Of a DNA stretch of 38,026 nucleotides, positions 1 through 38,026 are shown in pieces (position 1 is the first letter of the stretch; each line of letters starts with the position of its first letter). The position numbers and the translations under genes were made by a program. The stretch covers positions 1-38,026 of the forward strand of contig JAKSKO010000019.1 of assembly GCA_024401715.1 (NCBI GenBank). Reading direction: 5' to 3'. A model generated the notes under the pieces. It made no database searches. It had not been told where the DNA came from and saw only the letters and a program-made list of their open reading frames with translations. The stretch is from Bacteroidales bacterium (GTDB taxonomy: Bacteria > Bacteroidota > Bacteroidia > Bacteroidales > UBA932).

Positions 1-420
1 TGTGCATGTTGAGTGTGTTGAAGGAGTTGTATGCGGCGCGGTTAGTTCAGTTGAAGAGCCATCGGCTCCGCGGTTCATCAGATAGGTCTTGGTGATACCA
101 TTCTTGAACTCGGCCGTCACCACAACGCCATTCCTGCCGGGTTTTGCGTTGATACTATTGATCTCGTCAAGGCTGTTCTCGGTCAATGCACTGATGGTCT
201 CAATAAGTTCCACCGTTGTAATCTCGGCATATGAATCCAGAGCGTTGTAGGTTTTCACTGACTTCCCAAGAAACATCACGATAAGCAGCGATGCGGCACA
301 GGAAACCGTCCAGCGGATTCTCTGTTTCCTCCTGAACCTTGCGATATGTGAGTCAAACTCATTTGCCGATGCATCCGAGAGATATGTCTTCTCCAGTTCC
401 TCTATTGATCTATTTGCCAT
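1..420 (-). CDS. Partial small membrane protein, putative anti-sigma-like partner of the ECF sigma factor
   Basis: The frame is open from an ATG at 420 down to base 1, giving 140 visible codons with no stop, so the gene runs off the window. The N-terminal 35 residues are charged and would be cytoplasmic. A single hydrophobic segment at about residues 36-52 is flanked by Arg and Lys, and a polar outer domain follows. The start overlaps the last 11 bases of the sigma-factor gene, so the two are translationally coupled. This position and topology are typical of a regulator of the adjacent sigma factor, but I see no recognisable anti-sigma (FecR or zinc-binding) motif, so the role is inferred from context only. 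Confidence 0.6.
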   Translation of the reverse strand, partial: MANRSIEELEKTYLSDASANEFDSHIARFRRKQRIRWTVSCAASLLIVMFLGKSVKTYNALDSYAEITTVELIETISALTENSLDEINSINAKPGRNGVVVTAEFKNGITKTYLMNRGADGSSTELTAPHTTPSTHSTCT

Positions 421-919
421 AACCCATCTTCTTAAATTGTTCCTCAAGTTTCTTCTTTGCCTTGGAAAGCGCCATTTTGATGCTGGCCCTGGAGCCACCT
501 GTTTCCTGCATCATCTCATCGAGCGACAGACCATGATCCGATTTCATCTGCATATAAAGCCTTTCCGTCTTGGTCAGGGTGTCATAGAGCCGTTGCTTGA
601 TGATACGTTCATCTGCCATTTCAACGAGATTTGAGGCGCTTGTGCCGCCCAGGAAGGTATCTCCTGTTATCGGCTCCGTTTCCAGCCTTCGCTTTCTATA
701 GCGGGAGATGCAGATGTTCTTTGTAATCTTGACCAGCAGGGCCTTCGGATTGGGCATAGGATAGTCCTGCTCCGCAAGTTCCCAGAACGCTATCAATGCT
801 TCCTGAACCGCATCCTCAGCGTCAAGATCTATCGATGCCGACCTGCAGAACTGTCCTGCGAGTCTCATCAAATCTGTCTTGATGGAAGAATAGATATGTT
901 CAAACTCCTGCTGTGTCAT
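410..919 (-). CDS. ECF-family RNA polymerase sigma factor
   Basis: A 169-residue sigma-70 family protein of the extracytoplasmic-function class, which redirects RNA polymerase to a small set of promoters. Region 2 lies at about residues 15-80 and includes an acidic DAEDAVQEALIAFWELA segment. Region 4, with a helix-turn-helix (LSLDEMMQETGGSRASIKMA), lies at about 108-162. An earlier in-frame start at 967 would add 16 residues, but a TAATTTTG -7 box at 944-951 lies inside that extension and GGAG sits 8 bases before the ATG at 919, so 919 is preferred. It overlaps the downstream membrane gene by 11 bases. No FecR or SusC gene adjoins it, so a link with the glycan locus is unlikely. Confidence 0.88.
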   Translation of the reverse strand: MTQQEFEHIYSSIKTDLMRLAGQFCRSASIDLDAEDAVQEALIAFWELAEQDYPMPNPKALLVKITKNICISRYRKRRLETEPITGDTFLGGTSASNLVEMADERIIKQRLYDTLTKTERLYMQMKSDHGLSLDEMMQETGGSRASIKMALSKAKKKLEEQFKKMGYGK

Positions 920-943
920 TTTTGTGTCTCCACATATACAACG

Positions 944-951
944 CAAAATTA
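944..951 (-). promoter_or_regulatory. -7 box of the sigma-factor promoter
   Basis: Read on the minus strand the bases are TAATTTTG, a full match to the Bacteroidetes TAnnTTTG -7 element. It stands 24 bases before the chosen ATG at 919. I find no TTTG at the normal 19-21 base spacing upstream. Confidence 0.5.
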
Positions 952-1130
952 CGCCAGGAGTAACCAAAAATCTTCATTATTTGAAATATCTTTATTTTGA
1001 CCAATGCGCCGACCATTCACAACTGCCGCCATGAGCTGGATTCCAGATCATGATTTGTTATGTCACTGAAATTTCGGTATTCTATCACTTGCCCAACCTT
1101 TCCGGATGGTATCTACTCCGCTGCCGGCAC

Positions 1131-1240
1131 GTCCCCAGCCTCTTTTTCGAGGCGAGTCTGGAGCCCCTACCTATAAACACAGCGCGTGAAACCAACATTC
1201 GAATCCCCAGCCATTCCACAAAAATGAGGCTGGGGATTTC
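1131..1240. repeat. Cluster of mutually exclusive inverted repeats (possible structured RNA)
   Basis: AATCCCCAGCC (1202-1212) pairs perfectly with GGCTGGGGATT (1228-1238) across a 15-base loop. The right arm also pairs perfectly with an earlier copy, TCCCCAGCCTC at 1132-1142 (with 1226-1236). That earlier copy is itself half of a small hairpin, GCCTC/GAGGC at 1138-1142 and 1149-1153. The three pairings exclude one another, as in attenuators and riboswitches, but neither strand shows a strong T-run after a stem and no promoter is obvious. I do not recognise an RNA family. Confidence 0.45.
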
Positions 1241-1289
1241 CGAGTCATGCAAATAGTTGAAACCGAAAATCGCCTGCAACGGCAATTAT

Positions 1290-1313
1290 GCAATTTGCGA
1301 TTGCACAAATTGC
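1290..1313. promoter_or_regulatory. Dyad symmetry upstream of lrgA, possible operator
   Basis: GCAATTTG (1290-1297) and CAAATTGC (1306-1313) form a perfect 8-base dyad with an 8-base spacer. It is centred about 45 bases upstream of the -7 box at 1346. Further CAATT half-sites flank it (near 1283 and 1316). The size and position suit a dimeric regulator, but the regulator is unknown. Confidence 0.4.
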
Positions 1314-1345
1314 CCAATTGAATGGCCTATATCGGAAAAAATTCG

Positions 1346-1353
1346 TAGTTTTG
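1346..1353 (+). promoter_or_regulatory. -7 box of the lrgAB promoter
   Basis: TAGTTTTG matches TAnnTTTG completely and lies 16 bases before the GTG start of lrgA. No TTTG stands at the standard -33 spacing, which would fit an activator-dependent promoter using the upstream dyad. Confidence 0.5.
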
Positions 1354-1369
1354 CGCAAATTTTTTTGCC

Positions 1370-1720
1370 GTGAAAAATATACTGGGATTCACAATCATTC
1401 TTTTATTTCTTGTCGCTGGAGAGGTGCTGTCCTGTCTCAGCGGCCATTTTATGCCGGGCAGTGTGATAGGGATGGTCCTGATGTTTGCGGCACTGTGCCT
1501 TGGCCTGGTCAAGGCAGATTGGATACGCCAGAGTGCGGATTTCCTCACAAAGAATATGACAATCTTCTTCATTCCGTCGGCCATAGGCATAATGGAGGAG
1601 TGGGGGATTATCAAGGCGAATATTCTGCCGTGGTCGGTGATAATTGTAGTTGGATGGTTACTGGTGCTCTTTTCTGCCGGATGGACAGAGCAGCTGATCA
1701 CTAAATTGAAAAGGAAATGA
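1370..1720 (+). CDS. lrgA: CidA/LrgA family membrane protein
   Basis: A 116-residue protein of the LrgA/CidA family, the small partner of LrgB. It has four hydrophobic segments and the family's conserved PGSVIGM stretch near residues 25-31. Members were first described as holin-like; homologous systems in Bacillus (PftAB) and plants (PLGG1) transport pyruvate or glycolate/glycerate, so transport of a small organic acid is the more likely job. The start is GTG at 1370, 16 bases after a -7 box. The stop overlaps the lrgB start as ATGA, a translationally coupled pair. Confidence 0.88.
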   Translation: MKNILGFTIILLFLVAGEVLSCLSGHFMPGSVIGMVLMFAALCLGLVKADWIRQSADFLTKNMTIFFIPSAIGIMEEWGIIKANILPWSVIIVVGWLLVLFSAGWTEQLITKLKRK

Positions 1721-2412
1721 CAGCTGTATTTACCGGAATGCCATCAATGCTGCTCCTGACTTTGGCATCCTATCTTCTGGGTGTCTTCATCCACAAAAAG
1801 AGCGGAATCTCGGTCCTTCATCCGTTTATCACTGCCATGGTGGTGATAATCGGCGTCATAATTCTTTTTGATATCCCTTACAAAGAGTACCGAGAGGGAG
1901 CAAGGGTTCTTGATTTCCTTCTGGGCCCGAGTGTAGTGGCTCTGGCTTTGAGGCTGTATGACAATATTGAGATTGTGAAGAAAAACCTTGCCGCCATTCT
2001 TTCGGCAGTGCTTACAGGCAGCGCGGTGGGCATACTGGGCGTGTGGGCGCTGGGCAGGTTCATGGGATGCGATTCCCTGTTCATCAAATCTTTGGAGGCC
2101 AAGTCGGTTACAACACCAATAGCCATGGAGTTAACTGCAGTTGCCGGGGGAAGTACATCACTAATCGCCATCTCCGTTGTGCTAACCGGTGTAATCGGTG
2201 CAGTCCTTGGCCCAAGCTTTCTAAAGCTTCTGAAAATAACGGACCCTGTGGCCAAAGGTGTCGCAATGGGATGTTCGGCCCATGGCATAGGCACTGGCCG
2301 CGCAATTGAGTTGGGCGCCGTCGAAGGCGCGGTAAGCGGCCTGTGCATAGTGCTTATGGGAGTTGCCACCTCTATACTTCTCCCCTTGATCAACTGTCTG
2401 TTAGGCATTTAA
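1717..2412 (+). CDS. lrgB: LrgB family membrane protein
   Basis: A 231-residue, highly hydrophobic inner-membrane protein of the LrgB family, the usual length. Recognisable segments include the ESLEAKSVTTPIAMEL-like stretch (here KSLEAKSVTTPIAMEL, about residues 124-139) and the glycine-rich GCSAHGIGTGRA near residues 185-196, both characteristic of LrgB. It forms a two-gene operon with lrgA through an ATGA overlap. Together they probably form a carrier for pyruvate, glycolate or a similar fermentation acid; the older murein hydrolase regulator name is not supported by anything here. No clear terminator follows it. Confidence 0.9.
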   Translation: MTAVFTGMPSMLLLTLASYLLGVFIHKKSGISVLHPFITAMVVIIGVIILFDIPYKEYREGARVLDFLLGPSVVALALRLYDNIEIVKKNLAAILSAVLTGSAVGILGVWALGRFMGCDSLFIKSLEAKSVTTPIAMELTAVAGGSTSLIAISVVLTGVIGAVLGPSFLKLLKITDPVAKGVAMGCSAHGIGTGRAIELGAVEGAVSGLCIVLMGVATSILLPLINCLLGI

Positions 2413-2471
2413 TAGCAAGGTCTTTTTTGTTATAAATCATTATAAAGGCAGCAAATTACGGAAGAATAATT

Positions 2472-2479
2472 TATATTTG
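2472..2479 (+). promoter_or_regulatory. -7 box for the DUF308/HdeD gene
   Basis: TATATTTG is a perfect TAnnTTTG element 27 bases before the ATG at 2507. The leader between them is very A/T rich, as usual for Bacteroidetes leaders. No -33 TTTG stands at the normal spacing. Confidence 0.55.
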
Positions 2480-2506
2480 CACCGTAATTTTTAAATTATT
2501 TTAACA

Positions 2507-3055
2507 ATGAAATCAAGTAACAAAATTTATCTTGGACTGACAGGTCTGGTCCTGATCATTACAGGCGTCATCTGCATCTGCAACCCTGATGCCACCTTGC
2601 TTTCAGCGTCAACACTCATCGGTCTGCTGACACTGCTTTCCGGTTTCACCACTCTGGCCACATGGTCAAAGATCAAGTTCTTCCTGCCTACGGGCAACCT
2701 GTTGCTGTCTGCAATCCTGCAGATTGTAATGGGCCTGATAATTCTGAACCACAAACTGTTGGTTGCAGGTTCACTTCCGATCATCTTCGCATGCTGGCTG
2801 CTGGTGGAGGGCATTATCCTAGCGCTGCGCTCGTTCGACTTCAAGAAATATCATTTCGGAGCATGGTGGGTTCTTTTCCTTTTGGGTGCCGGCGCTGCCG
2901 TTCTGGGCGCGTTCTGCCTCAAGTCGCCTTTCCAGGTTGGTGTTCCAGCACTCAGCTATCTCATCGGCGCCGGAATCATCATCCTTGGTGTTGTTGACCT
3001 TGTTGCCCTGTTTGGAATCAACAAACTGGACAAGAGCCTCAATATCCTTCGTTAG
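2507..3055 (+). CDS. HdeD/DUF308 family membrane protein
   Basis: A 182-residue protein made almost entirely of six hydrophobic helices arranged as three similar hairpins, the DUF308/HdeD layout. Typical small-residue motifs are present (GLVLIITGVICICNP at the N-terminus, GAGIIILGVVDLVALFG near the end). HdeD of Escherichia coli is an acid-resistance membrane protein; the function in Bacteroidetes is not established. It has its own -7 box and stands alone. It ends only 7 bases from the end of the convergent nucleotidase gene, so no separate terminator fits between them. Confidence 0.82.
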   Translation: MKSSNKIYLGLTGLVLIITGVICICNPDATLLSASTLIGLLTLLSGFTTLATWSKIKFFLPTGNLLLSAILQIVMGLIILNHKLLVAGSLPIIFACWLLVEGIILALRSFDFKKYHFGAWWVLFLLGAGAAVLGAFCLKSPFQVGVPALSYLIGAGIIILGVVDLVALFGINKLDKSLNILR

Positions 3056-3062
3056 TATAGGA

Positions 3063-4604
3063 TTACTCCGCGATGGTGATACGGCCCTGGGGGTCTTTGT
3101 ATTTGGCGTCTATGCGGGCGCCAAATTTGTTTTTGATGACATCGGGCAGCACCATATATCCCACGCCAAGGGCCGGCTTCAGGACGGTAGGCTTGGATGA
3201 CATCAGGGTCATGAGATAATCCGAAGAGGCCACTTTGTATCGGCCGTCAGGGTCCAGTGCCACCCATTTTCCGTTCACAAGAACCTGGGCGCTTTTTATC
3301 CTTGGGCTGGCCTTGATATCAACATTCAGCTTCAGTCCGCTAACCTGCGGGAAGCTGCCGTTCTCTGCAGGGAGAAGCGAGAAGCCGGTTTCAAGGACAT
3401 CCAGGAGCTGCTGCCCGGTGAATTCCATAAGACACAGCTGGCTGTCGAAAGGTATGACGTTGACGATGTCGCCGTTTGTCACCGTGCCCTGAGGAAGATC
3501 GGCACGTATGCCACCGCCGTTGAAAATCGAAATCTCTGCATCGGCATGGGCTGCAACAACATCGCAGAAGAAATTGCCGATGCCGGCCTCCTGCTTGCGT
3601 ACTATCCTTTTGCCGTTCTCGTCATTGATGGAAAGCTTGCAATCCGCCTGGGCACAAACGCGGCTTGTGAACTCCTCAAAGTTCTTCTTGGCATCGGCAA
3701 CCGCCTGGGCAACACTTGCGCTCTCATACGAAATGCTGTTTGCCGGGATAAGCGTAGTGGTGCATTTGCCCTCCTTTGAGATGTGGAGCTTGCCCACATT
3801 CACAACCGCCGTGCCTGTCTGGGTGGACGGTTTTGGGGTATGGTTGACATCGGGCACCATGTTGCATTCTATTACCGAGTGGGAATGGCCGTCAAGCACC
3901 ACGTCGATACCGGTGGTCTTGCCTATGAGGTCTATTGATGTGAAATACTTGCCAACCTCGCCCAGATGTGCCAGCGCAACCACGTAGTCTGCACCTTCCG
4001 CGCGTGCCTTGTTCACGCTTTGCTGCACCAGAGCCATAAGACCCTCGTCGCAGAGATCGTACAGCTGTTTGCCGTCATTGTCAAAAAATGCGGTACTCTC
4101 GGCCTCCAGTGTCTCCGGTGTAAGCACACCGATGAATGCCACTTTCTTCTTTCCCATCTTTTTGATGGTGTAAGGCGCGAAATACGGCTGAAGCTTGTCT
4201 ATGCTGCGGAAATTCACGCACACAATCTCCGCCTTCAGCGGAGCCAGCACTTCCATCATGCGCGGCACGCCATAGTCGAATTCATGGTTGCCCAGTGTAA
4301 CCACATCATAGTTGGCAGTGTTTAGAATAGGGATGATGTCGGCGCCTTTCGATAGCGAACCCACAATGCCGCCCTGAATGAAGTCTCCCGAGCTCACAAG
4401 GGCCACATAGGCAGTGTCTGCAGCCGCAATGGCATCACGCAGGCCTGCAATCTTGGGGTAGCCGTCAACGGCACAATGTACGTCATTATCGTATATAATC
4501 ACAATTGGGCGGTCGTTATCGCTTTGCTGCTGTCTCTTGTTGTAGGATACCAGCGAAACCGATACCGCCAGCCCCAGCAGAATATATCCGACAAATCTTT
4601 TCAT
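3063..4604 (-). CDS. Exported 5'-nucleotidase-type metallophosphoesterase (UshA-like)
   Basis: A 513-residue two-domain enzyme that hydrolyses nucleotides or related phosphoesters outside the cytoplasm. A signal sequence or membrane anchor covers residues 1-20. The calcineurin-like catalytic domain shows YDNDVHC near residue 40, GNHEFDYG near 105 and DGHSHS near 240, the metal-binding motifs. The C-terminal 5'-nucleotidase domain has NGGGIRADL near residue 360 and VIPFDSQL shortly after. The length is normal for the family. It starts 7 bases after the GH31 gene and is probably its operon partner, although the functional link is unclear. Confidence 0.9.
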   Translation of the reverse strand: MKRFVGYILLGLAVSVSLVSYNKRQQQSDNDRPIVIIYDNDVHCAVDGYPKIAGLRDAIAAADTAYVALVSSGDFIQGGIVGSLSKGADIIPILNTANYDVVTLGNHEFDYGVPRMMEVLAPLKAEIVCVNFRSIDKLQPYFAPYTIKKMGKKKVAFIGVLTPETLEAESTAFFDNDGKQLYDLCDEGLMALVQQSVNKARAEGADYVVALAHLGEVGKYFTSIDLIGKTTGIDVVLDGHSHSVIECNMVPDVNHTPKPSTQTGTAVVNVGKLHISKEGKCTTTLIPANSISYESASVAQAVADAKKNFEEFTSRVCAQADCKLSINDENGKRIVRKQEAGIGNFFCDVVAAHADAEISIFNGGGIRADLPQGTVTNGDIVNVIPFDSQLCLMEFTGQQLLDVLETGFSLLPAENGSFPQVSGLKLNVDIKASPRIKSAQVLVNGKWVALDPDGRYKVASSDYLMTLMSSKPTVLKPALGVGYMVLPDVIKNKFGARIDAKYKDPQGRITIAE

Positions 4605-4611
4605 AATAAAT

Positions 4612-7014
4612 TTACTCTATTACCACTGTATTTTCGGCAGTTGTGTCAAGCTCTGGAAGCACAACGCTCATTATGTTGTTTTTAACGGAGGCCTGAACAT
4701 CCACTGCCTTGCCGTTCACCAGAACCTTGGAAGGAGCCTGGCTTCGGTCCGGTAGAAGCACGCTGAGCCTCAGAACATCGCTCTTGCCGCTATAAGTGCC
4801 CTCGGCCTTTGAAATCTTTACAGTCAGCGTCTTGCCGCTTAGGGCCTTGGTGAAGGTAATCTTGCTGAAATCGGTGTCGTAGGCCATGCTGCTGCCGTCA
4901 TCCTCGTAATGGGTGTAAACGGCCTTGCCTGCGCCAGGGACAACCAGCAGACGGAGTTCGCAAGTTGGGCTCTGGAGATTCTGTATACCCTCATGGGCCA
5001 TAGGAATCAGGCTGCCGGCCTTGGCATACCATGGATTCTGGTCAATACCATAGTAAAGGGTCTTGGTGCTGCCGCCCTTGTGCATCTTGTGCTGGGCCAT
5101 GTCATACCAGTCGTTGCCTGCAGGGAACCACATCTTGCGCTCTGTCTTGCCTGTCTGTGTATCCATAGGCTGGCAAAGGACAGTTGCAAGGATATTGTCG
5201 CCGAACATGAACTCCTCTTTCCAGCTGTAGGCGTTCTCCACCTCAGGATAATAATAGTAGAGAGGGCGGCACATGCTTACGCCTGTCTCGTAGCACTGGC
5301 GGGCAGCGTCATAGATATATGGAGAAAGGGCGTAACGCAGCTCGATGGCCTCTTTCATGTACTGATAGTGATCCTCGTATTTCCAGATGCGGCGGTCCAG
5401 GAAGGCCGATTGGGTGCTGTGTGTCTTGAAGATAGGGGTGAAAACGCCATACTGCAGCCAGCGGGTGTAAACCTCGGGATTCGTAGGGCCCTGTTTTCCC
5501 CTGTGCTGCTGGTGTCCGCCAATGTCGTGGCCCCAGTAGCCATAGCCCACATTGGATGCCGTTGCCGTGAAATATGGCAGGAATGCAAGAACACTCCAGT
5601 CGTCATAGGTGTCGCCGCTGAAGCCAAGCTGGTAGCGGTGGCTGCCCAGGCCTCCCCAGCGGTGATAGATAAGCGCACGCGGAGCCTGCTTGCCCTGTGA
5701 TACGGTCTGGCGCACCTTGTCATTGAAGAAGGTATAGTTCAGCCAGAAGGTGTTGCTAAGGTCTTTCACATAGCGGCTCTCCCTCCACTGCTGCCAGTCC
5801 AGCCACCAGAAATCCACGCCCTGGCGCTCCAGAGGATGGATGACGCTGTTGAAATAGGCATCGGCCCACTCCTTCTGCGACATGCGGAAAGGAACAGGGG
5901 CGTTGTAGCCTGCCTTGCCTGCTGGTTTTTCCACGCCGGCATACTGGTACGGCTCTTCCGTATATACATAGTCCTTAGGGCCATCATAGTCCTGTGTGCG
6001 GCCCAGATAATCCTGGCGGAAAGCCCTGTAGCAATCCTCGTAAGGGCGTATGCCCGATGCCGGATGCAGGTTGAGGGAAGTCTTGAAGCCCATGGAATGA
6101 AGCTCCTTCAGGAAACCTTCTGGATCCGGGAAAAGATCGCCGTTCCAGGTGTAGCCTGTCCAGCCGCGGCCCTGCCCGAATTCGTCACGGCCTATGCGTT
6201 TTTCCATATCTTTCCAGGTGTGGTGCCAGTCCATGTCCACTATCATCACGTCCATTGGAATCTGGCGCTCTCGCATCTCGCCGGCCAGCTCCAGCATCTC
6301 CTGGTCCGTATAAATCCAGTAGCGGCTCCACCAGTATCCAAGGGTGTATTTCGGAGGAAGAGGGATATTGCCTGCAACCTTGGTGAAATCTGCCAGTGCT
6401 GCCTTGTAATCGTGTCCGTAGGCGAAGATATACAGGTCCTGACGGTCTCCGGCCGGTCTTTCGGCCACCCATTCGCCCCAGTCGCTATCATCCTTCACCA
6501 GTATGTGGCGGGCGCTTTCGTCAACTATGGCCCAGCCGTCGCGTGATAGGATGCCGTCCTCAAGATCCTCCACACCGTATGCCACCTGGCCAAAGCCCGT
6601 GCAACCGTCCAGGGTGCGTGTGGTGCCCTTTAGGTTGGCCGATGCATCGGCCCCAGGTTTCCAGCTGACGCTTCTGCCGTTCATCGGGAACACCACCGAA
6701 AGGTTGGCATCGGTGAACTTGCCGTTACCCTTGTATGTGAGTGTAAGCTTTCCTGTCTTGATGGTTACGCCTTCGCCTTTACGTACGGTGCTGAACTGCG
6801 GAACAGGAAGTTCGCGGTTGATGATTGCCAGGGTGGCATTGTCCTCGAATTTGCCGTCTTCGGCCCATTCCATACGCACAAGACGGTCTGTAAGCACGGT
6901 GAAACGTGCGTTTCCGCACACAACCACTGCCTTCTCATCGGCCTTCGGATTGTTTTGGGCACTTAGCATCATTCCCATCAGCAGCATCAGGGCTGCAGCA
7001 AAAAATCTTTTCAT
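4612..7014 (-). CDS. Exported GH31 family glycosidase
   Basis: An 800-residue GH31 retaining alpha-glycosidase. The signal peptide is MKRFFAAALMLLMGMMLSA with cleavage before QNN. A galactose-mutarotase-like N-terminal beta domain is followed by the TIM barrel. The nucleophile region reads FWWLDWQQW, with Asp406 as the expected nucleophile. The acid/base region reads FSGDTYDDW (Asp468), followed by the GYGYWGHDIGGH segment typical of GH31. The WLDWQQW form differs from the usual WLDATEPE or WxDMNE, so the specificity may be unusual. An upstream in-frame extension of 69 residues to 7221 is rejected because it precedes the signal peptide and overlaps the divergent gene; ATG at 7023 is a possible alternative. 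Confidence 0.9.
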   Translation of the reverse strand: MKRFFAAALMLLMGMMLSAQNNPKADEKAVVVCGNARFTVLTDRLVRMEWAEDGKFEDNATLAIINRELPVPQFSTVRKGEGVTIKTGKLTLTYKGNGKFTDANLSVVFPMNGRSVSWKPGADASANLKGTTRTLDGCTGFGQVAYGVEDLEDGILSRDGWAIVDESARHILVKDDSDWGEWVAERPAGDRQDLYIFAYGHDYKAALADFTKVAGNIPLPPKYTLGYWWSRYWIYTDQEMLELAGEMRERQIPMDVMIVDMDWHHTWKDMEKRIGRDEFGQGRGWTGYTWNGDLFPDPEGFLKELHSMGFKTSLNLHPASGIRPYEDCYRAFRQDYLGRTQDYDGPKDYVYTEEPYQYAGVEKPAGKAGYNAPVPFRMSQKEWADAYFNSVIHPLERQGVDFWWLDWQQWRESRYVKDLSNTFWLNYTFFNDKVRQTVSQGKQAPRALIYHRWGGLGSHRYQLGFSGDTYDDWSVLAFLPYFTATASNVGYGYWGHDIGGHQQHRGKQGPTNPEVYTRWLQYGVFTPIFKTHSTQSAFLDRRIWKYEDHYQYMKEAIELRYALSPYIYDAARQCYETGVSMCRPLYYYYPEVENAYSWKEEFMFGDNILATVLCQPMDTQTGKTERKMWFPAGNDWYDMAQHKMHKGGSTKTLYYGIDQNPWYAKAGSLIPMAHEGIQNLQSPTCELRLLVVPGAGKAVYTHYEDDGSSMAYDTDFSKITFTKALSGKTLTVKISKAEGTYSGKSDVLRLSVLLPDRSQAPSKVLVNGKAVDVQASVKNNIMSVVLPELDTTAENTVVIE

Positions 7015-7129
7015 ATTTTCCATATATCCAATTTTTGTAAAGATATGAAACTTTACCTTAAAAAGGTATTCAAATATGCATTTCCAAAGAATTTTGTATA
7101 TTCGCGTTGGGTACCCTGAGCTTTGACTT
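7015..7129. promoter_or_regulatory. Divergent regulatory region between GH31 and the membrane regulator
   Basis: This 115-base A/T-rich stretch must hold both start signals. The best leftward candidate is TATCTTTA at 7038-7045 (one mismatch to TAnnTTTG), 23 bases before the GH31 ATG. The best rightward candidate is TATATTCG at 7097-7104 (one mismatch), 25 bases before the regulator ATG. Neither has a well-spaced TTTG. The arrangement would let the regulator control its own gene and the GH31 gene from one site. Confidence 0.4.
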
Positions 7130-9649
7130 ATGAATAAACAACGCCTACTTATTCTTTGCATACTGGCTTTCATTTCCGCGCTTTGCCTTCCATCGCGTCT
7201 GGAGGCGATAAACACGGACAAACTTGAATATGGATTAAGGATAAAGAGTTATCCGCTGTCGAAGTCGGAGTTTACCAGCTTTGATCTTGACTGCGGCGTA
7301 CCTTTCTCCACAGGCGGCAGGAACTTCAAGCTTTCCTTCAGCTTGAAGACACGTCCGGAAAATGTCTTCGGAACAATCTTCCGCATAATTACAGAGAAAG
7401 GGGACAACATAGACCTGATGTACACCATAGACAGGAAAGGTGAACATTATCCCATGCTGGTAACGGGAGAGCAGATATGGATTATCCCTTCTCCCATAAC
7501 TCTGGACCAGTGGGTGGACGTAAGTGCCGAACTTAATCCCAAAACGGGCGAAATCATCCTTAACTACGACAAATCCACCTTCAAGGTGAAGGACGCCGGA
7601 ACCAAGAATGCGAAAAAGCTTAGGATTTCCTTCGGTCTTTGCGATTTCGAGGGCTACAGGCTGGATGACGTGGCATCGGTGGATGTCAAGGACATATGCG
7701 TGGAGAAGGATGGAAAGCTTATACGTAAATGGCTGATGTCCCTCCATGACGGCGACATCTGCTATGACGAACTTGCCCACATTGCGGCAAAGGGAACCAA
7801 CTGCCAGTGGCTTATAGACCGCTACATAACCTGGGAACCGCTGTGGACCGGAAGCTTTAGGAACGAACCTTCCGTGGCGTTCAACCCGGACGGTAAATTC
7901 TATATCTACGACGGCGAGGGCCCGATAATCACCTATGATATAGCAGCCCCAGAAGGAGCCAGGGAATCACGCCTTGCAGTTCGTCAGGGCCATTCTCCTG
8001 CCAATGCCCCGGGCTTGCTTCTGTATCTTCCCCAGCACAAACAGCTTCTGTCCTACAATCTGGACGACGAGATGTTCTCCCTGTTTGACGAGGCCAGGGG
8101 AGCCTGGACCTTCGACCAGGACAGAAAACCGCAGAAAGACTGCGACTACTATAACAAGACAACGGCGCTTCATCCGTCAGAACAGATATTCTATTCCTTC
8201 GGCGGATACGGCCACTACTATTTCAAGAACAACCTTATCGTGTGCAGCCCGCACGGCCAATGTACAAACATTGTCCTTGACGACATTACGCCGCGTTACA
8301 GCTCTTCCTCAATCGTAAAGGATTCCCTTCTGTACATCTTCGGCGGACGCGGAAACCTAAGCGGCAAGCAGGAACTTTCTCCGCGCTACTACTACGACCT
8401 TTACACAGTGGACCTGAAGACCTTCAAGGTTACAAAGGAGTGGGAATTCGAGGGGCTCCCCGAAGCAGGCAATTTCATCCCGGGAGAGAATATGTTCTAC
8501 AATGCCGCCGATGACAGCTTCTATACCATCTGCAACAAGGAAGGCGGCACCCTGCTTAGGATAAGCCGCACCGCACCGGAGTTCGAGATAATGTCGCTCC
8601 CTACATTGGGTGGCGGCAATTTCCAGTATCTGAACAACAGTCTCTTCCATTCTGAAGGCTGCAGCAAGATATATGCGGCAAGAATCACCTCAAAGGTGAA
8701 CAAGGAGTCCGAGGTTACCATAATGCAGATGAACTTCCCGGCCATCCCGGCAGCGCTTCTGCATCAGAGTCCGGAGCTTCCGGAAAGCATGAGGCACAGC
8801 AAGCTTCTTACCATAGCACTCATAATCCTGGTTGTGCTTGGAGCCGGCGTAACAGGCTATCTTGTGGCATATCACAGGAAGAGGGAAGAGAAACAGGAGA
8901 ACGTGATTGAGGCCTTCACCCAGGATACAAAACATTATGACTTCGGGAAGAACAGCATCTGCCTTTTCGGCGGCTTCAAGGTTATGGACAAGGACGGAAA
9001 CAACATCACCTCCCAGTTCACCCCTACGCTTAAGTATCTCATAGTGCTCCTTATCCTGCACAGCGACGTTTCGCACACCGGAATATCAAGCTCCAACCTC
9101 AACAAGATTCTCTGGTACTACAAGCCCGATGAATCGGCAAACAACAACAGGAATGTGTTCATAAGCAAGCTAAGGACCATCCTGGAGCAGATGAGCGGCG
9201 TAAGCATCATCAACAAGAACAAACTCTGGAGCATAGAGTTCTCCGATGGCGCGTCCTGCGATTATCTGGAGGCCATGCGCATATTCAAGGAGTCCCGCAA
9301 TGCCGATGTTAACAAGCTTATAGAACTGCTGCTTTACGGCATTATGCTGCCGAACACGGAGGTGGACTGGCTGGACAGCTTCAAGGGGGATTTCTCCAAC
9401 AAAGCAATCGATTTCCTCACAAGGCAGTTCTCACGCACCGATGTGCCGGATGACGTGCTGATACGCACCGCCGACACCATATTCATGCATGATTTCCTGA
9501 ACAAGGATGCACTCATCAACAAGTGCAAGATATTGTGCCGTCAGGGCAAGAGCGGCATGGCAAGGTCTTGTTACGACAACTATTGCAGGGAGTACAAGGA
9601 TGCCATGACTGAAAGCTTCGATATGAGCTTCAAGGAGATTATCGCCTGA
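7130..9649 (+). CDS. Membrane-spanning sensor-regulator: LamG-like and kelch propeller outside, winged-helix regulator inside
   Basis: An 839-residue one-component regulator. A signal peptide (about 1-26) leads to a LamG/concanavalin-like beta domain (about 35-200), then a kelch-like propeller (about 225-545) with blades such as FYSFGGYGHYY and LLYIFGGRGN. One transmembrane helix (about 559-581) is followed by a basic RKREEK stretch. The cytoplasmic part has an OmpR/PhoB-like winged helix (about 608-705: GGFKV, FTPTLKYLIVLL, NNRNVFISKLRTIL) and an alpha-helical C-terminal region (about 715-839) resembling the helical activator domain of SARP-type regulators. The outer half is expected to bind glycan and the inner half DNA. 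It is divergent from GH31, and its last 11 bases overlap the convergent end of the glycan operon. Domain limits are estimates; the regulatory role is inferred. Confidence 0.75.
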   Translation: MNKQRLLILCILAFISALCLPSRLEAINTDKLEYGLRIKSYPLSKSEFTSFDLDCGVPFSTGGRNFKLSFSLKTRPENVFGTIFRIITEKGDNIDLMYTIDRKGEHYPMLVTGEQIWIIPSPITLDQWVDVSAELNPKTGEIILNYDKSTFKVKDAGTKNAKKLRISFGLCDFEGYRLDDVASVDVKDICVEKDGKLIRKWLMSLHDGDICYDELAHIAAKGTNCQWLIDRYITWEPLWTGSFRNEPSVAFNPDGKFYIYDGEGPIITYDIAAPEGARESRLAVRQGHSPANAPGLLLYLPQHKQLLSYNLDDEMFSLFDEARGAWTFDQDRKPQKDCDYYNKTTALHPSEQIFYSFGGYGHYYFKNNLIVCSPHGQCTNIVLDDITPRYSSSSIVKDSLLYIFGGRGNLSGKQELSPRYYYDLYTVDLKTFKVTKEWEFEGLPEAGNFIPGENMFYNAADDSFYTICNKEGGTLLRISRTAPEFEIMSLPTLGGGNFQYLNNSLFHSEGCSKIYAARITSKVNKESEVTIMQMNFPAIPAALLHQSPELPESMRHSKLLTIALIILVVLGAGVTGYLVAYHRKREEKQENVIEAFTQDTKHYDFGKNSICLFGGFKVMDKDGNNITSQFTPTLKYLIVLLILHSDVSHTGISSSNLNKILWYYKPDESANNNRNVFISKLRTILEQMSGVSIINKNKLWSIEFSDGASCDYLEAMRIFKESRNADVNKLIELLLYGIMLPNTEVDWLDSFKGDFSNKAIDFLTRQFSRTDVPDDVLIRTADTIFMHDFLNKDALINKCKILCRQGKSGMARSCYDNYCREYKDAMTESFDMSFKEIIA

Positions 9650-10841
9650 TAAGGGATTTAAGTCTGGTGGCTGCCTGGCCGGCCAGTTTCAGATAGTGGT
9701 CTCCCTCAACTTCGTCGTCCAGAGGGATGAAAGTGCTGCCGGGGCTTGCCTTCGGCAGTTTTTTTGCCAGCTTGAATATTGCCGTGCCCTCGTCTATCTC
9801 GTCAAACATGGCAATGTAGACCATTTGCGCCCCTGCTTCCAGCACATAGTCCAGCTGTTTCTTGAAGAAAGATCCTCCGTTGCGGGGGATGGTGGATCCT
9901 GTGTGCGGATAGCGCATGTTTTCCCATGAGAAGCCCGGGAAACACAGAGGGGCATAATCTATATTGTTCTCTTCAGCCCACGCCATGTCCTTGTTTATGC
10001 TGCCGCGGAAACGCTCATAGCTGTTTTCGTTGTATCGGCCCACAAACCATGGCATAAGGATGTCGCATTCGCGTATGATGGTGTGAAGATAAGGGTCCGA
10101 TACGGTGTCGCTGCGCAGTTCACGCCAGTTTGTGGGCACGCCTATCATCACGCTGAAACCCATTTCTTTCAGGCCGCGTATTATCCTGGCCCCCTCTTCA
10201 AGGCCGTAGCGGCGTCTGTCGTTGAAACCTATGCCCCAGACGGTTACAAGTGGCTTTCCGTTGTGATACAGGTAGGAAGGATTGGCCTCGTGCTTGAAAA
10301 GCTTGTGTGTGGCGGCAACATTTTTAATGTCTTCCAGAAGAATGTCCACACCGCCAGGCCCCATGCCGCTTAGGTCATACATTACGCATATGGCCCTCTC
10401 ATACTTGTTTGCGGCGGTCATGGCGTGCTCCAGCACCTTGTTGAAGTGGTTCAGGCCGCTGCTGTTGGATATTTCGGCCACAAAGCGCTGCATGAAAACC
10501 CCGTCAAGGCCATATTCGTTCATCCACCGGAAATGGGTGTCGACGGTGGAGTAGTCGTAAGGGGAAAATAAATACGCAGGTTCCCCGTCCTCAAAGCTGA
10601 AATCTGTCTTGTAGGTGTGTTCATACTCCGATACATCCGGCCAAAGGTCTATGGTACAGGAGCCCGGGGTGAAACCCCTTCGGCCCGTATAGTGATACCA
10701 GCCTCTGCCCGCACCGTCCTGCGGAGCATTGAACCAGCCCTGATAACCCGCCATCACAAGGCCCTTGTAGGAGTCATAGCTCCTGGCCTGTGACAGAAAG
10801 CACAGCAGCACAGCTGAAATGGTAAGGAGGAACCTGCGCAT
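9639..10841 (-). CDS. GH99/GH71-like glycoside hydrolase, secreted form
   Basis: A 400-residue enzyme with an N-terminal signal peptide (MRRFLLTISAVLLCFLSQA), so probably periplasmic. It begins with the diagnostic YKGLVMAGYQGWF and carries MFDEIDEGTAIFK near the C-terminus. Glu348 and Glu351 match the paired glutamates of the FNEWHEGT motif in GH99 endo-alpha-mannosidases. Family members fold as a single TIM barrel and cut internal alpha-linkages (mannan in GH99, alpha-1,3-glucan in GH71); the specificity of this bacterial subgroup is not known to me. It is the last gene of the operon, 8 bases after GH43, and overlaps the convergent regulator by 11 bases. A 44-residue upstream extension to 10973 is rejected because it precedes the signal peptide. 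Confidence 0.87.
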   Translation of the reverse strand: MRRFLLTISAVLLCFLSQARSYDSYKGLVMAGYQGWFNAPQDGAGRGWYHYTGRRGFTPGSCTIDLWPDVSEYEHTYKTDFSFEDGEPAYLFSPYDYSTVDTHFRWMNEYGLDGVFMQRFVAEISNSSGLNHFNKVLEHAMTAANKYERAICVMYDLSGMGPGGVDILLEDIKNVAATHKLFKHEANPSYLYHNGKPLVTVWGIGFNDRRRYGLEEGARIIRGLKEMGFSVMIGVPTNWRELRSDTVSDPYLHTIIRECDILMPWFVGRYNENSYERFRGSINKDMAWAEENNIDYAPLCFPGFSWENMRYPHTGSTIPRNGGSFFKKQLDYVLEAGAQMVYIAMFDEIDEGTAIFKLAKKLPKASPGSTFIPLDDEVEGDHYLKLAGQAATRLKSLIRR

Positions 10842-10849
10842 ATTGATGT

Positions 10850-11836
10850 TTATTTGCGAGGATATTTGATGGTCTGGATAGAACCGTCCTCGTTGAAATA
10901 CAGTTTGTCTACGCAGAGTGAACGCAGGCAGCCATGGTGCGAAATAGAGCAGTCGTGGTAGAAAAGATACCACTGGCCTTTGTATTTCACAACAGAGCCG
11001 TGGCTGGTGTCACAGTCTGTAGGTCCCAGGATTATGCCTTTGGTCTCCCATGGTCCCATAGGGTTGTTGGAAACCGCATAGCGAAGCTGGTTGCGTCCGC
11101 CAACGCCAGGTTCCTGGTGATTGTCGGCATACATGAAGTAGTACAGGCCGTTGTTCTTGAACACCCATGGGCCCTCGTGATAGTCACGCAGGCCGGTCAT
11201 GGCTTTCACCTCGCCGTCTATCTCTGTCATGTTGTCTTTCAGCTTCACGCCTATGCAGCGTCCGCCGCCGCCATAGTAGAAGTAAGGAGTGCCGTCATCA
11301 TCAATGAAAACGCAAGGGTCAATCATGGAGAAAGCGTCTCCAAGGCCCTCAAGATAACCAAGTACCTTGAAGTCGTTGGTAGGGTTGTCGCTTACCGCAA
11401 TACCCACTTTCCATGTGTTGTTCCAGTCTGTGCCCGAAGGATGAGGGAAATAGAAATAGTATTTGCCGTTCCTGTATGCGCAGTCCGGTGCCCACATGAA
11501 GCCGCCTTCCGGCCTGCCCCATTCCACATCGCGTGAGTGGAGGAACTCTCCGTGGTCTGTCCAGTTCACCATATCGTCTGTAGAGAAGACATGATAACCG
11601 TCCATAAGGTCGCATCCGCGCGGAGGGTCGTTGTCATGTGAAGGATAAACGTACAGTCTGCCGTCGGCCCATACATGTGCCGATGGGTCCGCTCCGTACA
11701 GATGTGTTATGAACGGATTTGCAGGCAGATCCAGGTCCACCACCTCTTCCTTTGCACCCTGTTTTGCACAGCTGCAGGAAATGATGGTGATTACAAGGAC
11801 TGTGAATGCAACCGCTTTTGTAATAAGGTTTTTCAT
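10850..11836 (-). CDS. GH43-type five-bladed propeller glycosidase, lipoprotein
   Basis: A 328-residue inverting glycosidase of the GH43 clan. The lipobox ends at Cys21 or Cys23. Candidate catalytic residues follow the family pattern: base Asp50 (ADPSAHVW), modulator Asp173 (IDPCVFIDDDG) and acid Glu221 (YHEGPWVFK). GH43 enzymes release arabinofuranose, xylose or galactose; the target here is unknown. It is very similar to the C-terminal half of the fusion protein encoded at 25718-27928, with runs of 35 and 30 identical bases (11466-11500 with 26343-26377; 11600-11629 with 26477-26506). It sits 18 bases after one GH99-like gene and 8 bases before another. Confidence 0.9.
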   Translation of the reverse strand: MKNLITKAVAFTVLVITIISCSCAKQGAKEEVVDLDLPANPFITHLYGADPSAHVWADGRLYVYPSHDNDPPRGCDLMDGYHVFSTDDMVNWTDHGEFLHSRDVEWGRPEGGFMWAPDCAYRNGKYYFYFPHPSGTDWNNTWKVGIAVSDNPTNDFKVLGYLEGLGDAFSMIDPCVFIDDDGTPYFYYGGGGRCIGVKLKDNMTEIDGEVKAMTGLRDYHEGPWVFKNNGLYYFMYADNHQEPGVGGRNQLRYAVSNNPMGPWETKGIILGPTDCDTSHGSVVKYKGQWYLFYHDCSISHHGCLRSLCVDKLYFNEDGSIQTIKYPRK

Positions 11837-11854
11837 TTTTCAGTGGTTTTTCTC

Positions 11855-13345
11855 CTACTTTCTTGCAGGAATCTTGTTTGAAAGAGGGATTTCGCCCCTT
11901 AGCATGGCTCCGGCCTGGCCTGTGATCCAGAGATAATGGTCTGTAGGAAGGTCGTCTTCCACACCCTGGAACTGTATATCCAGCTCCCAGGCGGTCTGGC
12001 ACCATCCTCCGGCTCCGAAGGTGATCTTTGACCTGTCATAGGTGATAGGATAACGTTTGTAGTTCCCGTTATCGTATACCACATAATAGTCCGTTGCCGG
12101 CTTGTTGCTTGGAACGTCTTTTTTGTTCAGCACCTTGAAGATGGCTGTGCCCTCGTCAATCTCATCGAACATTGCCACGTAAAGCATTTTGGCTCCGTTT
12201 GCAATGCCATAGTAGGCCTGATCCCAGAAGAATGTGCCTTTGTTGCGCGGTGCATAACCGTTGTTCGGGTGCATGTTGCGGTCGCATGAGCCCACGAAGC
12301 AAAGCGGAGCATAGCCCACCTTGTTTGTGGCGCACCAGGTGATATCGGCCTTGATAAGCGAAGCAAAGCTGCCGAAGCTGTCCGGACCGTATCGGCCCAC
12401 AAACCAAGGCATGATCACGTCCACGCTCTTGATAAGGGCTTTGAGCGCCGAACCGGACTCTGTGTCGTTGCGTCCCTCACGCCAGTAGGTTGGAACGCCC
12501 AGCATGATGCTGAATCCCATTTCCTTCAGTTTCTCCACCAGTTGCGAAACATCGCTTGTGCTGTACTCTTTCTTGCCTGCGAAGCCTACGCCCCACAGCA
12601 CGATAAGAGGTTTGCCGTTCTCGTACAGATAGTATTTCTGGCCGGCATTACGGTCAAATAGATGATATTTCTCTGCAATTTCACGTGTATCGGCAATCAC
12701 AGCGTCAACGGTGTTGCGTTTGGATGGCTCGAAACCTCCAAGGTCATACATCACGCATATTGCGCGCTGATATGTGTTGGAAGCCTTCATCGCCGACTCC
12801 AGAACCTTGTTGAAATGGTCTTTGCCGTCCGGGTTGTTCACAACCTCACCCACGAACCTCTGCATGAAAACGCCATCGATGCCGTAGTCCTTCATCCATT
12901 TGAAATGCAGGGCAACGGAACTCTCGTCGTAGGAGCTGAATACGTGGGCTGGGCTTCCGTCCGGATATTGGAACTCTGTCTCGTATGTCTTTTCATACTC
13001 GCTTACGTCCGGCCAGAAGTCTATACTGTTCTGCAGGACACCAGGCTTGAACATATCGTTCTCACGATAGTGATACCACTTGGTGTTGCTGTGGGTGGCA
13101 TGGCTGCAGCCGTCTCCCGGAGCGCCGAACCAGCCCTGATATCCGGCCATTACAAGGCCTGCGTATGTGTCGTACGGCTGGCCCTGTTTGTGAGGCTCGA
13201 ATCCCAGATTGTTATACTTCTCTTTCGGTTCGTCTTTACCCGGGTCGTCATCCACTCTACCTGGAATTACCTCCTTCCTGTCACAAGAGGCAAGAAGGAG
13301 GAAAATAGCAGGTAAAAGTACTGATAATACTTTCAGTTTGTTCAT
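11855..13345 (-). CDS. GH99/GH71-like glycoside hydrolase, lipoprotein form
   Basis: A 496-residue lipoprotein (lipobox LLLASC, Cys21) with a polar linker of about 35 residues rich in Asp, Lys and Glu that would hold the enzyme off the membrane. The catalytic domain starts at YAGLVMAGYQGWFGAPGDG and contains MFDEIDEGTAIFK with Glu395 and Glu398. Unlike its paralogues it has an insertion of about 45 residues after the catalytic motif (DYYVVYDNGNYKRY and following) before the shared final DHYLWITGQAG segment. It lies 10 bases after the DUF3823 gene. The anchor and its place right behind susCD suggest the surface endo-acting enzyme that makes oligosaccharides for import. Confidence 0.88.
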   Translation of the reverse strand: MNKLKVLSVLLPAIFLLLASCDRKEVIPGRVDDDPGKDEPKEKYNNLGFEPHKQGQPYDTYAGLVMAGYQGWFGAPGDGCSHATHSNTKWYHYRENDMFKPGVLQNSIDFWPDVSEYEKTYETEFQYPDGSPAHVFSSYDESSVALHFKWMKDYGIDGVFMQRFVGEVVNNPDGKDHFNKVLESAMKASNTYQRAICVMYDLGGFEPSKRNTVDAVIADTREIAEKYHLFDRNAGQKYYLYENGKPLIVLWGVGFAGKKEYSTSDVSQLVEKLKEMGFSIMLGVPTYWREGRNDTESGSALKALIKSVDVIMPWFVGRYGPDSFGSFASLIKADITWCATNKVGYAPLCFVGSCDRNMHPNNGYAPRNKGTFFWDQAYYGIANGAKMLYVAMFDEIDEGTAIFKVLNKKDVPSNKPATDYYVVYDNGNYKRYPITYDRSKITFGAGGWCQTAWELDIQFQGVEDDLPTDHYLWITGQAGAMLRGEIPLSNKIPARK

Positions 13346-13355
13346 AAATCAATTG

Positions 13356-14093
13356 TTAATTGGCTGCGGGAACCTCTATCTTCTTGATTTCAGAGTAGTT
13401 CCAGCTCTTGTATGTGTTGTTTATCTGGACACCCATCCTGCACCAGTAGGTGTAGCCCGGTTTCACCGGAAGGGTAACGCTGTAAACCTCGTTGCCTTCA
13501 CCGTCGGCAGTGCCAATCTTCTCCCAGTTCTTACGGATGTTAACCCTGTAGGAATCTGTGTAATAGTAGTCTATCCTGTTGCCTGCACCGCAGAACTGGT
13601 TGAGGCTGAGGAATGGACGTACCTCCAGAATCTGTGGAAGACCTGTTGGGATTGGAGCCTGAAGACGTGCAGACAAAGTAAGTTCAGCACCGTTAAGTTC
13701 AGTTGTAAAGTCCACTACATGCAGATATGGAACAACTTCGAAATCCTGAACAGCTCCTTTCTTGCCTATTGCCACGTTATAAGTTGTATCGCAAGGCCAG
13801 AAAGAACCGTCAAGAGGAAGCATGTCATATGTTCCCGAAAACAGACGCTCGTTGTTGTACGAACCATCCATTTTGATGGCAAGATCCTGTGGGGTAGGAT
13901 TTGTTGAATAGCTTCTCTCCCAGATACGGATATGTGTTGTTCCGTGGTCAAGAAGCATATTCTTGCCGGTAGTCTTGTCTATGAGGTTTCCGCTGATCTT
14001 TGCCTGCGGAGCATCGAAGTTGTCTATCTTCATGCAAGAGGCAAGACAGAAAAGCACTGCAACAGACAGAATTGTATTCAATATATGTTTCAT
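13356..14093 (-). CDS. DUF3823 family surface lipoprotein
   Basis: A 245-residue lipoprotein (lipobox FCLASC, Cys20). It matches the DUF3823 family commonly found directly after susD: an N-terminal transthyretin-like beta domain beginning ISGNLIDKTTG with IKMDGSYNNERLFSGTYDMLP, then a fibronectin-like beta domain in the C-terminal half. It is expected to sit on the outer surface and help bind or position glycan for the SusC/SusD complex. It starts 11 bases after susD. No catalytic motif is visible, and direct glycan binding is not demonstrated for the family as a whole. Confidence 0.82.
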   Translation of the reverse strand: MKHILNTILSVAVLFCLASCMKIDNFDAPQAKISGNLIDKTTGKNMLLDHGTTHIRIWERSYSTNPTPQDLAIKMDGSYNNERLFSGTYDMLPLDGSFWPCDTTYNVAIGKKGAVQDFEVVPYLHVVDFTTELNGAELTLSARLQAPIPTGLPQILEVRPFLSLNQFCGAGNRIDYYYTDSYRVNIRKNWEKIGTADGEGNEVYSVTLPVKPGYTYWCRMGVQINNTYKSWNYSEIKKIEVPAAN

Positions 14094-14104
14094 TGCACTA
14101 TCTA

Positions 14105-16087
14105 TTAATAACCATCATTTCTAATGAGCATAGGGTTCTTGTTGATTTCACCACCAGGAATCTGCTCATAATACCATCTTGAATCATAGTGAAGTTCACG
14201 TCCGAATGGGTTGGCCTCGTTCAGGTAGATATACTTGCCCTCGGCAATCACATAGTAGCCGGAAAGTGTATGAATCATATAGTTACTTGCGTAAACTGTG
14301 TGTGCGATTCTCCAGCGGCGCTGGTCCCACTCGCTCTGGTTCTCCAGACAAAGCTCGCGTTTGCGCTCCTCGCGGATGAACTGAAGGTTCTCGTCCAGCT
14401 CGTATCCGTAAAGCTCTGCGTCAAGCATCTCCGGATTAGGGTTATATGCGTGTGCTTTTGCACCGGCTCTCTCACGGATTTGTGCGATATAATCGAAAGC
14501 CTCCTTCTTGAGGTCTTCGTTGCCTGTTTCAAGACCAAGCTCGTATGCAGCCTCGGCATAGTTCATGAGTACCTCGCCATAACGGAAGACTTTGAAAGGA
14601 TGCCAGCTCTGGTTCAGTGCGCGTGTAGAAGGATCTGCATTGTAGTCAACATATTTCCTTACTGTTGTACCCATATAGCTGTAACCCTCGTCACCTACAC
14701 CTTTTGCATAACCGTGCAGGCCGTTTACCTTATATTCCACATCGCCGATTTTCCTTTTCTTTCCAGGGCTTTCCTCGCGGATGCGGTATTTCTCTGTATA
14801 CTCTGTCTCCACGTTGGTCTCCGGGCAACCGTCAGCAACGGTACCAGGGTACTCTGTGTAAAGACCGTACTGGAAATCAAGGACGGTGCCTGAAAGTGGC
14901 TCTGTCATACCGCTGAAGAAGAAGTTCGCGCGGCAGCGTGGCTCCATCTCCGGTGTGTTCCAGAATGCCTCAAGAGATTCGAAACGTATTGGCTTGTTGT
15001 CCTCGTCGATAAGTGCAGGGTGATCATAAAGGCTGATGAGCTCCCATGAAGGCTGGATTGCGCAGCCTACGCTCTGGGACATGCCTGTGCCCTTAGGGAG
15101 CACCATGTCGTCATAAGAGTGGTAAAGCTGTGTGTTCCAAGGGGATACAACGTTAGGAAGACCGTAATGCTTTACGAAGATATCCTCTGCGGTTGCCTCA
15201 ATGAAAATCTGGGTGTATGCCAGTTCTTTGTTTGCACCTGTGTGAAGGGTGTAGCCACCATCTTTAACGAACTTGCAAGCGTCGTATGCATATTTGAAGA
15301 ACTCTTTTGCGAGGTCTGCATCCATGCCCATGAGACCTTTGTCTGTAGCCTCACCGCTGATGCCCACATAGCCGTGGTATTTTGCCACAGAACCTGCGTA
15401 AAGCATTGCCTTTGCCATGAGGGCTGCAGCTGCGTATGCGTTGGCCCTGTAGCTGTCGCTGCGGTCCTTGCTGCCGTTATCCATGGCATATTTGAGATCT
15501 GCATAGATGAATTTCCAGCAGTCATACTCTGTATCACGCGGAACGCGAAGCTCCTCCAGTGGTGTGGTAGGATCAAGAACCTTGTCTATGATAGGCACAC
15601 CGCCATAGCGTTTCACCATTCCGAAGTAGTAGAGTGCGCGAAGGAATCGGCCTTCTGCCATAAGTTCCGCAAATCTCTGCTCTGTGAAATTCTCCTTATA
15701 GTTAGGAAGCTTCTCCAGGAAGTTGTTGATGTCGCGGATGCGGCCGTATGGCCAGTAACCCCATGCACCTGAAAGGTCGCCGTGACGTCCTGCAGTCTCT
15801 GCCGAAGAGGTGGAACTGTAAGACTTCAGAGCCTCCCACCAGTTTCCCTGCTGTCCTGCAGAGTTGGAGTGGCCATAGCCTACGCCGCCCTGATTGGAAG
15901 CCTTGTAAAGAAAGTCCTCGATAGGAGAGTCATTATAGATACCTGCAAGGTATTTCTTGACACCGAACTCGGAGTTCAGCAGGGTGCTTTCGTCAAGTAC
16001 TCCTTTAGGCTCGAGATCAAGACTGTTGCAAGATGCACCGCAAATGAGTGCAGCTGCCAAGATTATATATGTATAAACTTTTTTCAT
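14105..16087 (-). CDS. susD: SusD/RagB family outer-membrane glycan-binding lipoprotein
   Basis: A 660-residue SusD-like protein. The signal peptide ends in a lipobox (ICGASC, Cys20), followed by the usual NSLDLEPKGVLDESTLL start. The tetratricopeptide-like helical core contains EGRFLRALYYFGMVKRYGGVPII and the C-terminal RERKRELCLENQSEWDQRRW stretch, both hallmarks of the RagB/SusD fold. It caps the SusC barrel and captures glycan. The ATG at 16087 is preferred over 16102 because it begins the signal peptide. The gap from susC is 14 bases. The protein is longer than many SusD proteins (about 550), suggesting extra loops around the binding site. Confidence 0.93.
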   Translation of the reverse strand: MKKVYTYIILAAALICGASCNSLDLEPKGVLDESTLLNSEFGVKKYLAGIYNDSPIEDFLYKASNQGGVGYGHSNSAGQQGNWWEALKSYSSTSSAETAGRHGDLSGAWGYWPYGRIRDINNFLEKLPNYKENFTEQRFAELMAEGRFLRALYYFGMVKRYGGVPIIDKVLDPTTPLEELRVPRDTEYDCWKFIYADLKYAMDNGSKDRSDSYRANAYAAAALMAKAMLYAGSVAKYHGYVGISGEATDKGLMGMDADLAKEFFKYAYDACKFVKDGGYTLHTGANKELAYTQIFIEATAEDIFVKHYGLPNVVSPWNTQLYHSYDDMVLPKGTGMSQSVGCAIQPSWELISLYDHPALIDEDNKPIRFESLEAFWNTPEMEPRCRANFFFSGMTEPLSGTVLDFQYGLYTEYPGTVADGCPETNVETEYTEKYRIREESPGKKRKIGDVEYKVNGLHGYAKGVGDEGYSYMGTTVRKYVDYNADPSTRALNQSWHPFKVFRYGEVLMNYAEAAYELGLETGNEDLKKEAFDYIAQIRERAGAKAHAYNPNPEMLDAELYGYELDENLQFIREERKRELCLENQSEWDQRRWRIAHTVYASNYMIHTLSGYYVIAEGKYIYLNEANPFGRELHYDSRWYYEQIPGGEINKNPMLIRNDGY

Positions 16088-16101
16088 AACCTCTGTCATC
16101 A

Positions 16102-19100
16102 TTAGAACTTGATATTAACACCGAAGTTGTAAACCCTGTTCACAGGATAGTTGTAGAACAGCACGCTGTTAGAGCCAGTGTTCACACCGCCGTTTGTACC
16201 TGGACGCTCAGGATCGATGTTCTTGAGCGGGCTGAAGGTAAGGAGGTTGTAACCGCTGAAGTAAATGCGGAGAGATTTCAGTTTGATCTTGTCTTTCCAT
16301 TTACCAGGGATGCTGTAGCCTATCTCCAGAGGCTTCAGACGGATGTAAGATGAGTTGCGGATTGCTGTAGAACCTGTGTTGAAACTGTGTCCTGTTGCAG
16401 GATAGAAGCCAGGTACCCACTCTGTGCTTGGGTTCCATGGGTCATCATTCACGTTCACAGTGTGCCAACGGTCCTTGTAGATGTCCAGTGCGGCACCACC
16501 GTTGAATGGACCAACCTCTGTGAACACCTCGCTGTACTCGTTGTAGATACCTGCGGCACCTGCCCAGTTCATGGAAACGTCAAGACCTCTCCACTCTACG
16601 CCTGCGTTGATACCGTAGTTGAATACAGGAAGGTTGTATGATGCAACAGGATGTGAGTCGTTGCTGTCCACGATACCGTCACCGTTCCAGTCCTCGTACC
16701 AGTAGTCGCCAGGAAGGGTGCCCTGGCCGTAGTTCATACCTGTGGTAGGGTGGTTCTGAATCTGGTCGTAATTCTGGAAGCGTCCGCCCTCCTGAACAGA
16801 GAACCAGATGTCTTTGTTACGGCCTGATACCGCACCTCTGCGCCAGTTCTCCATAGAGTTGCCTGCCTGTGAATCAAGGTGATAGACCCAGCGGTTCTTT
16901 GTTGCCGAAATCTGGCCGGAGATATAGTAGCTTACCTCACCCACTTTGTGGCGGTGGCCCAGCTCAATCTCGTAACCGAAGGTTGTATCGCTCTCGATAT
17001 TCTCCTGAGGCATTGAAGCGCCCACTGTGCCGGGAAGCACAACAGAAGAAGTTGCAAGAAGGCCTTCACGGTCGCGTTTGAACACCTCAACGGTACCATA
17101 CAGCATCTGTTTCCACAGGCTGAAATCAATACCTGCGTTGTATGTTGTTGCGGTGTACCATGTAAGGTTGTAGTTAGGGATTGCTGTAGGGAGCACACCT
17201 GTTGTGAGTGCGTCGCCGAAGAACCATGCCTGGGTGTCTTTCTCGATATTGTAACCGGTGAAGATTGAAGGATAGGTTCCTGCGCTGCCGTCATCACCCA
17301 TCATACCCCATGATGCACGAAGCTTCAGGTTGGAGATGATAGTGGTGTTGTTCTTCACCCAAGGCTCCTCGCTGATACGCCAACCTGCAGATACTGAAGG
17401 GAATACGCCCCAGCGTTTGTTCTTAGGGAACTTTGAAGAGGCATCGGCACGTACTGCAACGTCAATGATATATTTGCTCTTGTAGTCGTAGTTCACGTGG
17501 CCGATGAAGGCGCGGCGTGTCATGTCGCCCAGGCCGCCCATTGAACCAATCTGGTTCTCCTCCTCGCCTGCAAATAGATATTCGCTGTCCAGGAGCATCT
17601 GGCGCTGTGCATAGAAGCCGTCCCATTTGTTGTGGGTTTCCTCGTACATTGCCATTGCGTTCACGTGGTGCGCGTTTGCGAAAGTGTGGTCGTAGTTTAC
17701 TGAAAGCTGCAGAACGGTTCCGCTGCTAGGGTCTGTAGAACGTCTTACAGAACCCGGATCGTTGCGTTTGTATGTCTGAAGGCTTCCGTCAGGATTTTTG
17801 CTGTAGAGGTTGTAGGTACGCAGATATGAAGAGTTGTCTGTAGTGTAGTAGTCATAGCTGTAGAAAGCTTTGGCATTCAGACCCTCCACACCCGGGATAT
17901 CATAGGTGAGGGCGAGGCTTCCGTTGAAGTTGAAGCGTTTCTCCCTGCGGTAACCTGTGAAGTTGCTGTTTGTTGTGGCAACAGGGTTGTCTGTCTCCAG
18001 CATCTCAGAATCGTAACCAGGGAGGTTGTGGTCGCCGTCTATCCAGGCCTCTGAAGTAGGACGGTATGTCCATGCCTTCTTGTAGACTGTCCAGATATCG
18101 GTGTTAGGCTGGTTTTTCTCGTCCATATAGCCGCTAAGCTGGGTGCTGAGGCGCAGGCGTTTGGTGATGCGTGCATCAACGTTTGAACGGAAGTTCCATC
18201 TGTTATAGTTGAGAGAGCCGCTCTTGTAAGCACCCATCTGATCCATGTAACCCAGGTTGAAGAAGTAGTCCACCTTCTTTGAGCCACCCGATACAGACAG
18301 GTTGTACTGCTGCTGCGGAGCGTTCTTCATGAAGAGCTCGTCGTTCCAGTTTGTGCTAGGCTTTTTGCCGGAGCTGTACTGGAGCATCTGAGACCATGAA
18401 TACCTTGGAGTACCGCGCATAGGGTAGTTTCCGTTAAAGCTGTTGAAAGACTTCTCGTTCATCAAAAGCATGTGCGAAGCTGCATCAGTTGTTGAAGGAA
18501 CGTAAAGGAAGTTCTGGATACCCACGTTGGCAGAGAAATCAATGTCGAATTTGGCCTCCTCGCTTGAAGAACCGTGTTTGGTTGTAACAAGGATTACACC
18601 GTTTGCCGCACGTACACCGTAGATAGCTGCCGAAGCGTCTTTCAGCACGGATACGCTCTCAATCTCGTTGGCATCCATGCGTGAGAAGTAGCCCTGGTCG
18701 CGTGGAACGCCGTCCACAACGATAAGAGGGGTACCCATGCCTCGGATATCAATCTTGTTATCGAACTCACCAGGCTGTGAAGAGTTCTGTGTGATACGTA
18801 CACCTGCCACCTTGCCGGAGAGCATGTTGATTACGTTCTCGTTCTTCGTTACAACCATCTGAGAGTTGGTAACTGCAGAAACCGCACCTGTAAGGGTTGC
18901 CTTTTTCTGCACGCCATAACCAACGACAACTGTTTCCTCCAGGAAATTTGAATCATTGTTTAGAACAATGCGGAGAGATGTGGATGATGCAGGAACAATC
19001 TGGGTCTCATAGCCGATGAAGGATACCACCAGCTTCTGAGCAGGTTCCGCATTAATCTGGAAATTACCGTCCAGATCCGTAACCACGCCGTTGTTTGTGC

Positions 19101-19272
19101 CCTGCACCAATACGCCGGCACCAATCAGCGGGGCATTCTCGCTATCCACAACAACGCCCTTTACCAAGCGTTGTTGTGCATGTGCGGGAACGAACATCAT
19201 CACACAGAAAAGCATAGTCATGAATGATTTCCACAACGACTTTCCAGAATTATGTGATTGTCTGTTATTCAT
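16102..19272 (-). CDS. susC: SusC/RagA family TonB-dependent glycan transporter
   Basis: A 1056-residue outer-membrane importer. After the signal peptide (to about residue 33) comes a carboxypeptidase-regulatory-like beta domain (VKGVVVDSENAPLIGAGV, about 36-110), a TonB-box-like EETVVVGYG near 113, the plug domain with IDIRGMGTPLIVVDGVPRD and SVSVLKDASAAIYGVRAANG, and a long beta barrel ending in phenylalanine (NFGVNIKF). With SusD it forms the lidded transporter that takes up large oligosaccharides using TonB energy. The gene is intact and of normal length. The leader of 45 bases after the preceding lipoprotein gene holds no clear promoter, so it is probably co-transcribed from the gap at 21085-21239. 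Confidence 0.96.
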   Translation of the reverse strand: MNNRQSHNSGKSLWKSFMTMLFCVMMFVPAHAQQRLVKGVVVDSENAPLIGAGVLVQGTNNGVVTDLDGNFQINAEPAQKLVVSFIGYETQIVPASSTSLRIVLNNDSNFLEETVVVGYGVQKKATLTGAVSAVTNSQMVVTKNENVINMLSGKVAGVRITQNSSQPGEFDNKIDIRGMGTPLIVVDGVPRDQGYFSRMDANEIESVSVLKDASAAIYGVRAANGVILVTTKHGSSSEEAKFDIDFSANVGIQNFLYVPSTTDAASHMLLMNEKSFNSFNGNYPMRGTPRYSWSQMLQYSSGKKPSTNWNDELFMKNAPQQQYNLSVSGGSKKVDYFFNLGYMDQMGAYKSGSLNYNRWNFRSNVDARITKRLRLSTQLSGYMDEKNQPNTDIWTVYKKAWTYRPTSEAWIDGDHNLPGYDSEMLETDNPVATTNSNFTGYRREKRFNFNGSLALTYDIPGVEGLNAKAFYSYDYYTTDNSSYLRTYNLYSKNPDGSLQTYKRNDPGSVRRSTDPSSGTVLQLSVNYDHTFANAHHVNAMAMYEETHNKWDGFYAQRQMLLDSEYLFAGEEENQIGSMGGLGDMTRRAFIGHVNYDYKSKYIIDVAVRADASSKFPKNKRWGVFPSVSAGWRISEEPWVKNNTTIISNLKLRASWGMMGDDGSAGTYPSIFTGYNIEKDTQAWFFGDALTTGVLPTAIPNYNLTWYTATTYNAGIDFSLWKQMLYGTVEVFKRDREGLLATSSVVLPGTVGASMPQENIESDTTFGYEIELGHRHKVGEVSYYISGQISATKNRWVYHLDSQAGNSMENWRRGAVSGRNKDIWFSVQEGGRFQNYDQIQNHPTTGMNYGQGTLPGDYWYEDWNGDGIVDSNDSHPVASYNLPVFNYGINAGVEWRGLDVSMNWAGAAGIYNEYSEVFTEVGPFNGGAALDIYKDRWHTVNVNDDPWNPSTEWVPGFYPATGHSFNTGSTAIRNSSYIRLKPLEIGYSIPGKWKDKIKLKSLRIYFSGYNLLTFSPLKNIDPERPGTNGGVNTGSNSVLFYNYPVNRVYNFGVNIKF

Positions 19273-19317
19273 AAATAGATTTATGGGTTAATTGATTATA
19301 TAACCTGTTTCTTCAAA

Positions 19318-21084
19318 CTATCTTGCGTCAGGGTCAAGACCTTTGCCCTCCTCGTATGGAGCAACACGGCGGTTGAAGAACATATAGAACCAGTGCCATG
19401 GGCCAACCTGCTGGTCGTTGGTGTAGAATGTCTCTATGTATGCACCAACACCTGAACGGAAGCCCCAGCCTTCGTATTTCTCCTGGAATACAAGACCATG
19501 CTCGTTCATCTCCCAGCCCATCAGACCAGGGATGTCGCCGCCGCCGTCCCAGCCTTGAAGGATCTCGCAGTTTGCAGGACCGTTGCAGGCTTTTTTTGCG
19601 TCTTCCGGCCAGTTCTCACGACCTGATGATACCCATGAAGGCTGGGTTGTTCTGAAGCAGAGACCGCGAGAGAAGGCGCAAACATCCTTAAGTGCGCCGT
19701 CAAGGTAGAAGTGGCCTGCACCGTCGTTGCCGAATACAGTGTCACCGCCCCACTCGAAGTTTACATCCTGTACCATCTGGATAGCTTTGTTTGCATTGCC
19801 GTGACGCAGGTAGATGTGGTCTGGAAGACGTTCGCCCTCCGGGAATTCTGCCTTGAGGAGGTATTCTGCAAGGTCGATTGTGTATGCGCCTGCAGGGCAG
19901 ATCCACAACGAGTTTACAGACTCCTCAACACCGCACTCGATGTGCTGTGCTTCAGGGAAGCCTTCGCCGAATACGCCGTTCAGACCCATGCCAGGAACAA
20001 AGTTGTCTATCTGGAAGAAGATCTTGTGTTTGATAACGTCGTCTGCAGTTACGTATACAAGGAAGCCGTTCTTGTCTTCAAGGCCGTTTCCACCGCCCCA
20101 TGCATCAGTTGCAAGACGGTATGTAGGCTCCCAAACGCCATCCTCGTGGAGGAAGTCCTTGAATGCCTGGTAGCGTCCCTGAACATTGCCGTTCTGCTCC
20201 TCGGCTGGTGCAAGAACGAATGCAAGCTTGCCGTTTGGAAGAGCGCTGAAGTACTCTTTCAGATCTTTTGTTGCAGTGAATGTGAGAGCGGAATTAGGAA
20301 CGAGTGCTCTCCAGAAACCGTCAAGGGCACCCTCAAGTTTGGTTACCTCAACACCCTCAACAAACTGTGGGTCTACAAGCTGCTCCGGGTCGAACTCATT
20401 GTCCTTAACGTGAACAACGAAGTAGTTGGAACTTACTGCCACGCCTTTGATTGTGAGTTTGAGAGCTGCGATGTAATCTGTATTCTCTTTTGCGCTGCGT
20501 GCAACGATTGCAACCTTCAGAAGGTCACCATCAAGCTCTGCAGCTTCAACTTTGAAGAGATTTTCACCTGCTTTTGTCTGAATTTCACGTGCATCGGCAA
20601 AAGTGAACTCTGCCTCTGCAAGCTGCTCTGCTGTAAGTGCAGGAGTTGCAAGGAAACGTGCAACGCCACCCTCTGAAGTTACTGTCATGCTCATCTCGCC
20701 GTACTCGGGAACGAAAACAAGAGAGTTTACAGGAGCACCTGCGCTGCCTTTAGGAAGAACATAATCTTTGCCGTCAACAGTGATGATGATGTTGTCGGCA
20801 TTCTCTTTGATTGAAATTGAACCAGAAGAAGGTTTGATGGTGATGACCTGACCACTGCTGAGGGTAAGGGTCCATACACCGTCTTTCTCAACTGCCGAGG
20901 TAACTGTTGAACCGGTTACGACAGCTTTCTGAAGATCTTCCTTGAGTTCTTCAACCATACCCTCAAGAACGGATACGCGAGTCTCAAGTTTTTCCAGAAC
21001 TGTGTTCTTACAGCCTGTGAAAGAAGCAACTGCCAAAAGAGTTGCTGCTCCATAAAGAAGCGATTTGATAGTGTTTCGTTTCAT
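19318..21084 (-). CDS. Large coiled-coil surface lipoprotein encoded upstream of susC
   Basis: A 588-residue lipoprotein (lipobox SFTGC, Cys25). Residues 27-52 form a short heptad coiled coil (LEKLETRVSVLEGMVEELKE), followed by a small beta domain (GVWTLTLSSGQVITIKPSSG, VDGKDYVLPKGSAG). This N-terminal layout matches Bacteroidetes DUF4988-type surface lipoproteins. The C-terminal 340 residues are rich in Trp, Gly and aromatic residues (WGGGNGLEDKNG, LQGWDGGGDIPG) and may bind glycan, but I recognise no family. It is the first gene after the 155-base regulatory gap, an unusual place because accessory binding proteins normally follow susD. No catalytic motif is evident. The role as a glycan-binding protein is inferred. 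Confidence 0.75.
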   Translation of the reverse strand: MKRNTIKSLLYGAATLLAVASFTGCKNTVLEKLETRVSVLEGMVEELKEDLQKAVVTGSTVTSAVEKDGVWTLTLSSGQVITIKPSSGSISIKENADNIIITVDGKDYVLPKGSAGAPVNSLVFVPEYGEMSMTVTSEGGVARFLATPALTAEQLAEAEFTFADAREIQTKAGENLFKVEAAELDGDLLKVAIVARSAKENTDYIAALKLTIKGVAVSSNYFVVHVKDNEFDPEQLVDPQFVEGVEVTKLEGALDGFWRALVPNSALTFTATKDLKEYFSALPNGKLAFVLAPAEEQNGNVQGRYQAFKDFLHEDGVWEPTYRLATDAWGGGNGLEDKNGFLVYVTADDVIKHKIFFQIDNFVPGMGLNGVFGEGFPEAQHIECGVEESVNSLWICPAGAYTIDLAEYLLKAEFPEGERLPDHIYLRHGNANKAIQMVQDVNFEWGGDTVFGNDGAGHFYLDGALKDVCAFSRGLCFRTTQPSWVSSGRENWPEDAKKACNGPANCEILQGWDGGGDIPGLMGWEMNEHGLVFQEKYEGWGFRSGVGAYIETFYTNDQQVGPWHWFYMFFNRRVAPYEEGKGLDPDAR

Positions 21085-21239
21085 ACGAAAGTTATTTGGT
21101 TAATATTGATTGGTTGTTTGTTTGTGTTTTTCGTTGTTTTTGCTTGAAATTATATACAGCCCCTTAATAAAGGGTAGAAAAGAACCTTAATTAATGGCTG
21201 AATTTCCAAATTAAGTTTTTATTAATACTTAATCGGGCT
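21085..21239 (-). promoter_or_regulatory. Regulatory gap and A/C-rich leader ahead of the lipoprotein-susCD operon
   Basis: This is the longest non-coding stretch inside the minus-strand locus. On the transcribed strand the last 65 bases before the ATG are almost free of G and rich in A and C, a leader style seen before highly expressed Bacteroidetes genes. Further upstream are short inverted repeats: CCCTT/AAGGG (21161-21165 with 21170-21174), CTTAATT/AATTAAG (21186-21192 with 21209-21215) and ATTAAGT/ACTTAAT (21210-21216 with 21227-21233). No perfect TAnnTTTG box is present (best partial match: the TATATAATTTC stretch near 21145-21155), so an activator-dependent promoter or read-through is possible. 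Confidence 0.5.
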
Positions 21240-23519
21240 TTAGAGGGCTATTTTAAGGGCCTTCCCGGAGTACAAAATTTGCGGATCTTCCGTTTTTACA
21301 GAATTTTCCTCCTGTGCAAGCGGGTTCATGACGCGTATCCTGAAGCGTTTTTCGGCATCCATCCCGGGGTATTTTCCCTGCCTTCTGTCTATGCTGAGGC
21401 TATGCTTCGCATCGTCCCATCTGAAGTGAATGGTGCTGAATTCACCCTTTCTGTAGCCGTTACCTTCGCCGGCATCCTCATACAGGGTGAACTCTCCGTC
21501 GGAACCGGGATATACTCTTATTTCAAGCTCGTCCCAGCCTTTTTCCGCGGTATAGTTCACATCCGGGCCTATAGGGATGATGCTGCCTGCCTTCACGAAC
21601 GTGGCAACCTGGTCCATCGGCACTTCTATGCTGTGTTTTCCCGCCTCGTATCTTCTGCCGCTGCTGAAATCGGCCCACTGGCCCTGCGGCAGATATAGTT
21701 CCCTTGAGGTTCCATCGCAAACCATAGGCGCCACAAGTATGCTGCGGCCGAAGAGATATTCGTCGTCGCAGTTGCATGCAACAGGGTCCTGCGGCCAGTC
21801 CATCATAAGGGCGCGCATAAGTGTGCCGTCGGCTGCGGAAATCTCGTGCGCTGTGGAATATATATAAGGTATAAGCGCATATCGCAGTCTTATGGCTTTT
21901 TCCTGTGCGTCGAAGTGGAAGTCTCCGCGCTGTCCGAAGTTGAAGATCTCGCGCGGGGTGTTGCAGCCGTGAGAGCGCATCATGCCCGTGAAGACGGCAA
22001 ACTGCATCCAGCGCAGGTATATGTTCCTGTAGTCCGGATTCTGGTTACCTCCGGGATAGTTCTGCCAGGTGTAGAAGGCGCCGATGTCGCTGTTCCAGTA
22101 CGGAAGGCCGCAAAGGGAGAAGTTCAGTGCGCCGTGAATCTGCTGCGCAAGAGTGTGCCAGCTGCACTCTACGTCTCCGCTCCAGCAATGTGCATACTGC
22201 TGCACGCCCAGGGCTGCGCTGCGCGTAAGGATGAAGGGGCGGCGCGACGGGTCATATTCCATCTGGGCGTTGTACACTCCGCCAACCGATGGCAGAGGAT
22301 ATAGGTTGCGCACTGTCTTGAACGGTCCTGCCGCTGTCCGGAATTCCATATCGGCCTCCGTAACGGGCGAATGCTCCGGCTCTGTTGCGTCCAGCCACCA
22401 TGCATCCATTCCCAGGTCGTATATGTTGTTTCTCATATAGTCCCAGTATATCTTTCTGGCCTCGGGGTTGAAAGGGTCGTAGTTTCTCACTTTGGCTTCC
22501 TGAGGGAAGGTTGCGTGCGGCATAAGGCAGCCTGCATTCTCCAGATCCCTGTATATGTTTGTTTCCGGGCCGAATGAAGGCCATACGGAAATCATGCAGT
22601 GCGCATTCATCGCGTGGATGTCGTCCAGCATCTTTTTCGGGTCCGGGAAGCGCGGATTGCCGAACTCCACTGCGTTCCAATGGCGATTGTCCTCGCTCCA
22701 GTACTGCCAGTCCTGCACTACGCAGTCCAGTGGCACATTGTTCTGCCTGAACCAGCGCACTATTCCCACGGTCTCGTCCTGGCTGGCATATCTTTCCCTG
22801 GACTGGTTGAAGCCGAAGGTCCACAGCGGGAACATAGGCACATGGCCGGACAGCTGCCTAAGGCCCGCAATCACGCCATCGGCGCTGCCGCCATAAACAA
22901 AGAAATAGTCCGCCTCCGTGCCCACGTCAGAGCGGAAGCACATCCCCTGTTCAGAGTCGCTGAAGTCTGTGATGGCTCCGTTGTTCCAGAACAGGGCATA
23001 GCCTTTTGCAGAGTGAACCAGAGGTATGGCAATCTCCATGTTCTCGTTCACCAGGCGGTAGTGATGCCCGCGCACGTTCAGGCCGCCTTCCCTGTGCTGT
23101 CCAAGGCCGTAGATGGCCTCGCCGTCCTCCAGACGGAAGCTTTGCGAAAGAGGGGAGAAACTGCCCGGAATTTCTTCCAGCAGCTGCTTTCCGTCGGCGC
23201 GCATATAGCGTACGCTTGCGTCATCGGCGGAAACTATTATTTCCATCTCCCGGCTTGCAAGGTGTATGTCCCTGCCTTCCTGCTGCACCTTGAAGCGCAC
23301 TTTCTGCGGCTGCATGGTTACGCAGAATCCGGCATCGGCCTTTGGCTTAACGCCCTTACCGTATTTTTCCACACGCGCTATGGAAGGCGTGTACATTGTA
23401 ATCCTTACTTCGCATTCCGGGCTGTGCACCGTTATTCCGGCCCCGGACCTGTCCCAATCCCCGCTGCCGCAGGAACATGCCATGGCGGCAATAAGGGAAA
23501 GCAGTGTCATCCTTTTCAT
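21240..23519 (-). CDS. GH31 family glycosidase, lipoprotein
   Basis: A 759-residue retaining alpha-glycosidase of GH31 with a lipobox (AMACS, Cys15). A mutarotase-like N-terminal beta domain is followed by the TIM barrel, with nucleophile Asp377 in WWLDATEPEHS and acid/base Asp449 in CWSGDVECSW, both canonical. C-terminal beta domains contain the VFVKAGSIIPIGP-like segment (here FVKAGSIIPIGP) and YEDAGEGNGY. Substrates in the family include alpha-glucosides, alpha-xylosides and alpha-galactosides. The ATG at 23519 overlaps the GH92 stop as ATGA, which makes it a better start than the GTG at 23528. It closes the enzyme part of the locus, upstream of the 155-base gap. Confidence 0.93.
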   Translation of the reverse strand: MKRMTLLSLIAAMACSCGSGDWDRSGAGITVHSPECEVRITMYTPSIARVEKYGKGVKPKADAGFCVTMQPQKVRFKVQQEGRDIHLASREMEIIVSADDASVRYMRADGKQLLEEIPGSFSPLSQSFRLEDGEAIYGLGQHREGGLNVRGHHYRLVNENMEIAIPLVHSAKGYALFWNNGAITDFSDSEQGMCFRSDVGTEADYFFVYGGSADGVIAGLRQLSGHVPMFPLWTFGFNQSRERYASQDETVGIVRWFRQNNVPLDCVVQDWQYWSEDNRHWNAVEFGNPRFPDPKKMLDDIHAMNAHCMISVWPSFGPETNIYRDLENAGCLMPHATFPQEAKVRNYDPFNPEARKIYWDYMRNNIYDLGMDAWWLDATEPEHSPVTEADMEFRTAAGPFKTVRNLYPLPSVGGVYNAQMEYDPSRRPFILTRSAALGVQQYAHCWSGDVECSWHTLAQQIHGALNFSLCGLPYWNSDIGAFYTWQNYPGGNQNPDYRNIYLRWMQFAVFTGMMRSHGCNTPREIFNFGQRGDFHFDAQEKAIRLRYALIPYIYSTAHEISAADGTLMRALMMDWPQDPVACNCDDEYLFGRSILVAPMVCDGTSRELYLPQGQWADFSSGRRYEAGKHSIEVPMDQVATFVKAGSIIPIGPDVNYTAEKGWDELEIRVYPGSDGEFTLYEDAGEGNGYRKGEFSTIHFRWDDAKHSLSIDRRQGKYPGMDAEKRFRIRVMNPLAQEENSVKTEDPQILYSGKALKIAL

Positions 23520-25705
23520 TTTCCCCACTCCTTGTTTGGCTTGTCAGACATCTCGAATACCAGCCTGCCGCCTTCCATTATGGCCTCGTGGCTTATGAAT
23601 GGCCTGTCCAGAGGCTTGCCGTTCAGTTTGGCGGATACTATGTATTTATTGTCGTCCGATACGTTGTTTGCCACAATCTCGAAGCATTTGCCGTTGGTAA
23701 GATGCATCTTCACCTTGCTGAACAGCGGGCTGCCTATTGCATATCCCGGCATGCCTGGGGTAACAGGGTAGAATCCCAGTGAAGAGAATACCACGAATGA
23801 GGTGAGGCCGCCGCCGTCCTCGTCTCCCGGAACGCCCATAAGGTCGTTGCGGAACCAGGTTTTCAGCATCTGGCGCACGCGTTTCTGGGTTTTCCATGCA
23901 TAGCCTGCGTAATCATAGAGGTAAGGCACGTGCATTGAAGGCTCGTTTGCCATTGAGAACTGGCCCACGTTGCCCGTGTGGTCCGGCAGCTTGGCAAAGA
24001 ATTCGAACTTGCTGCGTCCCAGAGGTTTCGCAAACATGCGGTCCAGCTCCTTCACGAACTCCTCGTTTCCGCCGAAAAGCTCTATGAGGCCCTTTATGTT
24101 GTGCTGCACGTCCCAGCGGTACACCCAGGCATTGTTCTCGTCATAGTATTCGCGGGCTCCCATGCCTCCAGGGAAGTCATAGTCCAGATTTTCTATCCAT
24201 TTGCCGTCCCTGTCTTTCGGGTGGAAGAATTTGGTGTCCTGGCGGAAAAGGTCATAGAAGCGGTCGCTCTGCTCCAGATAATAGTATGCCTCTTCCTCCA
24301 TGCCCAGGGATGCGCATATCACACCCATGCAGAAACAGTCGTAGTATGTGCCCAGAGACACCGCCACAGGCTGCCTTTTCTCGAAATGATGCACGTTAGG
24401 GTCGTTCTCGGCCTCGCCTTCACGCAGGGCGGGCACATAGCCTTTCTCCCAGAAGAACTTGTCCAGCCAGCCGGCAGGGTTGCCGCACCATGGTGCCAGG
24501 GTCTTTTCCTTCAGTGCGCCGCGTGCAGCTTCATAGGCTTTCTGTTTGTCCACGTCCAGGCCCTTGGAAATTGCATCGGCAAAGGTTGCAATGGAGTGGT
24601 TGCTGTTCATGCGGCGGGAATCGCCTGTAACCTCCGGGAAGGTTGGCATCCACATCGTGCCCATCTGCTCTGCCATGCGCAGGTATGAAGACAGCACGTC
24701 CTCCTCCACATCGCGGTCCATAAGGATGCGCAGGGGGTGTGCCGCCCTGTATGTGTCCCAGATCCAGTCATCGGTATAGAAAGGCACTCCGCCGTCCTCA
24801 TGCACTTGGCCGTCGAAGGCGCTCCAGTAACGTCCGTCCTCGCTCATGCATATAGGGCGCTCGAAGGTTCTGTAGTAGGAGGTGTAGAACACTGTGAGGT
24901 CGTCCTCGCTGTTTCCCTGCACTTCCATGCGTCCAAGCGTCTCGTTCCATATCTTGCGGCCCTCTGCTGCAAGTTTGTCTATGTCATAGTCCTTAATCTC
25001 GCGTCGGAGGTTCGCTTCGGCCTGTTCCACGCTTATGAAGGAAACGCCATAGCGCAGATTCACCGTTTTTTCCTTGAACTGCATTGTGGCCGATACGTTC
25101 TTTCCTCGCAGTGTGCTGCCGTTGAATTTCAGGCCCGAACGTACGATGCCGCAGGCTTCGGGGCTTTTATCGGCCTCCATGTAAACGTAGACGGTGGTTT
25201 TGTCGTCCAGCTTCTGTGAAGCGCGGAAAATGTTCCCGTCAACCTCTATATGGCCCTCCTTGGAGCCCATTGTCACTGTTGAAAGCTCCTCGCCGCTGAA
25301 CTCCAGGCTGTAGATGGCGCTCTGGTGCGAAAGTGCGTAACGGGCCGATATCGCTCCGTCGGCAAGGTCAACGTCAAAGGAGTATGGGGTGATGTGCTCG
25401 TTGTCATAAGACACAGGAACCATTGAAAAACGGTCTCCCAGTGTTGCCGACAGCAGAAATGCCGATCTTTCCCTGTGGTTTGTTACGATAACGGGCAGGC
25501 CGTTCAGGTATTCGCTGGTATAGTCCGCCCTTTCCGGATACACGCGCAGCATGGAATTCGGCAGCTGTATCGTAGGGAAGGTAGGGACCAGAAGGTGGCT
25601 GATGTTTCCTATGTACGGGTTCACATAGTCCACCGGTTCTTTTTTCTGGCTGCAGGATGCAAGCATCAGGGCTGCAAGGCCCAGGCAAAGTATTCTCTTT
25701 ATCAT
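23516..25705 (-). CDS. GH92 family exo-alpha-mannosidase, lipoprotein
   Basis: A 729-residue calcium-dependent inverting enzyme of GH92, a family dominated by exo-alpha-mannosidases. The lipobox is LMLASC (Cys18). The N-terminal beta-sandwich starts VDYVNPYIGNISHLLVP, which differs from the common VNPFIGTGGHGH form and suggests a divergent clade. The helical barrel has ANEPSMHVPY, where Glu588 is the expected acid, and GDEDGG, where Asp628 and Asp630 are the expected base pair. TDDWIWDTYRAAHP is also typical. It starts 12 bases after the fusion gene and overlaps GH31 by 4 bases. It probably trims alpha-mannose or a similar sugar from oligosaccharides made by the GH99-like enzymes. Confidence 0.93.
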   Translation of the reverse strand: MIKRILCLGLAALMLASCSQKKEPVDYVNPYIGNISHLLVPTFPTIQLPNSMLRVYPERADYTSEYLNGLPVIVTNHRERSAFLLSATLGDRFSMVPVSYDNEHITPYSFDVDLADGAISARYALSHQSAIYSLEFSGEELSTVTMGSKEGHIEVDGNIFRASQKLDDKTTVYVYMEADKSPEACGIVRSGLKFNGSTLRGKNVSATMQFKEKTVNLRYGVSFISVEQAEANLRREIKDYDIDKLAAEGRKIWNETLGRMEVQGNSEDDLTVFYTSYYRTFERPICMSEDGRYWSAFDGQVHEDGGVPFYTDDWIWDTYRAAHPLRILMDRDVEEDVLSSYLRMAEQMGTMWMPTFPEVTGDSRRMNSNHSIATFADAISKGLDVDKQKAYEAARGALKEKTLAPWCGNPAGWLDKFFWEKGYVPALREGEAENDPNVHHFEKRQPVAVSLGTYYDCFCMGVICASLGMEEEAYYYLEQSDRFYDLFRQDTKFFHPKDRDGKWIENLDYDFPGGMGAREYYDENNAWVYRWDVQHNIKGLIELFGGNEEFVKELDRMFAKPLGRSKFEFFAKLPDHTGNVGQFSMANEPSMHVPYLYDYAGYAWKTQKRVRQMLKTWFRNDLMGVPGDEDGGGLTSFVVFSSLGFYPVTPGMPGYAIGSPLFSKVKMHLTNGKCFEIVANNVSDDNKYIVSAKLNGKPLDRPFISHEAIMEGGRLVFEMSDKPNKEWGK

Positions 25706-25717
25706 AATCTCTCTCTT

Positions 25718-27928
25718 TTATTTTCTTGGAAGATCGCTGTGGCCGCGCTGCTTAACCATCTGTATCGTGCCGTCCGGGTTATAGAACAGCTTGTCGAAAC
25801 AGATGGAGCGCAGATTGCCCATCTGTGAGATCTGGCAGCCGTGGTAGAACACATACCACTGCCCTTTGAATTCCACCACCGAGCCGTGCATAGTGTCGCA
25901 GTCTGTCCTGTCCAGGAAGATGCCCTTGTAGTCCCAAGGTCCCAGCGGGTTCTTGGACATAGCATAGTGCATGCGGTTCAGCTGCACGCCGTTCTCTATA
26001 TAGTTGTCCGGATACACCAGATAGTAGTTTCCGTTGTATTTGTACACCCAGGTGCCCTCATGGAAGTCTTCAAGGCCTTCCATGCGCACCATCTCGCCGT
26101 CCAGCTCCACCATGTTCTTCTTCAGCTTGCCGCCATAGCATTTCGCGCTGCCGCCAACATACATGTATGCCTGGCCGTCATCATCAATGAACACGCAAGG
26201 GTCTATGTGAGGAGGGACATTCTTTATGTATTTCTTCTGAACCTTGAAGTCGCTTGCAGGTTTTTTGCTTATCGCCACGCCAATCTTCCAGCTGTCGTTC
26301 CAGCGGCTCTCTGACGGGTGAGGGAAGTAGTAATAGTATTTTCCGTTCCTGTATGCGCAGTCCGGTGCCCACATGAAACCGCCCTCAGGACGTCCCCAAG
26401 GCACATCGGCTGCCTCCAGAATCTGTCCGTGGTCTGTCCAGTTCACAAGGTCGTCAGTAGAGAAGATGTGGTATTTGTCCATAAGGTCGCATCCGCGCGG
26501 AGGGTCCATATCGTGCGAAGCGTAAACATAAAGGCGTCCGTCGGCCCATACGTGTGCCGATGGGTCTGCGGTGTAGAGATGCGTGATGAAAGGATTTGCT
26601 GTCATGCCATCCTCTATCGGGCGGGAAATAACGCCCTGCGGGGTTGTTATCAGCGCTGCTTTAGGCATCTGTTTGTCCAGGGCCTTCTCTCCGCGCAGCA
26701 TCTTGGCAATCTCTCCGGTAAGGAAAAGATAGTGGTCCGATGGTTTACCGTCCATATCGGCGAACTGCGCGCTCTTGCTCACAGGAGGGTTGTCCGTAAC
26801 CTTGAAGATGGCGGTACCCTCGTCAACCTCGTCGAACATCGCAACGTAAAGCATCTTTGCACCGGCCTTGATTGCAGTGTAGGCCTGGTCCCAGTAGAAA
26901 GTGCCGCCCTGACGCGGAATGCTGGCCACAGGTTTCACCGCGCCGATTACATCGCCGGCAGCGTGCACGCTAAGGTTATGCCAGCTGAAGCCCGGATAGA
27001 TAAGCGGAACATAGTCCACGCCGGCCTCTTTGCACCATGCAATGTCCTTGCGTATGACGTCGCGGTAGCGGTCCATGTCGAAGTGCACCAGTGGGGAGAA
27101 ACGCTGCACCATCCATGGCAGCACAATATCGCACTGGCGAATGAGTTCGTGCAGGTAAGGGTCTTCCACAGAATCGTATTCCAGTGTCCTCCAATAGGTT
27201 GGAACGCCAAGCATCACGCTGCAGCCTCCATATACGGGGTCGTTGTGCAGGAAGTCCATGAACTCTGCCAGCTTGATGTCCCTTATATCGTAAGGACGGT
27301 CCGGGAAGCCCACTCCCCAGATCACAACCAGAGGCTTACCGTTGTGGTACAGATACATGTTCTGCTTGCCATAGCTGGTAACCTTCAGGCTGTCCACCAG
27401 AAATTTCCAGTCCTCCACCAGTTTCATGCAGTCGTCCTTGCCGGGGTTGAGGCCGGAAAGGTCATACATCACGGCAAGGGAACGGTGATATTCCTGGGCA
27501 TATTTCAGAGAGTGCCCCAGAACTGTTGCCTCGTGGCTTCCGTCCCTGCGCGGCATTGCGTTGCCGAAGAAACGCTGCACGAAAACGCCGTCCAGCCCAT
27601 ACTGCTTCATCCATTTGAAATGGGTGCGTACGGTGCTTGGGTCGTCAGAGCAGAAAAACCTGGCAACCGAACCGTCCGCATGCCTGTAGGCTGTAGGATA
27701 GGTTAGTTCATACTCGCTTACGTCCGGCCACATGTCGATACGTATGTCGTCCGGGTTACTGTACATCTCGCCCCTTTCGCGGTTGTGGAACCATCCCTGG
27801 TAGCCGGCCATCACAAGGCCTTCATAGGATGGGTATTCGCTGCTTGGGGCGTGCTTGCTTTGTGCGCCGGCTGTGGCGGCAAGCATCATCGATACAGACA
27901 AAGCTGCAAGAAACCTGAAAACTTTCAT
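25718..27928 (-). CDS. Two-domain GH99/71-like plus GH43 fusion glycosidase
   Basis: A 736-residue bifunctional enzyme with a cleavable signal peptide (cleavage near ATAGA-Q, residue 22). The N-terminal domain (about 30-430) is GH99/71-like, with YEGLVMAGYQGWF and MFDEVDEGTAIFK (Glu367, Glu370). The C-terminal domain (about 445-736) is GH43-like, with candidate residues Asp455 (ADPSAHV), Asp576 (IDPCVFIDDDG) and Glu624 (FHEGTWVYK). Each half matches the separate genes at 9639-10841, 11855-13345 and 10850-11836. The junction is a short linker with no second signal peptide, which fits fusion of adjacent genes with loss of the lipoprotein signal. A debranching plus endo-cleaving pair acting on one repeat is the natural reading; which sugar is unknown. 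Confidence 0.9.
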   Translation of the reverse strand: MKVFRFLAALSVSMMLAATAGAQSKHAPSSEYPSYEGLVMAGYQGWFHNRERGEMYSNPDDIRIDMWPDVSEYELTYPTAYRHADGSVARFFCSDDPSTVRTHFKWMKQYGLDGVFVQRFFGNAMPRRDGSHEATVLGHSLKYAQEYHRSLAVMYDLSGLNPGKDDCMKLVEDWKFLVDSLKVTSYGKQNMYLYHNGKPLVVIWGVGFPDRPYDIRDIKLAEFMDFLHNDPVYGGCSVMLGVPTYWRTLEYDSVEDPYLHELIRQCDIVLPWMVQRFSPLVHFDMDRYRDVIRKDIAWCKEAGVDYVPLIYPGFSWHNLSVHAAGDVIGAVKPVASIPRQGGTFYWDQAYTAIKAGAKMLYVAMFDEVDEGTAIFKVTDNPPVSKSAQFADMDGKPSDHYLFLTGEIAKMLRGEKALDKQMPKAALITTPQGVISRPIEDGMTANPFITHLYTADPSAHVWADGRLYVYASHDMDPPRGCDLMDKYHIFSTDDLVNWTDHGQILEAADVPWGRPEGGFMWAPDCAYRNGKYYYYFPHPSESRWNDSWKIGVAISKKPASDFKVQKKYIKNVPPHIDPCVFIDDDGQAYMYVGGSAKCYGGKLKKNMVELDGEMVRMEGLEDFHEGTWVYKYNGNYYLVYPDNYIENGVQLNRMHYAMSKNPLGPWDYKGIFLDRTDCDTMHGSVVEFKGQWYVFYHGCQISQMGNLRSICFDKLFYNPDGTIQMVKQRGHSDLPRK

Positions 27929-27952
27929 ATGATTATAGTAATTAATTCATTA

Positions 27953-28165
27953 TCAACCTATTGCGTCCGCATCTGCGAAAGGGTTCGGATCCGAAGACCC
28001 TCACCCTTTCCGCCCGAAGCAGCTGTGCATTTTGCTTCCGGCATCAGAATTGGCCACCATTAAACTAACTTCACCACTATCAGTCCAAACATTTGTTGCG
28101 ATGCTTCCGTTTCCAAGTGGAGTGGAATCGTTTTCATAGCTGTTCAAACTTAACCACTGCACAGC
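27953..28165 (-). pseudogene. Decayed N-terminal piece of a DUF5703-type domain, fused to the GH2 gene
   Basis: The last 55 residues of the GH2 frame (AVQWLSLNSYENDS, TPLGNGSIATNVWTD, MVANSDA) resemble the N-terminus of DUF5703/GH95-like proteins, where a PLGNGDIGxNVW motif begins the mature protein. Past NSDA the match breaks off, but it continues in another frame (LLRAERVRV, near 28000-28025) and then returns to the original frame beyond the TGA (SSDPNPFADADAIG, ending at TGA 27953-27955). This is the pattern of two small frameshifts in a relic. Hand-counted GC is about 42% for 28021-28200 against about 59% for 28201-28320. The family assignment is from memory of the motif. Confidence 0.5.
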
Positions 28166-30976
28166 GGATGGTTTATTTTCTTTTTGAGTAACAGGCTTTG
28201 TAAGCAGGCCCGGGAGTTCTTCCAGAATGTCCGAAGGGTCTTTCCCCTCCTGGCTGTGGATGAACGGAATTCCGGCCCCGAAGAGCATCTTGCCAAAGGT
28301 TGCAGCCCCTTTGGCAGTGCCCGTAAGGTTTTCCATAGTTGATACGTACCATCGGCCGCATTTCACTATCACTGCAAGCGGCTGGGTACATTCATTTTCA
28401 CTTCTTAGGACAGCGGCCGTCTTCAACTCTTCCGGACGCTTGTTCCATTTGCGCCAGTCTGTGCGGCAGGCCTCCAGCAGAACCTCACCCTGCTGCACGA
28501 ACTCTCCTCCCAATGTATGGCGCACAACATCTTCCCTCTGCACCTCGCAGAAGTAGAAATCGGCATTGGACATTCCTTTCACGAAGGATTTTTGCTTCGG
28601 AAGGAAAGAAGAGCGGCAAAGATCTCCCAGCTCTATTCTGTGCGGGAGTATCTTGTTGTAGGCCTCCACGGTCTGCGGATTTATGCCCCACAGCATCACA
28701 TCGGCCTCGCCCGTATAAGGCAGCTGGCAAACCCGCGACGCGTCCACAATGAAAAGCGCCCTTTCGCGCGATTTGCGCATCTTTTTCTCGCTGTAGCTGT
28801 CGAACTTCACCCCGGCCCTGTCCAGTACCTCTTTGATGTGCGAGTCTTCCGGGCCGATGAAATATATCTTCTGGTACGGTTCTTCGGCCTTCACATCGGC
28901 CGGCTGCGTTTTCTCCACCTTTGCCCAAGGGCTGTATGCCGGGCCTTCAGGAGCATTCGCCGCGCGCATTGCGTCAAACATAGGCCAGGCCCTGTACAGT
29001 GGAAGCGACGGGTCGTAACCCGGATTCAGGGTTGAGGAATACGGTCCTATGCGCTCCGGCTGCGCTCCCGGAACCCCCTCTTTGTAATTATCGAAGAATA
29101 TGCCGTCCTCAAGCTCCGGCTTTGTGCTTATGTCTTTCTTTCCCAGCGGCAGAGGCTGCAATCCATACCATGCCATATTGAAGACGGTGGAGTATGATGC
29201 TCCGTTCAGCCTCTGTGCGGCCAGTAGGTTATAGCATTCGTTTGCAAGGCCTTCCATTCGGCCCAGCATGCTTTCATATGCCCTGTCTCCGTTGTATACC
29301 GAAACCTCCTCCGGTGTTCCATAATAGGCCATGCTGTGCTCTCCTATGCCCCAAGGCTTGCCTATCTCAATCCAGTGGCGCATGGAACCCTCGTCTCCGT
29401 AATGTCCCACGGTAACAGGCAGAATTCCGTCTCCGTCATCCTCTCCGTCCGATGAGATCCACGGGCGGCTTGGGTCCAGCTGGCGCACTATGTCCCTCCA
29501 CTGCTTCCAGGCCTCCTGCTGCAGCGGCATCAGATCCGGCCTTTTGTGCACATACAGGATAACAGGCTTGTTTTCATTGCTTATGCTCCAGCCGAAAACC
29601 GATGCGTGATTCCTGTCCCTTTCCACAAAGCGCCTCAGGTGCTCTGCAGAATTCTCCCAGAACAGCGGGGAGTCCAGCTTGGGACCGCCGTCACTTGCCC
29701 AGTTCGCTGTCTCGTCCAGCACGCATATGCCCATCTCATCGGCCATATCCAGATAGAAACGCGGATACACCTGCGCGTGCGGGCGCACTGCGTTGCCGTT
29801 CATGTCCTTTATGGCCTTGAACCAAGCCCAGGCATATCGGCGCGTCATTTGCGGTATTCCCATGAAATGCCATGAATCGCCCCTCAGGCTGTAAGGCTTG
29901 CCGTTCAGGCACAGTTTCGTGCCTTCCAGTGTCCACTGCCTCCAGCCGAAGCGCTGGTATTTCAAATCCACTTCCTTTCCGCCGCTTTCAAGGCTTAGAA
30001 GCGCCGCATAAAGCTGCGGGTTTTCCGGGCTCCAGTGCTCCAGCACTCCTTTTTCCACCGGAATGCGTATGGTGCATTCCGCTTCCTGCCCCGCATTGAC
30101 CCTTATTCCTCTTGCAGGAATTTCAAGCACCTTTTCTCCCAGCTCCCATGCAGGTACGGGTGCATTTTCCACATCCTCTCCCGCCTTATTCAGCCACCGG
30201 CGCACAATTCCCTTTATTTTGGCCGATTTAACGGCTTTGCCTCCGCCCTGTACCTTCACGCTAAGCTCCAGCACGGATTCCGCCACCAGCGGTTTGATGT
30301 AAACGTCCTTTATGTAGGTTTGCGGATAGGCCAGCAGGTATACGTCCTGCCATATTCCGTTTATGTGATAGCCCCACATGCTTCCTGCGGGGATTATCCT
30401 TCTTCCCACACCGGATGTGTCTTCAAACAGCCTCTGGCTGCGCACTCCCACAAGTATTTCCGCCTTCTGTCCGGCTTTCACGAAATCCGTCACATCGGCC
30501 TGGAACGGGAGGAAAATATCAAAATTCTCCGCCACCTTGCTTCCGTTCACATATACTTCGGCATATCCTGCCACGGCCTCGAAATGCAGGATGATGCGCT
30601 GTCCGTTCCACTGCTGCGGAATTTCCACGCTTTTGTGCATCCAGGCCATGGAAACGCTGTTCCAGCTTTCCGGATACGAAGGGTAGTTCCTGTGGTCCGG
30701 GCCTTCCACATTGTTGTTGGCAAAGGCGTTCACGTTCCATGGGGAAGGTATTTTTATGCGCACCTTGTCCCATTCACCCATGCGGCACTGCGGCAGGACG
30801 GGGGCTGTTCCGCTTCCATACCTGTAGTCCGCAGGCAGTTCCACCGCCTGGAAATCCCAATAGCCGTTCAGACATATTTCCTGCCTGTGGGCGCTTTCCT
30901 CCCTGTTCACATATCCCTCCAGCGGGCTGAAGCAGGAAACGCCGGCAATTATGCCAAGTATGACGCCAAGCAACAT
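28001..30976 (-). CDS. GH2 family glycoside hydrolase with GATase-like C-terminal domain and aberrant tail
   Basis: A 991-residue protein. A short hydrophobic N-terminus with Cys15 may be a lipoprotein signal. GH2 jelly-roll and immunoglobulin-like domains (about 30-340; NGYWDFQ, GIWQDVYLLA) precede the TIM barrel, with acid/base Glu468 in WSISNENKP and probable nucleophile Glu546 in GIGEHSMAYY. Residues about 730-925 look like a glutamine-amidotransferase-like domain (ALFIVDASRV, DVMLWGINP) without evident catalysis. Family members are beta-galactosidases, beta-glucuronidases and similar. The final 55 residues appear to be a remnant of another protein (see the pseudogene entry). It lies 12 bases after the CotH gene. 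Confidence 0.85.
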   Translation of the reverse strand: MLLGVILGIIAGVSCFSPLEGYVNREESAHRQEICLNGYWDFQAVELPADYRYGSGTAPVLPQCRMGEWDKVRIKIPSPWNVNAFANNNVEGPDHRNYPSYPESWNSVSMAWMHKSVEIPQQWNGQRIILHFEAVAGYAEVYVNGSKVAENFDIFLPFQADVTDFVKAGQKAEILVGVRSQRLFEDTSGVGRRIIPAGSMWGYHINGIWQDVYLLAYPQTYIKDVYIKPLVAESVLELSVKVQGGGKAVKSAKIKGIVRRWLNKAGEDVENAPVPAWELGEKVLEIPARGIRVNAGQEAECTIRIPVEKGVLEHWSPENPQLYAALLSLESGGKEVDLKYQRFGWRQWTLEGTKLCLNGKPYSLRGDSWHFMGIPQMTRRYAWAWFKAIKDMNGNAVRPHAQVYPRFYLDMADEMGICVLDETANWASDGGPKLDSPLFWENSAEHLRRFVERDRNHASVFGWSISNENKPVILYVHKRPDLMPLQQEAWKQWRDIVRQLDPSRPWISSDGEDDGDGILPVTVGHYGDEGSMRHWIEIGKPWGIGEHSMAYYGTPEEVSVYNGDRAYESMLGRMEGLANECYNLLAAQRLNGASYSTVFNMAWYGLQPLPLGKKDISTKPELEDGIFFDNYKEGVPGAQPERIGPYSSTLNPGYDPSLPLYRAWPMFDAMRAANAPEGPAYSPWAKVEKTQPADVKAEEPYQKIYFIGPEDSHIKEVLDRAGVKFDSYSEKKMRKSRERALFIVDASRVCQLPYTGEADVMLWGINPQTVEAYNKILPHRIELGDLCRSSFLPKQKSFVKGMSNADFYFCEVQREDVVRHTLGGEFVQQGEVLLEACRTDWRKWNKRPEELKTAAVLRSENECTQPLAVIVKCGRWYVSTMENLTGTAKGAATFGKMLFGAGIPFIHSQEGKDPSDILEELPGLLTKPVTQKENKPSAVQWLSLNSYENDSTPLGNGSIATNVWTDSGEVSLMVANSDAGSKMHSCFGRKG

Positions 30977-30988
30977 TCTTCCAGTGTC

Positions 30989-32644
30989 TTAAAGTTTGTT
31001 TACCTCGTTTTTCAGCCACTCCAGACGGCCCAGATAGAAGTTTATCAGATAGTCCACCTCTTCATCGTAAGTGTTGTACCATACTGCGTTAGGCCATACA
31101 TACTGCCCAAGGATAGGCCAGCGCTGGAAGTTGTGGTTCTGCTCTCCGTCCAGCAGTTTCACCTGGTCCAGTATGAAGTTCTGCACGTCCCAAAGCTCAT
31201 CATATTTTTCATTCAGACGCTTCTTTATTGCGTTCACGTAAGCCGGGTCCTTGAACAGGCGGTTGAACCATACGCAATCTTTCATCAGCCAGCCTCCAGG
31301 GTTTGTGCTCTGGTCTCCCCAGTAGTTGCAATTGCCCATGGTGATGTCGAAATCCCATACGTGATACAGCTCCAGCTTCTTGTTCCTGTCCTTTGTAAGG
31401 AAGGTGCTCTTGCGGAAGTTTCCGTCAGGGTTTTTGGTGAGTTCCTCTATGATGTAGTAGTTCACGAAAGAGTTAACATCGATGTAATCCTCATAGTTGT
31501 AATCGCTGCTGTGGCCTATGCGGCTGAGGCGGTACTCCATATCCTCAAAGTACTGCTTTATGTATGCCTTCTGCTCTTCCGATGGGTTTTCAGGTTCGTG
31601 AGACATGGCTGTGACGCCATAACGGCTGGTCTTGAAGAAGAAAGGCTCGCTGATGGATTCGTTCTCAAGCTCCAGATAATAGCCTCCGGTAACGGCCTCG
31701 CCCTCATTGTCCGTGGCCTTCATCTCGGTGATGTTCACCCTGCTCTTGGAAACTTTCTTATGCTCTGTGAAGGTGTACACTCCCTGATACTCGCCGTTCA
31801 AATAAACGTTTACGCTTATCATGACAGGGGTCCAGCTGAAGCCCAGCACACGCGATATCTGCATTGCCGTTGCGTTTCTCAGCAGGGTTTTGTCCGAATA
31901 GTTTGCCAGCAGCACCCACTCCTTGTCTTTGGCTATGCCCAGGATAGGTGCCTTCTCCGGCAGTTTTATCTTGTACGGCTTTTTCGGCATGCCCCAGGTG
32001 GTGTTGCCTCGTCCGCGTATCTGCATGGCCGATTCAAACACCGCCACATCGGAAAAATGGCAGGAAGGATCTTCCGCTTTGATGGTTCCCTCCACATAGA
32101 CGTCTTTGCTGTCTATCTTTGCGCCACCGTTGGTGGTAAGGTGGATTACGGGTATTGTGTACTCCGGTTTAACGGGCTGCTCCGGTTCTTCAGGTTCTTC
32201 TGGCTGCTCCGGTTCTGCAGGTTTATCCGGTTCCTCCGGTTTTTCAATGTAGCTGAGGTTCCTGATGAAAAAAGATTCTCCGTTGGAAGCAAATATGCTT
32301 ATGCCAGTGTCTTCTATCAGCATGAACAGCGGATAGGCATCCTTCAGGGACGCTTTCACGAACGAATCCTTGTCCAACTGTGGAAGAACCTTTCCGAATG
32401 GGATGTCCTTTGCATTTACGGTAACGGCTTCGTTCCCGAAAAATATCTTCACGAAGCTTTGCAACTCTTTCAAATCAGTGTAACCTTCGCCTGCCTGGTA
32501 TTTTTCCAGCAATTGCTCATAGCACTGTGGCCTGGTTTTTTCCTGAATTACGTTCTTCTTGCAAGATGTTGCCAGCAATATGCCGCAGCACACCAGGATA
32601 AGGGGGAAAAATAGAAATCCGGATGTTTTGAATCTGTACTTCAT
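30989..32644 (-). CDS. CotH-family lipoprotein with Pro/Glu linker
   Basis: A 551-residue lipoprotein (lipobox LLATSC, Cys28). A small N-terminal domain (about 30-130) is followed by a Pro/Glu-rich linker (133-161) and a CotH domain (about 165-551). CotH hallmarks are RGRGNTTWGMPKKPYKIKL near residue 205, the metal-binding VWDFDITMGN near residue 426, and NAVWYN near the end. CotH of Bacillus is an atypical protein kinase acting on spore-coat proteins; Bacteroidetes copies are exported and their targets are unknown. Here it appears to lead the glycan operon, with a -7 box 25 bases upstream and GH2 12 bases downstream. Phosphorylation of a surface protein or glycan is possible but not shown. 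Confidence 0.85.
   Translation of the reverse strand: MKYRFKTSGFLFFPLILVCCGILLATSCKKNVIQEKTRPQCYEQLLEKYQAGEGYTDLKELQSFVKIFFGNEAVTVNAKDIPFGKVLPQLDKDSFVKASLKDAYPLFMLIEDTGISIFASNGESFFIRNLSYIEKPEEPDKPAEPEQPEEPEEPEQPVKPEYTIPVIHLTTNGGAKIDSKDVYVEGTIKAEDPSCHFSDVAVFESAMQIRGRGNTTWGMPKKPYKIKLPEKAPILGIAKDKEWVLLANYSDKTLLRNATAMQISRVLGFSWTPVMISVNVYLNGEYQGVYTFTEHKKVSKSRVNITEMKATDNEGEAVTGGYYLELENESISEPFFFKTSRYGVTAMSHEPENPSEEQKAYIKQYFEDMEYRLSRIGHSSDYNYEDYIDVNSFVNYYIIEELTKNPDGNFRKSTFLTKDRNKKLELYHVWDFDITMGNCNYWGDQSTNPGGWLMKDCVWFNRLFKDPAYVNAIKKRLNEKYDELWDVQNFILDQVKLLDGEQNHNFQRWPILGQYVWPNAVWYNTYDEEVDYLINFYLGRLEWLKNEVNKL
32161..32247 (-). repeat. Imperfect Pro/Glu tandem repeat in the CotH lipoprotein
   Basis: This stretch encodes about 29 residues made of PEEP, PEQP and PDKP-type units between the two domains. 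At the DNA level the repeats are short runs of CCGGTTC and CTTCAGGTTC on the plus strand. It is a stiff linker and a candidate site for length variation by slippage. Confidence 0.8.
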
Positions 32645-32669
32645 AGCTGTATGAATAAGCTTATATCCA

Positions 32670-32677
32670 CAAAGTTA
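32670..32677 (-). promoter_or_regulatory. -7 box of the glycan-operon promoter
   Basis: On the minus strand the bases read TAACTTTG, a perfect TAnnTTTG element, 25 bases before the CotH ATG. No TTTG lies at the standard spacing, consistent with a promoter that needs an activator such as the membrane regulator at 7130-9649 or the adjacent AraC protein. Confidence 0.5.
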
Positions 32678-32689
32678 TCCATACACCTA

Positions 32690-32719
32690 TAATAAAAGGA
32701 GGAATTTGAAAATACCTCC
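32690..32719 (-). terminator. Weak hairpin-T terminator after the AraC gene
   Basis: On the minus strand GGAGG (32719-32715) and CCTCC (32702-32698) enclose a 12-base loop and are followed by TTTTATTAT. The stem is short for a terminator. A second A/T-rich dyad, GTATTA/TAATAC, lies at 32730-32750 between it and the gene. Confidence 0.4.
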
Positions 32720-32755
32720 CTTAACAAAAGTATTAATTCCTAAATAATACCTCTC

Positions 32756-33655
32756 TCAGGCTCTCTCATTGGGGTCTTCCATCTCCCGGAACTCGGACGG
32801 GAGCAACCCTGTCTGGCGTTTGAAGAACTTCACGAAATATGAAGGATCTTCATAGCCCAGGTTGAAGGCGATCTCCTTTATGAGCAGATTCGTATAGCGC
32901 ACCTGGCGCTTGGCTTCCAGCATTATTCTGTCGTTTATCATGGAAAGGGGAGACCTGCCGGAGCACTCGTTCACGCATTTGTTCAGCGTGCGCACGGCAA
33001 CATTCAGCTCATCGGCATACTCCTGCACTGTGTGCTTCTGCGCGAATTCCTTTTCCAGCAGGCGCCTGAACATTACGAAAAGGCGGTGCGACGGGCGCAG
33101 CTCATCCAGATGCAGGCCCTTTTCCTGATGCCCGTACCTGTGCACCTTTATAAGGAACAGCTTCAGCAGCGAGCGCAGCACGTCTATATGGCCGAAGGTG
33201 TTCTTTTCACTCTTTTCGGCCTCCAGCTGTTGCACCAGCGCCTCCAGCTGGGCCGATGTTGCCTCATCTATAATATAATAAGGTGCGGTGTCGAAGGTGT
33301 GGAAGATGTCGTACTTCACAAAAAGATCGCTTTCATCGCCCCTGCTCTGCATGAAATCCGTGCATAGTTTTATTGCAAGGCCTTCATAATCGCTGCTGCC
33401 GTCAAAATGATGTACCTGCCCCGGGGCAAGGAAAAATATGGTGCCCGGCTTCACCGGATATTCCCTGAAATCCACAAAGTGGCGTCCGGTTCCCTTTTTG
33501 AACCACAATATCTCATAAAAGGTGTGCACGTGCGGCGTGGCATCGTCCACCTCTCCCTTGTACAGGAATCCCGGCATGTAGTCTATGATGAGGCCGTTGT
33601 CACTTGGGGTTTCGCAAACGGCGCGGAATATGTTCTTGATGTCTCTTGCTTCCAT
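32756..33655 (-). CDS. AraC-family transcriptional regulator with cupin sensor domain
   Basis: A 299-residue regulator. The N-terminal cupin-like domain (about 25-110) has [18 protein letters not shown] and the [15 protein letters not shown] segment typical of AraC sugar- or small-molecule-binding domains. The C-terminal pair of helix-turn-helix motifs (about 200-295) includes [20 protein letters not shown] and the signature [20 protein letters not shown]. It lies directly upstream of the CotH gene on the same strand, separated by 111 bases that hold a weak terminator and the operon's -7 box, and diverges from the rubrerythrin gene. It could regulate the glycan operon, the peroxidase gene, or both. 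Confidence 0.92.
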
Positions 33656-33751
33656 GACTGCAATATTAGTGAGAAAAATGGTAAATTACGGCATGTTGAT
33701 AGGCAAAGTTGCATTTTGTGCCGAAATCTACCATTTCTTGTCCGGAATTTG

Positions 33752-33783
33752 TTTGTTTAATTACGCAGGAATGCCTAATATTG
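33752..33783 (+). promoter_or_regulatory. Promoter of the reverse-rubrerythrin gene
   Basis: TTTG (33752-33755) and TAATATTG (33776-33783, one mismatch to TAnnTTTG) are 20 bases apart, the standard Bacteroidetes spacing. The ATG at 33831 follows after a 47-base A-rich leader. The leftward AraC gene start at 33655 shares this 175-base intergenic region; no leftward promoter of similar quality is seen. Confidence 0.65.
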
Positions 33784-33830
33784 CATTACGAAAACAAAAC
33801 GATAATATTAATTTAAAAACGATTAAAGAT

Positions 33831-34391
33831 ATGAAATGGATTTGTCCTGTTTGCGGTTATGTTCACGAGGGTGACACCGCTCCTGAAAAATGTCCTTTGT
33901 GCAAGGTTCCCGGTTCAAAATTCAACAAGATGGAAGAGAACGCAGGCCTTAACTTCGTAACAGAGCACGAGCTTGGTGTGGCAGAGGCTATCCCTGCAGG
34001 TCCGGACGGCGATTTCGTACGCCAGGGCCTTAAAGATCACTTCGCAGGCGAGTGCACAGAGGTGGGTATGTACCTTGCAATGAGCCGTCAGGCAGACCGT
34101 GAGGGCTATCCGGAGATTGCAGAGGCGTTCAAACGCTATGCTTTCGAGGAGGCAGAGCATGCAGCACGTTTCGCAGAGATGCTTGGCGAGGTTGTATGGG
34201 ACACCAAGACAAACGTGGAGAAACGCATGCTTGCAGAGGAAGGCGCATGCGCAGGCAAGATGGATATTGCAAAGGTTGCAAAACAGCTTAACCTGGACGC
34301 TATCCACGACAGTGTTCACGAGATGGCAAAAGACGAGGCTCGCCACGGCGCCGGCTTCCAGGGCCTTTTCAACCGTTACTTCAAGAAGTAA
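33831..34391 (+). CDS. Reverse rubrerythrin (rubredoxin plus ferritin-like peroxidase)
   Basis: A 186-residue non-heme diiron protein that reduces hydrogen peroxide in anaerobes. The rubredoxin-like iron site comes first, with CPVCG (residues 5-9) and CPLCK (residues 22-26), and the ferritin-like diiron domain second, with [18 protein letters not shown] and DEARHGAGF. This order is the reverse of classical rubrerythrin. The frame is open upstream to 33585, but [11 protein letters not shown] at 33831 is the family's usual start and follows the promoter. Alanine is encoded mostly by GCA, unlike many neighbouring genes that favour GCC, which suggests high expression. A terminator hairpin follows. 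Confidence 0.93.
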
Positions 34392-34425
34392 TCTTCTTCA
34401 GTAACTTCCGGTTAAACTTGATACT

Positions 34426-34461
34426 GGCGGCATACGGATTCTTCCGATGCCGCCCGTTTTT
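34426..34461 (+). terminator. Intrinsic terminator or attenuator hairpin
   Basis: GGCGGCAT (34426-34433) pairs with ATGCCGCC (34447-34454), extended by CGGA/TCCG inside with one bulged A. The stem is followed by CGTTTTT. It ends only 8 bases before the ATG of the ATP-grasp gene, so it may act both as the rubrerythrin terminator and as a barrier in the leader of the next gene. Confidence 0.8.
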
Positions 34462-34469
34462 CGGGGTAT

Positions 34470-35405
34470 ATGACGTTGGGATCCGGCAGGATATTGCTTT
34501 TCGGGACCATGGGGGAGATTGGCCCGGTGGCGCTGCACTACCTCAATTCCGTTGGGGTTGAGGCCCGCCTTGTGCCTTTTCCTCAGACGGTCTTCCGTGA
34601 CGAGAGCGGCTATAGGCGGGAACTGTTGAAAGCCCTTGCCCAATATCCTTGCACCCATATCCTTCCCATAGGCAATCCTGTGGCCCTGTCCCGTTTCAAG
34701 GCGGAACTTATGCGTCTGTATCCCGATGTGACACCGCTGGTGGAGGATCCGCAGAAAGTGGAACTTCTGGACAGCAAACTCCAATCATATGAATTTTTCC
34801 GCAGCCTGGGTGTTCCCGTTCCACAGAGTTTCCCTTCGGCCGATGATGTCCCCGATGGCGTGCGCACCGTTTTCAAGCGCGACGTTTCTTTCGGAGGCCA
34901 GGGCGTGAGACTTCCGTCCGATATATGCGGTCTTCGTAACCTTATCCGCACCCAGGGCGCTTCCGGTCCCTACATGATCCAGCGCTTCATCCCCGGCACC
35001 GAATACAGCGTTGATGCTCTCCGTCTTCCTGCTTCGTCCCTTCCGGACTTCCGTTCCGGCGCAGCGCCGTCATTTGTTAAGGATTTCTGTTCCGGCTCCC
35101 ATGTTATACTGGCAAGCAGTTACAGCCGCCGGGAGACGCTGCCTGGCGCAGCGGAAAGGGAATCGCATCCCGGGAACCCCGTGGACGCAGCCCGGCGCAC
35201 GCTGTGCTCCATGCCGCAGCTGGAAGATATTGCCGCCAAGGTTCTGGACGCCCTGGACTATACCGGCGTCTGCGGCTTCGATTTCATAATCTCATCCGAG
35301 GATGGCCTTCCATATCTTCTTGAAGCCAATCCACGCCTTACCGGTGGCCTTGCCACCCAGCTTTCCGGCGCCTTCCCCATCCCCCTTCTGCTCATCAATT
35401 CCTGA
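34470..35405 (+). CDS. ATP-grasp domain protein
   Basis: A 311-residue protein of the ATP-grasp superfamily, which couples ATP to form acyl-phosphate intermediates for amide or peptide ligation. The N-terminal Rossmann-like part starts RILLFGTMGEIGPVALHYL. The ATP-grasp core shows FKRDVSFGGQGVRL near residue 139, YMIQRFIPGTEYSVDAL near 171 and the metal-binding GFDFIISSEDG with LLEANPRLTGG near 290. It resembles carbamoyl-phosphate-synthase-like orphan ligases; the substrate is unknown. It starts 8 bases after a terminator hairpin and ends 3 bases from the convergent CDF gene. The start is set by the N-terminal glycine motif. Confidence 0.8.
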   Translation: MTLGSGRILLFGTMGEIGPVALHYLNSVGVEARLVPFPQTVFRDESGYRRELLKALAQYPCTHILPIGNPVALSRFKAELMRLYPDVTPLVEDPQKVELLDSKLQSYEFFRSLGVPVPQSFPSADDVPDGVRTVFKRDVSFGGQGVRLPSDICGLRNLIRTQGASGPYMIQRFIPGTEYSVDALRLPASSLPDFRSGAAPSFVKDFCSGSHVILASSYSRRETLPGAAERESHPGNPVDAARRTLCSMPQLEDIAAKVLDALDYTGVCGFDFIISSEDGLPYLLEANPRLTGGLATQLSGAFPIPLLLINS

Positions 35406-35408
35406 TGT

Positions 35409-36305
35409 CTATTCGGCAGTGTCGTTCGGCTCCACATGTATGGAAATCTGAGTCTGGCCGCCGTAGGTGCTGCGCAGGGCTTTCTCTGCATGGACGGTGA
35501 TGTCGTGTGCCTCCGCCACCGTAATGTCAGGGTTTACCACGATATGCGCCTCTATGGCGTAGTAGTGTCCGCAGCTTCGTGTCTTCAGTTCGTGCACGCC
35601 CAGAACCCCCTCGGTTCCGGCCAGCATGGCCAGTATCTCGGCTTCCGTTTCATCGGAAAGCGATGCATCGGTGAGCTCGTTTATTGCGGGCAGGGACATC
35701 CTCACGCCCACTATTATGATTATCACGCTTATGACTGCGCCTGTAAGCGGGTCCAGCATTATCCATTTGCCGCCCATCAGGATGGCGCCGCCGATGCCTA
35801 TCACGGAACCTACGGAAGACAGGGCATCGGAACGGTGATGCCAGGCGTTGGCAATCATCACGGAACTGTTCAGCTGCGTGCCCACCCTCTTTGTCCACTG
35901 GTACAGGAGCTCCTTCACCAGAATGGAGATCACGGCTGCGGCCAGGGCGATATAGCCGGGACGCTCGCCCTCCACGCCCTTCATTATATAATAGATGTCC
36001 TCCACCGCTTCGGTCAGCATTATGGCGCCGGCAACAATAAGCAGCAGGCTCACGGCCAGCGATGCCAGGGTCTCGAACCTGCCGTGCCCGTACTCGTGCC
36101 TGCAATCCTTCTCCTTGGCTGTTATGCGCGTGAAGATTATAACTATGATGTCGCTCACCAGGTCTGAAAAAGAGTGCACGGCATCGGCCACCATGGCGGA
36201 ACTCCCTCCTATGAAACCTGCCATCAGCTTGCCAACGCAAAGCGCCACGTTGCAAACCGCACCGCCCAGCGTCACTCTCTCTATTTTCTGCGCCCTTTTA
36301 TCCAT
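35409..36305 (-). CDS. Cation diffusion facilitator family metal efflux transporter
   Basis: A 298-residue inner-membrane transporter that exports divalent cations such as Zn, Fe or Mn by proton exchange. Six hydrophobic helices precede a cytoplasmic ferredoxin-like domain. Metal-site HxxxD motifs are present in helix 2 (HSFSDLVSD, about residues 44-52) and helix 5 (HHRSDALSS, about residues 154-162). The C-terminal domain carries histidines (HELKTRSCGHYYAIEAHIVV) that may sense metal. The ATG at 36305 is chosen over a TTG at 36314. A -7 box lies 40 bases upstream and a GGCCG/CGGCC hairpin (36322-36336) sits in the leader. Confidence 0.93.
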   Translation of the reverse strand: MDKRAQKIERVTLGGAVCNVALCVGKLMAGFIGGSSAMVADAVHSFSDLVSDIIVIIFTRITAKEKDCRHEYGHGRFETLASLAVSLLLIVAGAIMLTEAVEDIYYIMKGVEGERPGYIALAAAVISILVKELLYQWTKRVGTQLNSSVMIANAWHHRSDALSSVGSVIGIGGAILMGGKWIMLDPLTGAVISVIIIIVGVRMSLPAINELTDASLSDETEAEILAMLAGTEGVLGVHELKTRSCGHYYAIEAHIVVNPDITVAEAHDITVHAEKALRSTYGGQTQISIHVEPNDTAE

Positions 36306-36345
36306 AACGTCCAATCATTCCGGCCGCTCACCGGCCATTCAGAAA

Positions 36346-36353
36346 CAAATATA
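36346..36353 (-). promoter_or_regulatory. -7 box of the CDF transporter gene
   Basis: TATATTTG on the minus strand is a perfect -7 element, 40 bases before the ATG at 36305 and just after the stop of the GH30 gene. It indicates separate transcription of the transporter. The -33 element is at best a weak TTTC. Confidence 0.5.
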
Positions 36354-36362
36354 GTCAAATTT

Positions 36363-37787
36363 TCAATACTGGAAAACCATGGTGCAGACGCTCCTTGGCT
36401 TCAGGCTTACAGAAATCTCCTCTCCGTCCGTCTCCACGCTGCTTTCCCTCATGTCCTCCCTTGCCGATGTCACGTACATTTTACCCTTCTTCTTAGGACG
36501 GCCCGGCAGGCGGAAGCTTTTCTCCACCACCTCGTCCCCGCCGTTAAGGCACGCCAGCACAAGCTTTCCCCCGGGCGTGAGCGCCACAAGGGTATGGGCG
36601 TCGCCGCATGCAAGGATCTTCGAGCCCGGCACAATGAACTGCGTAATCTGCCTTCGCAGGTACCAGTTTTTCAGACGCACGCTGTTGCAATGCCTGAAAT
36701 CTGCGCGCACAAGGCACCACTGATCCCCAAACTCTTCAATATACTGCCAGTCGCACCACACGTCCGGCTTCAGTTGCTTCACATCGTCAAACAGGCGCTG
36801 CATCATGCCAAGGTTTCCCTTTATGCCCTTGCCGCCGCTTCCCGTCTCGCTCATCCACAGCCTCAGCCCCGCCGCTTCCACCTTCTTTCTCAGCAGCTCC
36901 CTTTCGGCCGATGTTGCCTGATAGGTGTGCACATTCCACTGTCCAAGCAGACGCACATCCTCCCCGTAGGCATCAAAGCTTTCCAGCGACAGCCTGGTGC
37001 CCGTTTCGTCCGATGCCGCCAGCACTGTTCCCAGCCCGCTTTGCCGCAACATGGGCTCCAGCACCTTCAGAAAAGCCACCTGCGATGCCGGCGAAAAATG
37101 GCATCCCTCCTGCACGCCGCTGCGTCTCCAATAATCCGTCGTGGGCTCGTTGAAAGGTTCAAGCGAATGAAATTCAATACCATATGTATCGCGCATATGC
37201 ACGCACACGTCAACAAGATATTTCGCAAAAGCCTCGTAGCTCCCGGCCGGTAAATTATCCTCAAGCGGATTCTCGTTACCCGCACAGCAGCCGCTTTCCG
37301 TCATCCACCATGGCGCGGAATTGCTGAAAGACTCGAACACCGCATCGGGACGTTTCCGCTTTATTTTCAGCATCACGCGTATCTGCGCCGAATCGGCCTG
37401 CCAGTTGTATCCGCTGTCCGGGTGCTCCCTGAATCCGGGCATTTCGGCCCGAAGACCCTTGCCCTTTCCCATGTTCATGTGATGGGGCTGGCAATTGCGG
37501 TGCATAGGGTCGTCCCCGCCGCCTATATTGTATCGGAACACATTGTAGTTGAGGCCGTCCGGGCTCACCAGCCAGTCTATGACCTTGTCCAGTTCTCTGT
37601 CTTCCCACTGCCCGCACATGTTTGCCCACCAGCACAGGGAAACGCCCCAGCCTTTATGGATGTGCGACACTTCGTCCGTATTTATGACGCATTTCCCTTC
37701 CTCCCCGGCGTCCTGTGCCGATGCATCGGAGAGAAAAAATGAAAAAAGCAGCGAAAAAACTGCGGGAATGATGAGCTTTCCTTTCAT
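36363..37787 (-). CDS. Exported GH30 family glycoside hydrolase
   Basis: A 474-residue retaining glycosidase of GH30. The signal peptide is MKGKLIIPAVFSLLFSFFLS with cleavage near ASA-Q. The TIM barrel shows GWGVSLCWWANM near the start, acid/base Glu214 in LEPFNEPT and nucleophile Glu314 in LWMSETGSGG. A small beta domain closes the protein (SLKPRSVCTMVFQY). Close features, such as NVFRYNIGGGDDP, suggest the group containing endo-beta-1,6-galactanases, but the substrate is not certain. A 35-residue upstream extension is rejected because it precedes the signal peptide. The gene stands apart from the main glycan locus and may serve another glycan. Confidence 0.88.
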   Translation of the reverse strand: MKGKLIIPAVFSLLFSFFLSDASAQDAGEEGKCVINTDEVSHIHKGWGVSLCWWANMCGQWEDRELDKVIDWLVSPDGLNYNVFRYNIGGGDDPMHRNCQPHHMNMGKGKGLRAEMPGFREHPDSGYNWQADSAQIRVMLKIKRKRPDAVFESFSNSAPWWMTESGCCAGNENPLEDNLPAGSYEAFAKYLVDVCVHMRDTYGIEFHSLEPFNEPTTDYWRRSGVQEGCHFSPASQVAFLKVLEPMLRQSGLGTVLAASDETGTRLSLESFDAYGEDVRLLGQWNVHTYQATSAERELLRKKVEAAGLRLWMSETGSGGKGIKGNLGMMQRLFDDVKQLKPDVWCDWQYIEEFGDQWCLVRADFRHCNSVRLKNWYLRRQITQFIVPGSKILACGDAHTLVALTPGGKLVLACLNGGDEVVEKSFRLPGRPKKKGKMYVTSAREDMRESSVETDGEEISVSLKPRSVCTMVFQY

Positions 37788-37917
37788 GTGAACAAAGATA
37801 GTCATTTTGGTCGAAAACACACCGAAAAAGTTTTCAACAACATTCGTAACTGCTTGAAAAGTAAAAAGTTGATTATCAAAAAATACGGTCAATAGTGAAA
37901 AATTTTTCCCAAAAAAG
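37788..37917. other. Divergent intergenic region upstream of GH30
   Basis: An A/T-rich stretch with no gene. A leftward TATCTTTG at 37793-37800 is a perfect -7 word but ends only 5 bases before the GH30 ATG, so it would give a leaderless message. The true GH30 promoter is not clear. Confidence 0.45.
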
Positions 37918-37948
37918 TTTGTACTTTAGGGAAATATTCGTACCTTTG
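37918..37948 (+). promoter_or_regulatory. Textbook Bacteroidetes promoter firing out of the window
   Basis: TTTG (37918-37921), a 19-base spacer and TACCTTTG (37941-37948) match both elements of the Bacteroidetes consensus exactly. The presumed leader after it contains two short hairpins: CCCTT/AAGGG near 37954-37965 and GGGC/GCCC near 37963-37978. The gene it drives begins beyond base 38026. Confidence 0.75.
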
Positions 37949-38026
37949 TAACCCCTTAAAAGGGCGGCATTGTGCCCAAGTGCTTAATGCTGAGACAGTT
38001 ACGAAAATTAACGTATTTAAAGTATA

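Follow-up and report, generated by a model that had tools for sequence, protein, structure and literature searches.

Regulators of the CadC/ToxR type, which are membrane-bound, carry their winged helix at the N-terminus and their periplasmic domain at the C-terminus, and possess neither a BTAD tail nor a signal sequence. For the control of PULs, three Bacteroidetes-specific regulator types have been proposed, being the SusR-like, HTCS and ECF/anti-sigma types, and SusR-like sites have been predicted 67 or 77 bp apart (PMC3878776). The published operators of SARP activators consist of direct repeats 11 or 22 bp apart, the 3' repeat being located 8 bp from the -10 element (PMC10936776, PMC5930380). 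Transmembrane transcription regulators have been surveyed by an approach relying on Pfam DNA-binding models, and the words kelch and BTAD are absent from the main text of that survey (Demey et al. 2023, PMC10269533).

In the current work, a 38,026-nucleotide stretch of DNA from a Bacteroidales bacterium (GenBank contig JAKSKO010000019.1), hereafter named the window, was analysed computationally. It encodes a previously unrecognised one-piece regulator, relatives of which often lie beside the same enzymes; the protein probably detects glycan chains beyond the inner membrane and switches on genes for mannose-glycan digestion by binding evenly spaced DNA repeats. A literature search restricted to open-licence PMC papers, and for that reason weak evidence, retrieved no paper describing this family in its title or the start of its abstract, and the protein is annotated as hypothetical in both full-length plasmid copies whose annotation was read.

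Results

Layout of the regulator protein

An earlier note on this DNA had described an exported LamG-like domain and a kelch propeller, joined through one membrane helix to an OmpR-like winged helix and an activator-like tail, with neither kinase nor receiver. This layout was recovered in the corresponding ORF (Table 1), weakly so for the LamG-like part. The regulator has one strong membrane segment, the best 19-residue window of which starts at residue 562 and is followed by HRKREEK. Exactly one such segment, approximately 250 residues before the C-end, is present in 45 of 51 aligned family sequences (2 have an extra one), and K/R residues are commoner after than before it in 44 of the 47 sequences scored, representing a positive-inside pattern. 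The N-terminal hydrophobic segment exceeds an admittedly crude threshold in only 22 of the 51. As a complete ORF exceeding 780 aa with the same membrane segment is found in 75 of the 119 retrieved stretches, a chance fusion of domains was ruled out.

Although the kelch match of the window protein alone is weak, up to 23 of 24 homologues are matched by one kelch model or another (E <= 0.1), and solved kelch propellers are found by a profile of the family. The N-terminal domain is weakly assigned as LamG-like: its commonest Pfam match, Laminin_G_3, occurs in just 5 of 50 members (best 6e-4) and is missing from the window protein's own domain, while a PDB profile search with this domain gave nothing useful. 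A Pfam scan of the protein revealed no sigma-70 region or anti-sigma domain, and no HisKA, HATPase, receiver or AraC HTH, on which ground an HTCS identity was rejected. A DNA-binding domain and a membrane helix are combined in one chain, this being the build of a transmembrane one-component regulator.

Table 1. Features of the regulator and its locus in the window.
Feature	Position	Strand	Remarks
Divergent GH31 gene	4612..7023	-	start about 7014-7023; ~110-bp promoter region shared with regulator
Regulator gene, 839 aa	7130..9649	+	ATG; ORF reading and homologues
Signal sequence, residues 1-26	7130..7207	+	hydrophobic from residue 6; end set by eye
LamG/ConA-like exported N-terminal domain (weak assignment), residues 31-232	7220..7825	+	block conserved across 50 sequences
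Kelch-type beta-propeller, residues ~235-540	7832..8749	+	kelch model matches; outer limits inferred
Single transmembrane helix, residues ~562-580	8813..8869	+	basic residues on C-terminal side
Cytoplasmic winged helix, residues ~607-713	8948..9268	+	NNRxVxI where recognition helix expected
BTAD-type helical tail, residues ~714-839	9269..9646	+	profile-profile comparison and weak Pfam matches in homologues
PUL part 1: DUF4988 protein, SusC, SusD, DUF3823, GH18/GH99-like, GH43, GH99-like	9639..21084	-	
Candidate operator-promoter of DUF4988-SusC-SusD operon, TTAA-23-TTAA-15-TAnnTT	21147..21190	-	suggestive only
TTAA-N7-TTAA pair (11-bp spacing), SusCD promoter region	21211..21225	-	within the window's best weight-matrix stretch
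PUL part 2: GH31, GH92, GH43 with GH99-like N-part, GH2, CotH	21240..32644	-	
AraC-family regulator gene	32756..33655	-	competing regulator beside PUL

The cytoplasmic module

Profile-profile comparison (hhalign) argues decisively that the cytoplasmic module is homologous to the winged-helix plus BTAD module of SARP-type activators, to which it is closer than to a generic OmpR output domain. Residues ~607-839 match this module over 238 columns (99.3%, E 1.1e-20), whereas reversed, eight column-shuffled and unrelated control profiles reach at most 1.5%. The BTAD part alone also matches (98.0%, E 2e-13), as does the winged-helix part (95.1%, E 3e-8), whose presence the earlier note had set as a check. 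The winged helix and helical tail of that note were thus retained, their type being corrected from generic OmpR-like to SARP-type.

This relationship was missed by Pfam, NCBIfam and PDB sequence searches, and a PDB profile search with the cytoplasmic part gave nothing useful. The window protein's own module has no Pfam match, the curated cut-offs of Trans_reg_C and BTAD not being reached; these are the two commonest weak Pfam matches among 63 homologous modules (15 and 7, respectively, counted at E <= 0.5, the best being 0.008-0.009). No variation occurs at W662, N672 and V676, which surround the expected recognition helix, in 24 homologues that had not been selected by a sequence pattern. Because the pattern used to fetch the 8-kb loci fixes W, K, A, N, N, R, V and I, the constancy of these positions in alignments A4 and A6 is a product of the search and was not counted as evidence.

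Homologues and their neighbourhoods

Homologues of the regulator are present across Bacteroidota and, as the earlier note had anticipated, adjoin glycan genes. A SusD gene is found within 10 kb of 6 of 13 family members (expected 1.57, P 0.0018), the enrichment not being significant within 5 kb (2 of 13, P 0.24), and a GH92 gene within 15 kb of 8 of 23 members, the window included (expected 1.34, P 2e-5). When 8-kb family loci were compared with 8-kb control tiles, GH92 was present in 23/118 versus 0/40 and SusC in 35/118 versus 3/40; SusC, SusD and GH92 were all absent from 60 of the 118 family loci, and none of the three was seen in locus L153. Locus content matching the window, with changed gene orientations, was observed in L039, L100, L111, L152 and the Persicobacter plasmid pPP5, the last with a regulator of 24% identity.

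TTAA repeat arrays around family genes

Initial motif leads (CCTGAA and similar words) displayed no convincing spacing pattern and were dropped in favour of TTAA direct repeats with an 11-bp period in the DNA around family genes. In two sets of family intergenic DNA, 45 and 146 TTAA pairs at 11 bp were counted against means of 9.3 and 27.1 for other spacings, and 14 and 43 perfect triples against 0-3 and 0-4 at eight other spacings; lesser peaks are seen at 12, 22 and 34. The first control set, comprising upstream regions of neighbour genes in the same loci, also peaked at 11 bp (40/153, versus 34/89 for the regulators), suggesting that neighbours carry the same sites. Loci lacking the family and distant regions of the same genomes were added as controls. 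No perfect triple was found in sus loci without the regulator family, nor in 48 kb of same-genome control regions, which at 30% GC are as AT-rich as the family intergenic regions (31-35% GC). In regions that do not touch a regulator start, 107 pairs at 11 bp were counted versus 19-45 at eight other spacings, together with 30 triples, and spacing 12 was also somewhat raised (45 versus 19-32 at the seven others).

Triples are located upstream of 14 of 21 nearby GH92 genes and 11 of 43 nearby SusC genes, as opposed to 0 of 6 control SusC genes. They precede just 1 of 20 distant GH92 genes, a contrast confounded by taxonomy, since the nearby array-bearing GH92 genes are largely from other classes (Mucilaginibacter, Dyadobacter and the like) and the distant ones all from four Bacteroidales genomes (G295, G202, G274 and G169). 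A perfect triple is absent from 90 of 138 family loci. Six genomes scanned in full, with 13 family genes between them, contain 34 array places, of which only 4 are located 500 bp or less from such a gene (none in G295, G330, G169 and G266), these counts partly overlapping the motif-discovery loci and so not being fully out of sample. The array sits upstream of a -7-like element, with a modest preference for TAnnTT exactly +15 from the last repeat (9 of 46 arrays; any other offset at most 2). Two of the 40 operator-bearing loci were set aside for want of a gene start in the nearest 350 bp; across the other 38, the neighbours that recur widely are SusC (17), GH92 (16) and a GH99-like cluster (11). 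Any other neighbour cluster occurs in at most 4 of the 38, and no second regulator family is common to them. The presence of a family-associated repeat array at susC and GH92 promoters supports the direct action on DNA that had been predicted for the regulator.

The window locus

The regulator gene is flanked by the divergent GH31 gene, as already noted from the sequence, and its 3' end overlaps the 3' end of PUL part 1. The earlier note had stated that the glycan operon has no HTCS or ECF/anti-sigma regulator of its own, and a Pfam scan of 20 window ORFs detected no such gene. An AraC-family gene nevertheless adjoins the PUL, where it precedes the CotH gene of the upstream end by 111 bp on the same strand, and the locus may therefore have its own regulator.

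The window contains no perfect triple, only a weak version of the operator at the SusCD operon promoter. Using a weight matrix derived from other loci, the window scores 5.7, compared to 15.6-43.2 for the training sites and 5.8 for the best of five shuffled windows, and thus not above shuffles. The candidate composite site precedes the start codon at 21084 by about 63-106 bp, and the orthologous promoter in L152 has the same TTAA-23-TTAA-15-TAnnTT arrangement, a spacing that was chosen after seeing both sites. The composite pattern is not enriched genome-wide, its matches versus those of a reversed control being 2 versus 2 in G000, 19 versus 13 in G295, 8 versus 18 in G202 and 26 versus 23 in G066.

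Discussion

We infer that the regulator is, in all likelihood, a one-component, membrane-tethered SARP-type activator of an alpha-mannan-type PUL. The exported LamG-like/kelch part would monitor the periplasm for a fragment of a glycan that, as guessed from the neighbour genes, most likely contains alpha-mannose, and one membrane helix would join this sensor to the cytoplasmic winged helix and BTAD tail. The latter module is predicted to bind tandem TTAA-core repeats that shortly precede the -7 element and whose 11-bp spacing corresponds to one turn of the DNA helix, and so to activate the promoters of SusCD, GH92 and related genes. The signal would most likely cross the membrane by ligand-driven clustering, favouring cooperative binding to adjacent repeats.

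Regulated proteolysis upon ligand binding, which would free the module as a soluble SARP-type activator, is a less likely way of crossing and an improbable one overall. The linker between membrane helix and winged helix (about residues 583-606) is variable among homologues, and the AfsR SARP domain was studied as a soluble protein (PMC10936776), both of which fit release; conservation of the membrane helix with its basic flank, and the lack of a further gene family, such as a protease, common to more than 4 of the 38 operator-bearing loci, argue against it. It is similarly unlikely that the AraC-family protein controls the window PUL and that the membrane protein acts only on the GH31/nucleotidase genes or on something distant. 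The position of its gene directly upstream of CotH and the weakness of the window's candidate operator are consistent with such control, yet operator-bearing loci share no second regulator family, and in L039 and L100 the regulator is still convergent with the same PUL segment.

We regard as rather improbable that the protein is a ligand-released repressor: in 20 of 47 regions an array and a regulator start are no more than 350 bp apart, which is compatible with autoregulation, but the location of the array upstream of a -7-like element, with its last repeat 15 bp away, is near that of a SARP activator (PMC10936776). Little probability is also given to the arrays being bound by another factor or being a general feature of AT-rich promoters, since despite the AT-richness of TTAA and of the intergenic regions, and the raised spacing 12, it is spacing 11 that is prominent, equally AT-rich controls are devoid of triples, and no other regulator family is common to operator-bearing loci. 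A role as an exported kelch protein that binds glycans or resembles an enzyme (galactose oxidase or NanM-like), its C-terminal part having lost DNA binding, is very improbable, since NanM/mutarotase matches, which are weak and confined to 2 to 4 of the 24 homologues, are outweighed by the invariant residues around the expected recognition helix and by the TTAA arrays accompanying the family.

Returning to the membrane-tethered activator, we lean, with some reserve, towards an unrecognised class present throughout Bacteroidota, in which membrane-anchored SARP activators with kelch/LamG sensors would read alpha-mannose glycans and recognise the promoters of GH92, GH99-like and SusCD genes, including some unlinked ones, through a common operator code of TTAA cores at 11-bp intervals. 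Other exported sensors, either PLC-like/LamG or short and lacking kelch, also appear to carry the same module, suggestive of a family of modular receptors alongside HTCS and SusR. If true, this would represent a fourth, phylum-wide PUL regulator type with a predicted operator, so that regulons could be predicted, and signalling across a single membrane helix tested, directly; it would also suggest that the geometry by which SARPs read DNA is not confined to Actinobacteria and can operate on a TTAA code.

Comparison with known systems

SusR-like, HTCS and CadC/ToxR-type identities were each rejected on domain content or order. The regulator shares with the CadC/ToxR type a membrane-bound winged helix and a periplasmic sensor, in reversed domain order. 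The HTCS of PULs likewise connect an exported sensor with a propeller, across the membrane, to a domain that binds DNA (PMC3878776), but the regulator is without kinase, receiver and AraC-type domain. Like SusR-like proteins, it combines a periplasmic sensor, one membrane helix and a C-terminal cytoplasmic DNA-binding part near susCD (PMC3878776); however, five SusR-like proteins, identified by their position and architecture within sus loci, carry DUF6377, mostly TPR matches and a different HTH, a build that the regulator lacks, and show no similarity to its module in profile comparison (0.2-0.4%). It is one-component and combines a DNA-binding domain with a transmembrane segment, as do the transmembrane transcription regulators of Demey et al. 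(2023, PMC10269533), in whose survey the window protein, matching no Pfam DNA-binding model, would probably have been missed.

The closest likeness is to the SARP/AfsR-type activators of Actinobacteria (OmpR-like winged helix plus BTAD), to which the DNA-binding module is homologous over its whole length. The associated direct repeats are likewise 11 bp apart near a core promoter element (PMC10936776, PMC5930380), with the last repeat modestly biased to a fixed distance from the -10/-7 element. Whereas the SARP module is N-terminal and soluble, operates in antibiotic clusters and has operators of GC-rich heptamers, that of the present family is C-terminal, membrane-anchored, fused to an exported sensor and below Pfam cut-offs, and is found in glycan loci with repeats built on a TTAA core.

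Domain structure of the regulator

The 839-aa regulator and its cytoplasmic module each occur once in the window genome (1.98 Mb, 79 contigs, 90% complete). A search against Pfam returned weak kelch matches only, the NCBIfam search gave no match near the cut-off (with a few weak matches among relatives), and in the PDB no significant relative was retrieved with either the single full-length sequence or the cytoplasmic module. The family was examined in alignments of 24 sequences (A1), 51 sequences (A4), 63 cytoplasmic modules (A6) and 50 N-terminal domains (A9). Kelch models matched up to 23 of the 24 members, a search with the family profile retrieved solved kelch propellers, and LamG support in the N-terminal domain was weak (5/50 members). 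A single membrane helix is followed by a basic stretch. The layout from an exported sensor to a cytoplasmic part, as proposed in an earlier note on this DNA, was recovered, with LamG as its weakly supported element. Residues W662, N672 and V676 are invariant across A1, which was not chosen by residue pattern.

Among the 63 cytoplasmic modules, the commonest Pfam matches, all weak, were Trans_reg_C (15/63) and BTAD (7/63). The module was then compared, profile against profile, with the aligned winged-helix and BTAD region of ten same-phylum proteins recognised by the Pfam BTAD model, which yielded a match of 99.3% (E 1.1e-20, 238 columns), while reversed, eight column-shuffled and unrelated controls reached at most 1.5%. 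The winged-helix part and the BTAD part each matched on their own, in agreement with the winged-helix DNA-binding domain claimed in the earlier note.

Spread of the family

Within the relatives set, 7 of 61 genomes carry a homologue, as do 17 of 295 from the order (own genome counted in both). Homologues are also present in five plasmid records, four from Persicobacter and one from Parabacteroides, the latter matching in the cytoplasmic part only. A DNA pattern search for the W..K....A.NNR.V.I segment returned at least 119 stretches; the family segment is present in all of the 119 listed except L105, and 75 of them contain complete ORFs of more than 780 aa. The 80 named stretches among the matches listed include Pedobacter, Mucilaginibacter, Dyadobacter, Draconibacterium, Chitinophaga and Tamlana, and the family is therefore present in several classes of Bacteroidota.

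At two loci (L020, L022) the same type of module is attached to a LamG-containing sensor with a part judged by eye to be PLC-like, these fusions representing sensor swapping on a SARP-type (winged helix plus BTAD) cytoplasmic module. Six further loci (L004, L021, L080, L098, L103, L133) encode relatives of approximately 500 aa, in which the cytoplasmic module is joined to a short exported part without kelch.

The window locus and the neighbourhood of homologues

The regulator gene is convergent with a glycan-digestion gene cluster (PUL) encoding DUF4988, SusC, SusD, DUF3823, GH43, GH31, GH92, GH2, CotH and GH99-like proteins, and the divergent GH31 gene described in the earlier note is confirmed. 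An AraC-family gene, which the earlier note did not mention, adjoins the PUL and may encode a second regulator for this locus. A CotH-kinase family protein is encoded within the glycan operon. The PUL also contains three GH71/99-like modules that cross-match one another; one forms the N-part of a GH43 protein, and for the first the Pfam GH99 match was below cut-off.

Coordinates of features in the window
Feature	Position	Strand	Remark
Perfect inverted repeat TACCTT-AAA-AAGGTA	7054-7068		Divergent GH31/regulator promoter
ORF for the regulator	7130-9649	+	
GH71/99-like module, first	9639-10973		
GH71/99-like module, second	11855-13345		
Composite TTAA-23-TTAA-15-TAnnTT	21147-21190	-	SusCD operon promoter
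Best weight-matrix score	21187-21244		SusCD operon promoter
GH71/99-like module, third	25718-27928		
CotH-kinase family protein	30989-32644		
AraC-family regulator gene	32756-33655	-	Directly upstream of CotH gene, PUL upstream end

At two related loci (L039, L100) a regulator of 43% and 41% identity, respectively, is convergent with the same PUL segment; elsewhere the order is regulator-SusC-SusD (L111), or the regulator is divergent from DUF4988-SusC-SusD-DUF3823 (L152). Persicobacter plasmid pPP5 carries a 24% identical homologue, annotated as hypothetical protein, in the order GH92, regulator, GH92, TonB receptor, SusD, DUF3823 and GH71/99-like protein, with T9SS-sorted proteins interspersed.

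A survey of homologues' neighbours, as the earlier note had proposed, placed SusD within 10 kb of 6 of 13 members in the five genomes with listed SusD positions (expected 1.57, P 0.0018; 2/13 within 5 kb, not significant) and GH92 within 15 kb of 8 of 23 members in fourteen genomes, window counted (expected 1.34, P 2e-5), genome sizes behind these expectations being partly rounded. In the 118 listed 8-kb family loci, GH92 occurred in 23 (0/40 control tiles) and SusC in 35 (3/40), and SusC, SusD and GH92 were all absent from 60. GH76 and GH125 also occur among the 79 neighbours scanned.

TTAA repeats with an 11-bp period

Direct TTAA repeats at 11 bp were present upstream of 34 of 89 non-redundant family genes, compared with 8.2 in shuffles (score 8.8; five shuffled sets ≤4.1), and the same peak was seen for neighbouring genes of these loci (40/153). 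In two sets of family intergenic DNA, 45 and 146 pairs were found at 11 bp versus means of 9.3 and 27.1 at other spacings, and 14 and 43 perfect triples, compared with ranges of 0-3 and 0-4 for eight alternative spacings. Sus loci lacking the family contained 6 pairs (mean 3.9) and 20 same-genome regions away from family genes (48 kb) contained 9 (mean 5.7), both with zero triples. The repeat arrays are associated with family genes.

At least one perfect triple occurs at 48 of 138 family loci and none at the other 90; four of the six loci with ~500-aa relatives were scanned (L080, L098, L103, L133) and had none. Six genomes scanned whole contained triples at 34 separate places, four of these within 500 bp of one of 13 family genes, including promoters of SusC (G202 C3, C6) and GH92 (G202 C1); a triple also precedes SusC in G066 C117. 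In four of the six genomes no triple came as close as 500 bp to any family gene; in one of these (G295) a triple lies ~5 kb away. Within family loci, triples lie upstream of 14/21 GH92 and 11/43 SusC genes, versus 1/20 distant GH92 and 0/6 control SusC genes. The single distant GH92 gene preceded by a perfect triple (L266, G202:C2:309184) is possibly an unlinked regulon member.

The Bacteroidota -7 consensus is TAnnTTTG. Of 46 arrays, 9 have a -7-like TAnnTT at +15 relative to their last repeat, and no other offset has more than 2. The neighbours common to putative operator-bearing loci, of which 38 of 40 were counted (the two omitted had no gene start in a 350-bp range), were SusC (17), GH92 (16) and a GH99-like cluster (11), others reaching at most 4.

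In the window, the best score of a weight matrix built from other loci fell at the SusCD operon promoter, this score being low and not above shuffles. The composite at the same promoter was contained in 0/100 window shuffles; across the whole window genome it occurs twice, as does its reversed control, and in three other genomes it did not clearly exceed this control. At L152 the orthologous promoter reads TTAA-11-TTAA-12-TTAA-15-TACTTT. The window composite is a suggestive candidate operator, graded so because its spacing was picked after viewing both promoters. The TTAA of the inverted repeat in the divergent promoter lies 16 bp from a TATCTTTA element on the GH31 side.

Comparison with known systems

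A description of the family was not found in the open-licence literature, judged by titles and abstract starts. The survey of transmembrane regulators by Demey et al. (PMC10269533) was built on Pfam DNA-binding models, which do not recognise the window regulator. A SusR-like identity was ruled out, since five SusR-like proteins, selected for their position and architecture at loci that have SusE/F matches (SusR itself not being among them), differ in both sensor and DNA-binding part, scoring 0.2-0.4% in the profile comparison. All five (L213, L215, L217, L220, L225) match Pfam DUF6377 strongly, and DUF6377 therefore probably marks the SusR family.

SARP activators recognise direct repeats with a spacing of 11 or 22 bp, which they occupy as side-by-side protomers, and 8 bp separate the last repeat from the -10 element (PMC10936776, PMC5930380). 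Judged by homology and by its neighbours (GH92 and GH99-like, also GH76 and GH125), the regulator would bind the TTAA repeats and activate promoters, and may be triggered by an alpha-mannan-type ligand. The family module is homologous to that of SARP proteins, and many family loci carry 11-bp repeats at a favoured distance from an element resembling a core promoter. A membrane-tethered SARP-type activator is the simplest interpretation.
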